This document shows positions 1-64,000 of a stretch of DNA of 64,000 nucleotides, piece after piece (the first letter of the stretch is position 1; every line of letters begins with the position of its first letter). The notes under the pieces were generated by a model. The model did no database searches and was not told the origin of the DNA. It saw nothing but the letters and a program-made list of their open reading frames with translations. The position numbers and the translations under genes are program-made. This DNA comes from Clostridia bacterium (GTDB taxonomy: Bacteria > Bacillota > Clostridia > Oscillospirales > Acutalibacteraceae): positions 248,001 to 312,000 of the forward strand of contig JAFRMR010000003.1 of assembly GCA_017430535.1 (NCBI GenBank). Reading direction: 5' to 3'.

Positions 1-520
1 TCGGTTTGTATGCGCCTGCGGCGAAAAGAAAGCTTATGAAAAGCACTCATTTACCTGGAAAACGGAAAAAGAACCAACGGCAACAAAACAGGGATTAACA
101 AAGGGTATCTGCAGCAAATGCGGTTACTGTATAACAAAAGCAATTCCTCCCCTCGGCAATCCGGTAATCAATGCTCCGGCAGGCCGTAAAATTGCCTACA
201 GGTCAAATATCAAAGTTAAGGCAACCGGTAAAGATATACCGTCAGATTGCAGGCTTGTTCTTTTTGCCGGAAACAAACCGGTCAGATACGGCGATAACAG
301 CAAAGTGGAATATGAGGCAGAAGATATTAGAGATAATATATCTTTTACAGTTAAGGTTATGGGCAAAACCGATAACAAAGTGCGAAATAACAGCAACGGT
401 AATCCCCTTATCAAATCCTTTGATGTAACCCTGAATAAAGGATTTTTCCAGAGAATAATCGCATTTTTTGTTCATCTTTTCAAGCTCACAAAAACCGAAA
501 GATTTGAGCCAACCGCATAA
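1..520 (+). CDS. Secreted Cys-rich repeat protein, 3' end only
   Basis: The protein starts left of the window; the frame is open from base 2 to the stop at 518-520, leaving about 172 residues. It opens with a cysteine-rich repeat (CACGEK, then CSKCGYC about 35 residues on, ending in IPPLG). This repeat type is common in secreted proteins of gut Clostridia and recurs in the papain-like protein at 49561. A region that looks beta-rich (about residues 60-140) follows, and then a short amphipathic tail, GFFQRIIAFFVHLFK. The same tail motif ends the secreted protein at 21385. Export is inferred from these features; the signal peptide is not in view. Function unknown. A hairpin terminator follows directly. 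Confidence 0.7.
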   Translation, partial: RFVCACGEKKAYEKHSFTWKTEKEPTATKQGLTKGICSKCGYCITKAIPPLGNPVINAPAGRKIAYRSNIKVKATGKDIPSDCRLVLFAGNKPVRYGDNSKVEYEAEDIRDNISFTVKVMGKTDNKVRNNSNGNPLIKSFDVTLNKGFFQRIIAFFVHLFKLTKTERFEPTA

Positions 521-538
521 TTGAAAATGATATTAAAA

Positions 539-571
539 CCGCCCGGAATATCTACAAAGTATTCCGGGCGG
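539..571. terminator. Bidirectional terminator hairpin
   Basis: A 12-bp perfect inverted repeat (arms 539-550 and 560-571, 9-nt loop) lies between two convergent genes and is followed by TATTTC. The same arm sequence type recurs at 55441-55473, also beside a SanA-like gene. Confidence 0.8.
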
Positions 572-579
572 TATTTCTG

Positions 580-1209
580 TTATTTAATTTCAACATCATC
601 CATATAATTTGGTTCAGGCCTGATAAAAACAAAAATAAAATCTTTTACTCTTGCAAAAAATTCTCTTGTATGTCTGTAAAGCGCCGATGGATAATCCTGC
701 GCTGTTTTTTCTGCGGCAACACCCGCTGCATCCATTCCAAGGCATCTTGCAGCAAACACGCTCCTGAACAGGTGATATTTCTGGGTTACAATAAGCGGTT
801 TGCACACCCCGATTAGTTCTTTCGCTCTGTACATTGATTCATAAGTTGAAAGACCGCCTTCATCCATAATTATTATTCTGTCTTCTAGGCCCTGCTTAAT
901 GGCGTAATCTTTCATTGCTTTCGGCTCATTATAGTATTTATCGATGCCGTCCCCACTCATAACAACATAACGGCTCTGCTTACAATTATAAAGTCTGATT
1001 GCAGTATCAAGCCTGTCTTTGAGCAAAGCGCCGGGCTCTTTTCCGTTTACGCTTGTGCCGAGTACCAGAATACAATCATAATTTTCTGTAAGCTTATCTT
1101 CTTTCTTAATGTAAACTGAGCTATATGCAATAACCGCAATATTGATTATTACAAGAGATGAAATAAGAACTGAAATTATTTTTATAACGAATTTAAAAAA
1201 CTTTTTCAT
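580..1209 (-). CDS. SanA/YdcF-like membrane protein (DUF218)
   Basis: A 209-residue protein with one N-terminal membrane segment (about residues 8-30) and a DUF218/SanA-type domain outside it. Family signatures seen are YDCILVLGTSVNG, then VVMSGDG, then DEGGLSTYESMYRAKEL and VTQKYHLFRSVFAA. In this order they match the E. coli SanA/YdcF fold, which is linked to envelope integrity; no reaction is firmly established. The promoter at 1241-1269 lies just upstream. It is transcribed alone and converges on the preceding gene. A paralogue lies at 55487. Confidence 0.85.
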   Translation of the reverse strand: MKKFFKFVIKIISVLISSLVIINIAVIAYSSVYIKKEDKLTENYDCILVLGTSVNGKEPGALLKDRLDTAIRLYNCKQSRYVVMSGDGIDKYYNEPKAMKDYAIKQGLEDRIIIMDEGGLSTYESMYRAKELIGVCKPLIVTQKYHLFRSVFAARCLGMDAAGVAAEKTAQDYPSALYRHTREFFARVKDFIFVFIRPEPNYMDDVEIK

Positions 1210-1240
1210 TACTGCTCATCCTGCTGATTTTTATACTGTT

Positions 1241-1269
1241 ATTTTATCATCAATCATTTTTTCAGTCAA
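1241..1269 (-). promoter_or_regulatory. Promoter of the SanA-like gene
   Basis: On the minus strand, TTGACT (1264-1269), a 17-bp spacer and TAAAAT (1241-1246), about 32 bp before the start codon. Confidence 0.7.
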
Positions 1270-1292
1270 TTATCGGATTCACACCCTGTTTA

Positions 1293-1321
1293 TTGACTTT
1301 AATTTATCTTTAAGTTAAAAT
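1293..1321 (+). promoter_or_regulatory. Promoter of tgt
   Basis: TTGACT (1293-1298), 17-bp spacer, TAAAAT (1316-1321). The start codon at 1337 is only about 16 bp past the -10 box, so the leader would be very short. This fits the lack of a strong ribosome binding site. Confidence 0.65.
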
Positions 1322-1336
1322 AAGCCCGGTGATAAT

Positions 1337-2467
1337 ATGTTTGAACTTATAAAAAAAGAAAAGCTTGCAAGACGGGGAGTTCTTAAAACCGTTCACGGTG
1401 AAGTGCAGACCCCCGCTTTTATGAATGTTGCCACCTGCGGCGCAATCAAAGGGGCTCTTTCTTCAACTGACCTTGAAAATATAAACTGCCAAGTGATGCT
1501 TTCCAACACCTATCATCTGCATGTAAGGCCAGGCGACAAGCTGGTGAAAGAGCTGGGCGGCCTTCACAAATTTACAGGCTGGTCAGGTCCTATTCTGACA
1601 GACAGCGGCGGATTCCAGGTTTTTTCTCTTGCGTCACTGAGGAAAATCAAAGAGGAAGGTGTCTATTTCCAAAGTCATGTGGACGGGCGCTATATTTTCA
1701 TGGGACCGGAAGAAAGTATGCAGATACAATCCAACCTCGGCTCCACAATAGCTATGGCCTTTGATGAATGTGTTGAAAACCCCGCGACTTATGAATACGC
1801 CGAAAAATCCTGTGAAAGAACCGCCCGCTGGCTTGAAAGATGCAAAGCGGAAATGGCCAGACTGAATTCACTGCCTGATACCATAAACAAAAAGCAGCTG
1901 CTTTTCGGCATAAACCAGGGTTGCACTTTTGAAGACCTTAGAATCAATAATATGAAAGCAATCGCAAAGATGAATCTTGACGGTTATGCAATCGGCGGCC
2001 TTGCCGTGGGTGAACCTAAAGAAGAAATGTACAGAATTGTTTCAGCGGTGGAGCCATATATGCCCGAGGATAAAATCAGGTACCTTATGGGGGTCGGAAC
2101 CCCCGGGAATATTATTGAAAACGTTTACCGCGGTGTTGATTTGTTCGACTGCGTTATGCCGTCAAGAAATGCAAGGCACGGCCACCTCTTCACAAAAAGC
2201 GGAATAATAAACCTCAACAATAATAAGTATGAAAAGGATCTCTCCCCTATTGACCCGGAATGCGATTGCCCGGTTTGCCGCAAATTTTCAAGAGCATATA
2301 TCCGCCACCTTTTTAAATGCAAGGAAATGCTCGCTATGCGGCTTTGTGTTACACACAATCTGTATTTTTACAATAATCTGATGGCTGAAATACGCCTGGC
2401 AATTGAAGAGGACAGATTTGAGGAATACAGAAACAGGTATGCTGACACACTTGATACGCGTATATAA
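1337..2467 (+). CDS. tgt: Queuine/preQ1 tRNA-guanine transglycosylase
   Basis: A 376-residue TGT, the usual length for bacteria. It swaps guanine-34 of GUN-anticodon tRNAs for preQ1 in queuosine synthesis, in the cytoplasm. Seen: the base-binding motif TDSGGFQVFSL, GGLAVGEPKEEM, the nucleophile Asp271 in LFDCVMPSRNARHG, and the zinc site CDCPVCRKF with a further Cys and His in RHLFKCKEM. The neighbour yajC is the standard partner in bacteria (tgt-yajC). queA, often adjacent, is not in the window. The ATG has only a weak ribosome site, but the conserved N-terminus (FELIKKEKLARRG) begins right there. Confidence 0.97.
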   Translation: MFELIKKEKLARRGVLKTVHGEVQTPAFMNVATCGAIKGALSSTDLENINCQVMLSNTYHLHVRPGDKLVKELGGLHKFTGWSGPILTDSGGFQVFSLASLRKIKEEGVYFQSHVDGRYIFMGPEESMQIQSNLGSTIAMAFDECVENPATYEYAEKSCERTARWLERCKAEMARLNSLPDTINKKQLLFGINQGCTFEDLRINNMKAIAKMNLDGYAIGGLAVGEPKEEMYRIVSAVEPYMPEDKIRYLMGVGTPGNIIENVYRGVDLFDCVMPSRNARHGHLFTKSGIINLNNNKYEKDLSPIDPECDCPVCRKFSRAYIRHLFKCKEMLAMRLCVTHNLYFYNNLMAEIRLAIEEDRFEEYRNRYADTLDTRI

Positions 2468-2533
2468 AAAAATAGTTGCATAATTCTGCTATATAATTTA
2501 TAATGTTTACAATATTCACTCGGAGGTTAACCA

Positions 2534-3001
2534 ATGAACATTTTTTATCTTTTAGCATCAGCAGCCCAGCAGGGTTCCGGCGCACAGGCCGGTAAGGGCA
2601 GCTCGGTAAGCATGCTGGTCCTTATGGGCGCACTTTTTGCTGTAATGTATTTTGTAATGATTCGTCCCCAGAAGAAAAAACAGCAGGAAGAGCAGAATAT
2701 GCGTGACAACATCCAGGTCGGCGATGAGGTTACTACCATCGGCGGCATAATGGGCAGAGTTGTTACCGTAAAAGAAGATTCCCTTGTTATAGAAACCGGC
2801 GCCGACAGAAACAAAATGAAGATTGCACGCTGGGCTATTTCACAGAATAATACAGCAAACGAAAAAGCCGAAGCCGAAAGGCAGGCGGCCAAAGAAGCAG
2901 CAGAAGCCGAGAAGCAGAAGAAGCTTGAGGATGCCGCCGAAGAAAGCAAAGCCAAAAGAAAGAAATCCAAGAAAAACAAAGACGATACTTTTGATAATTA
3001 A
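2534..3001 (+). CDS. yajC: Sec translocase accessory subunit YajC
   Basis: A 155-residue YajC with a single membrane helix (about residues 24-46) ending in MIRPQKKKQQEEQ, the diagnostic YajC motif. The cytoplasmic domain reads GDEVTTIGGIMGRVVTV. After about residue 105 there is an unusually long, highly charged Ala/Glu/Lys tail, likely a disordered or coiled extension beyond the roughly 100-residue core. YajC joins SecDF-YidC at the translocon. The ribosome site GGAGG is well placed. secD/secF, which usually follow, are replaced here by a GtrA-like gene. Confidence 0.95.
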   Translation: MNIFYLLASAAQQGSGAQAGKGSSVSMLVLMGALFAVMYFVMIRPQKKKQQEEQNMRDNIQVGDEVTTIGGIMGRVVTVKEDSLVIETGADRNKMKIARWAISQNNTANEKAEAERQAAKEAAEAEKQKKLEDAAEESKAKRKKSKKNKDDTFDN

Positions 3002-3013
3002 GGAGAAAATAAA

Positions 3014-3625
3014 ATGGGTAAACTTAATCAGATTGACAAGGCAGCTGACAGCAAAGGCTCAGCCGTAACCACAATTTGGCAGTTTGTAAAATTCATTTTC
3101 GTAAGCCTGCTTGCAATGATAGTTCAGTTCACACTTCTCAATGTACTGAACCATCTGCCTCCGATAGTAGATCTTTTCGGGCAGGATTTTGAGTGGTGGG
3201 TATTCAAATCCCCGGTAAATATGGCTGAAGGTGCAATAGTTATCGGCGGCCTTGGCTATTTTATTTCAAACAATGTCGCCAACATTGTAGCTCAGATTGT
3301 AGCTTTCTTTGTAAACAGAGAAAAGACCTTCAATTCCGGCGCAAATATTGCAGTAACTCTCCCGATTTACATTGTATTCACCATCGCGCTTATCTGCTTC
3401 TCCGCCTGGCTCAATCCCACGCTTGCTCACCTTTTTGTAAGTAAAGGCTGGATGAAGGGCGATGCTGCTGCAAACCTTGCAACTATGATTTGCTCCGCAG
3501 TACAGTTCTTCCTTTACTTCCCGGTTGATAAAATCCTTTTCCACAAAAGAAAAGAAGAATCTGTTGCCGAAGGCGCTGCTGAAGAAGCCGCTGCCGACAC
3601 AGCTGAGGAGTCAAGCGAAGAATAA
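3014..3625 (+). CDS. GtrA-like four-helix membrane protein
   Basis: A 203-residue protein with four predicted membrane helices (about 20-45, 76-100, 118-138, 155-175). It carries GtrA-family hallmarks: FVKFIFVSLLAMIVQF near the start and FFVNREKTF after helix 2. GtrA proteins are thought to flip or position lipid-linked sugars for surface polymer glycosylation; the substrate here is unknown. A Glu/Ala-rich acidic tail of about 25 residues is extra. It starts 12 bp after yajC with a good AGGAG site, so it is co-transcribed, and a strong terminator follows. Confidence 0.75.
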   Translation: MGKLNQIDKAADSKGSAVTTIWQFVKFIFVSLLAMIVQFTLLNVLNHLPPIVDLFGQDFEWWVFKSPVNMAEGAIVIGGLGYFISNNVANIVAQIVAFFVNREKTFNSGANIAVTLPIYIVFTIALICFSAWLNPTLAHLFVSKGWMKGDAAANLATMICSAVQFFLYFPVDKILFHKRKEESVAEGAAEEAAADTAEESSEE

Positions 3626-3639
3626 TAAAAACAGTCTAA

Positions 3640-3665
3640 AGGACCGCCTCGGCGGTCCTTTTTCT
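3640..3665 (+). terminator. Rho-independent terminator of tgt operon
   Basis: AGGACCGCC/GGCGGTCCT stem with a 2-nt gap, followed by a T-rich run. Confidence 0.9.
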
Positions 3666-3705
3666 TATGGTTTATTATGCACAAAAAAATTACATTTTTT
3701 TCGGC

Positions 3706-3734
3706 TTGATAATTTATAAATAATGTGTGATAAT
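3706..3734 (+). promoter_or_regulatory. Promoter of M28 peptidase gene
   Basis: TTGATA (3706-3711), 17-bp spacer, GATAAT (3729-3734), about 30 bp ahead of the start. Confidence 0.6.
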
Positions 3735-3765
3735 AACAGTATAGTTTTTAAATGGAGGAATGAGA

Positions 3766-5025
3766 ATGGATCTTTCAAAAATCATTGAGAAAAAAAGCGG
3801 ATATGCAAGATATATGTATCAGGAAATCAGATACATATGCACTAAATTTGAAAAAAGAGGACCCGGTTCAAAGGGTGAATACCAGGCCTGTCAGTATATG
3901 GGCGATGTTATGAAGCGCCTTGGCTGTGACAGAGTTGAGGTTGAAGAGTTCAAAGAGAACCCCAAATCCTTCTTTGGCTGGATTTACATCACAATCACCT
4001 GCGTACTTGCAGCTATTGCTCTTTTCCTTATCGGCGTAGGTGTAGGCGGTGCTCTTTCTAAGATTCTGCCCATTATCGGCGTTATACTTATTGTTTTTGG
4101 CCTTGTGGTAGTTCTTCTTCAGTTTGGTTTTTATAAAAAAGCCGTTGACTTCCTTTTCCCCGAAGAAACAGGCCATAATGTTACCGCATACAAAGCCCCT
4201 ACAGGCGAAGTAAAAAGAAGAATCGTTTTCAACGGTCACCCCGATGCTGCCTGGGAATGGCCCGTAAACTATGCGCTTGGCGGAGTAGGTTTTGAAAGTC
4301 ACGCAATTATCTGCGCTGTAGGCGCTGTGTTCTACTGCGTTCTTTCCGTAATTGCCGCTATCTTTGCCATAAAAGGCCAGGATCTTTCCACTGTTTTCCA
4401 TATCGGTCTCTGGGGACTTTTATTTGTTCCTTTTGAGTTCGGACTTTACTTTATGGTAAACTGGAAGAGAATTGTTGACGGCGCAAATGACAACCTTTCA
4501 GGCTGCTATATGGGTATCGCAATCCTTAAAGCACTTCAGGATGAGCAGATTGAGCTTGAGAACACCGAAATCTGCGTTTGCCTTACCGGTTCCGAAGAAG
4601 CAGGCCTCAGAGGATCAAAAGCCTGGTGTGAAGCCCACCCCGACGCTTTCAAAGATGTTCCCACGTTTATTTATTCATATGATACAATTCATGATCCCAA
4701 GTATCTGCTTGTAAACTACCGTGACCTTAACGCTACTGTTAAAGCCGATAAGGATGTTTCCGATTTGTTTATGGAAGCTGCGCAGGAGCTCGGCATTGTA
4801 TGCAAAAAGGGTATGGTTCCTCCCCTTGGCGGCGCTACCGATAACGCAGCATTCAGCCAGGCAGGCTTAAGATCCACTGGTATCACCGGCCTTAATCATA
4901 AACTTGAAAGCTATTATCACACAAGAAAAGACAGCTATGACAACATGAATATGGACGGCCTTGCAGATTGCTTTGCAGCCTCCGTAAAAGTGCTTGAAAT
5001 GTTTGATAACGGCGCAAAACAGTAA
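3766..5025 (+). CDS. M28-type zinc peptidase with internal membrane helices
   Basis: A 419-residue protein resembling M28 aminopeptidases. An in-frame ATG at 3760 lies only 1 nt after GGAGG (3754-3758), so the ATG at 3766 (7-nt spacing) is chosen. Metal and catalytic motifs seen are NGHPDAAWEW (about 157), VDGANDNLSG (about 238), GSEEAGLRGS (about 276), a later SYDTIHDP and a C-terminal NHKLESYYHT. The zinc ligands and catalytic Glu are therefore all present. Unusually, two hydrophobic blocks (about 71-121 and 178-232) split the domain between the first His motif and the second Asp motif, so the enzyme is membrane-embedded. The substrate is unknown. Confidence 0.8.
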   Translation: MDLSKIIEKKSGYARYMYQEIRYICTKFEKRGPGSKGEYQACQYMGDVMKRLGCDRVEVEEFKENPKSFFGWIYITITCVLAAIALFLIGVGVGGALSKILPIIGVILIVFGLVVVLLQFGFYKKAVDFLFPEETGHNVTAYKAPTGEVKRRIVFNGHPDAAWEWPVNYALGGVGFESHAIICAVGAVFYCVLSVIAAIFAIKGQDLSTVFHIGLWGLLFVPFEFGLYFMVNWKRIVDGANDNLSGCYMGIAILKALQDEQIELENTEICVCLTGSEEAGLRGSKAWCEAHPDAFKDVPTFIYSYDTIHDPKYLLVNYRDLNATVKADKDVSDLFMEAAQELGIVCKKGMVPPLGGATDNAAFSQAGLRSTGITGLNHKLESYYHTRKDSYDNMNMDGLADCFAASVKVLEMFDNGAKQ

Positions 5026-5044
5026 TTTAATAACATATATAAAC

Positions 5045-5076
5045 CACGGCAGGTCATCAGACCTGCCGTTCTTTTT
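5045..5076. terminator. Terminator between convergent genes
   Basis: Nine-bp stem ACGGCAGGT/ACCTGCCGT with a 6-nt loop and T-run on the + strand. The gene on the other strand ends at the same place. Confidence 0.85.
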
Positions 5077-6596
5077 TATTTCATCTCTTCATTCTGAGTG
5101 AGGATATCTTCTTTGAATTCATCGTTTATTTCGGGGTAGGCGGAGAGCATAGGCTCAACTTCTTTGCCTTTCTTTCTGTCAAAATAGTTTGCCGTGATTT
5201 TAACCACAAGGCCGCTGAGGGCAATAAGGCAAATCAGGTTGGGCAGAGCCATAAGGCCGTTGAAGGTATCGTCAATTGCCCAGATAAGATCGCTCTTGAT
5301 AAGAGAAGAAACGGCAATAAGCGCAACATAAATTACCTTGAAACCGACAACAACCTTTTTACGGCTTTCCGGTTTCAGCCGACCGAAGCAGAATTCAACT
5401 GCTTTTTCACCGTAATAGGACCAGGCAATAACAGTGGTGAAAGCAAAAAGAGGAAGTATAATTGAAAACACAGCGGTACCGAAAGAGCCGAAGGTATTTG
5501 AAAACATTGTCATTGACATTACGCTGTCTTCCATTTCGGAAGATAATGTATTCAAATCAAAGCTTGTAAGGAACATTACTGCCGTAAGTGTGCAAATAAT
5601 AAAAGTATCAAAGAAAACTTCAAACACGCCCCAGAGACCTTGCTTTACGGGTTCCCTTGTTTCTGATGCTGAGTGAGCTATAACGGATGAACCCAGGCCG
5701 GCTTCGTTTGAAAACACTCCCCTTGCCATTCCTTTTCTGATAACCTGAGAAAAACCGTAACCGAGAATTCCGCCGCCGACTGCGTTGAAGCTGAACGCTT
5801 TGGAAAATACAAGGCCGAATGCGCCGGGAATCTTTTTGAAATGAATACAGATAGCTATAAGGGACATAATAATAAACAGAAGAGACATAAAAGGAACAAG
5901 CATAGAAGCGACTTTACCTATTCTCTTTATTCCGCCGATAATAACAACAGCCGTAACAACTGCGACAATTATGCCGACAATAAGCTTTACGATGCCTGTA
6001 TTACCTCCAGAAACGGCGCGGGAATATGCTTCTGCAAGAGTGCCGGATATTTTATTGGTCTGCACTCCGCTCATACCTACGGCTGCAAGCATACAGAATG
6101 CGGCGGCAATATATCCCAGCCATTTCTGTTTCATACCGTAAGCAATATAATAAAATGCGCCGCCTGAAAGGTTGCCTTCTTTATCCTTTTTTCTGAAATA
6201 AAGGCCGAGTACATTTTCGGAATAATTGGTTACCATACCAAAGAAAGCGGAAACCCACATCCAGAATATGGCTCCGGGGCCTCCTGTAAGAATAGCGGAA
6301 ACAACGCCTATTATATTGCCTGTTCCCACGGTACCGGAAATAGCGGTGGAAAAGGCCTCAAACTGGGAAACAGACTTTGCCCTTGTATCCTGCTCCTTTT
6401 TCTTACCAAGGCTCTTTAAAGTGGGAATAATCGTTGTGTTAAGGGATTCTTTAAAATGGGTAATCTGCAGGAACTTCGTTCTGACCGTAAGCAAAATGCC
6501 TGTGCCGAGAATCAGAATTATTACGGGCCAGCCCCATACAATACCGTTCACCGCATCATTTACTTTTTCAACAGCTGAAATAAAACCGTTAAACAT
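5076..6596 (-). CDS. AGCS sodium:alanine/glycine symporter
   Basis: A 506-residue alanine-or-glycine:cation symporter (AGCS/AlsT family, TC 2.A.25) with about 11 membrane helices. Family motifs seen are TGTGNIIGVVSAILTGGPGA, which leads into FWMWVSAFFGM, and later FSNEAGLGSSVIAHSA. It imports a small neutral amino acid with Na+. The ATG is preceded by GGAG. The leader carries a glycine riboswitch with its own terminator, which points to glycine as substrate or signal. The gene is monocistronic and converges on the M28 gene. Confidence 0.95.
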   Translation of the reverse strand: MFNGFISAVEKVNDAVNGIVWGWPVIILILGTGILLTVRTKFLQITHFKESLNTTIIPTLKSLGKKKEQDTRAKSVSQFEAFSTAISGTVGTGNIIGVVSAILTGGPGAIFWMWVSAFFGMVTNYSENVLGLYFRKKDKEGNLSGGAFYYIAYGMKQKWLGYIAAAFCMLAAVGMSGVQTNKISGTLAEAYSRAVSGGNTGIVKLIVGIIVAVVTAVVIIGGIKRIGKVASMLVPFMSLLFIIMSLIAICIHFKKIPGAFGLVFSKAFSFNAVGGGILGYGFSQVIRKGMARGVFSNEAGLGSSVIAHSASETREPVKQGLWGVFEVFFDTFIICTLTAVMFLTSFDLNTLSSEMEDSVMSMTMFSNTFGSFGTAVFSIILPLFAFTTVIAWSYYGEKAVEFCFGRLKPESRKKVVVGFKVIYVALIAVSSLIKSDLIWAIDDTFNGLMALPNLICLIALSGLVVKITANYFDRKKGKEVEPMLSAYPEINDEFKEDILTQNEEMK

Positions 6597-6643
6597 ATAT
6601 TCTCCTTCTTGTCCGCATTAAAATAAAGCCGATTGGCAAAAAG

Positions 6644-6667
6644 AAAAGCCGGCAACAAACTGCCGAC
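6644..6667 (-). terminator. Riboswitch expression-platform terminator
   Basis: On the minus strand a 7-bp stem (arms 6661-6667 and 6648-6654, 6-nt loop) followed by TTTTCTTTTT sits between the aptamer and the symporter start. Its 5' arm also matches upstream leader bases at 6773-6779. Confidence 0.75.
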
Positions 6668-6693
6668 TGAAAATCAGAATAATCTGTTAATAC

Positions 6694-6769
6694 CTCCGTC
6701 CTTTTGCCTGAGAGATTGGGGGGATAACCCTTTGCACCTTCGGCATCCATTAAATGGAATTCTCCGGAG
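6694..6769 (-). promoter_or_regulatory. Glycine riboswitch (single aptamer)
   Basis: The minus strand carries the gcvT-motif consensus. P1 arms are CTCCG (6765-6769 side) and CGGAG (6694-6698 side), the core is GCCGAAGGTGCAA, and then comes TCTCTCAGGCAAAAGGAC. Only one full aptamer is present; the stretch just upstream (6770-6805) can form extra pairings but lacks a second core. It lies in the leader of the AGCS symporter, about 100 bp from the start codon. Whether glycine turns the gene on or off is not settled by the sequence. Confidence 0.93.
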
Positions 6770-6838
6770 TTCGTCGGCATACAGTCGGAGCACATCCCCT
6801 TCTGCAAGCTTCATACGAACATATTTATTTTCCCGTGG

Positions 6839-6867
6839 ATTATAACATAGAGACAGGGAATAATCAA
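6839..6867 (-). promoter_or_regulatory. Promoter of riboswitch-AGCS unit
   Basis: On the minus strand TTGATT (6862-6867), 17-bp spacer, TATAAT (6839-6844). The implied leader of about 235 nt contains the aptamer and terminator. Confidence 0.75.
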
Positions 6868-6912
6868 TGTTAATAATTTATATGATTTATCAGTTTTTAT
6901 TTTTTATTATTA

Positions 6913-6941
6913 TTGAAAATGCTATAGGTTTTTGCTAAAAT
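6913..6941 (+). promoter_or_regulatory. Promoter of the glycosidase operon
   Basis: TTGAAA (6913-6918), 17-bp spacer, TAAAAT (6936-6941). It overlaps a possible upstream TTG start of the GH29 frame and so rules that start out. Confidence 0.65.
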
Positions 6942-6994
6942 TGAAAGTGGATTTTTGTAACTTAAATGATGTGCCATCAAAGGAGGTCTGCCCG

Positions 6995-8473
6995 GTGACT
7001 CAACAGGAATATCTGAAACTAATTGACGATGTTATATCAAAAGGAAAATACAAGGATAACTGGGAATCCCTCAGCGGGCATAAAACACCGGCCTGGTATT
7101 ACAGAGATAAGCTGGGCATTTTTATCCACTGGGGTATTTACAGCGTGCCCGGCTACGGTAACGAGTGGTATTCAAGAGGAATGTATGACATTAACCACCG
7201 TGAATTCGGTTACCATGTAACACATTACGGCAATCAGAAGGATTTCGGATACAAAGACTTTATACCTATGTTTAAAGGGGAAAACTTCAGTGCCGAAAAA
7301 TGGGTTTCGCTCTTTAAGGAAGCCGGCGCAAAATTTGTGATGCCCGTATGCGAGCACCACGACGGCTTTGCCATGTATAAAACGGAATTCAACCGCTGGA
7401 ACGCTGCCGAGATGGGTCCATGCCGTGATGTTGCAGGTGAAATCAAGGCGGAGTGCGAAAAACAGGGCCTTACCTTCTGCGCATCCACTCACAGGGCCGA
7501 GCACTATTTCTTTATGAATCCGGGGCGGTCTTTTGACAGCGATGTGAATGATGACAGGTACAGCGATTTTTACGGCCCTGCCGTGCTGTGCCCGGAATTT
7601 GAAAGCGATGCAATTCATAAAACCACGGCAGATACCTTTGCAACCGGAGCAAGCAAAGAATGGCTTGAGGACTGGCTTGTACGCACCTGCGAACTTATTG
7701 ACAGCTATCAGCCGTCAATCCTCTATTTTGACTGGTGGATTCACAATCATTCATTCAAACCCTATCTTAAAAAGCTTTGCGCATACTATTACAACAGGGC
7801 CGAAGAATGGGGCAAAGAGGTAACTATAAACTATAAGCACGAGGCGTTCCCGCCCACAGTTGCAACCTTTGATGTGGAAAGAGGAGCGCTTACGGATATA
7901 TCCCCTGTCTCCTGGCAGACAGATACGGCTATAGGCAAGGAATCCTGGGGATACCGCAAGGATAATCACTATAAATCCGCCCGTCAGATAATTACGGATT
8001 TAATTGACATAGTCAGCAAAAACGGTATGCTGCTGCTGAATATAGGCCCCAAGGCCGACGGCACAATTACAGATGAAGAAACGGCCGTGCTCAGGGAACT
8101 TGGCAAATGGATGAGCCTTAACGGCGACGGTATATACGGCACAACCTTCTGGAAAAAATTCGGTGAAGGCGAAGTGAACAGCGAAGCCGGCTTCTTTAAG
8201 GACGGAGATGAAAAGCAGTATACTGCAAAAGATTTCCGCTTCACTTACAAAAAAGGCTGTATTTACGCTTTTCAGATGAGGCCGGACGGTAATGATGCAG
8301 TTATCAAATCTTTAAGGCAACACGAAAGTCACAACTTTATAGTTAATAATGTTACTCTGCTGTCATCGGGAGAAAAGCTTGAATTTGACCGCACACAGGA
8401 CGGACTGATAATAAGAACAAACAGTAATTTCAGCAGCGATTTACCACTATGCTTCAAAGTTGAAATCGACTGA
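6995..8473 (+). CDS. GH29 alpha-L-fucosidase
   Basis: A 492-residue GH29 retaining fucosidase. The GTG at 6995 has AGGAGG 8 nt upstream; an in-frame TTG at 6932 falls inside the promoter and is rejected. Seen: DKLGIFIHWGIYSVPGY near residue 35, CEHHDGFAMY (about 128), the likely nucleophile Asp246 in SILYFDWW, and GMLLLNIGPKADGTI, which ends the catalytic barrel. A beta domain follows. There is no signal peptide, so it acts in the cytoplasm on imported oligosaccharides. First gene of a seven-gene operon; it is close to the usual GH29 length. Confidence 0.93.
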   Translation: MTQQEYLKLIDDVISKGKYKDNWESLSGHKTPAWYYRDKLGIFIHWGIYSVPGYGNEWYSRGMYDINHREFGYHVTHYGNQKDFGYKDFIPMFKGENFSAEKWVSLFKEAGAKFVMPVCEHHDGFAMYKTEFNRWNAAEMGPCRDVAGEIKAECEKQGLTFCASTHRAEHYFFMNPGRSFDSDVNDDRYSDFYGPAVLCPEFESDAIHKTTADTFATGASKEWLEDWLVRTCELIDSYQPSILYFDWWIHNHSFKPYLKKLCAYYYNRAEEWGKEVTINYKHEAFPPTVATFDVERGALTDISPVSWQTDTAIGKESWGYRKDNHYKSARQIITDLIDIVSKNGMLLLNIGPKADGTITDEETAVLRELGKWMSLNGDGIYGTTFWKKFGEGEVNSEAGFFKDGDEKQYTAKDFRFTYKKGCIYAFQMRPDGNDAVIKSLRQHESHNFIVNNVTLLSSGEKLEFDRTQDGLIIRTNSNFSSDLPLCFKVEID

Positions 8474-8485
8474 TAAGGGAAAGAG

Positions 8486-9961
8486 GTGGTTATTATTAAC
8501 CGCATATCAACACAAGGGCTTGACTTTACGGATGAAAAAGGGAGAATAAGAATCTTCAACGGAATGAATATTGATGATAAACTGATTGGTGATACATTCC
8601 GTTACAATCTTGATGAAGAATTCTTTAAAAAGTACACAGCAAACGGATTCAATCTTATCCGCCTTGCTGTGCAGTGGGCAAATATAGAGCCGGAAAAAGG
8701 CAGATACAGTGAAAGCTACCTTGCTTCAATAGATGAGATATTCAGACTTGCAGAAAAATACGGCGTTTACATTCTGCTTGATATGCACCAGGATTTATTT
8801 TCCGGGTTTGACGGAGTAGGCGGCGGAGACGGAGCTCCCGGCTGGGCCTGCCTTACGGACGGATATAAAGCAAAGCCATATAAATTTGTATGGGCAGAGG
8901 CCTATGTATTCGGTAAATGGGTTCACAGCTGCTTTGACCATTTCTGGCAAAATGACCCGGTAGACGGCAAAGGGCTTCAGGAACATTATGCGGAGCTATG
9001 GAAAATGCTTGCAATGCGTTACGGAAACAGCCCTGCTCTTTTCGGTTACGACCTAATGAATGAGCCCGCTCCCGGCTCTGCGGGTAAAAAGATGTTTTTG
9101 CGCCTTGTGCTCAGCGGTGCACGGCAGGTTATCACCAGCAAAAAATTCAAAAGAGCGGATATTATATCGGCACTCATAAAAAAAGACCATAAAAAGCTTC
9201 TTGACAGCATCCCCGGCTGCGCAATCAGGGATGTGATGGATAAGATTGATAAATATGAAAAAGAATTTGACCTGAAATATTACTCACCGTTCCTCAATAA
9301 AATGGCGGCCGCTATACGGGAAATAACTGCCAACGGAATACTTATGATTGAGCAGCCGTATTTATGCAACGGAGGTGTACGGCTTTCGGTACCGCCGATT
9401 ACCGTAAACGGCAAAAAAGAGCCGCTGCAGTGCTTTGGCCCCCACGCCTATGATATGACGGTAGATACTCCCCTATATAAATACGCTAGCGCAGACAGAG
9501 TAAAAGCCTTTTTCAATGAAATGAGAAACTCACAGCTGAGGCTTGAGGTACCTGCTGTTGTGGGCGAATGGGGCGGCTGCAGCAATAATAAAGACACCTC
9601 CTGGTTTCCTCACGCAGATGAGCTGCTTGATTATTTTGACGGCAACTGCTGGGGCCAGCTTTACTGGGATTATCACGGGGATGATATGGACGCGCCCCTT
9701 ATGCAGATGCTGGTCAGAAGCTACCCGGTTGCAGTTGCAGGCAAAATTATCCGTTACGGCAGAAGTGAGGATAAAAAGACTTTTTCACTTGAATATGAAT
9801 CCGAAACCGAGGGCGAAACGCTTATCTATACCCACAGACCTTTTGAGGCAGAAACGAACGGCAAAGCAGAAGTTAAACGGAAATTTTTTAACGGCGCCTC
9901 TCTTATCAGCCTTACAGCAAGTGCCGGTGTAAATTATATTAAACTGACTTTCAATGATTGA
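8486..9961 (+). CDS. GH5 endoglycoceramidase-like glycosidase
   Basis: A 491-residue GH5 enzyme. Family signs are FNGMN, GFNLIRLAVQW, EYGVY-like strand ILLDMHQDLFSG, GAPGWACLTDG, the acid/base Glu193 in GYDLMNEPAPG, and the nucleophile Glu361 in VVGEWGG. The MHQD, GAP-WA-TDG and GYDLMNEP combination is characteristic of endoglycoceramidases, which cut the whole glycan from ceramide, and of near relatives acting on other beta-glucosides. The match to ceramide substrates is therefore likely but not certain. No signal peptide is seen. The GTG follows AAGGGA at 5-nt spacing; the gene starts 12 bp after the fucosidase. Confidence 0.8.
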   Translation: MVIINRISTQGLDFTDEKGRIRIFNGMNIDDKLIGDTFRYNLDEEFFKKYTANGFNLIRLAVQWANIEPEKGRYSESYLASIDEIFRLAEKYGVYILLDMHQDLFSGFDGVGGGDGAPGWACLTDGYKAKPYKFVWAEAYVFGKWVHSCFDHFWQNDPVDGKGLQEHYAELWKMLAMRYGNSPALFGYDLMNEPAPGSAGKKMFLRLVLSGARQVITSKKFKRADIISALIKKDHKKLLDSIPGCAIRDVMDKIDKYEKEFDLKYYSPFLNKMAAAIREITANGILMIEQPYLCNGGVRLSVPPITVNGKKEPLQCFGPHAYDMTVDTPLYKYASADRVKAFFNEMRNSQLRLEVPAVVGEWGGCSNNKDTSWFPHADELLDYFDGNCWGQLYWDYHGDDMDAPLMQMLVRSYPVAVAGKIIRYGRSEDKKTFSLEYESETEGETLIYTHRPFEAETNGKAEVKRKFFNGASLISLTASAGVNYIKLTFND

Positions 9962-9979
9962 TATTAACGGGAGAGAAAA

Positions 9980-12163
9980 ATGGAACTTATTAAAAAAGGC
10001 GTGAATATGCTTAAGAATGTAAAAACCTACTGGAAGAGCCCGCCTGAAGGCAAATATATGACTTTCAGGGAGATTTTTGCATATTCTGTAGGCGGATTCG
10101 GTGCTTATTCCGTTTTCACCATGGCTCAGGCGCTGCTGCTTTCCACCACCAATGTCATTATAGGCAACACAATCGGAATTCAGCCTATGCACATGTATGT
10201 GATGTACCTGATTTCCGTTATTACAAACATCCCCCTGACCATGGTCAGGGCAAATATGGTGGATAATGTAAAATATAAGGAAGGCAAATACCGCCCCTAT
10301 CTGCTGAGGATGGGCATACCCACCATAGCAATTTCTATACTTTTCGTTTATACGCCTTATGTTAAGGTTGCCTACATATGGCGCTGTATTCTTATTTTCA
10401 TTTACAATTTCGGGCTTCAGTTTTTCTATAATTTCTTTTATGATGCCTATGAAAATCTGATACATGTTCTTTCACCGAATTCACAGGAAAGAACAAATGT
10501 AACGGCAATAAAGAGTATGATTTACTCTCTCTCCCCCACCATAACAAATTTTGTTACTCCGCTTATAGCTGCAAAGGTTGCCAACGGCAATATGTATGAT
10601 CTGAAGGTTTACCAGTGGCTCTATCCCTTTATTGCAGTTACCGGCGTGGTGCTGCTTATACTGGTTTACTCAAGAACAGAGGAAAAAATCGTTATTGCTA
10701 AAACGCACCCCATGAAAATCAAATTCATGGATGCCCTGCGTGAGGTTGCAAAAAACAAGTATTTCTGGATAATCTCCCTTGCAGGCTGGCTTGGTTTCCT
10801 TGAAACCTGCACTTATGTTATTCTGCAATGGCTTTATAATTATGCGCACCTCTGCACACCGGAGCAATACTCGTTTATCACCCTTATAAGAGGCACCGCA
10901 TACAGCTTCGGTATGGTGCTGGCCCCCTTTGCCGTTAAAAAATGGGGCAAAAAGAAGGTGCTGATAGTTACAAATATTTTCAATGTATTTTTCCTTGCAA
11001 TGGTGTACCCCCTTATGGGTTCAATCTGGACCGTTCTTATGTGCATGTATTTCAACTCAATTGCAGATTCCTTTATTCTGGTAATAAACCCGGCCATACA
11101 GGCGGATATCAGAGACTATCAGCAGTATAAGAGCGGCGAAAGAATTGACGGCATGTTCGGCGCTGTTGCCATGATAGGTTCATTTGTTACAATGGCTACA
11201 AGTTCCGTGTTGCCCGCCGTATATGAAAAATACGGCATTTACTCCGGAAACGGCTATGAAAATATGTATGATATTCTTTATGACACAAACATTCTTTACC
11301 GCCTTGTGGGTGTGCTTGTAATTCTTTCGGCTGTAGGAGCCGCCCTTAATGTTATCCCCTATTTCTTCTATGATTTTACCGAGGTCAAGCAAAAGGCGGT
11401 TATAAAGATACTGCAGATACGGGCAATGTTTGAGGATTACGGCAACGGTGTGCTCAAGGATGAAGATATGGTAAGCACGGTTGATCTTATCCGCGGTGCA
11501 AAAGAGGACTATGCGCGGGGCAAGGCAGATATTGTGCTCCTCAGGAAAAACAAAGCGCAAAAATCCGAAATTAAAGCCGCTGTTAAAAACAATGAAGAAT
11601 TTGAAATAGCGGAAGCAGTGCTTAATGAGCTTGATTATTTCAATACCGAACCTGCCAAAGCAAGGCTCAGGTGGGCAGAGGGTATTATTGAAGCCGGTGT
11701 TGCCGGCATATCCGGAGTAACTGCCGATGCGCTTGCCGCAGCCAAAGCCCTGCCTAAAGGCACAAAAGATGAAAGAGAAATACGCAAGCAGGAAATAGCA
11801 GATGCCAAACTTGCTTTAAGATGTAAGAAGGCTGCTTTGAAATACTATTCAGGCAATATTCCCGATTTTAATGAAGAAAAGCTGAACAGCCTTTATGAAG
11901 AGGAAAAATCTCTTACGGAAAGGAAGTCTGCCCTTCTCAAATCAAAATCCGGCAAAAATGAAATCGCAGCTGTATCGGAACACCTCAGTGAAACAGCAAA
12001 GGCGATAAAAGAAATGCATACGGAATATCAACATTTCAGCGAAAGCACAAAGGTTTATACCGAAGCAAAGAAATATATTACAAAAGCTGAAAACTATGAA
12101 AAATTCGGAGAAATTGATGTTAAATACGATGCGCTTTCAAAGGCTGATGTCGCCGAGGAATAA
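9980..12163 (+). CDS. GPH-type sugar symporter with long C-terminal tail
   Basis: A 727-residue protein. Residues 1 to about 470 form a 12-helix MFS/GPH (glycoside-pentoside-hexuronide:cation) transporter, with KYKEGKYRPYLLRMGIP as the typical loop after helix 2-3. Related GPH proteins are about 450-510 residues. From about 473 to 727 there is a soluble, Lys/Glu/Ala-rich helical extension with likely coiled-coil stretches (for example EEEKSLTERKSALLKSKSG) and no membrane segment; its role is unknown. It lies between glycosidase genes, so it probably imports their substrate or product. The ATG is preceded by GGGAGAG. Confidence 0.88.
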   Translation: MELIKKGVNMLKNVKTYWKSPPEGKYMTFREIFAYSVGGFGAYSVFTMAQALLLSTTNVIIGNTIGIQPMHMYVMYLISVITNIPLTMVRANMVDNVKYKEGKYRPYLLRMGIPTIAISILFVYTPYVKVAYIWRCILIFIYNFGLQFFYNFFYDAYENLIHVLSPNSQERTNVTAIKSMIYSLSPTITNFVTPLIAAKVANGNMYDLKVYQWLYPFIAVTGVVLLILVYSRTEEKIVIAKTHPMKIKFMDALREVAKNKYFWIISLAGWLGFLETCTYVILQWLYNYAHLCTPEQYSFITLIRGTAYSFGMVLAPFAVKKWGKKKVLIVTNIFNVFFLAMVYPLMGSIWTVLMCMYFNSIADSFILVINPAIQADIRDYQQYKSGERIDGMFGAVAMIGSFVTMATSSVLPAVYEKYGIYSGNGYENMYDILYDTNILYRLVGVLVILSAVGAALNVIPYFFYDFTEVKQKAVIKILQIRAMFEDYGNGVLKDEDMVSTVDLIRGAKEDYARGKADIVLLRKNKAQKSEIKAAVKNNEEFEIAEAVLNELDYFNTEPAKARLRWAEGIIEAGVAGISGVTADALAAAKALPKGTKDEREIRKQEIADAKLALRCKKAALKYYSGNIPDFNEEKLNSLYEEEKSLTERKSALLKSKSGKNEIAAVSEHLSETAKAIKEMHTEYQHFSESTKVYTEAKKYITKAENYEKFGEIDVKYDALSKADVAEE

Positions 12164-12166
12164 TAT

Positions 12167-13243
12167 ATGGAACTGATACTGCAGAAAATCACAGCCTTTG
12201 TAATTGCCGTGTGTAATATTTTTTCATTTGCGTTTATATTTCCGGTTCCCCCTCAGACAGATTCGGTAAAATTCGCCGCATCTCTTGGACCCGGATGGAA
12301 CCTCGGCAATACTTTTGAGGCCTGGTCAATCCCCGCCCCCGAAGATACGGAAACCTGCTGGGGAAACCCCAAGACAACAAAAAAGCTGATTGATTTTGTA
12401 AAAAAATGCGGTTTCAATTCAATACGGATACCGGTAACCTGGTTTCAGCATACGGACAGCGAGGGAAACATCCAAAAGGACTGGCTTGACAGAATAAATG
12501 AGGTTGTTGACTATGCGCTTGAAAGTGAAATGTTTGCCGTTATAAATGTTCAGCACGATGACCAGGACTGGCTGATTGCAAACCGCGAAAATCAGGATAA
12601 AGCATGCAGAATTCTTGCAAATATATGGTCCCAGCTTTCAGACAGATTTACCGGGTACGGCGAAAAGCTTATTTTTGATATAATGAATGAGCCGAGAGTT
12701 GTAGGCTCAGAATATGAGTGGAGCGGAAACGAAGAAAGCAGAGCTGTTGTAAACAAGCTTAATTCCGCTGCACTTTCGGCAATACGAAACAGCGGAGGAT
12801 TTAATAAAGACAGATATGTTTTTATTACGGATTATGCCGCCAGCGACCTTGAAGAAAACTATACAGCCCTTGAATTACCTGATGATAAGCATGTAATGGT
12901 TTCTCTTCATTACTACCCGGGTACGGCTCACCGCTCTGAATTCAAAGACTGTGAAGAAAAGCTTTCTTTTGAAAACCGCAGAGATATATACAAAAAACTC
13001 CGGGCATTTTACAATACATTTGAAAAACAGGGCGTAGGTGTATGTATTACCGAATTCGGCTGGACCGACAGGGAGCATATTGACAACCTTGCGGAAAAAG
13101 CAGAGTATCTTGTTAGTACCGCAAAACGATTCGGCATCTGCTGCTTTGTATGGGATAACGGTGCTGATTTTGCGGTGATTAACAGAAACAATCTGAGCGA
13201 AGCTTATCCGGAATATGCCCGTGCAATTACCCTGCAGAAATAA
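12167..13243 (+). CDS. GH5 endoglucanase-type glycosidase, exported
   Basis: A 358-residue GH5 protein, subfamily-4-like. Seen: GPGWNLGNTFEAW (about 41-53), CWGNPKTTK, FNSIRIPVTW, the acid/base Glu175 in IMNEP, SLHYYPG (about 246), and the nucleophile Glu296 in ITEFGWTD. The usual HH pair before the acid/base is QHDD here. A hydrophobic stretch at residues 8-26 suggests a signal peptide or anchor, so it probably works outside the membrane on beta-glucan or a similar chain, feeding the transporter just upstream. It starts 3 bp after the transporter stop. Confidence 0.9.
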   Translation: MELILQKITAFVIAVCNIFSFAFIFPVPPQTDSVKFAASLGPGWNLGNTFEAWSIPAPEDTETCWGNPKTTKKLIDFVKKCGFNSIRIPVTWFQHTDSEGNIQKDWLDRINEVVDYALESEMFAVINVQHDDQDWLIANRENQDKACRILANIWSQLSDRFTGYGEKLIFDIMNEPRVVGSEYEWSGNEESRAVVNKLNSAALSAIRNSGGFNKDRYVFITDYAASDLEENYTALELPDDKHVMVSLHYYPGTAHRSEFKDCEEKLSFENRRDIYKKLRAFYNTFEKQGVGVCITEFGWTDREHIDNLAEKAEYLVSTAKRFGICCFVWDNGADFAVINRNNLSEAYPEYARAITLQK

Positions 13244-13273
13244 TATATGAACAATATACGGAGGACCTTCAAC

Positions 13274-14113
13274 ATGAAAAAGGAATATTGCGGTATGCCT
13301 ATGAGATTCGCCCACACAGGCGTAACTCAGTTTGCCCCTGAAAATACACTTGAAGCATTCAAAAAAGCCGCCGAGCTCGGATGCGAAGGAATTGAACTGG
13401 ATATCCAGATAAGCGGCGACGGCGAAATAATCATTACACACAACGGCGATATGGGTTATATGACTTTTGAGGAGCACCGCGATATTCTCAAAAAAATGAC
13501 TGCCGAGCAGATCAAACAATTTGACATTCCTTACCGCAATTCCCTCAAGCTTAAATACCCGCCCTACCCCTGGACGGAACACGCAGGTGGGCGGCGTATG
13601 ATTGTGCCGCCGGATTATCACGAGGACAGAGTAACTCATCTGATAACCTTCCCCGAATTTGACGCCTGGCTTTCCACAGTCGATTATGATTTAAATGTTG
13701 AGGTTGAATTCAAATGCAAGGGTATGTGCCCGCGTATGGATGAGATACTGGCAAACTCAGCAAATGTTTCAAGATATATTCTTTTCTCCGGCGATTGGGA
13801 AGTGCTTGAGGAAATGCAGGCGCACTACCGCAAAAACGGCAAGCCCCAAGGGCTGCGCCTCGGGGCAAATATACGGTTTATAACCGAGCAGACAATGGAT
13901 TTTGTAAAGCGTTCCGATCTGTGGGAAGTTGGCCTGAATAACGAAGCATTCACAAAAGCGGATGTGGAAATGTTTGAATCCATGGGTATAAAAGTCTTTT
14001 CAAACCTCGGAGACTATCCTGAATGGTGGGAACAGATTTGTGAAATGGGCGTTACCGGATTCAAAACCAATTATCCCGACGCATACACAGAATGGTGGCT
14101 CAGTACCCACTGA
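13274..14113 (+). CDS. GDPD-family phosphodiesterase, variant site
   Basis: A 279-residue TIM-barrel protein of the glycerophosphodiester phosphodiesterase family. GGAGGA at 13260-13265 places the start at the ATG of 13274 rather than 13247. Seen: RFAHTGVTQFAPENTLEAF, then GCEGIELDIQISGDGEI and IITHNGD, and a C-terminal TNYPDAY. The two catalytic His are kept, but the Arg of the classic HRG is Thr and the Asp of the classic HD is Asn, so substrate preference may differ. No signal peptide. Possible substrates are deacylated lipid head groups; this is inference. Confidence 0.8.
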   Translation: MKKEYCGMPMRFAHTGVTQFAPENTLEAFKKAAELGCEGIELDIQISGDGEIIITHNGDMGYMTFEEHRDILKKMTAEQIKQFDIPYRNSLKLKYPPYPWTEHAGGRRMIVPPDYHEDRVTHLITFPEFDAWLSTVDYDLNVEVEFKCKGMCPRMDEILANSANVSRYILFSGDWEVLEEMQAHYRKNGKPQGLRLGANIRFITEQTMDFVKRSDLWEVGLNNEAFTKADVEMFESMGIKVFSNLGDYPEWWEQICEMGVTGFKTNYPDAYTEWWLSTH

Positions 14114-14138
14114 AAACACAGTTTAAATGGTGTGAAAA

Positions 14139-15059
14139 ATGATTATTATTTTATTGAAAAGGTTTTTGGTAATTCTTATGGCTGCTACAACATTCTTTTC
14201 CGGCTACGGTGCCGAGAAATACGGAGATTATTGCGGTGACTTTGATTTCCCGGGAATTTCTGCCGATAATCAGGAAGCAGGAACAATCAGAATAATGTCC
14301 TTCAATATCCGCTGCGGGGATGTTAATGATGTACACGTTCCCGACAGAATCGGCATTGCCGTAAGGCAGATTAAGGAGATTATGCCGGATTCCCTGGGAA
14401 TACAGGAAGCGACACCTGAATGGATGAAGGCACTTGATATAAAACTGCCCCTTTATGCCTGGGTAGGCCTTGACCGTGAAAAAGGTGTTTCGCCCAAAGA
14501 AAACGGCGAATCATGCCCCATCTTTTATCTTAAGGCAAGGTATACACTTGAAGACAGCGGAAACTTCTGGATATCCGATACACCGGATGTTCCGTCCCTC
14601 GGGCCCGGAGCCGGATGCAAACGAATATGCACCTGGGCAAAGCTCAAAGACAGAGAAACCGGTAAAGTATATGTTCATGTTAATACACATTATGACCATA
14701 TTTCCGAAGAAGCCAGAGTTCAGGGAGCAGATATTGTTACACGCTTTATCGATGAAAACTTTAAGGGAATCCCCGTTGTATTCACCGCAGATATGAACAC
14801 AACGGAAAAAGGCGAAGCTTATTCGGTTATGACCCGAAAGCTTAAAGACGCAAGATTTACGGCAGCGGATTCCGTAACTTACGGAACTTTCCACGCAGGT
14901 AAAGATCCTGCGCTGAACGCCGATTACTACATAGATTTTGTACTGTATTCGGATGACTTTGATGGGGATATTTACCGCACGGTAACAAAAGGAATTGATG
15001 ACCGGTTTGTTTCAGATCACTTCCCGATTTATGCGGATCTGGTGCTGAAAACCGACTAG
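14139..15059 (+). CDS. Exported EEP-fold hydrolase
   Basis: A 306-residue endonuclease/exonuclease/phosphatase-fold protein with a signal peptide or anchor (residues about 4-22). All EEP motifs are visible: IMSFNIRCGD, the metal Glu in GIQEAT, the His in VHVNTHYDH, FTADMNTT, the late Asp of YYIDFVLY, and SDHFPIYADL. The family covers DNases, inositol phosphatases and sphingomyelinase-type phospholipases, and the exact reaction cannot be told from sequence. Export and the neighbouring endoglycoceramidase-like and GDPD-like genes make a lipid phosphoester substrate worth testing. It is 25 bp after the GDPD gene. Confidence 0.85.
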   Translation: MIIILLKRFLVILMAATTFFSGYGAEKYGDYCGDFDFPGISADNQEAGTIRIMSFNIRCGDVNDVHVPDRIGIAVRQIKEIMPDSLGIQEATPEWMKALDIKLPLYAWVGLDREKGVSPKENGESCPIFYLKARYTLEDSGNFWISDTPDVPSLGPGAGCKRICTWAKLKDRETGKVYVHVNTHYDHISEEARVQGADIVTRFIDENFKGIPVVFTADMNTTEKGEAYSVMTRKLKDARFTAADSVTYGTFHAGKDPALNADYYIDFVLYSDDFDGDIYRTVTKGIDDRFVSDHFPIYADLVLKTD

Positions 15060-15076
15060 AGAACGGGGAATCATAT

Positions 15077-15520
15077 ATGAATATTCAGGTTATCAGAGCC
15101 ACACAGACCTGGCAGCAGGCAGGGGCTTATTATGTTAGAATCCAGGGAATGGCAAGGCAGCATAATATTACACTGCGCCGTGAGTTTGATGAGCACGACA
15201 CTCCCGATACAAAATATATTGTGCTTACCGATGATGATTTTCCCGTAGCAACCTGCCGGATGTATGCCGAGGATAATAAAACTGCAGTAATCGGCCGGGT
15301 TGTGGTTTTGCCCGATTACAGAGGAAAAGGGCTTGGTAAAGCAGTAATAACCGAGGCTGAAAAATGGCTTGTTGAGCTTGGATATACTTCGGCAGTTGTA
15401 GAAAGCCGCGATGTGGCGGTTGATTTCTACAAAAAGCTGGGTTATTCCGTAACAGATAAAAACATTATTCATGGCGATACATTTGACTGTATCAGAATGG
15501 AAAAAGAAATAAAGCAATAA
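15077..15520 (+). CDS. GNAT N-acetyltransferase
   Basis: A 147-residue GNAT with the acetyl-CoA loop VLPDYRGKGLGKAVI (about residues 75-90) and the C-terminal VAVDFYKKLGYSV. It is a typical single-domain ElaA/YjdJ-like acetyltransferase. The acceptor is unknown. It starts 17 bp after the EEP gene with GGGGAA as ribosome site and closes the operon. Confidence 0.9.
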   Translation: MNIQVIRATQTWQQAGAYYVRIQGMARQHNITLRREFDEHDTPDTKYIVLTDDDFPVATCRMYAEDNKTAVIGRVVVLPDYRGKGLGKAVITEAEKWLVELGYTSAVVESRDVAVDFYKKLGYSVTDKNIIHGDTFDCIRMEKEIKQ

Positions 15521-15574
15521 AAGCGGAATTCACCGTTAAGGCATTTATGCTCTACGGCGACGGAGTAGTAAAAA

Positions 15575-15602
15575 TTGCATATCAAATGCTGTATGGTATA
15601 AT
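15575..15602 (+). promoter_or_regulatory. Promoter of repeat lipoprotein
   Basis: TTGCAT (15575-15580), 16-bp spacer, TATAAT (15597-15602). Confidence 0.65.
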
Positions 15603-15656
15603 AGTCATGTTAAAAAAGTCGTAATGGCTTAAATAATATTAAAGGAGATATTTATT

Positions 15657-16736
15657 ATGAAAAAAGCTCTTGCAATTATTCTCTGTTTAGTTCTTGCCGG
15701 CTCCTGCCTTGTTTGTCTTTCTGCCTGCGGAAAGCAGGATCTGACAAACAGCCAGTATCTCGGCACATGGAAGGCAACCTCAGCCAAATTCAAAGGTGAA
15801 GATGTTGATATCAAAGAAGCACTTAAAGATGACGAATTCATCGTAACTCTCAACGGCGACGGCACAGCAATAGTTTCCGATCCTGACGGCGACAAAACCG
15901 CAAACTGGAAAGAAACAAGCAAGGGTGCCAAGGTTAAGGGCGATGATATCAATGTTGTAATGTCCTGGCTCGGTGACAGCTTCGAGGTCTCAATTTTAGG
16001 TTTCCATCTTATCCTGACAAAGCAGGACGGCGAAGCAGCTGTAGCAGATGAAGCAAGAAAAATGATTATCAACAGCGAGCCCGTTGTTATCACTGCTGCA
16101 GAAAGCTTTGATAACGCAGGCGTTACAGAGTTTGTCTGCGATGCTACCGAAGCATACTCTTTCACCTCAAGCTCCGAAGATGTAAAGTGGGATATCTATG
16201 TGCTTGACAGCAGATTTGAAGACGGCGCAAGATATCTTGCTCAGGCAGAAACTCCGGCCCTTGAAGGCGACGGCACCCTCAAGATTGAAGAAGGCAAATT
16301 CATTTACGCTGTTTGCAGCGAAAATGCTTTTACCGCAGATGCCGCTTCCGACGCAACACTTACTATTGATTATGCAGCCGAAGAAGAAGCAGCTGCAGCA
16401 GATGAAGCAAGAAAAATGATTATCAACAGCGAACCCGTTGTTATCACCGCTGCAGAGAGCTTTGAAAACGCCGGTGTTACAGAATTTGTCTGCGATGCTA
16501 CAGAAACATACTCTTTCAAATCAAGCTCCGAAGATGTAAAGTGGGATATCTATGTGCTTGACAGCAGATTTGAAGACGGCGCAAGATACCTTGCTCAGGC
16601 TGAAAAGCCCGCGCTTGAAGGCGACGGCACCCTTAAGATTGAAGAAGGCAAATTCATCTATGCCGTTTGCAGCGAAAACGCCTTTACCGCAGATGCCGCA
16701 TCCGATGCAACACTTACCATTGATTACGCAGCATAA
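15657..16736 (+). CDS. Lipoprotein with two near-identical modules
   Basis: A 359-residue lipoprotein with a signal peptide ending in the lipobox LSAC (Cys at about 25). Residues 30-125 form an N-terminal domain (YLGTWKATSAKF, then DGDKTANWKE) like the lipocalin-like domains of Clostridia lipoproteins. Two modules of about 112 residues follow, starting ADEARKMIINSEPVVITAAE and ending DATLTIDYAA. They are almost identical and joined by an EEEAAA linker. The function is unknown; the modules look like beta-sandwich surface domains. It has its own promoter and terminator. AAGGAG precedes the ATG. Confidence 0.85.
   Translation: MKKALAIILCLVLAGSCLVCLSACGKQDLTNSQYLGTWKATSAKFKGEDVDIKEALKDDEFIVTLNGDGTAIVSDPDGDKTANWKETSKGAKVKGDDINVVMSWLGDSFEVSILGFHLILTKQDGEAAVADEARKMIINSEPVVITAAESFDNAGVTEFVCDATEAYSFTSSSEDVKWDIYVLDSRFEDGARYLAQAETPALEGDGTLKIEEGKFIYAVCSENAFTADAASDATLTIDYAAEEEAAAADEARKMIINSEPVVITAAESFENAGVTEFVCDATETYSFKSSSEDVKWDIYVLDSRFEDGARYLAQAEKPALEGDGTLKIEEGKFIYAVCSENAFTADAASDATLTIDYAA
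16044..16733 (+). repeat. Tandem duplication inside lipoprotein gene
   Basis: Copy 1 is about 16044-16376 and copy 2 about 16398-16733, with a 354-bp period (118 codons). The copies are nearly identical at DNA level, so the duplication is recent or kept alike by gene conversion. Confidence 0.9.
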
Positions 16737-16754
16737 AACCAAGTAAAAAATATT

Positions 16755-16781
16755 AAGACCGCTGAAAAGCGGTCTTATTTT
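16755..16781 (+). terminator. Terminator of lipoprotein gene
   Basis: AAGACCGCT/AGCGGTCTT stem with a GAAA loop, then a T-rich tail. Confidence 0.9.
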
Positions 16782-16940
16782 TCGACTTATATCATCAAGT
16801 CCCCAAACCAATATGCTCAATTATACAACGCTTGGGCGGTGTGATTGCACTCTGCCGAAGGTTTACTAACACTGATGCATTCACAAATGGAGAGCCCTTG
16901 CGGATGCTACGCAACCTAACCCTAATTAATTTTAAAAATG
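16782..16940. other. Non-coding spacer, no feature recognised
   Basis: No supported gene. A TATAAT-like box on the minus strand (about 16813-16818) resembles the one near 22087, but no -35 partner is convincing. Confidence 0.4.
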
Positions 16941-17216
16941 TCAGCTGTTCAAATCTGTGCTTCTACCGCAGTTTTGACACACACTGATGTCATATAGTTT
17001 AAGATGAAGTAATCGACCGCAGTGTGGGCACCGCACCTTTCTTATCATCCATATAATTGAAAACGTCAATAAAACTCCTGCGAGGCAATATATGATAATA
17101 CTCTTAATACCTTCGAAGGTATTTAGGCACGCGGTTCCTATGCCCACACAAATGAATCCCGCGAACATCACTGCGTATCCTATTGCTCTCGCCAATCTCG
17201 GATTTATATTATTCAT
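16941..17216 (-). CDS. Small membrane protein with zinc ribbon
   Basis: A 91-residue protein with two hydrophobic helices (about 10-30 and 36-58) and a C-terminal CPHCG...CQNCG pair that forms a likely zinc ribbon in the cytoplasm. Not recognised as a named family. A purine-rich AGGATAGG lies ahead of the ATG. It stands just outside the tRNA-Ser repeat that marks the left end of the island. Confidence 0.6.
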   Translation of the reverse strand: MNNINPRLARAIGYAVMFAGFICVGIGTACLNTFEGIKSIIIYCLAGVLLTFSIIWMIRKVRCPHCGRLLHLKLYDISVCQNCGRSTDLNS

Positions 17217-17344
17217 CAGTGGCCCATCCTATCCTTTCTATTACTACATAAATTATATCATCTATCACCCCAATGTCAAACCTTGTTGAATAGTCTAGAA
17301 TTAATGAGTAAGCTAAATATTAAAGCCTTTGATATAAAAAACAT

Positions 17345-17391
17345 AAAAAAGCGGAAACAAATTATGACATTGTATCATAACTTGCTTCCGC
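17345..17391 (-). terminator. Terminator after the tRNA-Ser remnant
   Basis: On the minus strand an extended stem (GCGGAA/TTCCGC outer part plus a TTATGA/TCATAA inner part) is followed by a T-run at 17345-17350. It probably terminated the tRNA before insertion. Confidence 0.75.
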
Positions 17392-17392
17392 C

Positions 17393-17450
17393 TTGGCGGA
17401 GAGTTAGGGATTCGAACCCTAGGTACATCTCTGTACACAGCATTTCGAGT
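17393..17450 (-). repeat. Left attachment repeat: tRNA-Ser 3' half remnant
   Basis: 58 bp identical to 22374-22431. It holds the CCA end, T-arm, variable arm and anticodon arm up to the anticodon loop of tRNA-Ser(CGA), then diverges. A repeat ending in the anticodon loop is the usual footprint of tyrosine-recombinase integration. Confidence 0.9.
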
Positions 17451-17775
17451 CGTTAACCTTTCTGGTCTTTTGTGCTTTTTTGGTGGTCTTTTGAGGCCTC
17501 CGCTCAGAGCCGTTCGTGCCATATTGTTCAAGGAATCCGGGATTTTTTCTGAGGAGAATCCGCAAGCTCTTGAAAATCGAATATTTCGCCATTTTTCAGT
17601 TTTTCCCGCCATTTTTGCTGTTTTTCCCGCATATTCGCGAGAAAATACGCGAGAAAAAATGCACTTTTTTACCTTTTTCTGAACGCTGATATTTGCTCCT
17701 GTTTGAATTTATGTTCAGGAAAACTGTGTTATGAAAAAATCAAGTGCAATTTCATATAACGTTAAACGTCAATTA
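17451..17775. other. Island left margin, no intact gene
   Basis: 325 bp between the attachment repeat and the first island gene. It contains short repeated motifs (TTTTTCCCGCCATTTTT type at 17590-17630, then GCGAGAAAATACGCGAGAAAA). No integrase frame is recognisable, although this is where one usually ends. It may be integrase arm-type binding sites or decayed sequence. Confidence 0.4.
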
Positions 17776-19353
17776 TTAAAACAACCAGTAACTGCTCTTT
17801 TTTGAAGGCTTTTTTCTGTCTGAAGATTGGCTATGATCACGCTTGCCAAAAAACGGATCTTCAGCGCTTACTGTTGGATCAATCCAGTCAGCTTTGGCTT
17901 TTGCCCATTTTACCCACTCTTTGGTCTGCTCGTCTATTTCGGATTTAGATTCAACAGCAGAGATATAATTACGTATCATTGTTGCCAGATTATAATCCGT
18001 TGCTTCATTTTCCAATGCTTCAAATCTGTCAATTTCATCGTTGTATCTCTCTCTAATCTGCTCTTTTCTTTTTCTCTCTTCTTCGGCTTTTCTTTCTGCT
18101 TCTTCTCTTTCGAGTCTGTATTTTTTTACTACTTCAGATTCGGCATATAAAGCAAGTAATATTTCGCCTACTCGGTTTTCAATGCATTTGTTCTCGCTGT
18201 CTCTAAACAATCCGCATTGAGGCACATTGAAAGTTAGCTTCCCAGTTGGTATATAATCATATTTTCTAATATTGGGTTTCCAAGCATACGAATATGAAGC
18301 TTTTCTTCTTTGATATTCTTCCCATTCTTTTGTTTCTTTGGCTGTCATAACATGATCCGTACTTGTTTGACTTTCCGTTATATAAAAGTAAACTTTCTCG
18401 TCGCGTATAGTCATAGAAAGATCATCATTGATTCCACCGCCTAACGACTCAACCGCATTATATAATGCATCTAATATGAGGTATATTCTTGGAAGTATGC
18501 TTTCAGATACGCCAATCCAAAGTTCTGGTTCTCCATCAGGAATCCTGCGATATCTGTCTTTTTTGAGTGTTGCATAATCATCTCGTGGATGATTAACTTT
18601 CCACGCTTTATACTTTGCTTTATGGCTTCTTAAAACTGTATGCAGTTTTTTGCTTTCATCTGCAACACTCATATTCATTGCGATTTCAATTAATTCATCT
18701 CTCTCTTCGTCAGTTAAAAAGGAAAGCGATTTATCTGCTACATTATTTATAGCTTTTTCTTCGGCAGACATTATTTTGCTTCCAATGATTACATCTTTTC
18801 CAGTATGTTTGGAAAGAGGAGTCTTTTTTACTTTCTGCCCAGCAGCTTTTTTCGCCCAGTAACCTCTTGGGGGAACTGGAATATCAAGACTTTTACAAAC
18901 CTTATGGATCATCACATCGGACACTCCGTATTTAGCGGATACTTTTGTGCATGGTTCTTCCCAAACTTCTTCGTACAGGACATTTCTTTCATATCTGTTA
19001 GGGCTTGATGAGTTTTTAGGAGTAATTAAATCCTTTTCTCCTATCGGAGAAGCTTTTGATGCTTGCTTTTCAAATAATACAGCGAACGCTCCGGCTTTCA
19101 ATTCTGATTTTGTTCTAAAATCTATAACAACTTCATTTTCGTCTGAGTCAGGGAGTGGTATTGTTTCTACTGGTTTTCCAACAGCTTTATTGCCCCAATA
19201 AGAATGAGGCTGAATCGGAATGTCATATTCTTCGCAGGCTTCTTTCAACTTGCCATAAGGTACATCGTATTTTTTCGAAACCTGAGATAAAGAGGTTTCC
19301 CATATTTCTTTATAAAGTTCGACCCTATTGAATTTAATTGTCTTATATGGCAT
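17776..19353 (-). CDS. Island protein with duplicated RGYWAKKAAG-type module
   Basis: A 525-residue protein of unknown function. GGAGGTGAC just upstream sets the ATG at 19353. The N-terminal half holds two copies of a DNA-binding-like module. Copy A is about residues 7-62 (LYKEIWETSLSQVSKKY, then IPIQPHSYWGNKAVGKP); copy B is about 117-172 (LYEEVWEEPCTKVSAKYGVS, then IPVPPRGYWAKKAAGQK). Each looks like a helix-turn-helix followed by a basic hook. The C-terminal half is charged, with a coiled stretch (EREEAERKAEEERKRKEQ). Proteins with this module are known, uncharacterised, from bacterial islands. The frame is open upstream to 19486, where a slippery site could fuse it to the next gene. Confidence 0.75.
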   Translation of the reverse strand: MPYKTIKFNRVELYKEIWETSLSQVSKKYDVPYGKLKEACEEYDIPIQPHSYWGNKAVGKPVETIPLPDSDENEVVIDFRTKSELKAGAFAVLFEKQASKASPIGEKDLITPKNSSSPNRYERNVLYEEVWEEPCTKVSAKYGVSDVMIHKVCKSLDIPVPPRGYWAKKAAGQKVKKTPLSKHTGKDVIIGSKIMSAEEKAINNVADKSLSFLTDEERDELIEIAMNMSVADESKKLHTVLRSHKAKYKAWKVNHPRDDYATLKKDRYRRIPDGEPELWIGVSESILPRIYLILDALYNAVESLGGGINDDLSMTIRDEKVYFYITESQTSTDHVMTAKETKEWEEYQRRKASYSYAWKPNIRKYDYIPTGKLTFNVPQCGLFRDSENKCIENRVGEILLALYAESEVVKKYRLEREEAERKAEEERKRKEQIRERYNDEIDRFEALENEATDYNLATMIRNYISAVESKSEIDEQTKEWVKWAKAKADWIDPTVSAEDPFFGKRDHSQSSDRKKPSKKSSYWLF

Positions 19354-19463
19354 ATTGTCACCTCCTTCGCAGTTTTTATTAATCAATGATTTGTAGAATT
19401 CAGTTGTTGCTTTTGCTTCTTCAATCGCTTTTTGTTGCTGTTCTTTTGCTTTTTTAACCTCCT

Positions 19464-19790
19464 TTACTCTTGATCGCCACGCAATAAAAAACTTAAATCC
19501 TTTTTCATTTCTGAAAACTCTTCAATTATTTTTGTAAGATTGTTTTCAATGCCCTGCACCTGAATTTCAGATATCTTGCCGTGTTTATATGCAATCAATC
19601 TCTCTGGAATAATGCTATAGGACCAGCTGTCTGTATATCGATTTTCATTATGTACTGCAAACCCGATAGGAAGCTTTTCCTGCCTCATTCCGTAACTTAC
19701 GGCAACGGGAGAAATGCCGAGGTAATCTGCAGCAATTTTACAGGTTATTTTGCTCATTGAACGGATTTCATCATCTGTATATTTACTCAA
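19464..19790 (-). CDS. Small HTH-type island regulator
   Basis: A 108-residue protein. AAGGAGGTGAG places a TTG start at 19790. Residues about 10-40 (KITCKIAADYLGISPVAVSY) form an excisionase/regulator-like helix-turn-helix, followed by GMRQEKLPIGFAV and a region ending in IIPERLIAY. This pattern is common in small DNA-binding proteins of Clostridia mobile elements. The tail (IEENLTK-like to KKDLSFLLRG) looks helical. A T_TTT_TTA heptamer lies in frame at 19485-19491, a few codons before the stop. Confidence 0.7.
   Translation of the reverse strand: MSKYTDDEIRSMSKITCKIAADYLGISPVAVSYGMRQEKLPIGFAVHNENRYTDSWSYSIIPERLIAYKHGKISEIQVQGIENNLTKIIEEFSEMKKDLSFLLRGDQE
19485..19491 (-). promoter_or_regulatory. 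Candidate -1 frameshift site T_TTT_TTA
   Basis: The heptamer is read in the 0 frame as TTT TTA inside the HTH gene. A -1 slip opens a stop-free frame of 44 codons that runs into the ATG of the 525-residue protein. Those codons encode a polar helical stretch (KEVKKAKEQQQKAIEEAK), typical of real protein. An AAAGGAGG lies about 25 nt downstream. Confidence 0.4.
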
Positions 19791-19904
19791 GGAACTCACC
19801 TCCTTTCCCAAAACGTTGAAAATAAATATTGAATAATACAATATTGCCAAAAAACCGAGCTGATTGTAACGTTCAGCTCGGTTTGCTTTCTGCTTCTTGC
19901 TTTT

Positions 19905-20108
19905 CTAAGTGCCATTGGTTTCATAAGGACTTAACTCCGTTTGAAAAAAAATAATCCCCATTTTTTCTTTCAGGTCACCGAGGGACTTATCATACTGTGC
20001 TTTGCTTATTGCATTGCGCTCAAGAAATAAATTCAGCGTGTGCTTTTGACGGAGAAACAGATCAATTTTCTTCTCTTCTGGAGTTAATGAGGTATAGTCT
20101 TTCAGCAT
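19905..20108 (-). CDS. Small mobile-element protein
   Basis: A 67-residue acidic protein with FLERNAISKAQYDKSLGDL, a signature seen in many short uncharacterised proteins carried by mobile elements of Firmicutes. Likely helical; no known reaction. It begins 14 bp after the stop of the 70-residue gene without a clear ribosome site, which suggests translational coupling. Confidence 0.6.
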   Translation of the reverse strand: MLKDYTSLTPEEKKIDLFLRQKHTLNLFLERNAISKAQYDKSLGDLKEKMGIIFFQTELSPYETNGT

Positions 20109-20122
20109 ACTTATTAATATAT

Positions 20123-20335
20123 TTAAACCTTGGATATTAAGTTTGGTATTTTTTTTATTGCTTCCTTTGCGATAGGGACTAGTTTCGGGCCATATTTAAC
20201 CCCAATTGCCACTGTCGCTGATGCAACAGCTCCAAATTTAGTAGCGTTTGCATTATCGATTGTACAATCAATACAATACTTTCTTTCCCTTTCTAGATTT
20301 GAAAGAGGGCAATTACATTTCTGACATCTATTCAT
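20123..20335 (-). CDS. Small zinc-ribbon protein with hydrophobic tail
   Basis: A 70-residue protein that starts with a four-Cys knuckle (CQKCNCPL, then YCIDCT). A Gly/Ala-rich hydrophobic segment (about 35-52) and a basic end follow. Possibly membrane-associated; not recognised. GGAGAATAAA precedes the ATG, 1 bp after the stop of the 335-residue gene, so the two are in one transcript. Confidence 0.55.
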   Translation of the reverse strand: MNRCQKCNCPLSNLERERKYCIDCTIDNANATKFGAVASATVAIGVKYGPKLVPIAKEAIKKIPNLISKV

Positions 20336-20336
20336 T

Positions 20337-21344
20337 TTATTCTCCTAAGTTGCTGTATACACAATCAATTTTTTTAGTTTCGTTATATGACAAAATTTTG
20401 TTTGCTGTGTTGCAGAAATCTATAGTAAACTTATTCTGCTTTTTAGACTCTGGCAAAGCTTCATTCATTAACATAGTTTTTTCTATTAAATCGTTATCAC
20501 GAATCTCATCTGCAAATTGTTTTACAACAGTATTGTACTTTTCTTTTTCATAATTAATGTGACATACTTCACAAGATATTAAAATCATTTTTAAAATGAA
20601 AGAAATATCCTCGATAGCTTCAAATGATAATTGATGCAATTCATTTCGTATGTTTGGTTTATATGCCCACATATTTGTTTTTTTATTTGTTTCATCCATT
20701 AGCTTTTGAACTTTTGAATTAAAATCACGCAACAGTTTCCTTTTTATGGTAGTTGCTTGCTCGCCAATGCTTTGTAGCGAGGTGGTCCTTTGTTCAAAAT
20801 CGGTAATCATTTTAGCCTGTTCAAAATTTTGCAAAACGCCATCAGCTTCAGCTAACAGATCATTTCTAATCTCCACATGTAAACTCTTTACTGCTTTTTC
20901 AAGATTTGATATTTCTTTAAGTATTTTTTGTAAAGCCAAGTTTGTGCTTAATGCTGCCAAAGATGATCCAATATCAACCAAATCCATAGGTTTCAGTCTA
21001 ACTTGCGCAACTACTGTTTTGCTGTCTCTAATTGTTGGGAGTATTTCACCATTTTTAGCAATATTAAATCTAAATTCTCCGGTTTTTAGTTTTTCTTTCA
21101 AATAATCATTAATATCAGCTACCAAAACATTGTTTTCCTGGAATGATTTTTTTATGGCATCGGCTAAATTGGGCAATGCATACTTTATTCTTTCAAAATC
21201 TGAAAAAAAGTCAAAGATGTCTTTGCTTGTATCTGGCCAATCAATAGTAAACCATTCATCTTCGTTTGTTAGATCATCATTCGGACAAACTATTATCTTA
21301 GGATAATGCAAAAGTTTTCTATGCTGAACAAAGAGGAAAAGCAA
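20337..21344 (-). CDS. AT-rich unknown island protein, 5' end doubtful
   Basis: A 335-codon frame, clearly richer in A/T than the chromosomal genes around. The middle (KTGEFRFNIAKNGEILPTI, then KTVVAQVRLKPMDLVDIGSS) and the following coiled-coil stretch (LQKILKEISNLEKAVKSLHV) resemble a family of uncharacterised bacterial proteins with a small beta domain plus long helices. The only early start codon is a TTG lying inside the T-run of the neighbouring gene's terminator, with no ribosome site, and the first in-frame ATG is after residue 110. The natural 5' end has probably been lost at a junction near 21345-21380. Confidence 0.5.
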   Translation of the reverse strand: MLFLFVQHRKLLHYPKIIVCPNDDLTNEDEWFTIDWPDTSKDIFDFFSDFERIKYALPNLADAIKKSFQENNVLVADINDYLKEKLKTGEFRFNIAKNGEILPTIRDSKTVVAQVRLKPMDLVDIGSSLAALSTNLALQKILKEISNLEKAVKSLHVEIRNDLLAEADGVLQNFEQAKMITDFEQRTTSLQSIGEQATTIKRKLLRDFNSKVQKLMDETNKKTNMWAYKPNIRNELHQLSFEAIEDISFILKMILISCEVCHINYEKEKYNTVVKQFADEIRDNDLIEKTMLMNEALPESKKQNKFTIDFCNTANKILSYNETKKIDCVYSNLGE

Positions 21345-21368
21345 AAAATGACTCCCGAAAACCGGGAG
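21343..21368 (-). terminator. Terminator of the 185-residue secreted protein
   Basis: CTCCCG/CGGGAG stem with a 5-nt loop, then TCATTTTTT on the minus strand. Confidence 0.85.
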
Positions 21369-21384
21369 CCATGATGATTAAAGA

Positions 21385-21942
21385 TTAAACTTTCGGAGAC
21401 AGAGAGCTGAAGAAAAGACCGATTTTTTCAAAGAGATTTTTGAAGAAAGCGATTATTCTCTGGAAAATGTTGAGTTCGGGTTCTTCTTCCGCATCACCGG
21501 GAACGGAATCAAACGGCTTGCCTGTTGAGGGATCAAGTGAGTCGTCCTTTGCAACGATAAAAGATATTTCCGCAAGATTTGTTCCTACGCTGCCTATCTG
21601 CTTTTCGCCGTTTACCCAAAACTCGCAGTCTTCGGAAATATGATATCCGGCGTTTTCAGCGAATTTGATTCTCACGCGGTACTGAATGCCTTCAATATAG
21701 GCGTCGCCTGCAGCGGGATGAACGGCATTATATTCTTTATCCATATAGTAAATACTGTCTATTTTTGCTGAGTAAGCATCAGAATCGCCGACAGGCAGTG
21801 ACTTGAATTCAACTTTGTCTCCTGCTTTGGGATAAGCGAATGTTGCTTCGGCTTTGACGATTTCGTTTCCTGCAGCAAACGCGGGAACAGCCATAGCCAT
21901 AACAAATATTGCCGAAAGAATAACAGCGAGAATATTCTTCAT
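21385..21942 (-). CDS. Secreted protein with amphipathic C-terminal tail
   Basis: A 185-residue exported protein with signal peptide residues 1-23 (cut after AFAA). The mature domain (about 30-130) looks beta-rich, with FAYPKAGDKVEFKSLPVGD and YHISEDCEFWVNG. The latter resembles small repeats of Clostridia surface proteins. After an acidic linker comes LNIFQRIIAFFKNLFEKIG, the same motif that closes the protein at 1-520. Codon use matches the chromosome rather than the AT-rich island genes. Strong AAGGAG site. Function unknown; the tail may bind the envelope. Confidence 0.75.
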   Translation of the reverse strand: MKNILAVILSAIFVMAMAVPAFAAGNEIVKAEATFAYPKAGDKVEFKSLPVGDSDAYSAKIDSIYYMDKEYNAVHPAAGDAYIEGIQYRVRIKFAENAGYHISEDCEFWVNGEKQIGSVGTNLAEISFIVAKDDSLDPSTGKPFDSVPGDAEEEPELNIFQRIIAFFKNLFEKIGLFFSSLSPKV

Positions 21943-22228
21943 ATTTTTTGTCTCCTTATATTGATTTTATGTATTAATGATACACTATTTGATACTGAAA
22001 ATCAACTGTTTCCTTAAGAAGAACAAGCTGTTAATCATTACAAATCAACTGAAATAACCCCATAGCAACCTGTTGCTATGCGCAATTATACACCGTTCTG
22101 GTTAAAATTTCCTCATGATTAATACTGAATATACTAGAATATTTGTTTATGCCATTAACCCATCTTGCACACAAATACCCCCATCTCGCACACGATTACT
22201 TTTAGTAAAAACCTCAATATCACGAAAT
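21943..22228. other. Non-coding spacer with small repeats
   Basis: No supported gene. It holds a 9-bp palindrome (22061-22080, CATAGCAAC and GTTGCTATG) and, on the minus strand, a direct repeat GTGTGC-AGATGGG (about 22162-22194). Confidence 0.4.
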
Positions 22229-22259
22229 CCCCGGCAGAATTGCTCTGTCGGGGGTTTTT
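22229..22259 (+). terminator. Orphan + strand terminator
   Basis: Ten-bp stem CCCCGGCAGA/TCTGTCGGGG, 5-nt loop, then GTTTTT. No + strand gene precedes it, so it is a remnant or ends an unseen RNA. Confidence 0.7.
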
Positions 22260-22330
22260 CTTTTAGCTGTATTCGTGTACAAGAAGTCGCGAAGCCGCAT
22301 ATATCAAGGATTGTGAAAACGGGTGGGGTG

Positions 22331-22371
22331 CAAAAAGAAAGAACCCCAATTGTATCACAATTAGAGTTCTT
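22331..22371 (-). terminator. Terminator of tRNA-Ser
   Basis: On the minus strand, stem AAGAAC/GTTCTT with an inner AATTGT/ACAATT and a T-rich tail follows the CCA end at once. Confidence 0.75.
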
Positions 22372-22373
22372 AT

Positions 22374-22431
22374 TTGGCGGAGAGTTAGGGATTCGAACCC
22401 TAGGTACATCTCTGTACACAGCATTTCGAGT
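22374..22431 (-). repeat. Right attachment repeat, within intact tRNA-Ser
   Basis: Perfect 58-bp partner of 17393-17450; the repeats are 4981 bp apart. Here the sequence continues into the complete tRNA 5' half. Confidence 0.9.
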
Positions 22432-22462
22432 GCTGCACCTTCGACCACTCGGACAACTCTCC
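22375..22462 (-). tRNA. tRNA-Ser, anticodon CGA
   Basis: 88 nt on the minus strand, starting GGAGAGTTGTCCGAGTGG with encoded CCA. Anticodon stem CAGCA/TGCTG with loop CTCGAAA gives anticodon CGA. The long variable arm (GTACAGAGATGTAC) is typical of serine tRNAs, and the T-arm has GGTTCGAATCC. A consensus promoter lies 14 bp upstream. The 3' half is duplicated at 17393, marking it as an integration site. Confidence 0.95.
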
Positions 22463-22475
22463 GTAATTCCCGATA

Positions 22476-22504
22476 ATTTTAACAAAAGGATAACCCTTTG
22501 TCAA
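22476..22504 (-). promoter_or_regulatory. Promoter of tRNA-Ser
   Basis: On the minus strand TTGACA (22499-22504), 17-bp spacer, TAAAAT (22476-22481). Confidence 0.8.
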
Positions 22505-22524
22505 GAAATAAACGGGAGTAATTA

Positions 22525-24708
22525 TTATAAGTAAAGCTTGCCGTTTTCAGCTGTTATTTCAATAGAGTTGAATATATTTTCGCTTGAATTGCCTATAAGC
22601 AGGCAATGCTTACCATTATGGAGGCCGTAATCCATAGAAAGATTCCAGTAATAAAATGCTTCGGCATCCAATGAAATTGTTTCTGTTTTCTTTTCCCCTG
22701 CTTTCAGCTCAATCTTTTTATATGCTTTTAATTCCTTTACCGGCCTTACAACTTCACAATTACAGGAACTGAGATAAACCTGAACAACTTCAGCGCCGTC
22801 ATAAGCGCCAGTGTTTAAAATATCAAATGAGATATTTACACCGTCGGCGGTGAGCTCAGCTCTGATATTATCAACAGCAAAGCTCGTATAGCTGAGGCCA
22901 TAGCCGAATGGGAATAATGGCTTACCGTCATTATCGCAATAAGAATATCCCCTGCCGGATGGTTTATATGAATAATTCAGTGGAAGCTGGCCTGCAGATT
23001 TCGGAACTGTAACGGGAAGCTTTGCGGAAGGATTGGTTTCGCCGAAAAGAATCTCCGCAAGTGCTTTTGCGCCCTGCTCGCCGGGATACCAGGCTTCAAT
23101 CACAGCCGGAGCCGATTCTATCCAGGCAGTCATATCAACGGGAGCTCCGTTTTCAAGTATAACAATAGTATTTGGGTTCGCTTTGCAAAGGCGGATAATA
23201 GACTGCTCCTGATTATCCGTAATAACCTGCTCGGCATTATCAACTATAAAACCGGCATCATCTTCTTTATTTCTCTGAACTGAAACCGAGGGAAGGCGCA
23301 AATCGCTTCTGTCACTCCCCTCGCCCTCAAGAATGGATGTGATATATAAAACAGCATCACAGGACGGAGCATATTTTTCAATATCGTTACTGCTGTAAAA
23401 AACAACCTCGGCGCAGCCGGATAAATACTCCGTTAAGGCCTGAAACGGTGTGGGTGCGTCTTCACCCTGCCAGGGCGCATTATATGGGCCGGAATAATTT
23501 GAACCGATAGGAATAAGATCTGCGCTTTGGCCGAACACGCCGACTTTTTTTACATTGCTTTTTTTCAGCGGTAAAATTCCGGAGTTTTTCAGGAGAATAA
23601 TTGTTTCGCGAGCGGCGGCAAGGGCGAGATTTCTGTGCTCTTTGCAGCGGACAATCTCATCCGCTTTTTCGGGGCTGCAAAACGGATTATCAAAAAGCCC
23701 GAGACGAAATTTTACGGTAAGAACCCGCAGAACATTTTTATTGAGTTCCTCTTCGCTGATAAAGCCCTTTTCAACAGCTTCCTTGACATAATCAAACCAG
23801 TCAAAAGGCAGAATAACATCAAGGCCGGCTTTAAGCGCCATAGCCGCTGCTTCGGCTTCTGAAGAAGCAAGATTATGCGCAGAATAAATGCCTTCTACTC
23901 CGTTATAATCTGAAACTACAAAACCATCAAAACCCCACTCTTTGCGGAGAATATCGGTAAGAAGGTGTTTATTGGCGCTACAGGGAATACCATCCCAGCC
24001 GTTATAGGCAGCCATAACAGACTGTGCGCCTGCGTCGAAGCAGGCTTTGAAAGGCGGCAAAACAGTTTCTCTCATTGTTCTTTCGCTTGTTTCGGAATAA
24101 TTGGAATCACGGCCGCCGAATGCGTAGTTATCCGCGTAATGCTTTGGCGTGGCAACAACTCCGTTTTTTTCAAGACCGCGGCACATAGCCGCACCCATAT
24201 CGGAGGAAAGCTTAACATCCTCACCATAGGTTTCAACGGTTCTTCCCCAGCGGCAATCCCTTGCAAGGTTCACAACAGGCGAAAAAACCTGGCGCACACC
24301 GGCGGCAGAGCATTCTTTGCCTATAACATCAGCAACCTGCTCAACAAGGCCCGGATTAAATGATGAAGCAAGGTTTATGGGCTGAGGAAAATTGGTGCAC
24401 ATACCCCACTGAGCTCCGTGAAGAGCCTCGCCGTTCTCAATAGGCGGTATATGATGAGGCTGCGCTTCAATGCTGAGCATTACATCCCTGTTGATTCTTT
24501 CCGTTACCTGAGACGGTGATGCGGGCACACTGCGACCCTGGTGCATAAAATGCCCCGGGTTGCGGTAGCTGCCGAACATAGGATTCCTTTTTGTTTCATA
24601 ATCCTCATCAACATCAAATATCATTTCGGATGTTACCTGATATATTTTTTCATCAAGGGATAATTCCTGAAGCAGCTCATAAGCACGCTCTTCGGGAGTT
24701 TTTTTCAT
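22525..24708 (-). CDS. GH3 beta-glycosidase
   Basis: A 727-residue GH3 enzyme (beta-glucosidase or beta-xylosidase type). The ATG at 24708 with AGGTG upstream is preferred to the GTG at 24717. Order: barrel domain with CRWGRTVETYGED and TPKHYADN; the nucleophile Asp267 in GFVVSDYNGVEGIY; an alpha/beta sandwich starting ILLKNSGILPLKKS; then a fibronectin-III-like C-terminal domain (GAYDGAEVVQVYLS). No signal peptide, so it hydrolyses imported oligosaccharides. The substrate cannot be told. It follows the alpha/beta-hydrolase gene by 24 bp. Confidence 0.95.
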   Translation of the reverse strand: MKKTPEERAYELLQELSLDEKIYQVTSEMIFDVDEDYETKRNPMFGSYRNPGHFMHQGRSVPASPSQVTERINRDVMLSIEAQPHHIPPIENGEALHGAQWGMCTNFPQPINLASSFNPGLVEQVADVIGKECSAAGVRQVFSPVVNLARDCRWGRTVETYGEDVKLSSDMGAAMCRGLEKNGVVATPKHYADNYAFGGRDSNYSETSERTMRETVLPPFKACFDAGAQSVMAAYNGWDGIPCSANKHLLTDILRKEWGFDGFVVSDYNGVEGIYSAHNLASSEAEAAAMALKAGLDVILPFDWFDYVKEAVEKGFISEEELNKNVLRVLTVKFRLGLFDNPFCSPEKADEIVRCKEHRNLALAAARETIILLKNSGILPLKKSNVKKVGVFGQSADLIPIGSNYSGPYNAPWQGEDAPTPFQALTEYLSGCAEVVFYSSNDIEKYAPSCDAVLYITSILEGEGSDRSDLRLPSVSVQRNKEDDAGFIVDNAEQVITDNQEQSIIRLCKANPNTIVILENGAPVDMTAWIESAPAVIEAWYPGEQGAKALAEILFGETNPSAKLPVTVPKSAGQLPLNYSYKPSGRGYSYCDNDGKPLFPFGYGLSYTSFAVDNIRAELTADGVNISFDILNTGAYDGAEVVQVYLSSCNCEVVRPVKELKAYKKIELKAGEKKTETISLDAEAFYYWNLSMDYGLHNGKHCLLIGNSSENIFNSIEITAENGKLYL

Positions 24709-24732
24709 AATAATCACCTACCTGGAGGTTTT

Positions 24733-25524
24733 TTATTTCATAAAGAATGAAAACATTTTTTCTTTATATTCCGGCGCTAAATCATAAGCGGCGTGACCGT
24801 AGCCGTTATACATAAACAGTTCCGAGCCGGGTATAAGGCCGTGAAGCTCGCGGGAAGACTCACCGCCGAGGAGTTCATCATCAAGAGACCCTATTACAAA
24901 CGCAGGGCAGTTCAGGGCTCCGAGTTTACCCGTAATATCAAAATCAATAAGACTGCCTGCCAGGATTTCAAACCGTTTAAGGTCGCCTGCTGTTATATGC
25001 TTTGCGGAGTTAAGAATAATATCTTTGGATTTTTCATATACTTCGGCGGGATATATCATTTTGCTGAAGGCCGGAACAAGTTCTTCCGCTTTTCCCAACC
25101 GGGCAAGTTCAATCCACTGAGAAATCCTGGAATTAAGCTCACCTGAAATACGGGCGGCGGTGGAACCGAGAGCAATTTTTACAACAAGCTCCGGGTGACA
25201 GACAGCCATAACCATACCTATCATACCGCCCTGAGATGCGCCAAAAATATATGCCTTATCTATATTAAGAAATTCAAGTGCCCTTACAGTATCATCTGCC
25301 ATATCATTTATGCTGTACCCGGGGGTTATATCATACCTGCGGTCAAATACATAAATGGTAAAATCCCTGCTGAAAACAAAGTAATCCCGCTCTATCAGAT
25401 CCGCAAAAGGCATAACGCTCTGTATGCTGAGGCCGGGAATAATAACCATATTGTTTTTGCCGGTGCCGAAGCGGAAATAATCCATACGGAAACCGGGCTC
25501 TGTTATGCTCTCAATTTTAATCAT
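24733..25524 (-). CDS. Alpha/beta hydrolase
   Basis: A 263-residue cytoplasmic alpha/beta-fold hydrolase. Nucleophile Ser lies in IFGASQGGMIG (about residue 96), the acid is probably the Asp of GSLDDELLG, and the His is in YGHAAYD near the end. The cap region has EELVPAFSKMIYP. The substrate (ester or thioester) is unknown. GGAGG precedes the ATG. It leads a two-gene unit with the GH3 enzyme, so it may remove acyl groups from the sugars that GH3 cleaves (inference). Confidence 0.85.
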   Translation of the reverse strand: MIKIESITEPGFRMDYFRFGTGKNNMVIIPGLSIQSVMPFADLIERDYFVFSRDFTIYVFDRRYDITPGYSINDMADDTVRALEFLNIDKAYIFGASQGGMIGMVMAVCHPELVVKIALGSTAARISGELNSRISQWIELARLGKAEELVPAFSKMIYPAEVYEKSKDIILNSAKHITAGDLKRFEILAGSLIDFDITGKLGALNCPAFVIGSLDDELLGGESSRELHGLIPGSELFMYNGYGHAAYDLAPEYKEKMFSFFMK

Positions 25525-25588
25525 AGGCCCTCCGGATATCGGTATGAGGATATTATAACAAACATATAAATAATAATCAATTATACAC

Positions 25589-25617
25589 TTGATTATACTT
25601 TAGGTTTATTGTAAAAT
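25589..25617 (+). promoter_or_regulatory. Promoter of the MATE operon
   Basis: TTGATT (25589-25594), 17-bp spacer, TAAAAT (25612-25617), 36 bp before the ATG. Confidence 0.65.
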
Positions 25618-25652
25618 CTTTACGATAAATAATGTAAAATTGGAAAAAATTT

Positions 25653-27080
25653 ATGAGAATATCGGGATTAAAAAACAAGTTTATAGGTGACAGGCAGTTT
25701 TACAAAAAGGCGCTTGCCATTGCTGTACCGATTATGGTGCAGACCGGCATAACCAATTTTGTAAGCCTGCTTGATAATATTATGGTTGGCCGTACGGGCA
25801 CGGAACAGATGAGCGGGGTTGCAATAGTCAACCAGCTTTTATTCGTATTTTACCTGTGCATTTTCGGCGGACTTGCCGGGGCAGGTATATTCACTGCCCA
25901 GTATTTCGGAGCAAAGGACAATGACGGGGTACGCACAACATTCCGTTATAAGCTCTGGCTGGGTGGAATTATTACCGGCGCCGCAGTGATTGTATTTGTG
26001 CTTTTCGGCGACAGACTGGTGCAGATGTACCTTAACGGCAGCAACGACGGCGGAGACCCGGCCGCAGCGCTTAAATACGCAATGGATTATATGAAGATAA
26101 TTCTGCTGGGGCTGCCTGCCTTTGCAGCAGTGCAGATTTATTCAAACACCCTGAGGGAATGCGGTGAAACGGTAATACCCATGAGGGCCGGAATTGCGGC
26201 TGTTGCGGTAAATCTTGTATTTAACTATCTGCTGATATACGGCCACCTGTTCTTTCCTGCAATGGGGGTGCGGGGCGCCGCAACGGCAACGGTAATGTCA
26301 AGATTCTGCGAAATGGCTATTGTGGTAATATGGGCCCATACTCACAGGGAAAAGTGCCCATACCTGACCGGCGTTTATAAAAAGCTTACCGTGCCTTTTG
26401 ACCTTATCAAAAAATTCACAATTACAGGCTCTCCCCTGCTTATTAACGAGGCATTGTGGTCCGCCGGTATGGCAATGTTGACCCAGTGTTACTCCTTAAG
26501 AGGGCTTAATGTTGTGGCAGGGCAAAACATATCCAGCACTGTAAGCAATGTTTTCAATGTAGTGTTCTTTGCCCTCGGCGATGCCTTGGCCATAATTGCA
26601 GGCCACAGCCTGGGAGCAGGCAAGCTGAAGCAGGCAAAAGATGAGGTTTATAAAATAATTGCTTTTTCCGTTTTTACGGCAACCTGCGTGGGGATTGTAA
26701 TTTTTTCCACTTCTTCGCTTTTCCCGATGATTTACAATACAAACCCCGAAGCAAAAAAGATTGCAGCCCATTTCCTTATGGCACAGGCAGTATTCACACC
26801 CCAGATAGGGCTTCTGCACACCTCATATTTTACCATACGCTCCGGAGGAAAAACATTTGTTACATTCCTGTTTGACAGCGTTTTCATGTGGGTTGTCAGC
26901 GTGCCGCTTGCTTTTGTTCTGAGCCGTTTTACCGGGCTATATGTAATATGGATATTTGCCGCAGTGCAGATGGCGGACTGGATTAAATGCGCAATAGGCA
27001 TAATCCTTGTAAAAAAAGGAATCTGGATAAAAAACATTGTAAAAGAGGAAGATACAGATGAAAACCGGGCTTGTACTTGA
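25653..27080 (+). CDS. MATE-family efflux transporter
   Basis: A 475-residue MATE exporter with 12 predicted helices. Seen: AIPVAVPIMVQT-like start (ALAIAVPIMVQTGITNF), LLDNIMVGRTGTEQMSGVAI, and the second-half repeat INEALWSAGMAM with FFALGDALAIIAGHSLGAG. It exports organic cations or drugs in exchange for Na+ or H+; the cargo is unknown. The 3' end overlaps the patatin gene by 23 bp, showing coupling. Confidence 0.93.
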   Translation: MRISGLKNKFIGDRQFYKKALAIAVPIMVQTGITNFVSLLDNIMVGRTGTEQMSGVAIVNQLLFVFYLCIFGGLAGAGIFTAQYFGAKDNDGVRTTFRYKLWLGGIITGAAVIVFVLFGDRLVQMYLNGSNDGGDPAAALKYAMDYMKIILLGLPAFAAVQIYSNTLRECGETVIPMRAGIAAVAVNLVFNYLLIYGHLFFPAMGVRGAATATVMSRFCEMAIVVIWAHTHREKCPYLTGVYKKLTVPFDLIKKFTITGSPLLINEALWSAGMAMLTQCYSLRGLNVVAGQNISSTVSNVFNVVFFALGDALAIIAGHSLGAGKLKQAKDEVYKIIAFSVFTATCVGIVIFSTSSLFPMIYNTNPEAKKIAAHFLMAQAVFTPQIGLLHTSYFTIRSGGKTFVTFLFDSVFMWVVSVPLAFVLSRFTGLYVIWIFAAVQMADWIKCAIGIILVKKGIWIKNIVKEEDTDENRACT

Positions 27081-27906
27081 AGGCGGCGCAATGCGGGGTA
27101 TGTTTACCTGCGGAATAATTGATATTTTTATTAATAATGATATAAAATTTGACGGTGTTGTGGGTGTTTCTGCCGGAGCTATTTTCGGGGTAAACTATCC
27201 CTCAAAGCAGGCAGGCAGAGTTATAAGCTATAACCTTGAATACATTAAAGATAAAAGATATATGGGCCTTGGTTCCCTGATAAAAACCGGAGACCTTATC
27301 AATAAGGATTTTGCTTATTACACCGTTCCCCTTGAATATTACCCATTTGATTTTGAAACATACCATAATTCGGGAATACCGTTTTATGCCTGCGTAACTA
27401 ATATGGAAACAGGGCAGCCGGAATACTATCAGATAAATGATTTTGATTTCGGTATGGAGGTGCTCAGGGCTTCCGCCTCAATGCCTTTTGTTACACGCCC
27501 TGTTATGCTTAACGGCAAGCCCTTCCTTGACGGCGGAGTTGCGGACAGCATACCATTCAGGTTTATGCTTGACAAGGGATATGACAGGCTTGTGGTAGTG
27601 CTGACAAGGGATATTGATTATGTTAAAAGCCCTATGCCACCGCTTCCCATAAAGCTGAAATACCGGAAATACCCGGCGTTTGCCGAAAGACTTATTAACA
27701 GGCATATTGAATATAATGAATCCATCGCTCAGCTCAAAGAGCTTGAAAAAGAAGGCAAAGTATTTATTATAAGGCCCTCTGTTCCGCTGGGAATAGGAAG
27801 AACGGAAAGAAATATTGAAAAAATGAAAGCGACTTATAGCCGGGGCCTGACAGACGGCGCGGCTATACTGGAACAGATGAAAGCTTTTATGGCATCGGAA
27901 GGATAA
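27058..27906 (+). CDS. Patatin-like phospholipase
   Basis: A 282-residue patatin-fold acyl hydrolase. Seen: the oxyanion loop LEGGAMRGMFTCGI at the N-terminus, the nucleophile elbow GVSAGAIFGVNY (Ser about 41), and the catalytic Asp in FLDGGVADSIPF. The family cleaves lipid acyl chains in the cytoplasm or at the inner membrane face. It is of the YjjU/RssA-like short type. It starts inside the end of the MATE gene with GAGGAAG as ribosome site. Confidence 0.92.
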   Translation: MKTGLVLEGGAMRGMFTCGIIDIFINNDIKFDGVVGVSAGAIFGVNYPSKQAGRVISYNLEYIKDKRYMGLGSLIKTGDLINKDFAYYTVPLEYYPFDFETYHNSGIPFYACVTNMETGQPEYYQINDFDFGMEVLRASASMPFVTRPVMLNGKPFLDGGVADSIPFRFMLDKGYDRLVVVLTRDIDYVKSPMPPLPIKLKYRKYPAFAERLINRHIEYNESIAQLKELEKEGKVFIIRPSVPLGIGRTERNIEKMKATYSRGLTDGAAILEQMKAFMASEG

Positions 27907-27912
27907 ACCGGA

Positions 27913-28872
27913 ATGAATAATTTAACAATAAATCAGATTCTCGGCGCGGATTTAAGGGTAAGTGAACTGAGCCCGGTAATAAAACCAGGCAACAGTTCCT
28001 TTGTGGCCGCAGACCCTTCTCTGCTGACCCCCGATGAAAGCCCGGACGGGCTCTGGCATATATTCTTTCACACTACATTCGGCGTAAGGCATGCGGTAAG
28101 TAAAGACGGCATTAACTTTGAAAAATCCGAAAAATTTTTCGGCAGAGCAATGAGACCGGATATAAACCGTATTGGCGGCAGATATTACCTCTTCTATGAA
28201 AGAACAAGACCGATTATTTTTAACGGACTTAATGTGCTGAATCTGGCAAAGTGGAAATCGGAAATATATGTTTCCGAAAGTGAAGACCTGAAACAGTGGA
28301 GCGAGCCAAAACCCGTTATTACCCATACGAGAGAATATGAAGAGAGCGAAAGAGGAATTTCCATCTCCAACCCCTTTTATTTATGTGATAACGGTATTTC
28401 ACGGCTTTATTATTCCTGCGGGCTCACCTATGTTGAGGACTGCGGGTTCTGCGAACCCACATACATAAGCTATGCGGAAAGCAAAAGGGCTGACGGGGAT
28501 TATGTATCGGCAGAGAGCCCTGTTATAAAACCGGACCCCGAAAGCATATACACCAATATATGCAGCGGGTGCCTTAAGGTTTACAAGCTTAAGGACGGCT
28601 ACCTCGGAATACAGAACGGTATTTACAGACAGGATGGTAAAAGCAAATCGGCAATAATGGCGCTCTCATCCCGGGACGGTCTGAATTTCAGATTTGAAAA
28701 AATACTTATTGAACCTGACGGAAATGAAAACAGCTGGATGGGGCAGTATGTTTACGCCAGCCATCTTGTAAAACACGGCAATGAACTGCGCCTTTATTTC
28801 AATGCCCGCAACAAATCCGATATGCTCAGGGGAAGAGAGTGTATAGGATTTGCTTCGGCAGAAATCCGATAA
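27913..28872 (+). CDS. GH43-like beta-propeller glycosidase
   Basis: A 319-residue protein with the five-bladed propeller pattern of GH43/GH32/GH117-type enzymes: FVAADPSLLTPDES, WHIFFHTTFG, RPDINRIGGRYYLFYER, GISISNPFYL and LRLYFNARN. The Asp in ADPS is the likely catalytic base. The other carboxylates cannot be placed with certainty, so the family number is open. No signal peptide. It sits 6 bp after the patatin gene, in the operon that continues to the ABC exporter. Confidence 0.65.
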   Translation: MNNLTINQILGADLRVSELSPVIKPGNSSFVAADPSLLTPDESPDGLWHIFFHTTFGVRHAVSKDGINFEKSEKFFGRAMRPDINRIGGRYYLFYERTRPIIFNGLNVLNLAKWKSEIYVSESEDLKQWSEPKPVITHTREYEESERGISISNPFYLCDNGISRLYYSCGLTYVEDCGFCEPTYISYAESKRADGDYVSAESPVIKPDPESIYTNICSGCLKVYKLKDGYLGIQNGIYRQDGKSKSAIMALSSRDGLNFRFEKILIEPDGNENSWMGQYVYASHLVKHGNELRLYFNARNKSDMLRGRECIGFASAEIR

Positions 28873-28892
28873 AAAAATATAGGGACATAAAA

Positions 28893-30620
28893 ATGTTAAG
28901 AAGATTCATTCAGTATTATAAACCGCACAAAAAAATGTTTGCCCTTGATATGGCAGCCTCAATTGCCATATCTGTTTTGGGTATGGTTTATCCGGTTATT
29001 ACAAACAGGATGCTCAACAGCTATATTCCGGACAGAAACTACCGGAGCATAGTTGTTGCCGGGCTGACTGTGCTGCTTCTGTACCTTATAAGGATGTATC
29101 TCAGATTCTTCGTGCAATATCAGGGGCATATGGTTGGCACATATATGCAGGCGCAGATGCGCAGAGAGCTGTTTTCACACCTTGAAAAGCTTCCCTTTTC
29201 ATTTTTCGACAATAATGAAACAGGCGCTATAATGACAAGGATGACAAACGATTTGTTTGAAGTTAGTGAGCTTGCCCATCACGGGCCTGAAAACATCCTC
29301 ACCTGCTCAATTATGATTATCCTCAGCTTTTCATACCTCTGCACCATAAGCGTTCCTCTTACACTGATTATTTTTTCCTGCGTGCCGGTTTTATTTGCGG
29401 TATCGGTACGCTACAGAAAAATAATGAGGCAGGCATTTACCGAGCGGCGCAAAAGCAATGCCGTAATAAACGCCGCCCTTGAAAGCTCAATTACCGGAGT
29501 AAGGGTAACAAAAGCTTACACAAATTCAGATGAAGAACTGAAAAAGTTTGAGAAGGGAAACCGGAAGTTTGTTGAGGCCTCGGGCTTATCTTTCAAAGCA
29601 ATGGGCAAATTCCATTCATCCACATCATTCATCACGGACTTTTTCAATGTGCTCATAATTATTGCAGGCGGTTTATTCCTCTATAAAAATAAGATTAATT
29701 TCGGCGAATACTCCGCATTTATTGTTTCGGTAAATCTGTTTATATCTCCAGTGCAGACTCTTATTTCCTTTACGGAGCAGTGGCAGAACGGCGTTACAGG
29801 ATTCAAACGGTTTACGGAAATAATTGATGAGCCGGAAGAGAAAGACAGACCTGGCGCAAAGGAAATTGAAAGCGTAAAGGGAGATATAGAGTTACGCAAT
29901 GTAAGCTTTTCATACGGCGGAAGCGACAACCGTGAAATACTGGATAACATATCACTTAAGATAAATGCCGGTGAAAAAATTGCACTTGTAGGTCCATCGG
30001 GCGGCGGAAAAACCACTATATGCAACCTTATACCCAAGTTTTACAGACTGGATGAAAACGGCGGCTCAATACTTATTGACGGCGAGGATATAGAAAATAT
30101 AAATACCGAATCCCTGAGAAAACAAATCGGAATTGTTCAGCAGGATGTATTCCTTTTTTCCGGGAGCATAAAAGAAAATATAAGATACGGCTGCCAAAGC
30201 GCAGATGACGAGCAGGTAAGGCAGGCGGCAATCAAAGCAAATATTGATGACTTTGTTTCAACGCTCCCGAACGGGTACGATACCGAGATAGGTGAAAGAG
30301 GCGTACGGCTTTCCGGCGGGCAGAAACAGAGAATCTCCATTGCAAGGGCATTCCTTAAAAACCCGTCAATCCTTATCCTTGATGAGGCCACCAGCGCCCT
30401 TGACAGCAACACGGAAGTATTCATTCAGCAGGCATTGGACAGGCTGTGCGAGGGAAGAACCTGCATTGTGGTTGCCCACAGGCTGTCAACCGTACGAAAT
30501 GCCGATAAAATAGCTGTTATTGACGGCGGCAGAGTTGAAGAAACCGGCACCCACAATGAGCTTATGGAAGCCGGCGGAATATATAAAAATCTTTATGAGC
30601 TGCAATACAGTATGCAGTAA
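28893..30620 (+). CDS. ABC exporter half-transporter, complete ATP sites
   Basis: A 575-residue ABC half-transporter with about six helices (1-310) fused to an ATPase. AGGGA at 28881 selects the ATG at 28893. Walker A GPSGGGKTT, signature LSGGQKQR, Walker B ILILDEATSALD and switch VVAHRLST are all intact, so it most likely works as a homodimer. Lipid, peptide or drug export is typical of the class; the cargo is unknown. It is 20 bp after the GH43-like gene and ends at a terminator shared with the opposite operon. Confidence 0.93.
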   Translation: MLRRFIQYYKPHKKMFALDMAASIAISVLGMVYPVITNRMLNSYIPDRNYRSIVVAGLTVLLLYLIRMYLRFFVQYQGHMVGTYMQAQMRRELFSHLEKLPFSFFDNNETGAIMTRMTNDLFEVSELAHHGPENILTCSIMIILSFSYLCTISVPLTLIIFSCVPVLFAVSVRYRKIMRQAFTERRKSNAVINAALESSITGVRVTKAYTNSDEELKKFEKGNRKFVEASGLSFKAMGKFHSSTSFITDFFNVLIIIAGGLFLYKNKINFGEYSAFIVSVNLFISPVQTLISFTEQWQNGVTGFKRFTEIIDEPEEKDRPGAKEIESVKGDIELRNVSFSYGGSDNREILDNISLKINAGEKIALVGPSGGGKTTICNLIPKFYRLDENGGSILIDGEDIENINTESLRKQIGIVQQDVFLFSGSIKENIRYGCQSADDEQVRQAAIKANIDDFVSTLPNGYDTEIGERGVRLSGGQKQRISIARAFLKNPSILILDEATSALDSNTEVFIQQALDRLCEGRTCIVVAHRLSTVRNADKIAVIDGGRVEETGTHNELMEAGGIYKNLYELQYSMQ

Positions 30621-30653
30621 AAAAAGAGGTGCTTAAAAAAGCACCTCTTTTTT
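30621..30653. terminator. Bidirectional terminator
   Basis: Twelve-bp stem AAAAAGAGGTGC/GCACCTCTTTTT, 8-nt loop, with A/T runs on both sides, between convergent genes. Confidence 0.92.
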
Positions 30654-32100
30654 ATTTAATAAGCTGAACTGTTATGCTGTCATCATCACCCGTACGGGTG
30701 TTATAAAGGAAATCCTGAGCCATTTCATTAAGAGATGAGCCGGGAGGAATCATTCCCTTAACCTTTTCAACATTAAGCTTTTCAACCAATCTGTCAAGCC
30801 TGCGGCAAACTGCGCTGAGCACTATATTCTCAACCGTATCCGGGGTATAGGGAGCATTGCCGGTGAAAATGTGGCGTAGAATTTCATAAATAATATCCGT
30901 AAGCGGAACTGCTTTTGCGTATTTCTTCTGCTCCTTGCTAAGAAGTTTACCAGACCTTCCGAAACGGATAAGCGATGAAAGCTTGCGCCTCATAAGAATA
31001 TTGGCAATACGCTTAACGAGGAATTTCTTGCCCGCAAGCTTATCAACAGGCAAAAATCCTTCGGCCTGCTTTAAGAATTCATCAAAATCTTTTGAGGCAA
31101 GGGGCAGAATACGCTGAACTATACCCGGGAAATTGCGGGTATAAAGGTATTCATAAGCAGAAAGGCCGCCGGTATCGGTACCGGGAAGAACTTCAATCCC
31201 GACGCTTTTTATATCGCACATACCGGTTTCCGTATCAACGGTAACCTTACGCATTTTACCCGCGGCATTTGCAAGGGAAATGGTTGATACATCAACAAAC
31301 CAGTTGCCGGCATCATTTTCAAGCTTTCTGATATTCTGAACATGGGTATGGCCCGTGAATATCACGCGCACATTTTCATCCCACATCAGATTCCAGAGCT
31401 CACGATAACCGCCGTACATTTCGTAATCAACCATATGGCTGTAAACATCCCAGGGAGGGATAACCGGGTGATGAACCGCAAGCAGAACATAGTCACCCGC
31501 TTCTTTTGCCCCGGCAATCTGCTCTTTAAGCCACTCAACTCCATCCTCAAACAGACCGCAGTGGCTTCTTCCGTTGCCGTTATCCACTATGGCAATCAGT
31601 CGCAGGTCCTCTCCGATTTTAACAGTATATGAACCGCTTTCATCGTGAACGCTCAGAGCCTGATCCGGGCCGAACTCCCTGTAAAAATCAAACAGCTCAT
31701 TTCTGCGCATGAAGGGAATCGGCTCGGTGCCTGTTTCGGTATATCTGCAGGCGCTGTGAAAACAGCACTCATCCTCGCCTGTGCTGCAGTAATCGTGGGT
31801 GGCAACAGTAATATAAACATTTTTGCCGGCAGCTTTAAGGGCTCTTATTTTTTCCCTGAATTCTTCATGGGAAAGAACATCGCCGCCGTCAACATTATCG
31901 CCGGTTATCACCAATGTATTGATTTCACTATCGGCAAGTATTTTTTCGGTAAATGCTTCAAATATTTCGGGAGAGGATTTGAGGGCAATCTGGTCTCCCC
32001 TCTCTCTGTTATTTATGGGTTTGCCTTCAACCCACTTGTTTTTTGAAACATAGTGAATATCAGTAAGAAGATAGAAAGAATTATCTGCTTTATTATTCAT
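30652..32100 (-). CDS. Calcineurin-like metallophosphoesterase
   Basis: A 482-residue cytoplasmic metallophosphoesterase. Motifs in order: LLTDIHYVS, VITGDNVDGGD, VATHDYC (in place of the usual GNHD), AVHHPVIPP and IFTGHTHVQN. All dimetal ligands are therefore present, with an altered third motif. A roughly 180-residue helical C-terminal region is extra. An ATG start at 32100 is used; a TTG at 32112, overlapping the upstream stop, is the alternative. Last gene of the - strand operon that begins near 38800. The substrate is unknown. Confidence 0.82.
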   Translation of the reverse strand: MNNKADNSFYLLTDIHYVSKNKWVEGKPINNRERGDQIALKSSPEIFEAFTEKILADSEINTLVITGDNVDGGDVLSHEEFREKIRALKAAGKNVYITVATHDYCSTGEDECCFHSACRYTETGTEPIPFMRRNELFDFYREFGPDQALSVHDESGSYTVKIGEDLRLIAIVDNGNGRSHCGLFEDGVEWLKEQIAGAKEAGDYVLLAVHHPVIPPWDVYSHMVDYEMYGGYRELWNLMWDENVRVIFTGHTHVQNIRKLENDAGNWFVDVSTISLANAAGKMRKVTVDTETGMCDIKSVGIEVLPGTDTGGLSAYEYLYTRNFPGIVQRILPLASKDFDEFLKQAEGFLPVDKLAGKKFLVKRIANILMRRKLSSLIRFGRSGKLLSKEQKKYAKAVPLTDIIYEILRHIFTGNAPYTPDTVENIVLSAVCRRLDRLVEKLNVEKVKGMIPPGSSLNEMAQDFLYNTRTGDDDSITVQLIK

Positions 32101-32104
32101 ATAA

Positions 32105-33631
32105 TTATCCAATCTCGGGTGTTTCGTTCAGGCTTTCAACATAATCGTTGACCATCTTGTTCCTGCGCTCGGAAAGTTCATAGTACATCTGGGCTCTCTT
32201 CTTTTTGGAGATGGGCCAGAGCATTTTGGGAACAATACCCAGGGCACTGGTAACAAGGGGAACAACAGTGCACAGATAGAACAGCCACTTTTTGGTTCTT
32301 GCATCCTGAGTACCGACTTTAAGGCCCTGAACATAACCAACCTTTTTCATGACAAGGTTGTTGATGGTGCCCATAAAGATACCCTGAAGCTTCTGTACAA
32401 GGCCCTTTGCAACGCCTGTTGTTGCCTCCATACGGTAACCGTGCTTCCACTCGCAGTAGTCCATAGCTTCATTCCAGAGGTCGGCGTTAATAACTTTGTT
32501 TACACCGAACAGGAGTTTGCTTAAGAATTCGGTAATACCGTAACCCGTAAGCATGGGCTTGAGTTTAAGATAATTCTTGTTTGTAATACCCAGCAGGAAG
32601 AAACCGAAGGTGACTGCATCACCGTACATATCGGAACCGACCCACAGGAATTTTGAGGAGAACCGTTTACGAAGTGGAGCAACAAAAGCGTAACTTATGC
32701 TGCCAACCGGGCCTGAAATACCGCTGACCAAAGCTTTGAGTGTGTTAATCATTGAATTCTGGCCGAAAACATCTATCCAGTAGTTATCCTGGCTGGTACC
32801 TACACCGAACCCTGCAAGGAAGTCGGAGAGGCACATAAGCAATACGGGATAGTTGGTAAGAATTGCTTTGAACCCCTCTTTGATACTGGGCCTGTCAATA
32901 GACTGGGGAACCCTCTCTTTTGAAACAAGGAAGAACCAAAGGGTAAATGCGGAGGAAATCAGAGCGCAGCCGACACCCATGCCCATAAATATGGTTCTGA
33001 GCTGGATTTTCCACCTGCCGGTTGTGACCATATCATACATAAAACCGAAAATGTATCTCGGCATATCCTCGCCCATATAACCGGTAAGAAGTTCCGCAAG
33101 GGTAATCAGGCGCACACGTTCATTGGGGTTGGGGGTAATGGTGCTCATATATCCGCTGCGGGCAACTCCGGTAAATGTGTTTGCGGTTTCTGTAAATACG
33201 CTGAACACATAGTAGAAGATGAGCTTGGGAACATAAGTGGCCGCAGAGCCGGGGAAAAAGTAAGGGATAAACCAGTAAAGAAGACCTATAAGGGTCATGG
33301 GAATCTGGAAACCCACAAGATAGGGGCGGAATTTACCTATACGGGTACGGGTATTATCAACTATTGCAGAAATGAAAGTATCATTGATAATATCCCAGGC
33401 GCCGGTGAAAATACCGACAATAGCGGCTATGTTGAAGTCAATTTTAACAACATCCCAGATAAACCTCTGGCTGTAGCCGTTGATATTGAAGGTGTTGGAC
33501 CAGTCATTGAAAAGATAGGCAATGGTTTCTTTGGTGCCGATATAGTTAAAGCTTCTGTAAACATTGCCGTCCTGCATCTTTTCCTGAGCAGATATTTTCT
33601 CATCGGTAATCTGAGTATTCTGATCAGACAT
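32105..33631 (-). CDS. GPH-type sugar:cation symporter
   Basis: A 508-residue MFS/GPH transporter with about 12 helices. Typical features are the GTKETIAYLFNDW start, FTGAWDIINDTFISAIVDNT and RTRIGKFRPYLVGFQIP. It is normal in length, unlike the tailed relative at 9980. It probably imports a glycoside or uronide; in this operon a phosphorylated or decorated sugar is possible. The ATG overlaps the end of the upstream gene by 8 bp, with GGAGGTGG as ribosome site. Confidence 0.9.
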   Translation of the reverse strand: MSDQNTQITDEKISAQEKMQDGNVYRSFNYIGTKETIAYLFNDWSNTFNINGYSQRFIWDVVKIDFNIAAIVGIFTGAWDIINDTFISAIVDNTRTRIGKFRPYLVGFQIPMTLIGLLYWFIPYFFPGSAATYVPKLIFYYVFSVFTETANTFTGVARSGYMSTITPNPNERVRLITLAELLTGYMGEDMPRYIFGFMYDMVTTGRWKIQLRTIFMGMGVGCALISSAFTLWFFLVSKERVPQSIDRPSIKEGFKAILTNYPVLLMCLSDFLAGFGVGTSQDNYWIDVFGQNSMINTLKALVSGISGPVGSISYAFVAPLRKRFSSKFLWVGSDMYGDAVTFGFFLLGITNKNYLKLKPMLTGYGITEFLSKLLFGVNKVINADLWNEAMDYCEWKHGYRMEATTGVAKGLVQKLQGIFMGTINNLVMKKVGYVQGLKVGTQDARTKKWLFYLCTVVPLVTSALGIVPKMLWPISKKKRAQMYYELSERRNKMVNDYVESLNETPEIG

Positions 33632-34748
33632 TATCCGTTGCCACCTCCAATTCTGTAATGTAAACGGTCAGATCATCGGTATAAGTGTGACCGTCATATT
33701 CAAACTTCATATTGATTATAAGCTTCTCATCCGGTGCCGCAAGCTTTTCCGCCGCGGATTTATCAACAGTCATAACACCGTCTTCATCAATAGAAACAAG
33801 GTCTTCCTCTGAAGGAGTGAAAGTAAGCTTGTAATCTTCTTTTGTTGCTTCTGCATTTACGGTAATCGATGCCGGCAGAGCTTTCATATCATCGGGCTTC
33901 ACCGTCATTGACTGCTGAGTGAAATATGCGCCGTAATAATTGAAATTAACAATTTCATTAGTTTCATAGGGCAGCTCAACATCAAAGGTTTTATCCTTAT
34001 AGAGCTTTGCATACTCATCCTTTAGGGTTACGGTGGCCTTTACCGTGTATTTTTTATTAAGAACAGAAGAAATAAGGTGATCGCGGATTCTGTCAATCTT
34101 ATAATCGGCTCTGGCTTCATTGAGGATGAATTCAGCTTTATCAACGGTAACGGCATCGGAAAGAAGGCTGCAGATTTCCTTATAAGTTTTGCTCTTTACT
34201 ATTGAATCGGTATTTATAGTTTCGGGATTCAGGGTGAAAGAAACAAAGTAATAATCGTCATCCGATACATTGCCGTTATCATCTCTTCTGCCCTGCTCGG
34301 CAGTGAATCCGGAAATTTCATCGGCCCTTATTCCGATTTTCGGAGTGTAGTCCGCTTTTGACATAAGCACGGCGTTTTCATTTGGATAAACAGCCTGTAT
34401 CTGCCCGGCTGCATTATCGCGGATATATGAAACAACGGCTTTATCATTTTCGGAAAGAGGCGAAACAATATCGCCTGCAAGGTTTACATCCGTATGCCAG
34501 GATCCTTCAACATCATCTGCCGCGCAAGCGGATGAAAACAGACCGTAAACATATCCGTAAAGCGCTGCTTTATTTTGGGGAAGCTGGGTAACTGACTGGC
34601 GGGGAGGATCTTCTGGCGGAGTAAACTTCGGCTTATTCAGCTGCTTTTTGGCATAAAGGGTAACAGTTGTAAAACAGGCACCGATAAGAACGGCAACGAT
34701 AAGAATAATCAAAAAGATTTTCTTTCCGTTTCCTTTTGCTGCACTCAT
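33624..34748 (-). CDS. Membrane-anchored extracellular protein, unknown
   Basis: A 374-residue protein with one N-terminal helix (about 10-31) and a large outside part. Two regions can be seen: about 60-240 (KAALYGYVYGLFSSACAADD, then FVSFTLNPETINTDS), and a C-terminal Ig/cadherin-like beta domain (about 285-370, YDGHTYTDDLTVYITE). Not recognised. It overlaps the zinc-ribbon gene by 4 bp (ATGA) and the transporter gene by 8 bp, so the three proteins are made together and may form one envelope complex. Confidence 0.7.
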   Translation of the reverse strand: MSAAKGNGKKIFLIILIVAVLIGACFTTVTLYAKKQLNKPKFTPPEDPPRQSVTQLPQNKAALYGYVYGLFSSACAADDVEGSWHTDVNLAGDIVSPLSENDKAVVSYIRDNAAGQIQAVYPNENAVLMSKADYTPKIGIRADEISGFTAEQGRRDDNGNVSDDDYYFVSFTLNPETINTDSIVKSKTYKEICSLLSDAVTVDKAEFILNEARADYKIDRIRDHLISSVLNKKYTVKATVTLKDEYAKLYKDKTFDVELPYETNEIVNFNYYGAYFTQQSMTVKPDDMKALPASITVNAEATKEDYKLTFTPSEEDLVSIDEDGVMTVDKSAAEKLAAPDEKLIINMKFEYDGHTYTDDLTVYITELEVATDNV

Positions 34749-35611
34749 AACTCTTTACCCTCCTCTTCTGCCTTAAGGGCTTCTTCAAGGGCTTTAAGCC
34801 TTTCTTCGTGCTCAGACTCGCTCTCAAATATAGGTATGGGCAGATCATCAAGATTAACCTCACCGGTGCGAACCTTCTTAAGGAGCTCTTTTCTCTTGGG
34901 ATCAAACTCTCTGTAAGTGGGCTCAATGCCTTTTTTGAGCAAGGTACTGTTAAGCCAGTACATTACAAGAAAAACAGCGAAAGAAGCAAGTGCTCCGAAG
35001 CCGATTGTCAATACGGAATGACCTACCGACTTGCCGAGAAGGCAAAGAACTATTACGGCAATCTGTGTAAGAACAGAAATAACTGCACCGATAAGAGAAA
35101 TATTTTTCATTGCTTTTGTGCACCGGGTAAGGCTGAGAAACCCAAGCAGATAAATACCGAATATTATCAGATCAATAACGGCAATAATTATGAACAAAAG
35201 CAGAACAATGCAGATATAAAGAGTAGCCTTTGAAAACATTGAGGAACCGATAAATTTAGGCAAATTCAGAAGCATTCCGTTACCGATGCTCTGAACAAGA
35301 CCAATGATTCCCACAGAAAACGAGCCCTCAAACAAGGGCACATGGTAACGGGTGCCGGCATAGGGAATCATAAGAACAACAACCGAAAGAATTACCGCAA
35401 TAAGCCTGGCTACCTGAAGTTTGCCGCCGATAAACTCCGCTTTTATGCGGGCAATTACCATACGGGCCACACCGGCCTCAAGCTCAGTGCGTTTTGCATC
35501 CCGCATAAGACCGTCATTCTGGGTGTAGTAAAGAATATTGACGCCGCAATGCTTGCAGTTCGGCTTAAGATCGTAAAAAGGAATTTCCATACCGCACTTG
35601 GGACACTTCAA
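34745..35611 (-). CDS. Zinc-ribbon multi-pass membrane protein, unknown
   Basis: A 288-residue protein with an N-terminal zinc ribbon (KCPKCGMEI, then CKHCGVN), four to five membrane helices (about 65-225) and a charged, acidic cytoplasmic tail. It contains no enzymatic motif. The ribbon plus helices layout is common in uncharacterised Clostridia proteins thought to be scaffolds or sensors. It is tightly coupled to the anchored protein downstream (4-bp overlap) and 22 bp from the secreted phosphatase gene. Confidence 0.7.
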   Translation of the reverse strand: MKCPKCGMEIPFYDLKPNCKHCGVNILYYTQNDGLMRDAKRTELEAGVARMVIARIKAEFIGGKLQVARLIAVILSVVVLMIPYAGTRYHVPLFEGSFSVGIIGLVQSIGNGMLLNLPKFIGSSMFSKATLYICIVLLLFIIIAVIDLIIFGIYLLGFLSLTRCTKAMKNISLIGAVISVLTQIAVIVLCLLGKSVGHSVLTIGFGALASFAVFLVMYWLNSTLLKKGIEPTYREFDPKRKELLKKVRTGEVNLDDLPIPIFESESEHEERLKALEEALKAEEEGKEL

Positions 35612-35633
35612 AACAAATCACCTCAATTTGTAC

Positions 35634-36659
35634 TTATATTTCAATAAAGTCGAATAAACCGACAATAATATTTGCAAACCTTACAAACAGGGTAACAAAA
35701 AGCTGCTGCATTTTATCCTCGGCCGTGGCGGGATTCTCTGCAACGGTCTTTTCACGGCTTTCGCCGAAAAGCCCGTCGGGAACCTGAGAAATAAAGTGCT
35801 CCGGCTTCTCAATACCAAGCGCGTAAAGAGCTATGGCAGATACATCACGGTTATGCACTCCTTCGCCAAGCTGAGTTTTATTTACTGAGTGACCCGCAAC
35901 TGCAAGCACCGCTACACTCTCATCCCTGGACTGGCCGCCGTGGCCGTTTTCATTTTCGCCGTGATCCGCCACAACAATAAAAAGGCTGTTTTTCATAAGC
36001 CCTTTTGCCTCAATGGCGTCATAAATGGTGCCCAGGTTTTTATCCATGGTTTTTATTGCATCATAATACTCATCGCTGTAACCGCCGTAAGTATGGGCGG
36101 CATGATCGGCATCATCCAGCTGAACAAACATAAGCTTCGGCACATTGAAAGACTGAATGTTGCTTACAACCTCATCAACAATCATTGGGTCGCTCTGGCG
36201 CCATATTTTTTTAACGCCCAGATCGTTTTCGATTATTCCGTGATTAATATTCATCCAGTGGCTTGCCGAAACAAGCTTCGCATTGGGATCCGCCTGACGG
36301 ACATAATAGAAGATTGTGTTATTGGGAGTATCCGAACCGCGCTGAGGCTGTTTGTAATCGGTATTTTCATTTGTAAAACCGTGTGTTTCATAGTCAACGC
36401 CGGTAAGAATGGAACCCCAGTTATTCGCACTGATTGTAACATATTCGGTAACAGATTCGTGGGTATAAGCGTTATCGGCAAAAATACGGTCAAAATTGGG
36501 GCTGTCGATTTTTGAAAATGCTGCGCCGGCACCGTCAATACCGATAATAAACACATGCTCATAAGCACCGAAGCTGTTATAGCTCTCTGCGGCAAATGAA
36601 ACAGATACGCAGGAAAGCAGAAGCATAAGCGCAAGTGCCAGAGAAATAAGTTTTTTCAT
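35634..36659 (-). CDS. Secreted alkaline-phosphatase-superfamily hydrolase
   Basis: A 341-residue exported enzyme of the alkaline phosphatase/phosphodiesterase/sulfatase superfamily. AAGGAG selects the ATG at 36659. The signal peptide covers residues 1-23 (ends SVSFAA). Metal motifs are FIIGIDGAGAAF, TISANNWGSILTG (carries the likely Ser/Thr nucleophile), QLDDADHAAHTYG, VVADHGENENGHGG and GVHNRDVS. It could act on phosphodiesters, phosphonates or sulfates. The last 20 residues are hydrophobic/amphipathic (LFVTLFVRFANIIVGLFDF), in line with the tails of other secreted proteins here. Confidence 0.88.
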   Translation of the reverse strand: MKKLISLALALMLLLSCVSVSFAAESYNSFGAYEHVFIIGIDGAGAAFSKIDSPNFDRIFADNAYTHESVTEYVTISANNWGSILTGVDYETHGFTNENTDYKQPQRGSDTPNNTIFYYVRQADPNAKLVSASHWMNINHGIIENDLGVKKIWRQSDPMIVDEVVSNIQSFNVPKLMFVQLDDADHAAHTYGGYSDEYYDAIKTMDKNLGTIYDAIEAKGLMKNSLFIVVADHGENENGHGGQSRDESVAVLAVAGHSVNKTQLGEGVHNRDVSAIALYALGIEKPEHFISQVPDGLFGESREKTVAENPATAEDKMQQLFVTLFVRFANIIVGLFDFIEI

Positions 36660-36676
36660 TTCAATACTCCTTTTTA

Positions 36677-38197
36677 TCACACAATATCTATTGAAATCCC
36701 GTTTGTCATATAGGTAAATGTTACCCTGACAATCGAATTATCTGCGGGAATAATCAATTTGCTTTTACCGCCGCTGCCGGAATACGGGAAACCGTGATTT
36801 TCGGAAACGCAGGCGGAAAGCGTACCCCAGGTTGAAATACCGAAATCATATTCGCCGGCAAAGGGAATAATAAAGCTGAGAGAATACCTGCCTTCGCCGA
36901 TATAATACATTCTTGTAATTTCGCTGTTTGAGTCGTTTTCGGTTGCCCCTACATAAGGCTGAAAACTGCCGTAGAGCACAACCTTTTCGGGAAGGCGAAC
37001 CCCTGTTTCGGGATCGTCAATATCTTTGCCGCCGTAATCTAGCATGGAAGGATTACAGAAAGCTCGATATTTGCCGTATCCCTCACTGATAAGATTTTCA
37101 ACGGCATCCTCTTGGGAGAAACCGCCCGGGCAGGCTTCAGACCGGTTATTGAGCTTATAAACACTGTCATTGCCGTCCCCTCCGGTGCCTATGCCCCGCA
37201 TAAGAGGAAAGGCGAAAAATCCGTCCGGGTTGTTTATTGCAGTCCACTTATAGGAATAATCAAGAAAAGCGTTGCGGGATTCTTCATCCTGGCAAGCAAA
37301 CCAGGAAATCTGGTCTCCTCCCCACCACTGATTCCAGGCAAGTTCTTCATAGCTCTGGTGCTCACGGGCCCATAAATCCCTGCCGCCCCAGTTATCGTAT
37401 TCATACAGGAAAGGCAGAGCTTTTTCATATACGCCTTCGGGGGAAATACCGCCGCCGGATTTTCCCTCCCTGACAAGCACAAGCTTCTCACCTTCACGGT
37501 CAAGAACGGGATAGCGGGTAAAAGGCATTGCGTTATAATCAAGCAGGCTTTTGCCGTTGACTACGAGTGAATGAGAATGAGCGTCAAATATTACTTTATG
37601 CCTCCTGGCGTGTATGCGACCGTATTCACGGAGCATTCCGATTACCTTTGAAATTGCTTTATACGCCCGGTCGTAACCTGTATAGAGATGAATCTGGCCC
37701 ATATGAAACGCTTCATAACCGCAGTTTATGTAATTTACGCCGCGGTAATAAAACCACATCTGAGTTTCCTGCTTTGAAATATCCGGCATATTTGACCATG
37801 CACCGGAATCTGCAGGGAAAAGGCAGGCATCATAATCAAAGAACCTGTCCTCATAAGGCAGACCGAAAGCTTCAAAAACAAAACGGGGCACTTTTACGCT
37901 CTCAACATCTTCACGGTAAACAACCTCAAAGATGCAGGCCTGAAGTATAATCTCAGGGTCGGCATTATGGATTTTTTCTGCGGCCGCTCTGCATTTATCA
38001 AAGTGCTCTTCATCGGGCATTGACGCCTTCCATATTCCGGCGGCTCTGCCGAGGAATTTGATGCCGGTTTTAAGAATTACCCTGATATCGTCATCAAGGG
38101 TATCGCTCATTGAAATCCACTGAGCCGAAGCGGCGTGTGAGAGGTAGTATTCCAGCACACTGCGGGGCATTGAGCCGTCAAAATATCCCTGCGACAT
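36677..38197 (-). CDS. Unknown protein, glycosidase-like
   Basis: A 506-residue cytoplasmic protein. AAAGGAG 6 nt upstream selects the ATG at 38197. It is rich in Trp, Tyr and acidic residues, with blocks such as LGRAAGIWKAS, HARRHKVIFDAHSHSLV, WNQWWGGDQISWFA and FFAFPLMRGIG. This recalls TIM-barrel sugar-binding enzymes but matches no family I can name. The last 110 residues look like a beta-sandwich (YSLSFIIPFAGEYDFGIST). It is co-transcribed with the secreted phosphatase (18 bp) and the HD gene (11 bp). Confidence 0.65.
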   Translation of the reverse strand: MSQGYFDGSMPRSVLEYYLSHAASAQWISMSDTLDDDIRVILKTGIKFLGRAAGIWKASMPDEEHFDKCRAAAEKIHNADPEIILQACIFEVVYREDVESVKVPRFVFEAFGLPYEDRFFDYDACLFPADSGAWSNMPDISKQETQMWFYYRGVNYINCGYEAFHMGQIHLYTGYDRAYKAISKVIGMLREYGRIHARRHKVIFDAHSHSLVVNGKSLLDYNAMPFTRYPVLDREGEKLVLVREGKSGGGISPEGVYEKALPFLYEYDNWGGRDLWAREHQSYEELAWNQWWGGDQISWFACQDEESRNAFLDYSYKWTAINNPDGFFAFPLMRGIGTGGDGNDSVYKLNNRSEACPGGFSQEDAVENLISEGYGKYRAFCNPSMLDYGGKDIDDPETGVRLPEKVVLYGSFQPYVGATENDSNSEITRMYYIGEGRYSLSFIIPFAGEYDFGISTWGTLSACVSENHGFPYSGSGGKSKLIIPADNSIVRVTFTYMTNGISIDIV

Positions 38198-38208
38198 CTT
38201 TTCTCCTT

Positions 38209-38796
38209 TCACTTCTGCTTTTCCGAAAAAATATAACCGAAGAGTGCCTCATATTCTTTATATGCCGAAAATGCTGAAAGTTCCTTTGTGTATTCAAGCA
38301 CGGATGCGTGGTACCACTTCTGCTCTGAAGGATTCTTTTCATTGAACCGCTCAAAAACTTTATTGCCCTCTTCGGCAAAGGCTCTTGCAAGCGCCCTCAT
38401 ATTTGACACCTTATCTGCAACCCAGAGTTTTTTAACTTCAATATCGTTGCAGTTTTTCAGCTCTTCAAGAGACTCTTCTTTCCTGATTTTCCAGGTAAGG
38501 CGTGGATCAATCCCCTGCCTTTTATCCTCTGTTTCGCAGGCAACAAGATATGCTATTCTTTCGCCGAAAGTGCTTAAGATTTCTTCAGCTGTAACCGGGG
38601 TGTCTTCAACTGTATCGTGCAAGACTGCGGAAGCAAGGGTATTATAATCACCGGTCATAGTGCCTAAAATTGTCATAACCTCCAGAGGATGAAGGATATA
38701 GGGTGTGCCGTCTTTTCTCTTTTGGCCTTTATGGGCCTCAAAAGCAAAATCCACGGCTTTCTTTAAAATATCTTCCATTGCGTTCACCATTCGCAT
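38209..38796 (-). CDS. HD-domain hydrolase, MESH1/SpoT-like
   Basis: A 195-residue protein with the HD fold of SpoT/MESH1 (p)ppGpp hydrolases: AHKGQKRKDGTPYILHPLEV, the HD pair in AVLHDTVEDT, and the second-half metal Asp in VADKVSN. The synthetase domain is absent. It may degrade alarmones or related nucleotides in the cytoplasm; other HD substrates are possible. The ATG has GGAG 4 nt upstream. First gene of the long - strand operon. Confidence 0.85.
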   Translation of the reverse strand: MRMVNAMEDILKKAVDFAFEAHKGQKRKDGTPYILHPLEVMTILGTMTGDYNTLASAVLHDTVEDTPVTAEEILSTFGERIAYLVACETEDKRQGIDPRLTWKIRKEESLEELKNCNDIEVKKLWVADKVSNMRALARAFAEEGNKVFERFNEKNPSEQKWYHASVLEYTKELSAFSAYKEYEALFGYIFSEKQK

Positions 38797-38917
38797 AAAA
38801 CTCCAATTGTTATAATTTTATCACAATTATTATATAATATCATTTGTAAAAATATTAGAATATCTGCCGCTTAAATGGTGCAATTTGCATATGCTGTAAT
38901 GGTAACCAAATATTACA

Positions 38918-38946
38918 TTGACAAAAGAATTCCGGTTATATATTAT
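38918..38946 (+). promoter_or_regulatory. Promoter of the GH106-like/ABC/GH43 operon
   Basis: TTGACA (38918-38923), 17-bp spacer, TATTAT (38941-38946). Confidence 0.8.
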
Positions 38947-38988
38947 AATTATGTATAACTATCGGCAGCGATACTGAGAGGCGATAAA

Positions 38989-41900
38989 ATGCTTTATCCT
39001 AAAAATTCCAAGTTAAATTCCGATGATTCCCTTTTCAGAAATCCCACCTCGGAATACAGAGGTACTCCCTTCTGGTCCTGGAACGGAAAACTTGATACCG
39101 ATGAATATCTGAGACAGATCGAAATATTCAAGAAGATGGGCTTCGGCGGCTTTCACATGCATGTGAGAACAGGTCTTAAAGAAAGGTACCTGAGCGACAG
39201 ATTTATGGATGTTGTCAGGCAGTGTGTTGACAAGGCAGAAGATGAAGATATGCTTGCCTGGCTTTATGATGAGGACCGCTACCCTTCCGGCGCCGCCGGA
39301 GGATTTGTAACCGAAAACCCGGCTTATGTTCAGAAAAAACTGCGCATCACGCAGAAGCTTTCGGATAAAAGCGCGGATAACGGCTATCCACGGCTTATCG
39401 CCTGCTTTGACATAGTTAAAAACAACCGCGGCTTCCTTACGGAATACCGTGTTATTGCTCCGGATGATGAAACCCGCGGTGAAAAATGGTACGCCTACCT
39501 TGAACTGATGGAAAATTCCTCCTGGTATAACAACCGGGCCTATGTGGATACCCTGAAAAAGGAAGCAATTGAAAAATTCATTGCAATTACTCACGAAAAA
39601 TATAAAGAATGTGTCGGCAGCCGTTTCGGCACCGTAATCCCGGCCATTTTTACGGATGAGCCACAGTTTTCCCGTAAACAAAGATTTAAAACATCCTTTG
39701 ATAAAACCGAATGCACCTTACCCTGGACTGATAATTTATGCGAAGGTTTTGAAGAAAAATTTGGATTAAGTTTAACAGAACACATTCCGGAATTATTTTG
39801 GGAACTGCCCGACGGCAGAATATCAAAATGCAGATACATTTATCATAATTATGTGTGCGACAGATTTGTTGAAGCTTTTTCTGACACCATAGGAGACTGG
39901 TGCAGTAAAAACGGTATTTACCTCACGGGTCATGTTATGGAGGAATCCTCCCTTGAAAAGCAGACCTGTGCAGTGGGCGAAGCTATGAGATCGTACCGAA
40001 GTTTCGGCATACCCGGAATAGATATGCTCTGCGCATCATTTGAATTCACAACCGCAAAGCAGTGCCAATCCGCCGCAAATCAGTACGGCCGTGAAGGTAT
40101 GCTTTCCGAGCTGTACGGCGTTACGGGGTGGGATTATGATTTCAGAGGTTACAAGCTGCACGGCGACTGGCAGGAATGCCTTGGCGTTACCGTCAGGGTG
40201 CCGCACTTAAGCTGGGCTTCAATGGGAGGCGGAGCAAAAAGAGATTACCCTGCCTCAATCAGCTATCAAAGCCCCTGGTGGACTGAGTATTCAGCTATTG
40301 AAGACCATTTTGCGAGAGTCAATACTCTTATGACCCGTGGAAAACCTGTAGTGAAAGTAGGAGTAATTCATCCCATTGAAAGTTACTGGCTTAAATTCGG
40401 CCCCGAGGATATTACATGGGAAGCCGGGTCGGAAATGGATGAAAAATTCAATAATCTTACTCAGTGGCTTCTCAAAAACAATATAGATTTTGATTATATC
40501 AGTGAGGCTCTTCTGCCTGATTTATGCCCGGTGGGCAGTCACCCGTTCAAAGTGGGCAAAATGGAATACGATGCAGTTATTGTACCCGGCTGCCTTTCAC
40601 TGAGAGAAACCACCATAGACAGACTTGACCAGTTCAGGATTCTTGGCGGCAAACTGATATTTATGGGCTCTGCCCCGGAAATCTGTGACGGTGAAAAATC
40701 CGGAAAAGGAATACAGCTTTACGGCGAATCGGTAAACATCCCATTTGACAGAGACCTGCTCCTTGCAGAGCTTGAAGAATACAGAACAGTAAAAATCACA
40801 GATTGTGACGGCAGCATTACAGGAAAATATATTTACAATCTGAAAAAAGACGGTGACTTTCTTCACCTGTTCATTTCACGCTGCTGTGAACCGGATAACA
40901 AATACGCAGCAAACGAAAATAACCTGCTGATACAGATTAATGGAAGCTATATCCCCATACTTTACAATACAATTACAGGCGAAACCGAAAACCTTGTTTG
41001 CGAATATAAAGACGGATACACCGTAATTTCCCAAAAGCTGTACGACTATGACAGCCTGCTCCTGAAGCTTGTACCCGGGAAAACTCTCAAAAAGCCAAAG
41101 GCCGAAGATGAAACAAAATCAAAACCGGTTGCCGTGCCCGATAAAGTTGAATATGAGCTTTCGGAAGATAATGCACTGCTGATTGATATATGCGAATACT
41201 CCCTTGACGGCGGAGAATTCAGAAACCCGGAAGAAATACTGCGGCTTGATAATATCTGCCGTGAAGAGCTGGGCTTTGAGCCCCGTGGCGGTCACTCCGT
41301 TCAGCCCTGGGCGGCAAAACCGGAGCCGGCAACTCACTTGCTCACACTTCGCTACAAATTCAGAAGTACGGTTCATTATATCGGAGCTCACCTTGCTATT
41401 GAAGAGCCGGAAAGTGCCGAAATATATTTCAACGGTCAGAAAGTCAAATCATCACCGGACGGCTGGTGGACGGATAAAGATATTAAAACAGTTCCCCTGC
41501 CTGCAATTGCCCCCGGCGATAATCTGCTTGAAGTTATCCTTCCTCTCGGCAGAAACACCAACACAGAGTGGATGTATATACTTGGCAGATTCGGCGTTGC
41601 GATTGAAAACGGCAAAAGCGTTATCACAAGCCTGCCATATAAGCTGAAATTTGAATCAATTACCGAACAGGGTCTCCCCTTCTACGGCGGAAATATAAGC
41701 TATATTATCCCCTTTGAATGCGGGAGCGGGGTTTCAATAAGGGCAGGCGAATACCACGGCGCTCTGATTACAGCAAAGGTTGATGATAAACCCGCAGGCA
41801 GAATTATATATCCGCCTTACAAGCTTACCGTAAACAATTTAAGCGAAGGCAGCCACTGCCTTAAGCTTACCTTATTCGGCAACAGAGTAAACTGCTTCGG

Positions 41901-42033
41901 CCCGGTTCACAGGACTGTGGACGGCGGCTGGCTCGGCCCGGATTCCTGGAAAACACAGGGCGACCAGTGGACATACAACTACTGCCTTAAAACCATCGGT
42001 TTAACCGAAAAGCCTGAAATAGAGGTAATATGA
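38989..42033 (+). CDS. GH106-like glycoside hydrolase
   Basis: A 1014-residue cytoplasmic protein. The N-terminus (FWSWNGKLDTDEYLRQIEIF, then FGGFHMHVRTGL, WLYDEDRYPSGAAGG) matches the group of GH106 (alpha-L-rhamnosidase) relatives, with the barrel continuing through AIFTDEPQFS, GHVMEESSL and ELYGVTGWDYDF. A Rossmann-like middle (YDAVIVPGCLSLRE) and C-terminal galactose-binding beta domains (about 795-880 and 925-1000) follow. Acid residues in TDEP and MEES are candidate catalysts. The sugar is unknown. It overlaps the ABC gene by 4 bp. Confidence 0.75.
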   Translation: MLYPKNSKLNSDDSLFRNPTSEYRGTPFWSWNGKLDTDEYLRQIEIFKKMGFGGFHMHVRTGLKERYLSDRFMDVVRQCVDKAEDEDMLAWLYDEDRYPSGAAGGFVTENPAYVQKKLRITQKLSDKSADNGYPRLIACFDIVKNNRGFLTEYRVIAPDDETRGEKWYAYLELMENSSWYNNRAYVDTLKKEAIEKFIAITHEKYKECVGSRFGTVIPAIFTDEPQFSRKQRFKTSFDKTECTLPWTDNLCEGFEEKFGLSLTEHIPELFWELPDGRISKCRYIYHNYVCDRFVEAFSDTIGDWCSKNGIYLTGHVMEESSLEKQTCAVGEAMRSYRSFGIPGIDMLCASFEFTTAKQCQSAANQYGREGMLSELYGVTGWDYDFRGYKLHGDWQECLGVTVRVPHLSWASMGGGAKRDYPASISYQSPWWTEYSAIEDHFARVNTLMTRGKPVVKVGVIHPIESYWLKFGPEDITWEAGSEMDEKFNNLTQWLLKNNIDFDYISEALLPDLCPVGSHPFKVGKMEYDAVIVPGCLSLRETTIDRLDQFRILGGKLIFMGSAPEICDGEKSGKGIQLYGESVNIPFDRDLLLAELEEYRTVKITDCDGSITGKYIYNLKKDGDFLHLFISRCCEPDNKYAANENNLLIQINGSYIPILYNTITGETENLVCEYKDGYTVISQKLYDYDSLLLKLVPGKTLKKPKAEDETKSKPVAVPDKVEYELSEDNALLIDICEYSLDGGEFRNPEEILRLDNICREELGFEPRGGHSVQPWAAKPEPATHLLTLRYKFRSTVHYIGAHLAIEEPESAEIYFNGQKVKSSPDGWWTDKDIKTVPLPAIAPGDNLLEVILPLGRNTNTEWMYILGRFGVAIENGKSVITSLPYKLKFESITEQGLPFYGGNISYIIPFECGSGVSIRAGEYHGALITAKVDDKPAGRIIYPPYKLTVNNLSEGSHCLKLTLFGNRVNCFGPVHRTVDGGWLGPDSWKTQGDQWTYNYCLKTIGLTEKPEIEVI

Positions 42034-43754
42034 CAAAGCTGCTTAAGTACATGAAGGGGAACAGAATAATTGCAGTGTTGGCTCCGCTTTTTAAAATGCT
42101 GGAGGCAACTCTGGAGCTTATTGTTCCCCTGATAATTGCCGAAATAGTTGACAGCGGCATAATCCCCAAGAATAAAGATTATGTAATCAAGCTCAGTATT
42201 CAGCTTATAATACTGGGCGCAGTCGGGCTGATTTTTTCCATTACAGCTCAGTATTTTGCAGCTAAAGCCGCCGTTTCAACCGTAAAAAAGCTCCGGCACG
42301 CAGCTTATGAAAAAGTAACCTCCCTGTCTTTTTCCGGCCTTGATAAAGCAGGCACCTCTACGCTTATTACCCGGCTTACTTCTGATATGGACAGCGTACA
42401 AAACGGTATTAACCTTACCCTGCGGATTTTGCTGCGTTCCCCCTTTGTTGTGCTCGGAGCCTGCATTATGGCATTCAGGGTTGACAGGCACACATCTCTT
42501 ATTTTCTTTATTGCCGTACCGGTTCTGAGCCTTATCATATTTGCGGTAATGGCAGTAACGATACCCCTGTATAAGAAAATCAGAGAAACTGTTGACAAAT
42601 CTCTTTTACTGGTCAGGGAAAATATCACCGGCGTCAGGGTTATAAGAGCTTTCTGTTCCGAAGAAAAAGCGGTAGAAGAATTTAAGGAGAATAACGATAT
42701 TCTTACCGGTATACAGCTGTTCACCGGCAGGATCTCTGCCCTGCTGAATCCTATGACCTGTGTAATAGTTAACCTTGCCATAGCCGCGCTTATATACACG
42801 GGCGCCGTAAGAGTAAACAAAGGTCTGCTTACCACCGGCGCGGTCATTGCCCTCTATAACTATCTTTCACAGATACTTGTGGAGCTTATAAAGCTTGCCA
42901 ATCTTATAGTAACAGTAACCAAATCTTTTGCCTGCGGCAAAAGAATCAACGCTCTGCTTGAAATGCAGGATGAAGAAAATGAAGCAGCGCCTGCAGATGA
43001 TGAAAAAAGCAATTCATATATTGAATTCAAAAATGTATCTTTCTCATACAGCGGTAATTCTGAAAACTCCGTATCTGATATTTCATTCACTGTTAATAAA
43101 GGTGACAGAATAGGAATAATCGGTTCTACCGGCTCCGGCAAAACCACCCTTATAAATCTGCTTTGCGGCTACTACCGTCCGACCCGGGGAACAGTCTTTT
43201 TCAAAGGCATTCCCCTGCAGAATTATGATGAAAAAGAACTGAGAAACTGCTTTGCTCTTGCAGAGCAGAAAGCCGTTATATTCAAGGGAACGGTAAAAAG
43301 CAACCTGCTTCTTGGCAAGAAAAATGCCTCCGATGAAGAAATAATCAAAGCCCTTGAAATTGCGCAGGCTGCGGATTTTGTGAACGAAAAAGAAAACGGA
43401 ACGGACAGCATAACGGAGCAGAGCGGCAGGAACTTTTCCGGCGGTCAGCGCCAGCGTCTTTCAATAGCAAGAGCCGTTATTAAAAATGCTGAAGTTCTGA
43501 TTCTTGACGATGCTTTCAGCGCCCTTGATTATGCAACAGAAGCGCAGCTTAAAAAGGAACTGGATAAACATTGTGATGCAACACAGTTTATTGTTTCGCA
43601 AAGGGCCGGCTCCATTGTAAATTGCGATAAGATAATTGTGCTTGAGGACGGGCTTGCCGAAATCGGCACACACGATGAACTGCTGAAAAAAAGCAGCGTT
43701 TACAAAGAAATATACTGCGCTCAGTTTGAACAGGAGGATGTTGTAAATGCTTAA
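42030..43754 (+). CDS. ABC exporter subunit A (degenerate Walker B/switch)
   Basis: A 574-residue half-transporter: six helices (1-310), then an ATPase. Walker A GSTGSGKTT (about 364) and signature FSGGQRQR (about 470) are normal. The Walker B end is LILDDAFSALD, with Asp in place of the catalytic Glu, and the switch reads VSQRAGS, with Gln in place of His. It cannot complete its own ATP site, but it can give the good signature to the partner encoded next, which is the pattern of heterodimeric exporters such as TM287/288 and BmrCD. Cargo unknown. Confidence 0.92.
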   Translation: MTKLLKYMKGNRIIAVLAPLFKMLEATLELIVPLIIAEIVDSGIIPKNKDYVIKLSIQLIILGAVGLIFSITAQYFAAKAAVSTVKKLRHAAYEKVTSLSFSGLDKAGTSTLITRLTSDMDSVQNGINLTLRILLRSPFVVLGACIMAFRVDRHTSLIFFIAVPVLSLIIFAVMAVTIPLYKKIRETVDKSLLLVRENITGVRVIRAFCSEEKAVEEFKENNDILTGIQLFTGRISALLNPMTCVIVNLAIAALIYTGAVRVNKGLLTTGAVIALYNYLSQILVELIKLANLIVTVTKSFACGKRINALLEMQDEENEAAPADDEKSNSYIEFKNVSFSYSGNSENSVSDISFTVNKGDRIGIIGSTGSGKTTLINLLCGYYRPTRGTVFFKGIPLQNYDEKELRNCFALAEQKAVIFKGTVKSNLLLGKKNASDEEIIKALEIAQAADFVNEKENGTDSITEQSGRNFSGGQRQRLSIARAVIKNAEVLILDDAFSALDYATEAQLKKELDKHCDATQFIVSQRAGSIVNCDKIIVLEDGLAEIGTHDELLKKSSVYKEIYCAQFEQEDVVNA

Positions 43755-45483
43755 AAACAATAACTCCTCCTTCGGTAAAGTGCTGAGATACATCGGCAAA
43801 TACAAGTATCTTCTGATTACTTCTTTGATTCTTTCTGCATCAGGCGTGCTGCTGGCCCTCTACATCCCCGTTCTTGCGGGCAGAGCAATTGACTTTATAA
43901 TCGGAGAGGGAAAGGTTGATTTCAGCCGCCTTACCCCGGTAATAATAAGAATTGCCGTTATTGCGATTGCCTCGGCGGTTATACAATGGATTGCAAATAC
44001 AATAAATAACAGGATTGCCTTTAACACTGTAAGAGATCTGAGAAATGATGCTGTTAAAAAGGTTAATATCTTGCCTGTAGCTTATCTTGACAGCCGCTCC
44101 TCCGGAGATATAGTCAGCAGGATAATTGCAGATGCGGACCAAATTTCCGACGGGCTGATTATGGGATTTTCTCAGCTGTTTTCGGGTATTGTAACGGTAG
44201 TTATTACCTATGTACTTATGCTTAGAATCAGCCCAAAAATAACACCTGTGGTTGTTATACTGACCCCTATGTCCATACTAATAGCAAAGTTCATTGCAAA
44301 AAACACCCACAATATGTTCAAGCTACAGTCCTCGGAAAGAGGAACACAAACTGCATTTATTGATGAAACCGTAACTAACAGAAAAATTATTTCATCCTAT
44401 AACGGAGAAACGGATGCAATAAAAACCTTTGATGAAATAAATGACAGGGTTGCAGGGTATTCCCTGAGGGCCATCTTCTTCTCTTCAATAACAAACCCTT
44501 CCACAAGATTTGTAAACAACACCATATATGCGGCAGTTGCTTTTATGGGAGCTCTGCTTGCAATTGGCGGCTCAATTACGGTAGGCGGCCTTACCTGCTT
44601 TCTCAGTTATGCAGGGCAGTTTGCAAAACCCTTTAATGAGATAAGCGGGGTAATAGCCGAGTTTCAGAATGCCCTTGCCTGCGCAGAAAGGCTGTTTGAA
44701 ATAATTGAGGCAGAGCCGGAAGCTCCCGACAAAGCCGGTGCTCTTGAGCTTGGCAGAGCCGAAGGCAATATTTCAATAAGCAATGTCTGCTTTTCATATA
44801 CGAAAGACAGAAAGCTTATTGAAGACCTTAACCTGACTGCGGAGAAAGGCACAAAGATTGCCATAGTAGGGCCCACAGGCTGCGGCAAAACAACAGTAAT
44901 CAATCTGCTTATGAGGTTTTACGATGTTGACTCCGGCAGTATTTCGGTTGATCTGACTGATATAAGAGATATCAAACTGAAATCTCTGAGAAAAAACTAC
45001 GGTATGGTGCTGCAGGAAACCTGGATAAAAACCGGTACCGTAAAAGAAAATATTGCAATGGGATTACCGGAAGTTTCCTTTGAGCAGATAAAAGAGGCTG
45101 CTGTTTCCGCTCATGCCCATTCCTTTATCAAAAAGCTGCCTGAAGGTTATGATACTGTTATTTCGGAGGAATACGGGCTGTCTCAGGGTCAGAAACAGCT
45201 TATCTGCATTGCCAGAATAATGCTGCTTATGCCATCAATTCTTATTCTTGACGAAGCAACTTCATCCATAGATGTGAGAACCGAACTTAAAATCAGGGCG
45301 GCCTTTGACAGAATAGTAAAAGGCAGAACGAGCTTTATTGTTGCGCACAGGCTTTCCACAATCAAAAACAGCGATATAATCCTTGTGATGAATAACGGAA
45401 AAATCATTGAGCAGGGCAATCACAGCGAACTTATGGCAAAGCACGGATTCTACGAAAAACTGTATAATTCAAGAAATTACTGA
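43747..45483 (+). CDS. ABC exporter subunit B (catalytic, weak signature)
   Basis: A 578-residue half-transporter with six helices, then an ATPase. Walker A GPTGCGKTT (about 375), Walker B ILILDEATSSID with catalytic Glu, and switch VAHRLST with His are complete. Its signature is LSQGQKQ, where Gln replaces the first Gly of LSGGQ. This complements the faults of the partner gene, which it overlaps by 8 bp (AGGAGG in the partner's end). Together they would form one active and one degenerate ATP site. Placed between glycosidase genes; cargo unknown. Confidence 0.93.
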   Translation: MLKNNNSSFGKVLRYIGKYKYLLITSLILSASGVLLALYIPVLAGRAIDFIIGEGKVDFSRLTPVIIRIAVIAIASAVIQWIANTINNRIAFNTVRDLRNDAVKKVNILPVAYLDSRSSGDIVSRIIADADQISDGLIMGFSQLFSGIVTVVITYVLMLRISPKITPVVVILTPMSILIAKFIAKNTHNMFKLQSSERGTQTAFIDETVTNRKIISSYNGETDAIKTFDEINDRVAGYSLRAIFFSSITNPSTRFVNNTIYAAVAFMGALLAIGGSITVGGLTCFLSYAGQFAKPFNEISGVIAEFQNALACAERLFEIIEAEPEAPDKAGALELGRAEGNISISNVCFSYTKDRKLIEDLNLTAEKGTKIAIVGPTGCGKTTVINLLMRFYDVDSGSISVDLTDIRDIKLKSLRKNYGMVLQETWIKTGTVKENIAMGLPEVSFEQIKEAAVSAHAHSFIKKLPEGYDTVISEEYGLSQGQKQLICIARIMLLMPSILILDEATSSIDVRTELKIRAAFDRIVKGRTSFIVAHRLSTIKNSDIILVMNNGKIIEQGNHSELMAKHGFYEKLYNSRNY

Positions 45484-45491
45484 GGTTTATT

Positions 45492-46340
45492 ATGAAACTA
45501 AATGAAATCAACATAAGAGACCCCTTTGTTTTACCGGAAAACGGCACCTACTATATGTACGGTACACGGGGTGAAACCGCCTGGACAAAAGCTTACGGCC
45601 TTGATGTTTATACATCCAGGGACCTTGAAAACTGGAACGGTCCCTTTGAGTGCTTTACTTTGCCCGAAGGTTTTTGGGGCGAAAAAGAAATATGGGCTCC
45701 TGAAGTACATAAATACAACGGCAAATACTATATGTTTGCATCATTTTTCTCAGAGGCAAGGAGCAGGGCAACGCAGATTCTTAAGTCCGATAGCCCCATG
45801 GGGCCGTTTCTCCCCTTCACCGGGGATGCCGCCACACCGGTCGGCTGGACCTGCCTTGACGGAACATTTTATGTTTCAAAAGATAACAAGCCTTATATCG
45901 TATTCTGCCACGAATGGGTTCAGGTTCACGATGGCGAGATAAATGCGCTTCAGCTCAGCGAAGATTTATCCGGGGCGCAGGGAGAGCCGTTCCTGCTGCT
46001 GAAAGGATCATATCCTGATTTTGTTGAAAAAGGGAAGCGGGATTATGTTACCGACGGTCCCTTCTTTTACAGAGGAAATTCCGGCACCCTTTATATGCTG
46101 TGGTCAACATCGCTGAACGGAACCTATGTTCAGCTCTATTCGAAATCTGATAACGGTGAAATAGACGGTAACTGGTACGGCCACAGTATTCTTTACGATA
46201 AGGACGGCGGCCACGGTATGATATTCAGGGATTTCAATTTCGCCGACAGATTTGTTTTGCACAAGCCTAACCGCAATCCTTTTGAAAGGCCCGCATTTTT
46301 CACTTTAATTGAAGAAAACGGTGAACTTAAACTTATATGA
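45492..46340 (+). CDS. GH43 glycosidase
   Basis: A 282-residue five-bladed propeller enzyme of GH43 (arabinanase/xylosidase class). The catalytic base Asp is in NIRDPFVLPENGTYYMYGT at the start; EIWAPEVHKYNGKYYMFAS, DGTFYVSKDNKPYIVF and VTDGPFFY follow, the pattern of single-domain GH43. No signal peptide. It starts 8 bp after the ABC pair and ends the operon. The hairpin at 46349-46381 follows. Confidence 0.9.
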   Translation: MKLNEINIRDPFVLPENGTYYMYGTRGETAWTKAYGLDVYTSRDLENWNGPFECFTLPEGFWGEKEIWAPEVHKYNGKYYMFASFFSEARSRATQILKSDSPMGPFLPFTGDAATPVGWTCLDGTFYVSKDNKPYIVFCHEWVQVHDGEINALQLSEDLSGAQGEPFLLLKGSYPDFVEKGKRDYVTDGPFFYRGNSGTLYMLWSTSLNGTYVQLYSKSDNGEIDGNWYGHSILYDKDGGHGMIFRDFNFADRFVLHKPNRNPFERPAFFTLIEENGELKLI

Positions 46341-46348
46341 CACTTAAT

Positions 46349-46381
46349 CCGCAGGTATTTATTCATTGACAATACCTGCGG
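46349..46381. repeat. Inverted repeat spanning the acn -35 box
   Basis: Perfect 11-bp arms (46349-46359 CCGCAGGTATT, 46371-46381 AATACCTGCGG) with an 11-nt loop that contains most of TTGACA. No T-run follows, so it is either an operator or an imperfect terminator of the GH43 operon. Confidence 0.7.
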
Positions 46382-46394
46382 ATAATTATATAAT
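46366..46394 (+). promoter_or_regulatory. Consensus promoter of acn-icd
   Basis: TTGACA (46366-46371), 17-bp spacer, TATAAT (46389-46394): full consensus. AGGAGG is 8-13 nt ahead of the ATG at 46428. Confidence 0.88.
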
Positions 46395-46427
46395 ATAATG
46401 AACTATTTTAGACCTTAGGAGGATACT

Positions 46428-48362
46428 ATGGGATACACAATCGGCCAAAAACTAATTAAAAATCACCTGCTTGAAGGTGAAATGATACCCGGCACCGAAA
46501 TAGGTATAAGAATTGACCAGACTTTAACACAGGATGCAACCGGCACAATGGCCTACCTTGAATTTGAGGCAATGGGCGTTGAACGGGTTAAAACAGAGCT
46601 TTCTGTTGCTTATATTGACCACAACACACTTCAGACCGGATTTGAAAATGCAGATGACCACAGATTTATTCAGTCCGTGGCAAAAAAGAGAGGCCTTCTC
46701 TTTTCAAAACCGGGTAACGGAATCTGCCATCAGCTTCATCTTGAAAGGTTCGGAAAGCCGGGCAAAACCCTTATCGGTTCCGATTCCCACACCCCCACCG
46801 GCGGCGGAATAGGAATGCTGGCAATAGGTGCCGGCGGCCTTGATGTTGCAGTTGCCATGGGCGGCGGCACATACTATATCACTATGCCTAAAATGGTACT
46901 TGTACGCCTTACCGGCAAGCTTTCCCCCTGGGTAAGCGCAAAAGACATTATTCTTGAAGTGCTCAGGATAATGAGCGTTAAAGGCGGAGTAGGTAAAATA
47001 ATCGAGTACGGCGGAGAAGGAGTCAAAACCCTTTCCGTGCCCGAAAGAGCAACCATAACAAATATGGGTGCTGAACTCGGCGCAACAACATCCGTATTCC
47101 CCTCCGATGAAATAACCAAAGCTTTCCTCAAGGCTCAGGGCCGTGAAGAGGACTGGATTGAGCTTAAAAGCGATGATGATGCAGTATATGATGAGATAAT
47201 TGATATTGACTTATCCTCACTCACTCCCATGGCGGCTATACCTCATATGCCTGATAATGTTAAAACCGTTGATGAAATCGGCAAAATAAAGATTGACCAG
47301 GTATGTATCGGCTCCTGCACAAACTCGTCACTGCTTGATATGCTCAAGGTAGCCGCTATACTTAAAGGCAAAAAGGTTGCGCCCAATGTGAGCCTTACCA
47401 TTTCTCCGGGCTCAATGCAAGTGCTTAATATGCTCTCTTTGAACGGAGCACTCTCGGATATTCTTTCAGCCGGAGCAAGGCTGCTTGAATGCGCCTGCGG
47501 ACCCTGTATAGGTATGGGTCAGTCCCCCAATTCCGCGGGAGTATCTCTGAGAACATTCAACAGAAACTTTGAGGGCAGAAGCGGAACGGCCGATGCCGGC
47601 ATTTACCTTGTAAGCCCTGAAGTTGCCGCTGCATCCGCACTTACCGGAGTACTTACAGACCCGAGAACCCTGGGAACAATGCCCGAAATAAATATGCCGG
47701 AAAGGTTTATAATCAACGACAATATGATTGAGCGCCCGGCTCCTGCAGAAGAAGCTGACAGCGTAGAAATAATCTACGGCCCGAATATTAAGCCTTTCCC
47801 CTCAAGCACTGATCTGCCCGGCAGCATTGAGGCTCCTGCAATACTCAAAGTGGGCGATAACATCACCACCGACCACATAATGCCTGCAGGTGCAAAAATC
47901 CTCCCCTACCGCTCAAATATTCCTTACCTTTCAAATTTCTGCTTCAGGCAGTGCGATGAGCATTTCTCTGAGCGCTGCAAAGCAGCAGGTAAAGGATTTA
48001 TAATAGGCGGCTCAAACTACGGCCAGGGCTCATCCCGCGAGCACGCTGCTCTTGTACCCCTTTATCTGGGTATAAAAGCTGTTATTGCCAAATCCTTTGC
48101 AAGAATTCACAGTGCAAACTTAATCAATGCCGGCATTATGCCTTTTACTTTTGCCGAACCCGCAGACTATGACAGAATTGATACCGATGATATTCTTGCC
48201 CTTGAAAATATTCGCGAAAACATTGAGGGCGGTAAACCTGTTTCAATCAAGAACATAACCAAAAACGAATCCTATGCTCTTTCTTATGAATATTCAGCAA
48301 GGCAGAAGGCAATAATCCTTGCCGGCGGTCTGCTCAATTACACCAAAAACATTTCAGAATAA
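46428..48362 (+). CDS. acn: Aconitate hydratase
   Basis: A 644-residue monomeric aconitase (citrate to isocitrate, cytoplasm) of the short type found in Clostridia and Thermotoga. [4Fe-4S] cysteines are in CIGSCTNSS and in CACGPCIGMGQ. Substrate motifs are GSDSHTPTGGGIG, VGDNITTDHIMPAG and SNYGQGSSREHAAL, the swivel domain at the C-terminus. The first part of an oxidative half-TCA route to 2-oxoglutarate; no citrate synthase gene is in view. It is read from a consensus promoter inside an inverted repeat. Confidence 0.96.
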   Translation: MGYTIGQKLIKNHLLEGEMIPGTEIGIRIDQTLTQDATGTMAYLEFEAMGVERVKTELSVAYIDHNTLQTGFENADDHRFIQSVAKKRGLLFSKPGNGICHQLHLERFGKPGKTLIGSDSHTPTGGGIGMLAIGAGGLDVAVAMGGGTYYITMPKMVLVRLTGKLSPWVSAKDIILEVLRIMSVKGGVGKIIEYGGEGVKTLSVPERATITNMGAELGATTSVFPSDEITKAFLKAQGREEDWIELKSDDDAVYDEIIDIDLSSLTPMAAIPHMPDNVKTVDEIGKIKIDQVCIGSCTNSSLLDMLKVAAILKGKKVAPNVSLTISPGSMQVLNMLSLNGALSDILSAGARLLECACGPCIGMGQSPNSAGVSLRTFNRNFEGRSGTADAGIYLVSPEVAAASALTGVLTDPRTLGTMPEINMPERFIINDNMIERPAPAEEADSVEIIYGPNIKPFPSSTDLPGSIEAPAILKVGDNITTDHIMPAGAKILPYRSNIPYLSNFCFRQCDEHFSERCKAAGKGFIIGGSNYGQGSSREHAALVPLYLGIKAVIAKSFARIHSANLINAGIMPFTFAEPADYDRIDTDDILALENIRENIEGGKPVSIKNITKNESYALSYEYSARQKAIILAGGLLNYTKNISE

Positions 48363-48374
48363 AGGAGAAACACA

Positions 48375-49538
48375 ATGACAGAATCTCAGGTTCAGGCAGC
48401 TCTCAGCCATTTTGAAAAGCTTATAAGAGAGCAGAATGAAAGAAGCGAAAATATAAAAAAGCAGGGCGATTTCACCGATTATAAAGCTCTTGATAAAATA
48501 ATCATAGGCGTATGCGGTGGCGACGGAATAGGCCCCATTATCACCAAGGAATCGGCCCGTGTGCTTGAATTTCTCCTTAAGCCGGATGTTGACAGTGGCA
48601 AAATCGAATTCAAAGAAATTGACGGGCTTACAATTGAAAACAGAATCAAGGCACTTAAAGCTATCCCCGATGATGTTATGGAAGAGCTTAAAAGCTGCCA
48701 TGTAATCCTTAAAGGGCCGACCACCACCCCTCAGGCCGGCGGAGATATGCCGAATATCGAGAGCGCAAATGTTGCTATGCGTAAAGCACTTGATTTATTT
48801 GCAAATGTGCGCCCTGTTAAAATCCCCGAGGAGGGAATTGACTGGACCTTTTTCCGCGAGAACACCGAAGGCGCATACGCCGTGGGCTCAAAGGGTATAA
48901 ACATTACCGATGACCTTGCTATGGATTTTGTGGTAACCACAACCGAAGGCTCACAGAGAATAGCAAAACTTGCCTATGAATACGCAAGAAACAATAAGAA
49001 AGACCGTGTTTCGATTATTCAGAAAGCAAACATAATAAAAACCACCGACGGTAAATTCCTGAACCTTGCCAAAGAAATAGGCAAGGACTACCCAGAAATA
49101 ACCACCGATGAATGGTATATTGATATCACTACCGCAAAACTTATTGATAAAAAACGCCGCAAGGATTTCAAGGTGTTTGTTCTGCCCAATCTCTACGGTG
49201 ATATCATTACTGATGAAGCCGCTGAATTTATGGGCGGCGTAGGCACTGCCGGCAGCGCAAACATAGGTAAAAAATACGCAATGTTTGAGGCAATCCACGG
49301 CTCGGCGCCAAGAATGATAAACGAAGGCCGCGGCAGGTTTGCAGACCCCTGCTCAATGCTGAGAGCTTCGGTTATGCTTCTTTCACACATCGGCAAGCAG
49401 GCAGAAGCCGACAAGCTTGAAAGGGCGCTAGATATATGTATGTATGAAGAAAAGAAATATCAGATTACAGGCAGAGAAGACGGCTGCACCTGCGAAGAAT
49501 TCGGCAATTATGTAATGGAAACACTCTCAAACCTTTGA
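48375..49538 (+). CDS. icd: Isocitrate/isopropylmalate-family dehydrogenase
   Basis: A 387-residue beta-decarboxylating dehydrogenase. Seen: GVCGGDGIGPIITKE, the substrate loop IESANVAMRKALDLFANVRP, ENTEGAYAVGSKG, and the metal site YGDIITDEAAEFMGGVG with AIHGSAPR. The gene is 12 bp after aconitase with AAGGAG, so it most likely makes 2-oxoglutarate from isocitrate, probably NAD-linked. Isopropylmalate specificity is unlikely in this context but not excluded by sequence. Only 22 bp separate it from the next gene, a secreted protease. Confidence 0.9.
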   Translation: MTESQVQAALSHFEKLIREQNERSENIKKQGDFTDYKALDKIIIGVCGGDGIGPIITKESARVLEFLLKPDVDSGKIEFKEIDGLTIENRIKALKAIPDDVMEELKSCHVILKGPTTTPQAGGDMPNIESANVAMRKALDLFANVRPVKIPEEGIDWTFFRENTEGAYAVGSKGINITDDLAMDFVVTTTEGSQRIAKLAYEYARNNKKDRVSIIQKANIIKTTDGKFLNLAKEIGKDYPEITTDEWYIDITTAKLIDKKRRKDFKVFVLPNLYGDIITDEAAEFMGGVGTAGSANIGKKYAMFEAIHGSAPRMINEGRGRFADPCSMLRASVMLLSHIGKQAEADKLERALDICMYEEKKYQITGREDGCTCEEFGNYVMETLSNL

Positions 49539-49560
49539 TATACAGAAAGGACGCATTAAA

Positions 49561-51252
49561 ATGAAAAAGATTATTTCGGTAATACTGGCTCTGATTACCG
49601 TATTCGGTCTTATTTCAACTGCTTATGCAGCGGATACACCGGCATCATATTCTTCAGTAAAAAAAGGATATATAACTCCAGTTAAAAATCAGGGAGCATC
49701 CGGCGCCTGCGCCGCATTCGCTTTCATAAACTGTATAGAAAGCGATTTCATTGTAAAAGGCTACGGCACAAAGGATAATACCGATTTTTCCGAAGCTTTT
49801 CTCTACTGGAATGCCCTTGATAATATCTGGGAAGATGAAGATTCGAGATATTACGGCGACGGCATCTCATACAAAATGTATGCCGACCCATTTACTGCCG
49901 GGCTCTCATATTATGATGTTGCTGCCGCTCTTAAAACAGACACAGCCATTGCTTATGAAAAAGATTTTCCCTATGACACTTCATCCCAGAACAATTATGG
50001 CTATTATACCGAAAAAGAAAGACTTAACAGCGGATGTAATGTCAGGGTATCCGATATAGTTTATTTCACCCCCAACAGTAAAGCACAGATAAAAAACTGG
50101 GTGCTTAAACACGGAGCGGCGGTTTGCTCATTCAACTCCAACTTTTATTATGACGCAGAAAACGGCAGAATTGCCGTAAATAAGCTGGGGCTGGTAAGCA
50201 ACCACCAGGTTTCTGTTGTTGGATGGGATGATAACTACAAGGCAACCGGCGGACTGAGCAACATCAAGATGAAAACCAAGGGCGCCTGGCTGTGCAAAAA
50301 CAGCTGGGGTACCAATTGGGGAGACAACGGCTATTTCTGGCTCCCCTATGATGACTCAACCATCACGGAAATGATAGGCGTATCCATAAACTTCAATAAA
50401 ACCTGCGCAAAAAGATACTCTTACACCGGTTATACCATGTGCTCAAACAGAAGCGGAAAAGATAAAATAAATACTGTTGCCAATATCTACACAGCGGAAG
50501 CCGACGGAACAATCGAGAGCGTGTGCTTCTATGCAAAAGGCAAAGATACTGCCGAACTCGGTATTTACCGTGACAAGGGCGATAAGAACCCGGTATCCGG
50601 TAAGCCTGTTGCAACAGCAAAAAAATCTGTTGACTTTGAGGGCTATTACACCGTTAAACTTTCCTCCCCCGTTCAGGTTAAAAAGGGAGAGTCTGTATAT
50701 ATAACAGGCAAGTTCAGTAACGGAGCTCCCCTTGAAATGCAATCCACCGGTACTGCCTCCGATAAAGAAAACCAGTCATTTATATTGAGCGGCGATAAAT
50801 GGATTGACACAAGCGAAAGCTTCGTTTACGGCAACGCTATGCTGGATATAATAGTTAACGGCTCACACCGTTACGGAAAGAGCGAAAAGGTTGACGCCAC
50901 CTGCACAAAAGCCGGCTACACCGTTAAATACTGTAAGCTCTGCGGCAAGTGCGAAAGAACAAGCGGCAAAGCAAGCGGCCACAGTTACAGCGAATGGGAA
51001 TGTATTTATGAGCCGTCTCAAAGCAGAATCGGGCTTTATTCAAGAACCTGCTCAGAATGCGAACAGACTCAGTATAAATCCGTTGAACCCTCGGGAAAAG
51101 AAGTGTATTTTGATAACCTTGAAGAATACGCAACATACTATACCCCCGAAAACACCCTGTCTACTTTCTTTACAAATATAATAAATATCCTGCAATCGAT
51201 ATTTGCAACAATACAGTATAATTTCTCTCAATTTTTTGCGCAGAATATCTGA
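49561..51252 (+). CDS. Secreted papain-like (C1) protease
   Basis: A 563-residue exported cysteine protease with signal peptide residues 1-21. Catalytic residues are the oxyanion Gln of KNQGASGA, Cys50 in GACAAFAF, His215 in SNHQVSVVGWDD and Asn247 in KNSWGTNWGDNGYFW. There is no evident propeptide. A beta domain (about 285-430) and a cysteine-rich repeat (CTKAGYTVKYCKLCGKC, then CSECEQTQ) follow. The tail is hydrophobic/amphipathic (FFTNIINILQSIFATIQY), as in other secreted proteins here. It probably degrades proteins outside the cell. AAAGGA site. Confidence 0.92.
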   Translation: MKKIISVILALITVFGLISTAYAADTPASYSSVKKGYITPVKNQGASGACAAFAFINCIESDFIVKGYGTKDNTDFSEAFLYWNALDNIWEDEDSRYYGDGISYKMYADPFTAGLSYYDVAAALKTDTAIAYEKDFPYDTSSQNNYGYYTEKERLNSGCNVRVSDIVYFTPNSKAQIKNWVLKHGAAVCSFNSNFYYDAENGRIAVNKLGLVSNHQVSVVGWDDNYKATGGLSNIKMKTKGAWLCKNSWGTNWGDNGYFWLPYDDSTITEMIGVSINFNKTCAKRYSYTGYTMCSNRSGKDKINTVANIYTAEADGTIESVCFYAKGKDTAELGIYRDKGDKNPVSGKPVATAKKSVDFEGYYTVKLSSPVQVKKGESVYITGKFSNGAPLEMQSTGTASDKENQSFILSGDKWIDTSESFVYGNAMLDIIVNGSHRYGKSEKVDATCTKAGYTVKYCKLCGKCERTSGKASGHSYSEWECIYEPSQSRIGLYSRTCSECEQTQYKSVEPSGKEVYFDNLEEYATYYTPENTLSTFFTNIINILQSIFATIQYNFSQFFAQNI

Positions 51253-51277
51253 CAGCAAAAATAATAACAAGCAAAAT

Positions 51278-51312
51278 CCCCTTTGCCTGTTTATCGGCAA
51301 AGGGGTATTTTT
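51278..51312. terminator. Terminator between convergent genes
   Basis: Ten-bp stem CCCCTTTGCC/GGCAAAGGGG, 8-nt loop, then TATTTTTTG. Confidence 0.9.
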
Positions 51313-51327
51313 TGTGCAATCTCAAAC

Positions 51328-52791
51328 TTACCCAAACAGTTTCAGAGGTGATTTCTGCTGCCGGTCGCTGAGGGTATCGGCGGAGATAATTTCGGTATCT
51401 TCATCATAATAAAGGAAGGCGGGGTACTCTTTGAAAGTATTGATTGTTGCCTGCCCGTTGTAATATAGGAATACCTTGCTCATTTCTCTCATAGACGAGC
51501 ACATACCGGCATGCTTATAGTGCCTTATAAACCAGGTCTGCTCCGGGAACATACAGGTAGAGGCATCAATGGTTTTATCAGGGGAAATGTACTTTTTATC
51601 TGCCTTGGACAAATAATCATCGGAAAGAGTCTCACCGTAATCTGCGGCAGTTGCTCCGTAGGATGCATATTTTACATCTATGGTTGAATCGGAGGCATTG
51701 CGCCAGGAAGGGGTCAGGAACAAGGAGCAGTAACCGTACCTTGCAAGAATATAGAGATTTGAATTCTCATTGAGGTACTGCATTGTTTCGGCCTTGTAAG
51801 GCCTGATTTTTTCGTTATACTCCTGAATCTGCTTCTGAAGGCCGCTTCGGTCAACACCGTCATCCTTGTAAATGTAATCAAAGATGTAACTGTAGGCTTC
51901 ATCAATTTTATTATCGGGAATCATTGCCCACACGCTGAGCCAGCCGCCGAAAAGGGCACCCAGGCTCTGCCCTATGGCTTTATCGCCGATATCAAGGGCC
52001 AGCTTTGCCACAAGCTTGCACAGCCCTTTTGTTATGCCCGTAAATTTGAGAAAAGCGAAAAGACCGTTAAGGAATTTTTCATTATCGTTATAATCAAAAG
52101 CTCCTTTAAGATATTCGGTAAGGGCTTCATCATCAATAATAATCTGGCCTGTCATAAGCTCGCCATTATAGGTTTCACCATAAACAGCTGTTGAATTGAA
52201 CACCCAACTTCTTACCTTTTCGGTGCCGAAAAGCTTTGCGTAGGTATTGCAGATAACACCGCCGTAACTGTGGCACTCAACCACAACCTGGTCACAGCCG
52301 GAGCATTCAAGAACATAATCAATAAAATCGTTGAGGCCTTCGGCTGTGTGAATGGGATTAAGCCGCCAGTCATAAACATAATCAAGCTGCGAATCTTTCT
52401 TAATGCTTTCTTTTGCCGGGTAAGACCACCTTACGCCGGATTTATCCTTGACCGTTCCGTCGGGGGCAAGTTCTATGGGAGCAAAAAGCTCATCAACAAT
52501 AGGTATAAGCTTTTCGCCAAGCTCCTTGCCGTTCCTTAAAAACAGATATTTAAGCAGAAGCGGCAGTGACTGTTTAACAGCATCCATTATATCATCTGTT
52601 GCCGGAGGCCAGGCAAGTTCGGAGTCCGGGTCATCCGGGTCAACATAAATATCGGAGCCCATAAAACCGTGAACAAAAATGTAAGGACAATCTGCAGTAT
52701 AGCTTGCTTTTTCAGCCGCAAATACCGGTGTTGCGCAAGAAATAAGCAGAGCCGCCGCAAGGATAACAGCCGTAAGTCTTCTGAATTTCAT
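51328..52791 (-). CDS. Secreted lipase-like alpha/beta hydrolase
   Basis: A 487-residue exported protein with signal peptide residues 1-25 (ends PVFAA). The fold resembles LCAT-type lipases: FVHGFMGSDIYVD (oxyanion region), VYDWRLNP, the nucleophile Ser in VVECHSYGGVI, and a candidate His in RHYKHAGMC near the end. The acid residue is not certain. A lid-like helical insertion (about 195-300) is present. The probable substrate is a lipid ester or surface acyl chain. GGAGG precedes the ATG; read alone. Confidence 0.85.
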   Translation of the reverse strand: MKFRRLTAVILAAALLISCATPVFAAEKASYTADCPYIFVHGFMGSDIYVDPDDPDSELAWPPATDDIMDAVKQSLPLLLKYLFLRNGKELGEKLIPIVDELFAPIELAPDGTVKDKSGVRWSYPAKESIKKDSQLDYVYDWRLNPIHTAEGLNDFIDYVLECSGCDQVVVECHSYGGVICNTYAKLFGTEKVRSWVFNSTAVYGETYNGELMTGQIIIDDEALTEYLKGAFDYNDNEKFLNGLFAFLKFTGITKGLCKLVAKLALDIGDKAIGQSLGALFGGWLSVWAMIPDNKIDEAYSYIFDYIYKDDGVDRSGLQKQIQEYNEKIRPYKAETMQYLNENSNLYILARYGYCSLFLTPSWRNASDSTIDVKYASYGATAADYGETLSDDYLSKADKKYISPDKTIDASTCMFPEQTWFIRHYKHAGMCSSMREMSKVFLYYNGQATINTFKEYPAFLYYDEDTEIISADTLSDRQQKSPLKLFG

Positions 52792-52863
52792 TTTTACGCC
52801 TCCATGAATATAATTCTTTACTGAAATATAATAACAGATTGATAATAAATAATCAATATCAGA

Positions 52864-52891
52864 TTGACTTTAACCGATTAAATGATATAAT
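52864..52891 (+). promoter_or_regulatory. Promoter of the O-acetylation pair
   Basis: TTGACT (52864-52869), 16-bp spacer, TATAAT (52886-52891). Confidence 0.75.
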
Positions 52892-52920
52892 ACAAGCAAT
52901 ATTTCCAAGGAGTTATAAGT

Positions 52921-54309
52921 ATGGTATTTTCAAGCCTGATGTTTTTGTTTGTATTTCTCCCGGTTGTGCTGGGAGTTTACTATATACTGCCCCGTAAATT
53001 CAGAAACGCTTTTCTGCTGATTGCCGATTTATTCTTTTACGGCTGGGGTGAACCGGTACTGGTTTTCCTGATGATTTTTACGATTGTGATAAACTATTTT
53101 GCCGGTATTATTATGAGCAGAGCCGGCAATAAAAAGCTTGTGCTTATTATCACTCTGATTATAGATTTCGGTCTGCTGGCATTTTTCAAATACGAGGGGT
53201 TTATTTCGGAAAACCTTAATGTAATAATCCCATTCCTGCACATACCTTCCCTTGCAATTCCCCTGCCTATCGGCATTTCATTTTATACCTTCCAGATTGT
53301 TTCATACATTATCGACCTTTACAGAAACGAAACGGATGTACAGAAAAATATAATATCTTTCGGAACTTATGTTTCCCTTTTTCCCCAGCTTATTGCAGGA
53401 CCTATTGTAAGATACAGGGATGTAAGCGAGCAGCTCTCGCACAGGAGAGAAAACCCGGAGCAGTTTGCAAGAGGCGTGCGGCTGTTTACTCTGGGCCTTG
53501 CAAAAAAGGTACTGCTTGCAAATCCCCTGGGGCTTATGTGGGATACTCTGAGAGAACCCACGGGAGCAGGAGCAGCGGCATCCTGGGCAGGAATAATTGC
53601 CTTCTCGCTTCAGATTTACTATGATTTCAGCGGTTACAGCGATATGGCAAGGGGTCTTGGAAATATGCTGGGGTTTGAGTTCCTCAAAAACTTTGATTAT
53701 CCTTATATTTCCAAAAGTATTACAGAATTCTGGAGAAGATGGCATATATCCCTTGGCACCTGGTTCAGAGAATATGTTTATATACCCCTGGGCGGCAACA
53801 AAAAAGGCAAAATAAGAACACTTGTGAACCTGCTTATCGTGTGGATGCTTACGGGCCTATGGCACGGAGCCAGCTGGAATTTTCTGCTGTGGGGTCTTTA
53901 CTTCGGGATTATACTGATTATTGAAAAACTGTTTCTTCTCAAAGCTCTTGAAAAACTTCCTGCAATTATAGGGCATATTTACTCTATACTGATTATTGTA
54001 TTCGGCTGGATAATCTTCTACTATTCAGATGATGTGGGCGGATTTGCAGAACTTTGCAGATTTGTGCCTACACTTTTCGGCGGCGGAATTCTTTCCTCCG
54101 ACGCAGGAGCTGTGATAACAAACAACTTATCTTTACTGGCCGCAGGCATTATTGCCTCCACGCCCCTTATAAGAAAAATATATGACTATCTGAACAAGAA
54201 GAAAGGGTACAGAATTGCCGAACCGGTTGTAATTGCAATTATACTGCTGCTTTGCACTGCAAGCCTTGTGAATAACTCATACAACCCGTTCCTGTACTTT
54301 AAATTTTAA
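52921..54309 (+). CDS. MBOAT O-acyltransferase, AlgI family
   Basis: A 462-residue multi-pass MBOAT acyltransferase, about 11 helices. Typical AlgI motifs are FLFVFLPVVLGVYY at the start, FFKYEGFI, PLPIGISFYTFQIVSYIID, YPYISKSITEFWRRWHISLG, and the catalytic His315 in GLWHGASWNF. It passes acetyl groups across the membrane for O-acetylation of an extracellular polysaccharide; the polymer is unknown. CAAGGAG site. Paired with the DHHW protein 1 bp downstream. Confidence 0.96.
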   Translation: MVFSSLMFLFVFLPVVLGVYYILPRKFRNAFLLIADLFFYGWGEPVLVFLMIFTIVINYFAGIIMSRAGNKKLVLIITLIIDFGLLAFFKYEGFISENLNVIIPFLHIPSLAIPLPIGISFYTFQIVSYIIDLYRNETDVQKNIISFGTYVSLFPQLIAGPIVRYRDVSEQLSHRRENPEQFARGVRLFTLGLAKKVLLANPLGLMWDTLREPTGAGAAASWAGIIAFSLQIYYDFSGYSDMARGLGNMLGFEFLKNFDYPYISKSITEFWRRWHISLGTWFREYVYIPLGGNKKGKIRTLVNLLIVWMLTGLWHGASWNFLLWGLYFGIILIIEKLFLLKALEKLPAIIGHIYSILIIVFGWIIFYYSDDVGGFAELCRFVPTLFGGGILSSDAGAVITNNLSLLAAGIIASTPLIRKIYDYLNKKKGYRIAEPVVIAIILLLCTASLVNNSYNPFLYFKF

Positions 54310-54310
54310 A

Positions 54311-55432
54311 ATGATTAAAAACAGAGCTTCAAAAAATATAATAATATTTTTCTGCATTTTCATTGCCGAAACCGGGATTCTGTTTGCGGCCCTGCCGAAG
54401 AAAAATTACTCGGCCTATGAAAAGCGATACCTTGCCGCAAGGCCTTCCCTTTCTGTTTCATCGGTTGCAGACGGCAGCTTTTCCGAAGGGTTTGAAAAAT
54501 ACCTTGCGGATCACACCCCTTTCAGGACCTTCTTTGTAGCTGTAAATGCCTACTTTGAACTGATTAAAGGAAACAACGGCTCGAACGGTGTATACCTTGG
54601 CCGTGAAGGCTGGCTTATTGCAAAGCCCCCCGAAAGGAACAACCGGCTTACGGAGAATTTAAACAGAATAAAGGCTTTTACGGAAAAATCCGGTATACCG
54701 GCGTATATGATAGCAATACCCTCAAAAGGATATATTTATTCCGAATACTTGCCCGGCAACTCTATGGAATACAGAGACGGCGAATATCTTGCTCTTATAA
54801 AAAATGAGTTGGGCTCCTGCCTTGAATACATTGATATTGATCCCGCTCTGAAAAAAGATAAGGATGAAAAACTCCTGTATTTCAAAACTGATCATCACTG
54901 GACTGCAGACGGCGCTTTTACGGCTTACAGGGAATTCTGCAGAGCAAAGGGATTTTATATTCCCGATGAAAAAGAATATACAATCAGGGAAATACCGGAT
55001 TTTTACGGCACATCCTACTCCTACTCCTGCTATATGCTTACAAAGCCGGATACACTGAGAATTTACGAATCAGACAGACAGAATGATATCCGTGTTGAAA
55101 TAACCGAGGGTAAAGAAATCAAAACCAATAACAGTATGATTTTTGAGGAAAGGCTGAAAGAGGAAGATAAATACACGGCTTTTCTTGACGGCAACCATTC
55201 ACTGGTAACGATTGAAACCGGAAAGAGCGGCGGCAACCTGCTTGTTATAAAAGACTCATTTGCCCACTGCCTTGTGCCTTTTATGGCGGAGAATTACGGC
55301 AAAATAGTGATGATTGATTTAAGATATTATAAAAACGACCTGAGCGAACTAATTGCCAAAGAAAATATTGATGAAATGATTTTTATTTACGGAACAGAAA
55401 ACCTTGCAACAAGCAGAGACATAGTATTCTGA
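54311..55432 (+). CDS. AlgJ/DHHW-family acetyl-transfer protein
   Basis: A 373-residue protein with one N-terminal helix (about 9-28) and an outside SGNH-like domain. The family motif Asp194-His-His-Trp in FKTDHHWTADGAF is seen. The expected Ser is probably in VIKDSFAHCLVPF, and YLGREGWLIAKPP is the typical N-terminal block. With AlgI-like partners these proteins place acetyl groups on the sugar polymer. It has no ribosome site of its own and begins 1 bp after the MBOAT stop, so it depends on coupled translation. Confidence 0.92.
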   Translation: MIKNRASKNIIIFFCIFIAETGILFAALPKKNYSAYEKRYLAARPSLSVSSVADGSFSEGFEKYLADHTPFRTFFVAVNAYFELIKGNNGSNGVYLGREGWLIAKPPERNNRLTENLNRIKAFTEKSGIPAYMIAIPSKGYIYSEYLPGNSMEYRDGEYLALIKNELGSCLEYIDIDPALKKDKDEKLLYFKTDHHWTADGAFTAYREFCRAKGFYIPDEKEYTIREIPDFYGTSYSYSCYMLTKPDTLRIYESDRQNDIRVEITEGKEIKTNNSMIFEERLKEEDKYTAFLDGNHSLVTIETGKSGGNLLVIKDSFAHCLVPFMAENYGKIVMIDLRYYKNDLSELIAKENIDEMIFIYGTENLATSRDIVF

Positions 55433-55440
55433 ATAATTAA

Positions 55441-55473
55441 CCGTCCGGAATTCAAAAGCAGAATTCCGGACGG
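55441..55473. terminator. Bidirectional terminator hairpin
   Basis: Thirteen-bp perfect stem with a 7-nt loop (arms 55441-55453 and 55461-55473), followed by TATTTC. Arms resemble those at 539-571. Confidence 0.82.
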
Positions 55474-55486
55474 TATTTCATTATAG

Positions 55487-56260
55487 TTATCTTGATAATA
55501 CAACCCTGTATGCAATTGCATATATCTCCCTTACAGCGAAGGGAAGGTAACCGATAAGCGGCGTTTTTGCCGGGCAGGAATAAGCTTTCAGCCCGAACTT
55601 AGCGGCTGTAAGATAAGCACGGTACTCATGAAAATCATTGGTAACCACGGTTATTTCATCGGTTTTAATCCCCATATCGGCAAGGAGCTCGGTGGTATTT
55701 TCGAAGTTTTCCGTTGTTGAGGCGGAATTTTCCTCAAGAATAAGGCGTGAAGAGGGTATTCCCTTAGCTAGAAGAGCATTGCTCATACAGCGGGCCTCGG
55801 ATATATCCTCTCCGTTTCCTCTTCCGCCTGAAAGAACCGCAACGCTTCCGGGATTTTCCTCAAGATATCTGTATGCTCTGTTGATTCTTGCGTTAAGAAA
55901 TCTGCCGGGAGTTGTGCCGTTGACTTTGCAGCCGAGCACAATAACATATTTTGTTTTATGCTCCGCTTCGGCACCATGATAAACTACGCCTGCGAAAACA
56001 GCCCCTGTAAATAATGCGCAAAGGGCAACACATGCAGTACAGATAATGAAAACTGCTCTCTGCTTTTTATCGGCAAGAATTCTTTTAACAACGGCCCGGA
56101 TTTTATAATATTTAATTTCGGTAATAAACAGAACTGCCGAAAAAACTATTCCGGTTATAATACCGATATTTATTTCACCCGAAGTAAAAAACGGACCTAT
56201 ATAAAGCAGTAAATTAAGTACAGAAAGCAGAATAAGAACCGGTTTAATTACTTTTGCCAT
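55487..56260 (-). CDS. SanA/YdcF-like membrane protein (DUF218)
   Basis: A 257-residue protein with three N-terminal helices (about 7-25, 31-50, 70-92), then a DUF218 domain: KYVIVLGCKVNGTTPG, AVLSGGRGNGEDISEA, LEENSASTTENFENT and VVTNDFHEYRAYLTA. It resembles the gene at 580, with a longer membrane part. A cell-envelope role is presumed from the family. It follows the Thr-rich lipoprotein gene by 9 bp with no visible ribosome site, so translation is probably coupled. Confidence 0.87.
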   Translation of the reverse strand: MAKVIKPVLILLSVLNLLLYIGPFFTSGEINIGIITGIVFSAVLFITEIKYYKIRAVVKRILADKKQRAVFIICTACVALCALFTGAVFAGVVYHGAEAEHKTKYVIVLGCKVNGTTPGRFLNARINRAYRYLEENPGSVAVLSGGRGNGEDISEARCMSNALLAKGIPSSRLILEENSASTTENFENTTELLADMGIKTDEITVVTNDFHEYRAYLTAAKFGLKAYSCPAKTPLIGYLPFAVREIYAIAYRVVLSR

Positions 56261-56269
56261 TTAAACTAA

Positions 56270-57253
56270 TCAATAATTGAATGATGTGTAGTCAATCTGA
56301 GAAACAAGCTCGCCGGTTGCCTTGCTTACCCTTGCGATTGAGTATTTGACATTTGTAAGCACGGCTGACATCTTGATAGTATATGATATGGAACTGAATT
56401 TATTGCCGTCAACAGAAATTTTCGCTTTGATAACAACGCTGTCGGTCTTCATGCTTACGCTGTCAACCCCTGCACCGCCCTCAATAAGGCCGGCCTTTAT
56501 TTCCGAGGCATCTTTATAATCATTGGTGAACCTGCCGATTGCACTGGTCTTTTTGCTCACATCGCTTTCATTCTTGACGGTAATAACCACATCATAGTAT
56601 TTACCGTCGGCGCTGAGCTTGCAGGTAGCTGAGACAGCATCATCCGGTCTTAAGGTGGATACTTTAAGGTCTTTGCCGTTGAAGTTGCCTTTTTTTACTG
56701 TTTTGCTGCTTTTGCCTTCGCCCATAAATTCGCCTACGGTGGTTCTTACAAGATCAATACGGGCAAGCGCTCCCATCTGAAGGTTATTGAGGGAAGTGTT
56801 TGTATTCTTCACATAGCCGGGTTTTGCAGTTGAAGCGGTCTTGGTAGCGGTATTATAAAGCTCAACAATTTCCGCCTTAGTTGAGGGAACCTTAACCTCT
56901 TTCTTTGTGGTTGTCTCTTTTTGGGTGGTAGTTTCTTTTTTGGTTGTAGTTTCCTTCTGAGTAGTTGCGGGAGCTGTTGTTTCTTTTTCCGTTGTGGTCT
57001 CGGTGGCTTCTGCCGTTGTTGTTTCGGCAGCGCTTTCTTCGGTAATCTCAGCAGTAGTTTCGGTTACCGGTTCGGTCTCGGATATAATATCCTCCGATGT
57101 CTGCTCCTGAGTTGCGGTTGTATCATCGGATGTTTCTGTTTCACTGCTGCTTTGAGATGCTGTGGTCGTTTTATCTGTGTTATCATTTTTACAGGAAGCA
57201 AACGCAAAAACAAATAACACACAAAGAGTGATTGCAAAAAGCTTTTTTAACAT
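56270..57253 (-). CDS. Thr-rich surface lipoprotein
   Basis: A 327-residue lipoprotein. AAGGAG selects the ATG at 57253. The lipobox FASC is near residue 21. Residues about 25-125 are a low-complexity Thr/Glu/Ser/Lys stalk with KETTTKKETTTQ repeats, probably spanning the wall and perhaps glycosylated. The folded part (about 130-327) is beta-rich (KYYDVVITVKNESDV, SISYTIKMSAVLTNV) and unrecognised. It is co-transcribed with the SanA-like gene. Confidence 0.8.
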   Translation of the reverse strand: MLKKLFAITLCVLFVFAFASCKNDNTDKTTTASQSSSETETSDDTTATQEQTSEDIISETEPVTETTAEITEESAAETTTAEATETTTEKETTAPATTQKETTTKKETTTQKETTTKKEVKVPSTKAEIVELYNTATKTASTAKPGYVKNTNTSLNNLQMGALARIDLVRTTVGEFMGEGKSSKTVKKGNFNGKDLKVSTLRPDDAVSATCKLSADGKYYDVVITVKNESDVSKKTSAIGRFTNDYKDASEIKAGLIEGGAGVDSVSMKTDSVVIKAKISVDGNKFSSISYTIKMSAVLTNVKYSIARVSKATGELVSQIDYTSFNY

Positions 57254-57437
57254 AATCAAAACTCCTTTACGGTTTATACCTGAATTATATCAGCATCTTA
57301 TGCATCAATCAAGTTGTTTTCAGCAGGTTGTCCGGAATATTTATTCATTATTTAGGTGCTTTTATACAACAATTCGGAATATTTATACGATTTTATTATA
57401 ATTTTATGAGATTTTATTCATTTTTATCCGATTTTTC

Positions 57438-57466
57438 TTGACTATTCTTTTTTTGAAATGTATAAT
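57438..57466 (+). promoter_or_regulatory. Promoter of the arg operon
   Basis: TTGACT (57438-57443), 17-bp spacer, TATAAT (57461-57466). The in-frame TTG at 57438 is the -35 box itself, not a start. No clear ArgR box was recognised. Confidence 0.85.
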
Positions 57467-57503
57467 GTTGCACATAATATATAGAATAAAAGAAAGTGAT
57501 ACT

Positions 57504-58442
57504 ATGACAAAAGTATTTATAGACGGCAGCGCAGGCACTACCGGCCTTAAGATTTACGAACGTATTTCTTCAAGAAACAATATTGAACTCATACGGCTTG
57601 CCGAAGATGAAAGAAAGGACCCTAAGGCAAGAAAAGCAGCGATTTTTGATTCGGATATTACATTTTTATGTCTGCCGGATGAAGCTGCAAAAGAAGCGGC
57701 CGAATTTGCAGCCGGAAGCAACACGGTAATAATTGATACCTCAACCGCACACAGAACCGATGATATGTGGGCTTACGGTTTTCCGGAGCTCAGCGGTATG
57801 AGGGAAAAGATTTTCTCATCAAAAAGAATTGCAAACCCCGGGTGCCATGCCAGCGGATTTATTTCGCTTGCCGCTCCCCTAACGGAAAACGGAATAATAC
57901 CCAAAGATGCTGTTCTTTCCTGCTTTTCAATAACCGGCTATTCCGGCGGCGGCAAAAAGATGATTGCGGAATACGAATCGGAAAACCGCGATATACTGCT
58001 TGACGCCCCCAGAATGTACGGCCTGACTCAGGCCCACAAGCATCTGCCGGAAATGTCAAAAATCTGCGGTCTTGAAAACCCTCCCCTGTTTTGCCCCGTT
58101 GTGGCACCTTTTTACAGCGGAATGGAGGTTACAATAACCCTTGCCGCAAAAGATATAAAAGGCACAGCCGATGATATAAAGGATATTTACAGATCATACT
58201 ATACCGGCGGCCTTGTAAAATACGTCGAAGATATTTCGGAAAACGGTTTTGCCTCCGCCTCACTTATGAGCGGAAGAGATGATATGATAATAAGCGTTTA
58301 CGGAAACAATGACAGAATCCTTCTGGTTTCAAGATTTGACAACCTTGGCAAAGGCGCCAGCGGAGCGGCTATACAGAATATGAATATAGTGTTGGGCGTA
58401 AATGAAACCGAAGGCCTTGTAATTGCTGAAAGCGAGGAATAA
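57504..58442 (+). CDS. argC: N-acetyl-gamma-glutamyl-phosphate reductase
   Basis: A 312-residue reductase (third step of ornithine synthesis), of the shorter type-2 form. Seen: FIDGSAGTTGLKIYERI (NADP-binding start), IIDTSTAHR, WAYGFPEL, the catalytic Cys114 in NPGCHASGF, and YGLTQAHKHLPEM. The ATG at 57504 fits the promoter; a longer frame starts inside the promoter. It is followed by argJ after 2 bp. Cytoplasmic. Confidence 0.95.
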   Translation: MTKVFIDGSAGTTGLKIYERISSRNNIELIRLAEDERKDPKARKAAIFDSDITFLCLPDEAAKEAAEFAAGSNTVIIDTSTAHRTDDMWAYGFPELSGMREKIFSSKRIANPGCHASGFISLAAPLTENGIIPKDAVLSCFSITGYSGGGKKMIAEYESENRDILLDAPRMYGLTQAHKHLPEMSKICGLENPPLFCPVVAPFYSGMEVTITLAAKDIKGTADDIKDIYRSYYTGGLVKYVEDISENGFASASLMSGRDDMIISVYGNNDRILLVSRFDNLGKGASGAAIQNMNIVLGVNETEGLVIAESEE

Positions 58443-58444
58443 AT

Positions 58445-59659
58445 ATGAAAATGATAACAGGCGGCGTATGTGCGCCTAAAGGATTCAAAGCCGGAGGCAT
58501 ACACTGCGGTATAAGAAAAAACAAGGATAAAAGAGACCTTGCCCTTATTTACAGCGAAGTTCCTGCCGCAGCTGCGGCAACCTACACCTCAAATCTTGTT
58601 AAGGGTGCTCCCCTTAAAGTTACAAAAGATAATATCGCAGACGGATATGCAAGGGCGGTAATCTGCAACAGCGGAAATGCCAATACCTGCAACAAAAACG
58701 GAGTTGAAGTTGCAAAAGAGATGTGCTCCCTGCTGGCTGCTGAACTTGGTATCAAGTCGGAAGATATTATAGTTGCGTCCACCGGTGTTATCGGCCAGCC
58801 CCTTGATATTGAGCCGATTAAAAACGGCATCCCTGCCCTTATTGCTTCAATTAATGAAAACGGAAGCACTCAGGCGGCCGAAGGCATAATGACAACGGAT
58901 ACGGTTTACAAAGAGGTTGCCGTTGAATTTGAAATTGGCGGAAAAACCTGCAGAATAGGCGGTATTGCAAAGGGCAGCGGTATGATTCACCCAAATATGG
59001 CCACTATGCTGGTATTTATTACAACCGATGTATCAATCAGCCCCGCAATGCTTCAGAAGGCTCTTTCAGGAGATATAAAAAGCACATTCAATATGATTTC
59101 CGTTGACGGAGATACTTCCACCAACGATATGGTATCAGTTATGGCAAACGGTATGGCAGATAATGATATTATTGACAGCGACGGCGAAGATTTCGGTGTG
59201 TTTATGAAGGCGCTTAATACGGTTACCGTGGGCCTTTGCAGAATGATTGCAGGTGACGGCGAAGGCGCAACAAAGCTTCTTGAATGCAAAGTCAGCGGCG
59301 CAAAAACGCAGAATGATGCAAACGCCGTTGCAAAATCCGTAATCTGCTCCTCACTTCTCAAGGCGGCAATGTTCGGCTCGGATGCCAACTGGGGCAGAGT
59401 GCTCTGCGCCATAGGTTACAGCGGCGCCGATGTGGATGTGGAAAAGATTGATGTTTCTTTCAGAAGCGCAAAAGGCGAAATCCCCGTTTGCGAGATGGGT
59501 TACGGTATTGATTTTTCAGAAGAAAAAGCAAAAGAAATCCTGCTTGAAAAAGAAATTGAAATCCTTATAAATCTTAATGACGGCGATTACAGCGCCTGCG
59601 CCTGGGGATGCGACCTGACATACGATTATGTTAAAATCAACGGCGACTACAGAACATAA
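58445..59659 (+). CDS. argJ: Glutamate N-acetyltransferase/ornithine acetyltransferase
   Basis: A 404-residue ArgJ precursor. It is self-cleaved before Thr187 in MIHPNMATMLVFI; KGSGM just before is the conserved lead-in. Other motifs are SGNANTCNKNG, STGVIGQPLDI, FNMISVDGDTSTND and DANWGRVLCAIGY. It recycles the acetyl group from acetylornithine to glutamate, and in bifunctional forms also uses acetyl-CoA; which form this is cannot be read here. It is 12 bp before argB, in a four-gene operon. Confidence 0.97.
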   Translation: MKMITGGVCAPKGFKAGGIHCGIRKNKDKRDLALIYSEVPAAAAATYTSNLVKGAPLKVTKDNIADGYARAVICNSGNANTCNKNGVEVAKEMCSLLAAELGIKSEDIIVASTGVIGQPLDIEPIKNGIPALIASINENGSTQAAEGIMTTDTVYKEVAVEFEIGGKTCRIGGIAKGSGMIHPNMATMLVFITTDVSISPAMLQKALSGDIKSTFNMISVDGDTSTNDMVSVMANGMADNDIIDSDGEDFGVFMKALNTVTVGLCRMIAGDGEGATKLLECKVSGAKTQNDANAVAKSVICSSLLKAAMFGSDANWGRVLCAIGYSGADVDVEKIDVSFRSAKGEIPVCEMGYGIDFSEEKAKEILLEKEIEILINLNDGDYSACAWGCDLTYDYVKINGDYRT

Positions 59660-59671
59660 CAGGAGAATAAG

Positions 59672-60532
59672 ATGGATAAAGAATATACAACCTCTGAAAG
59701 AATTGAAGATGTTATAAACGCCCTGCCTTATATCAAAAGGTACAGAGAAAAGATAGTAGTGGTAAAATACGGCGGAAACGCCATGAAGGACGAAGAGCTT
59801 AAGCATAAGGTTATGCTGGATCTTGTTCTACTGTGGACTATGGGCGTTAAAGTGGTTCTTGTTCACGGCGGCGGCCCCGAAATCAATGAAGTAATGGATA
59901 AATTCGGCAAAAAAGCCGAGTTTATTGACGGCCTGCGTGTTACAGATAAAGAAACCATAGATATTGTACAGATGGTGCTTGCGGGTAAGGTAAATAAAAC
60001 TCTAGTCAATTATCTTGAAGAAAAAGGCGCAAAAGCCGTGGGCCTTTCCGGTATGGACGGCAGGCTTATTGAAGCCGAAATGAAAGACGAAAAGCTGGGA
60101 TATGTGGGTGAAATAACAAATGTTAATGTTCAGCCTATATTTGACCTTCTGGAAAAGGGCTATATACCCGTAATATCCACCCTCGGATGTGATAAAGAGG
60201 GAAACGCTTACAATATCAACGGCGATACTGCCGCGGCAAGAATTGCCGGAGCACTGGGAGCCGAAAGATTTATTCTTATGACGGATATTATCGGCGTGCT
60301 TAAAGATAAAGACGACCCTTCCACTCTTATTCCCGAGATAACAGCTGAAGAAGCCGAAAAATATTATAAGGACGGCACCATATCCGGCGGAATGATTCCG
60401 AAGGTGAAATGCTGCTTTGACGCCATAGACAGGGGCGTAAAAAATGTGGTTATAATCAACGGCACCGTACCCCACTCAGTACTTATTGAGTTGCTTACAG
60501 ATGAAGGATGCGGCACCATGATAAGCGGGTGA
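59672..60532 (+). CDS. argB: Acetylglutamate kinase
   Basis: A 286-residue amino-acid kinase that phosphorylates N-acetylglutamate. Seen: VVKYGGNAMKDE, VLVHGGGPEINEVM, DGLRVTDKETIDIVQMVLAG, YNINGDTAAARIAGALGAE and SGGMIPKVKCC. The N-terminal helix (TTSERIEDVINALPYIKRY) is the type found in arginine-inhibited hexameric enzymes, so feedback control by arginine is likely. AGGAG site. Confidence 0.97.
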   Translation: MDKEYTTSERIEDVINALPYIKRYREKIVVVKYGGNAMKDEELKHKVMLDLVLLWTMGVKVVLVHGGGPEINEVMDKFGKKAEFIDGLRVTDKETIDIVQMVLAGKVNKTLVNYLEEKGAKAVGLSGMDGRLIEAEMKDEKLGYVGEITNVNVQPIFDLLEKGYIPVISTLGCDKEGNAYNINGDTAAARIAGALGAERFILMTDIIGVLKDKDDPSTLIPEITAEEAEKYYKDGTISGGMIPKVKCCFDAIDRGVKNVVIINGTVPHSVLIELLTDEGCGTMISG

Positions 60533-60536
60533 ATAA

Positions 60537-61703
60537 ATGAACATTAAAGAAAAAGATAAAGAATTCATAGCCGGAACTTACAAAAGATTTCCCGTTGAAA
60601 TAGTCAGCGGAAAAGGTTCTGTTGTTACGGATTCCGAAGGAAAAGAATATATTGATATGGGCAGCGGAATTGCCGTTAATTCCTTCGGTATTGCAGATGA
60701 ACTCTGGCAAGAAGCAATAAAGGAACAGATATCAAAGGTTCAGCACACCTCAAACCTTTACTATACTTCTCCCTGCGTGGAACTTGCAGAGATGCTCTGC
60801 AGCAGAACCGGGATGAAAAAAGTATTCTTTTCAAACTCCGGCGCTGAGGCAAACGAATGCGCAATCAAAGCCGCAAGAAAATACTCTGCTGAGAAAAAAG
60901 GAAAAGAATACAGCACAATAGTCACCCTGAAAAACAGCTTTCACGGCAGAACCCTTACAACACTTGCCGCAACCGGTCAGGAGCATTACCATGAGCTGTA
61001 CTGCCCGCTGACCCCAGGATTTGTTCACGCCGATACGGACAGCCCGGAAAGCCTTATAAAGCTTTGTGAAGAAAACAAAGTTGCAGGCATTATGATAGAA
61101 TGCATACAGGGCGAAGGCGGCGTATTGCCTCTTGAAAAAGATTTTGTATGCGGTATATATAAATACGCAAAGGAAAACAACATACCTTTTATAGTTGATG
61201 AGGTTCAGACCGGAAACGGCAGAAGCGGAATGCTTTATTCGTATATGAATTACGGAATAAAGCCGGATATAGTATCAACCGCAAAAGGCCTTGCGGGCGG
61301 TCTGCCCTTAGGCGCAACTCTGCTGGGCGAAAAAGTTGAAAATGTTTTCGGCTTCGGCGACCACGGCTCCACATTCGGTGGCAACCCGGTCTGCTGCGCT
61401 GCAGCCGTAAGCATTCTCAAGAGAATAGATGATAAACTGCTCAGCGAAGTAAAAGAGAAAAGCGCGTATATCTTTAACGAATTATCGGGAAGCGACGGTA
61501 TAGAAAGCGTAAGCGGAATGGGCCTTATGATAGGTATTAAAACCGTAAAGCCCGCTTCTGAAGCGGTTGCCGCCTGCATGGAAGACGGCGTGCTGTGCCT
61601 GACGGCAAAAGATAAATTAAGACTTCTTCCTGCGCTGAATATACCTTTTGATACGCTGAAGCAAGCAGTTGCCGTTATTAAAAAGAACTGCAAAACTCAG
61701 TAA
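60537..61703 (+). CDS. argD: Acetylornithine aminotransferase
   Basis: A 388-residue class-III PLP aminotransferase. Seen: FSNSGAEANECAIKAARK, SFHGRTLTTLAATGQ, VDEVQTGNGRSG, the PLP-binding Lys250 in STAKGLAGGLPLGATL, and HGSTFGGNPVCCAA. It converts N-acetylglutamate semialdehyde to acetylornithine. Four bp after argB; last gene of the operon, closed by a terminator shared with jag. argF, argG and argH are not in the window. Confidence 0.96.
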   Translation: MNIKEKDKEFIAGTYKRFPVEIVSGKGSVVTDSEGKEYIDMGSGIAVNSFGIADELWQEAIKEQISKVQHTSNLYYTSPCVELAEMLCSRTGMKKVFFSNSGAEANECAIKAARKYSAEKKGKEYSTIVTLKNSFHGRTLTTLAATGQEHYHELYCPLTPGFVHADTDSPESLIKLCEENKVAGIMIECIQGEGGVLPLEKDFVCGIYKYAKENNIPFIVDEVQTGNGRSGMLYSYMNYGIKPDIVSTAKGLAGGLPLGATLLGEKVENVFGFGDHGSTFGGNPVCCAAAVSILKRIDDKLLSEVKEKSAYIFNELSGSDGIESVSGMGLMIGIKTVKPASEAVAACMEDGVLCLTAKDKLRLLPALNIPFDTLKQAVAVIKKNCKTQ

Positions 61704-61708
61704 AAAAC

Positions 61709-61736
61709 ACATCACCGCTCGTATAGAGCGGTGATG
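61709..61736. terminator. Terminator between argD and jag
   Basis: Twelve-bp stem ACATCACCGCTC/GAGCGGTGATGT (61709-61720 with 61725-61736), short loop, T-rich ends. Confidence 0.85.
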
Positions 61737-61746
61737 TTTATTATTA

Positions 61747-62547
61747 TCAGTCTTTATTAACCTCTATTTTACCGTAGAGAACTCCTGCGGAATCGCTTCT
61801 GGGTTCTCTTGCGGGGGCTGCGGGAGAACTGCTTTTGCCGCCGTTTCTTCCGCCGCTGCGGGATCTGCCCTTGTAGCGGTCGTTGCCGCCGTTAAGGGGC
61901 TTCACACCTTCCTCAAGAGTTATTACCACCTTACGGTCATCGTCACTGCCAACGGAGTGGGATGTAACGCCTTCAATGCCCTGAATGGTAGTGTGAATAA
62001 TGCGTCTTTCATAAGGATTCATAGGCTCAAGCACAACATTGCGGCCGTACTTTCTTACCCGTGCCGCATTTTTCTTGGCAAGGCTCTTGAGGGTTGCTTC
62101 TCTTTTTTCTCTGTAGTTGCCTACATTAAGAGAAACATGGCTGTATTCATCAAATTCTCTGTTGATTACAAGACGCACAAGATACTGGATTGCGTCGAGA
62201 GTTTCGCCTCTTCTGCCGATTACGGAGCCGTAATCATCACCGCAGCTGATATCTATTCTGACGTCCTTATCTTCTGTATTAACTGTAATTTCGGATTTAT
62301 CTATACCGAGATTTTCAAGTATAACAGTAATATAATCCTTAACCTTTGCAAACTTATCTTCATCATACTCATAATAAGCTTTTACCTTGGCAAGGGATCC
62401 GCCGAAAAGACCAAGAGTCTTCTTTTTAGGCATTTCAAGAACTTCGATTTTAACATCTTCAATTTCTTCGGGAGCATTCAGGTTTTTAAGTGCAGCTTCC
62501 TTAGCTTCATCGATAGTATTGCCTGTTCCAACAGCTTCTTTTATCAA
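61747..62547 (-). CDS. jag: Jag/KhpB RNA-binding protein
   Basis: A 266-residue Jag (SpoIIIJ-associated) protein. The Jag-N domain is at the start (GTGNTIDEAKEAALKNL), the KH-II domain at about 120-160 (GSVIGRRGETLDAIQYL, which has GXXG as GRRG), then R3H (about 165-225, NPYERRIIHTTIQG). A Gly/Arg/Ser-rich tail is extra. It binds RNA and is linked to cell-wall growth control. Start is a TTG with AGGTGG upstream. It follows yidC in the standard order. Confidence 0.94.
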   Translation of the reverse strand: MIKEAVGTGNTIDEAKEAALKNLNAPEEIEDVKIEVLEMPKKKTLGLFGGSLAKVKAYYEYDEDKFAKVKDYITVILENLGIDKSEITVNTEDKDVRIDISCGDDYGSVIGRRGETLDAIQYLVRLVINREFDEYSHVSLNVGNYREKREATLKSLAKKNAARVRKYGRNVVLEPMNPYERRIIHTTIQGIEGVTSHSVGSDDDRKVVITLEEGVKPLNGGNDRYKGRSRSGGRNGGKSSSPAAPAREPRSDSAGVLYGKIEVNKD

Positions 62548-62568
62548 AAAAATTCACCACCTGAACTA

Positions 62569-63567
62569 TCAGTTATTTTTTTCTGCGGAGTAAATAATAC
62601 TTCTCTCTCTTGAGCGGCGCTCAACGGTTTCGTCAATCATATCCCTTGCGAGCATCTTTTTGGGAGTATAGAGCTGGCCGATAATGACGCTGGAAAGCAG
62701 GCCGAGAACGCCTGAGGCAATCCAGTAAACGCCGATACCGGCAGGGAACCTGATAACAAAATAAAGTGAAAATGCCGCCATAAAGATGGTCATACAGCCC
62801 GTAGATTTTGCCGCCTGGCTGTTAACGGCGCCGGACTGCTTCTGCTTGATCATGGAATATGCACTGGACGCAAGAGTGGTTATTGTGGAAAGAATGGGGA
62901 TAAGCCAGATAAGAGCCGGGAATTTATACTCCATGGGAGTTTTGCCCAGTGATATACCGAAAACGGAAAAGCCTACGCTTTCAATAAGCTCAAATACTGA
63001 AACGGGAATATCTTTAATAAGTTCATAGACATCAACGGCATCTTTACCTGTGCCTACAACATGAGCTGTGCCGGCAAGGAGAATCTCCTTGAGCTCGCCA
63101 ATATGTTCAATAACAATCAGCTCATAAAGACGGGTGTTGTTTGAAGGCGCCTCATACCCCAGGGCCTGAACAGCACTTGTAAGGGCGGTAATGGTATCCG
63201 AATTGATATGAAGGAAATTTGAAAGCGGGTAATAAATAACGCCGATAAGTCCGAAAAGCAGAACAAACTGCACAAGCATAGGGGCGCATCCCGCATTCAT
63301 AGGATTATATCCTTCTCTTTGATAAAGAGCCTGTGTTTCTTCCTGTATTTTTCTTTGGTCGCCTGCGTACTTTTCCTGAATTTTGCGTATTTTTGACTGC
63401 ATACGCTGAGTTTTAGCCATGCCTTTCTGCTGGCTGATGGTTGAGGGAACCATGATAAGTCTGACAATAAGTGTGATAATGACAATCAGCAAAGCGTAAT
63501 TGGTGATACCGAGCTTGAACAAGCCGAAAAGTATCCAACCAAAAGGCTTACCTAAGATTTCGTACAT
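62569..63567 (-). CDS. yidC: Membrane protein insertase YidC
   Basis: A 332-residue YidC/OxaA1 insertase of the Gram-positive type without the large periplasmic domain. Five helices are predicted; the conserved core motifs are YALLIVIITLIVRLIMVP, the cytoplasmic hairpin IRKIQEKYAGDQRKIQEE, NPMNAGCAPMLVQF and the later MTIFMAAFSLYFVIRFPAG. A roughly 80-residue loop between helices 2 and 3 (about 125-205) is longer than usual. The start overlaps the yidD stop (TAATG). No lipobox is seen. Confidence 0.95.
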   Translation of the reverse strand: MYEILGKPFGWILFGLFKLGITNYALLIVIITLIVRLIMVPSTISQQKGMAKTQRMQSKIRKIQEKYAGDQRKIQEETQALYQREGYNPMNAGCAPMLVQFVLLFGLIGVIYYPLSNFLHINSDTITALTSAVQALGYEAPSNNTRLYELIVIEHIGELKEILLAGTAHVVGTGKDAVDVYELIKDIPVSVFELIESVGFSVFGISLGKTPMEYKFPALIWLIPILSTITTLASSAYSMIKQKQSGAVNSQAAKSTGCMTIFMAAFSLYFVIRFPAGIGVYWIASGVLGLLSSVIIGQLYTPKKMLARDMIDETVERRSRERSIIYSAEKNN

Positions 63568-63806
63568 TATTTTCCCTCCGAGTGTTTCTTTTTCTTGGGC
63601 GGTACCGGGTCATACCCGCCCGGGAAGAGAATATTGCATCTCATAAGCCGAAGGAGGGTGAGAACAGAGCCTTTTAACGCTCCGTGAACCTCTATGGCCT
63701 CCAGGGCATACTGGGAGCAGGTGGGGTAATACCTGCACATTGGCGGAAGATGGGGAGAAATATGTTTTCTGTAAAAACCGATAAGAGCGAGAAGTAATTT
63801 TTTCAC
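63567..63806 (-). CDS. yidD: Membrane insertion efficiency factor YidD
   Basis: A 79-residue YidD with the three-Cys signature [19 protein letters not shown] and GYDPVPP near the end; usual length. It aids YidC-dependent membrane insertion at the inner face. GTG start with GAGGAG upstream, 15 bp after rnpA. Confidence 0.96.
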
Positions 63807-63821
63807 TTTAAAGCTTTCTCC

Positions 63822-64000
63822 TCAATCCGTTCTGATTACGCCGAGTGAAACAAGATGCTCACGCATAACTGCAGCCACATCCTGCATTTTGGCATTTTTG
63901 GTTTTGAACCTTGCCACAAACACCAGATCCTTACCGCCTGCGCACTCGCTATTTAAAGAAGAGAAAGCCGCCTTGATAATACGACGGCATCTGTTTCTCT
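63822..64000 (-). CDS. rnpA: Ribonuclease P protein, 3' end only
   Basis: The last 58 codons and stop of RnpA; the 5' part lies beyond the right edge. The RNR motif is visible as RNRCRRIIKAAF at the very edge, then KDLVFVARFKTKNAK. It assists the RNA subunit in tRNA 5' maturation. Its place ahead of yidD-yidC-jag is the conserved bacterial order. Confidence 0.93.
   Translation of the reverse strand, partial: RNRCRRIIKAAFSSLNSECAGGKDLVFVARFKTKNAKMQDVAAVMREHLVSLGVIRTD

Follow-up and report, generated by a model that had tools for sequence, protein, structure and literature searches.

Described elements at tRNA genes

Several kinds of mobile element are known with which an island in a tRNA gene can be compared. 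Lactobacillus phage mv4 has a tyrosine integrase whose target is a tRNA-Ser gene, with a core near the anticodon. Phage satellites, whether PICI or P4-like, combine an integrase with recognisable phage-interference or packaging genes. Elements of the IME type bring both an integrase and a relaxase of their own. The Tycheposon is presented in PMC10872708 as being bordered by a tRNA and encoding a tyrosine recombinase, and the CIME in PMC5704250 as a cis-mobilizable element.

The island considered here lies in a tRNA-Ser(CGA) gene within the window, a stretch of 64,000 nucleotides taken from contig JAFRMR010000003.1. Comparison of its sequence with that of related genomes (G numbers, with C numbers for contigs) indicates that it is probably a decayed integrative element with retained att sites, in other words a CIME. 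Such decayed remnants are a known kind, of which the island would be a further example. As in a CIME, there are att sites at both ends of an insertion in a tRNA gene, with attL and attR retained as sequence only, and the genes for integration and those for transfer have been lost. Descent from an ICE or IME is indicated by the cargo and the junctions when they are set against elements of G012, G018 and G066, and the island occupies a hotspot that related elements with integrases also use. Unlike the case of a CIME, cis-mobilisation by a tandem partner is not seen, and the island ends and the cargo trace to more than one type of element.

With regard to the other systems, no phage gene was recognised in the island, which sets it apart from mv4, and in place of the genes of a phage satellite the PHROGs collection gives two matches of unknown function and a weak HNH match. 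The island has the tRNA of a Tycheposon but no recombinase, and it holds neither the integrase nor the relaxase of an IME. What was a puzzling integrase-free island becomes a case in which the lost parts can be named from relatives and the junctions placed to the base.

The repeat and the target tRNA gene

The complete target gene, tRNA-Ser(CGA), occupies 22375..22462 on the minus strand (Rfam), and its 3′ half is duplicated as an exact 58-bp repeat at 17393-17450 and 22374-22431, which cannot be extended by one base on either side. Both copies are on the minus strand; the proximal, attL-like copy is the 3′ half of the tRNA itself and the distal, attR-like copy is a 3′ half alone. Identity over 58 bases is far beyond chance. 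Used as a probe against the whole 2.4-Mb genome, the repeat finds these two places in full and nothing else full-length, the short matches (27 and 33 bases) lying one in tRNA-Ser(GGA) and one in tRNA-Ser(TGA). Between the copies there are 4.9 kb of AT-rich DNA, the island region being about 5 kb in all, and the GC content of the six 1-kb intervals from 17001 to 23000 is 32-40%, against 40-48% in the other 58. Each copy is followed by a terminator hairpin, with a folding energy of -28.5 kcal/mol (z -8.9) after the distal copy and of -18.5 kcal/mol (z -4.6) after the tRNA. The perfect flanking repeat, the separate terminators and the AT-rich composition had all been put forward in a preliminary description of this DNA, and all are borne out. 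An Rfam scan of the island gave nothing besides the tRNA.

This anatomy suggests a first step in which a tyrosine integrase would have inserted an element into the tRNA gene by recombination around the core TTTCGAG of the anticodon loop. The 58-bp copy carried by the element would have restored the tRNA, and the original 3′ half would have been displaced to 17393 together with the original terminator, at about 17345-17394 downstream of the distal copy. The terminator now serving the tRNA belongs to the tRNA-proximal element end (22180..22373, no strand assigned), which is 93% identical to G019:C37; G019 is the only genome with a match, and its element is not assembled.

It might be supposed that an assembly error at the 58-bp repeat has joined two unrelated stretches. 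In seven of the 29 congener sites displayed the contig does end less than 700 bp downstream of the tRNA, from which it appears that the site is hard to assemble, as expected if repeats break assemblies. The contig that holds the island is, however, 581 kb long, and the two junctions recur independently, the distal copy with its arm in G018 and G010 and the tRNA with its proximal end in G019, such that an error of this sort is very improbable.

The distal end and the lost integration genes

Six ORFs of 67-536 aa were considered in the island, all on the minus strand, and none has a match above the curated cut-offs of Pfam and NCBIfam, integrases and relaxases included; it is through these ORF scans that serine recombinases and other relaxase families were covered. 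In the whole genome the PF00589 profile finds three places, none of them in the window, and the sole MobA/MobL relaxase lies on another contig (C10:209668). The earlier statement that no mobility gene is visible therefore holds for integrase and relaxase genes, but short traces of mobility-linked genes are present at the island edges, at 17731-17753 and over about 33 bp from 21305.

The first of these traces is part of the distal element end (17451..17753, plus strand). Two GCGAGAA repeats, at 17637 and 17649, lie in this end, and its sequence has homology to the ends of elements in G018:C14, with 78% identity across 210 bp, and in G010:C24, with 72% across 234 bp. The search space was about 1 Mb of fetched loci, those of the own genome left out, and beyond G018 and G010 the next match (E 0.007) is to an arm-like stretch of the elements of G012 and G018 that are treated below. 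In both G018 and G010 a gene of 216 aa begins at this element end (60% identity between the two), and it is labelled xis-like on the strength of its position and HTH domain only. The G018 gene has an HTH_17 domain and is followed by a 349-aa integrase, in an element known only as far as the contig end; the G010:C24 contig stops before the place where the integrase would be. The alignment with the window takes in the ribosome-binding site, the start codon (ATG at 17731) and roughly seven codons, and ends at 17753. Taken through the start codon it scores 86, compared with 28 for the best of 500 shuffles, and the reading frame from this ATG in the window closes after 24 codons. The island thus resembles the G018:C14/G010:C24 element in its distal att copy and the adjoining 230-300 bp, and differs from it in keeping only some seven xis-like codons and no integrase. 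In G007:C46, too, the tRNA 3′ half adjoins a piece of xis-like gene (62% over 40 residues). The claim of integration directed at the tRNA is upheld by the integrase-bearing elements that congeners carry at the same gene, two of them with the same end sequence.

The cargo segment and its relatives

The second trace lies in a cargo segment of 794 bp (21304..22097, minus strand), which consists of the tail of a DUF3847-like gene and a secreted-protein gene (21385-21942, minus strand). This segment is 95-97% identical to mobilizable elements in G012:C230, G018:C54 and G066:C87, whereas the DNA flanking the island reaches only 64-82% identity with congeners among the listed matches of 100 bp or more. 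The secreted-protein gene had been described as host-like; being shared at this high identity, surroundings included, with three congeners, it is instead the cargo of a mobile element. Its family has matches in 16 of the 45 genomes of the genus, the own one included: three congeners at 94-95%, one at 71%, one at 65% over part of the protein and ten more at 33-53%, some over short stretches. The own genome also carries a 34% paralogue.

In G012 and G018 the gene order is AAA_25 gene, DUF3847-like gene, secreted-protein gene, MobA/MobL relaxase, small xis-like gene, integrase and tRNA, and G066:C87 shows the part from the AAA_25 gene to the relaxase. As to these names, the AAA_25 gene is given the label RepA-like here, the DUF3847-like call is below the Pfam cut-off, and the small xis-like gene is a putative excisionase by its look. 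The island is like the IMEs of G012:C230 and G018:C54 in its cargo, with 95-96% identity to theirs, its order and its orientation to tRNA-Ser(CGA), and unlike them in that the relaxase, the xis-like gene and the integrase are missing between cargo and tRNA, a distance of 433 bp in the window and of 3,479 bp in G012. It differs also at the tRNA, where the window restores the 3′ half while the two IMEs bring in a second, complete tRNA and leave the 5′ half of the host gene stranded. The junctions of the segment at 21304 and 22097 are both sharp, and only the last bases of the DUF3847-like gene remain in the window.

These comparisons support a second step in which DNA with the tRNA-proximal order of G012 and G018 would have lost its relaxase and integrase together with the xis-like gene between them, so that only 433 bp now separate cargo and tRNA. 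On the distal side, everything past about codon seven of another xis-like gene would have gone, along with the integrase that follows it in G018. Of the two origins offered in the preliminary description, that of a decayed element gains support in this way, since the junctions match positions in relatives that are more complete. As cargo and distal end are known from different types of element, deletion within one element, a collapsed tandem and a recombinant are not told apart; a collapsed tandem would fit as well as a single ancestral element.

An unlikely alternative to decay is a patchwork, made by homologous recombination among elements resident at the hotspot, with the cargo pasted in from a G012-type element. 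It would account for the difference in identity between the cargo and the flanking DNA, and also for the right-hand edge of the cargo, where the match to G066 ends at nearly the same base though the neighbouring DNA differs, a coincidence that may mark the segment as a cassette having its own edge. The cargo nevertheless stands in the same place and faces the same way with respect to the tRNA as in G012 and G018, an arrangement for which deletion needs no additional step.

Island genes and their neighbourhoods

The 536-aa ORF (17776..19386) has no family above cut-off and only the weak HNH match in PHROGs (5.5e-4). The two strong PHROGs matches, both to families of unknown function, are phrog_6058 for the 128-aa ORF (19464..19850; 1.6e-13) and phrog_31650 for the 335-aa ORF (20337..21344; 2.3e-13). 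The ORFs of 67 aa (19905..20108) and 70 aa (20123..20335) have no family; the 70-aa protein did not align with a small zinc-ribbon protein of L096, and a likeness between the two was rejected. PADLOC, applied to five of the six ORFs, returned no match, and a search of solved structures gave nothing useful.

A relative of the 335-aa protein is present in eight of 394 genomes of the order, the own one included. All six relatives whose frames were read (two of them nearly identical to each other) start with a zinc-ribbon motif, which the window copy does not have, and the first ~14 codons of the window ORF derive from the adjoining cargo segment. Five of these six adjoin restriction or abortive-infection genes: in G426 and G354 the gene lies between hsdM and hsdR of type I systems, in G139 and G192 it follows a D12 methyltransferase and an AlwI-type nuclease (G192 via sequence likeness to G139 only), and in G349 it follows an AIPR gene. 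The sixth, in G409, is found among housekeeping-looking genes. The genes of 128 and 536 aa were found at two outside loci and lie side by side in each: G044, where they are directly downstream of hsdR, and L085, where no restriction gene was seen by eye. Since most of the relatives' loci lie beside restriction or abortive-infection genes, the cargo may be regarded as defence-linked, by neighbourhood only; the island ORFs include no methyltransferase or nuclease gene, and the pointer to a restriction-modification system is the neighbourhoods of the relatives. The remainder left by the third and last step would then be cargo, partly of the sort found beside restriction-modification genes and cut at one end.

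In this state the island would be unable to integrate or transfer alone and, if its sites work, would need the integrase of a related element, either in tandem (in cis) or elsewhere (in trans). It could accordingly be imagined as a living satellite, moved in trans by foreign integrases of tRNA-Ser(CGA) elements and selected in its present form. Both ends and the core are indeed conserved in sequence with other elements, and congeners do have integrases at tRNA-Ser(CGA). In the own genome, however, none of the three PF00589 genes is seen there, two being beside tRNA-Pro and tRNA-Met and the third without a tRNA in the 3.5 kb examined. The C17 integrase, which lies beside tRNA-Pro and is 69% identical to that of G018:C14, was dropped as a helper because its end sequences mismatch and there is no second tRNA-Pro copy in the 20 kb examined. 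Nor was a second copy of the island found: the 536-aa protein matches one other of the 60 genomes searched, not a congener, and viral contigs hold no relative of the 335- or 536-aa proteins. Moreover, one gene, that of 335 aa, is cut short at a junction. A living satellite is, on this balance, unlikely, and decay is the preferred reading.

Other copies of the island had also been proposed as a place to look for its integrase, and viral contigs, genome contigs, plasmids and phages were searched for relatives of its proteins. Genome contigs contain one relative of the 536-aa protein (33%), and 37 plasmid records have relatives of it, all below 60% identity; plasmids have no relative of the 128-aa protein, phages have none of the 335-aa protein, and one phage record matches the 128-aa protein (31.5%). 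The integrase of the G012 element likewise has plasmid relatives below 60% only.

The tRNA-Ser(CGA) site in the genus

The tRNA probe matches 42 of the 45 genomes of the genus, the own one included, at E <= 0.001, part of these matches being only via other serine tRNAs. Around the matches, 40 stretches were fetched from 32 congener genomes, with one genome per species. Tyrosine integrases adjoin tRNA-Ser(CGA) in G012, G018, G062 and G066, and G030 has a C-terminal integrase piece at a contig end near it. The analysis locates an active integration site in the genus, and the site matters more than the island.

An empty site with a single repeat copy had been suggested as a check. In G011 the 3′ half is present once, and the tRNA is followed after ~50 bp by a homologue of window gene 27913-28872, a neighbour that is about 3 to 13 kb from the tRNA in G017, G014, G022 and G033. 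In the window that neighbour stands on the opposite side of the tRNA, and the comparison hence reveals a hotspot, not an empty form of the locus. The flanks themselves are host DNA, as their gene synteny with G018, G066 and G060 indicates. Left-flank genes at 8486-12163 have 72-74% homologues on G018:C14, ~25 kb host-side of the same distal copy; the repeat gene at 15657-16736 is found again in G066:C11, 6 kb to the left of the copy; and in G060:C66 homologues of the right-flank genes at 27058-30620 (70-79%) lie no more than ~10 kb from the 5′ half of the tRNA.

A bolder proposal sees in the island a carrier of defence-linked genes that has no integrase but is still mobile, the integrases of resident elements moving it. 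Across the genus, elements would compete for tRNA-Ser(CGA), some of them restoring its 3′ half and others severing the host tRNA at the anticodon and supplying a complete one of their own. This proposal is held to be decidedly improbable.

Elements that replace the tRNA

Four loci, G012:C230, G018:C54, G007:C28 and G005:C393, have a host tRNA-Ser(CGA) that is interrupted at the core TTTCGAG. They show, in order, a stranded 5′ half, a spacer of 140-161 bp, a complete tRNA-Ser(CGA) and an integrase of the tyrosine type, which in G005:C393 is truncated where the contig stops; the spacer has arm-like repeats in at least three of the four. The replacement tRNA of G012 and G018 is 87% identical to the window tRNA. 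That of G007 and G005 has a different body, the nearest in other congeners being the tRNA-Ser(CGA) of G035 (89%) and G034 (83%).

Elements that sever and replace a tRNA are more surprising than the island and possibly more important. If the substitute tRNA is used, a decoding gene would be exchangeable between species by site-specific recombination. A literature search with narrow terms, in which subscription journals were little covered, found no report of IMEs carrying a whole replacement tRNA. In G018 a further, intact tRNA-Ser(CGA) lies on another contig, which may reflect a mixture of strains or a second copy of the gene. For G007, the 3′ half of the host tRNA is by itself on a different contig, and no native copy in intact form was matched. 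Fragments of the 5′ half occur in seven of the 45 genomes, namely G012, G018, G007, G005, G024, G060 and G064.

Elements carrying a complete tRNA-Ser(CGA)

In four of the stretches fetched from compared genomes, the 5' half of the host tRNA-Ser(CGA) is left stranded at the anticodon core, TTTCGAG, by tRNA-replacing elements (L066:5827-7424, L065:1050-2605, L068:9088-10823 and L075:5229-5880), which themselves carry a complete tRNA-Ser(CGA) beside their integrase. In the congeners G007 and G005 the body of the element-carried tRNA differs, being closest to the tRNA of other congeners.

By eye, six loci (L050, L053, L055, L058, L059 and L079) contain, just 3' of tRNA-Ser(CGA), a direct, TGGCGGAGAGTTAGGG-like copy of its last ~16 bases (in L079 less clearly so) and, ~130-150 bp beyond this copy, an inverted, TTCGAATCC-like piece of the T-arm, such that the two are oriented toward each other. 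Rfam gave no named family in this region of the six loci.

Restriction loci of relatives

Relatives of the island's 128-aa and 536-aa genes (window 19464-19850 and 17776-19386) come, in genome G044, after a type I restriction system comprising hsdM/S-like genes and hsdR, in a locus (L084:9721-17402) which also contains a RepA-like gene. A further type I restriction locus, in G426 (L095:2674-7108), contains two tyrosine recombinase genes that are almost identical to each other, one of them Pfam-tested, and repeated 394-aa ORFs that look like a phase-variable hsdS array.

Other features of the window

A 19-bp piece of the left flank (window 16812-16830) recurs, at 89% identity, at the cargo segment's right-hand end (22077-22095). 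The piece looks like an intergenic repeat and could have acted as a breakpoint. A glycine riboswitch (6686-6777, minus strand) lies upstream of the gene at 5076-6596, and a secreted lipoprotein-like gene (15657-16736) contains an internal duplication of ~110 residues, both parts of which are matched, in alignment, by its relative in the congener G066 (G066:C11).
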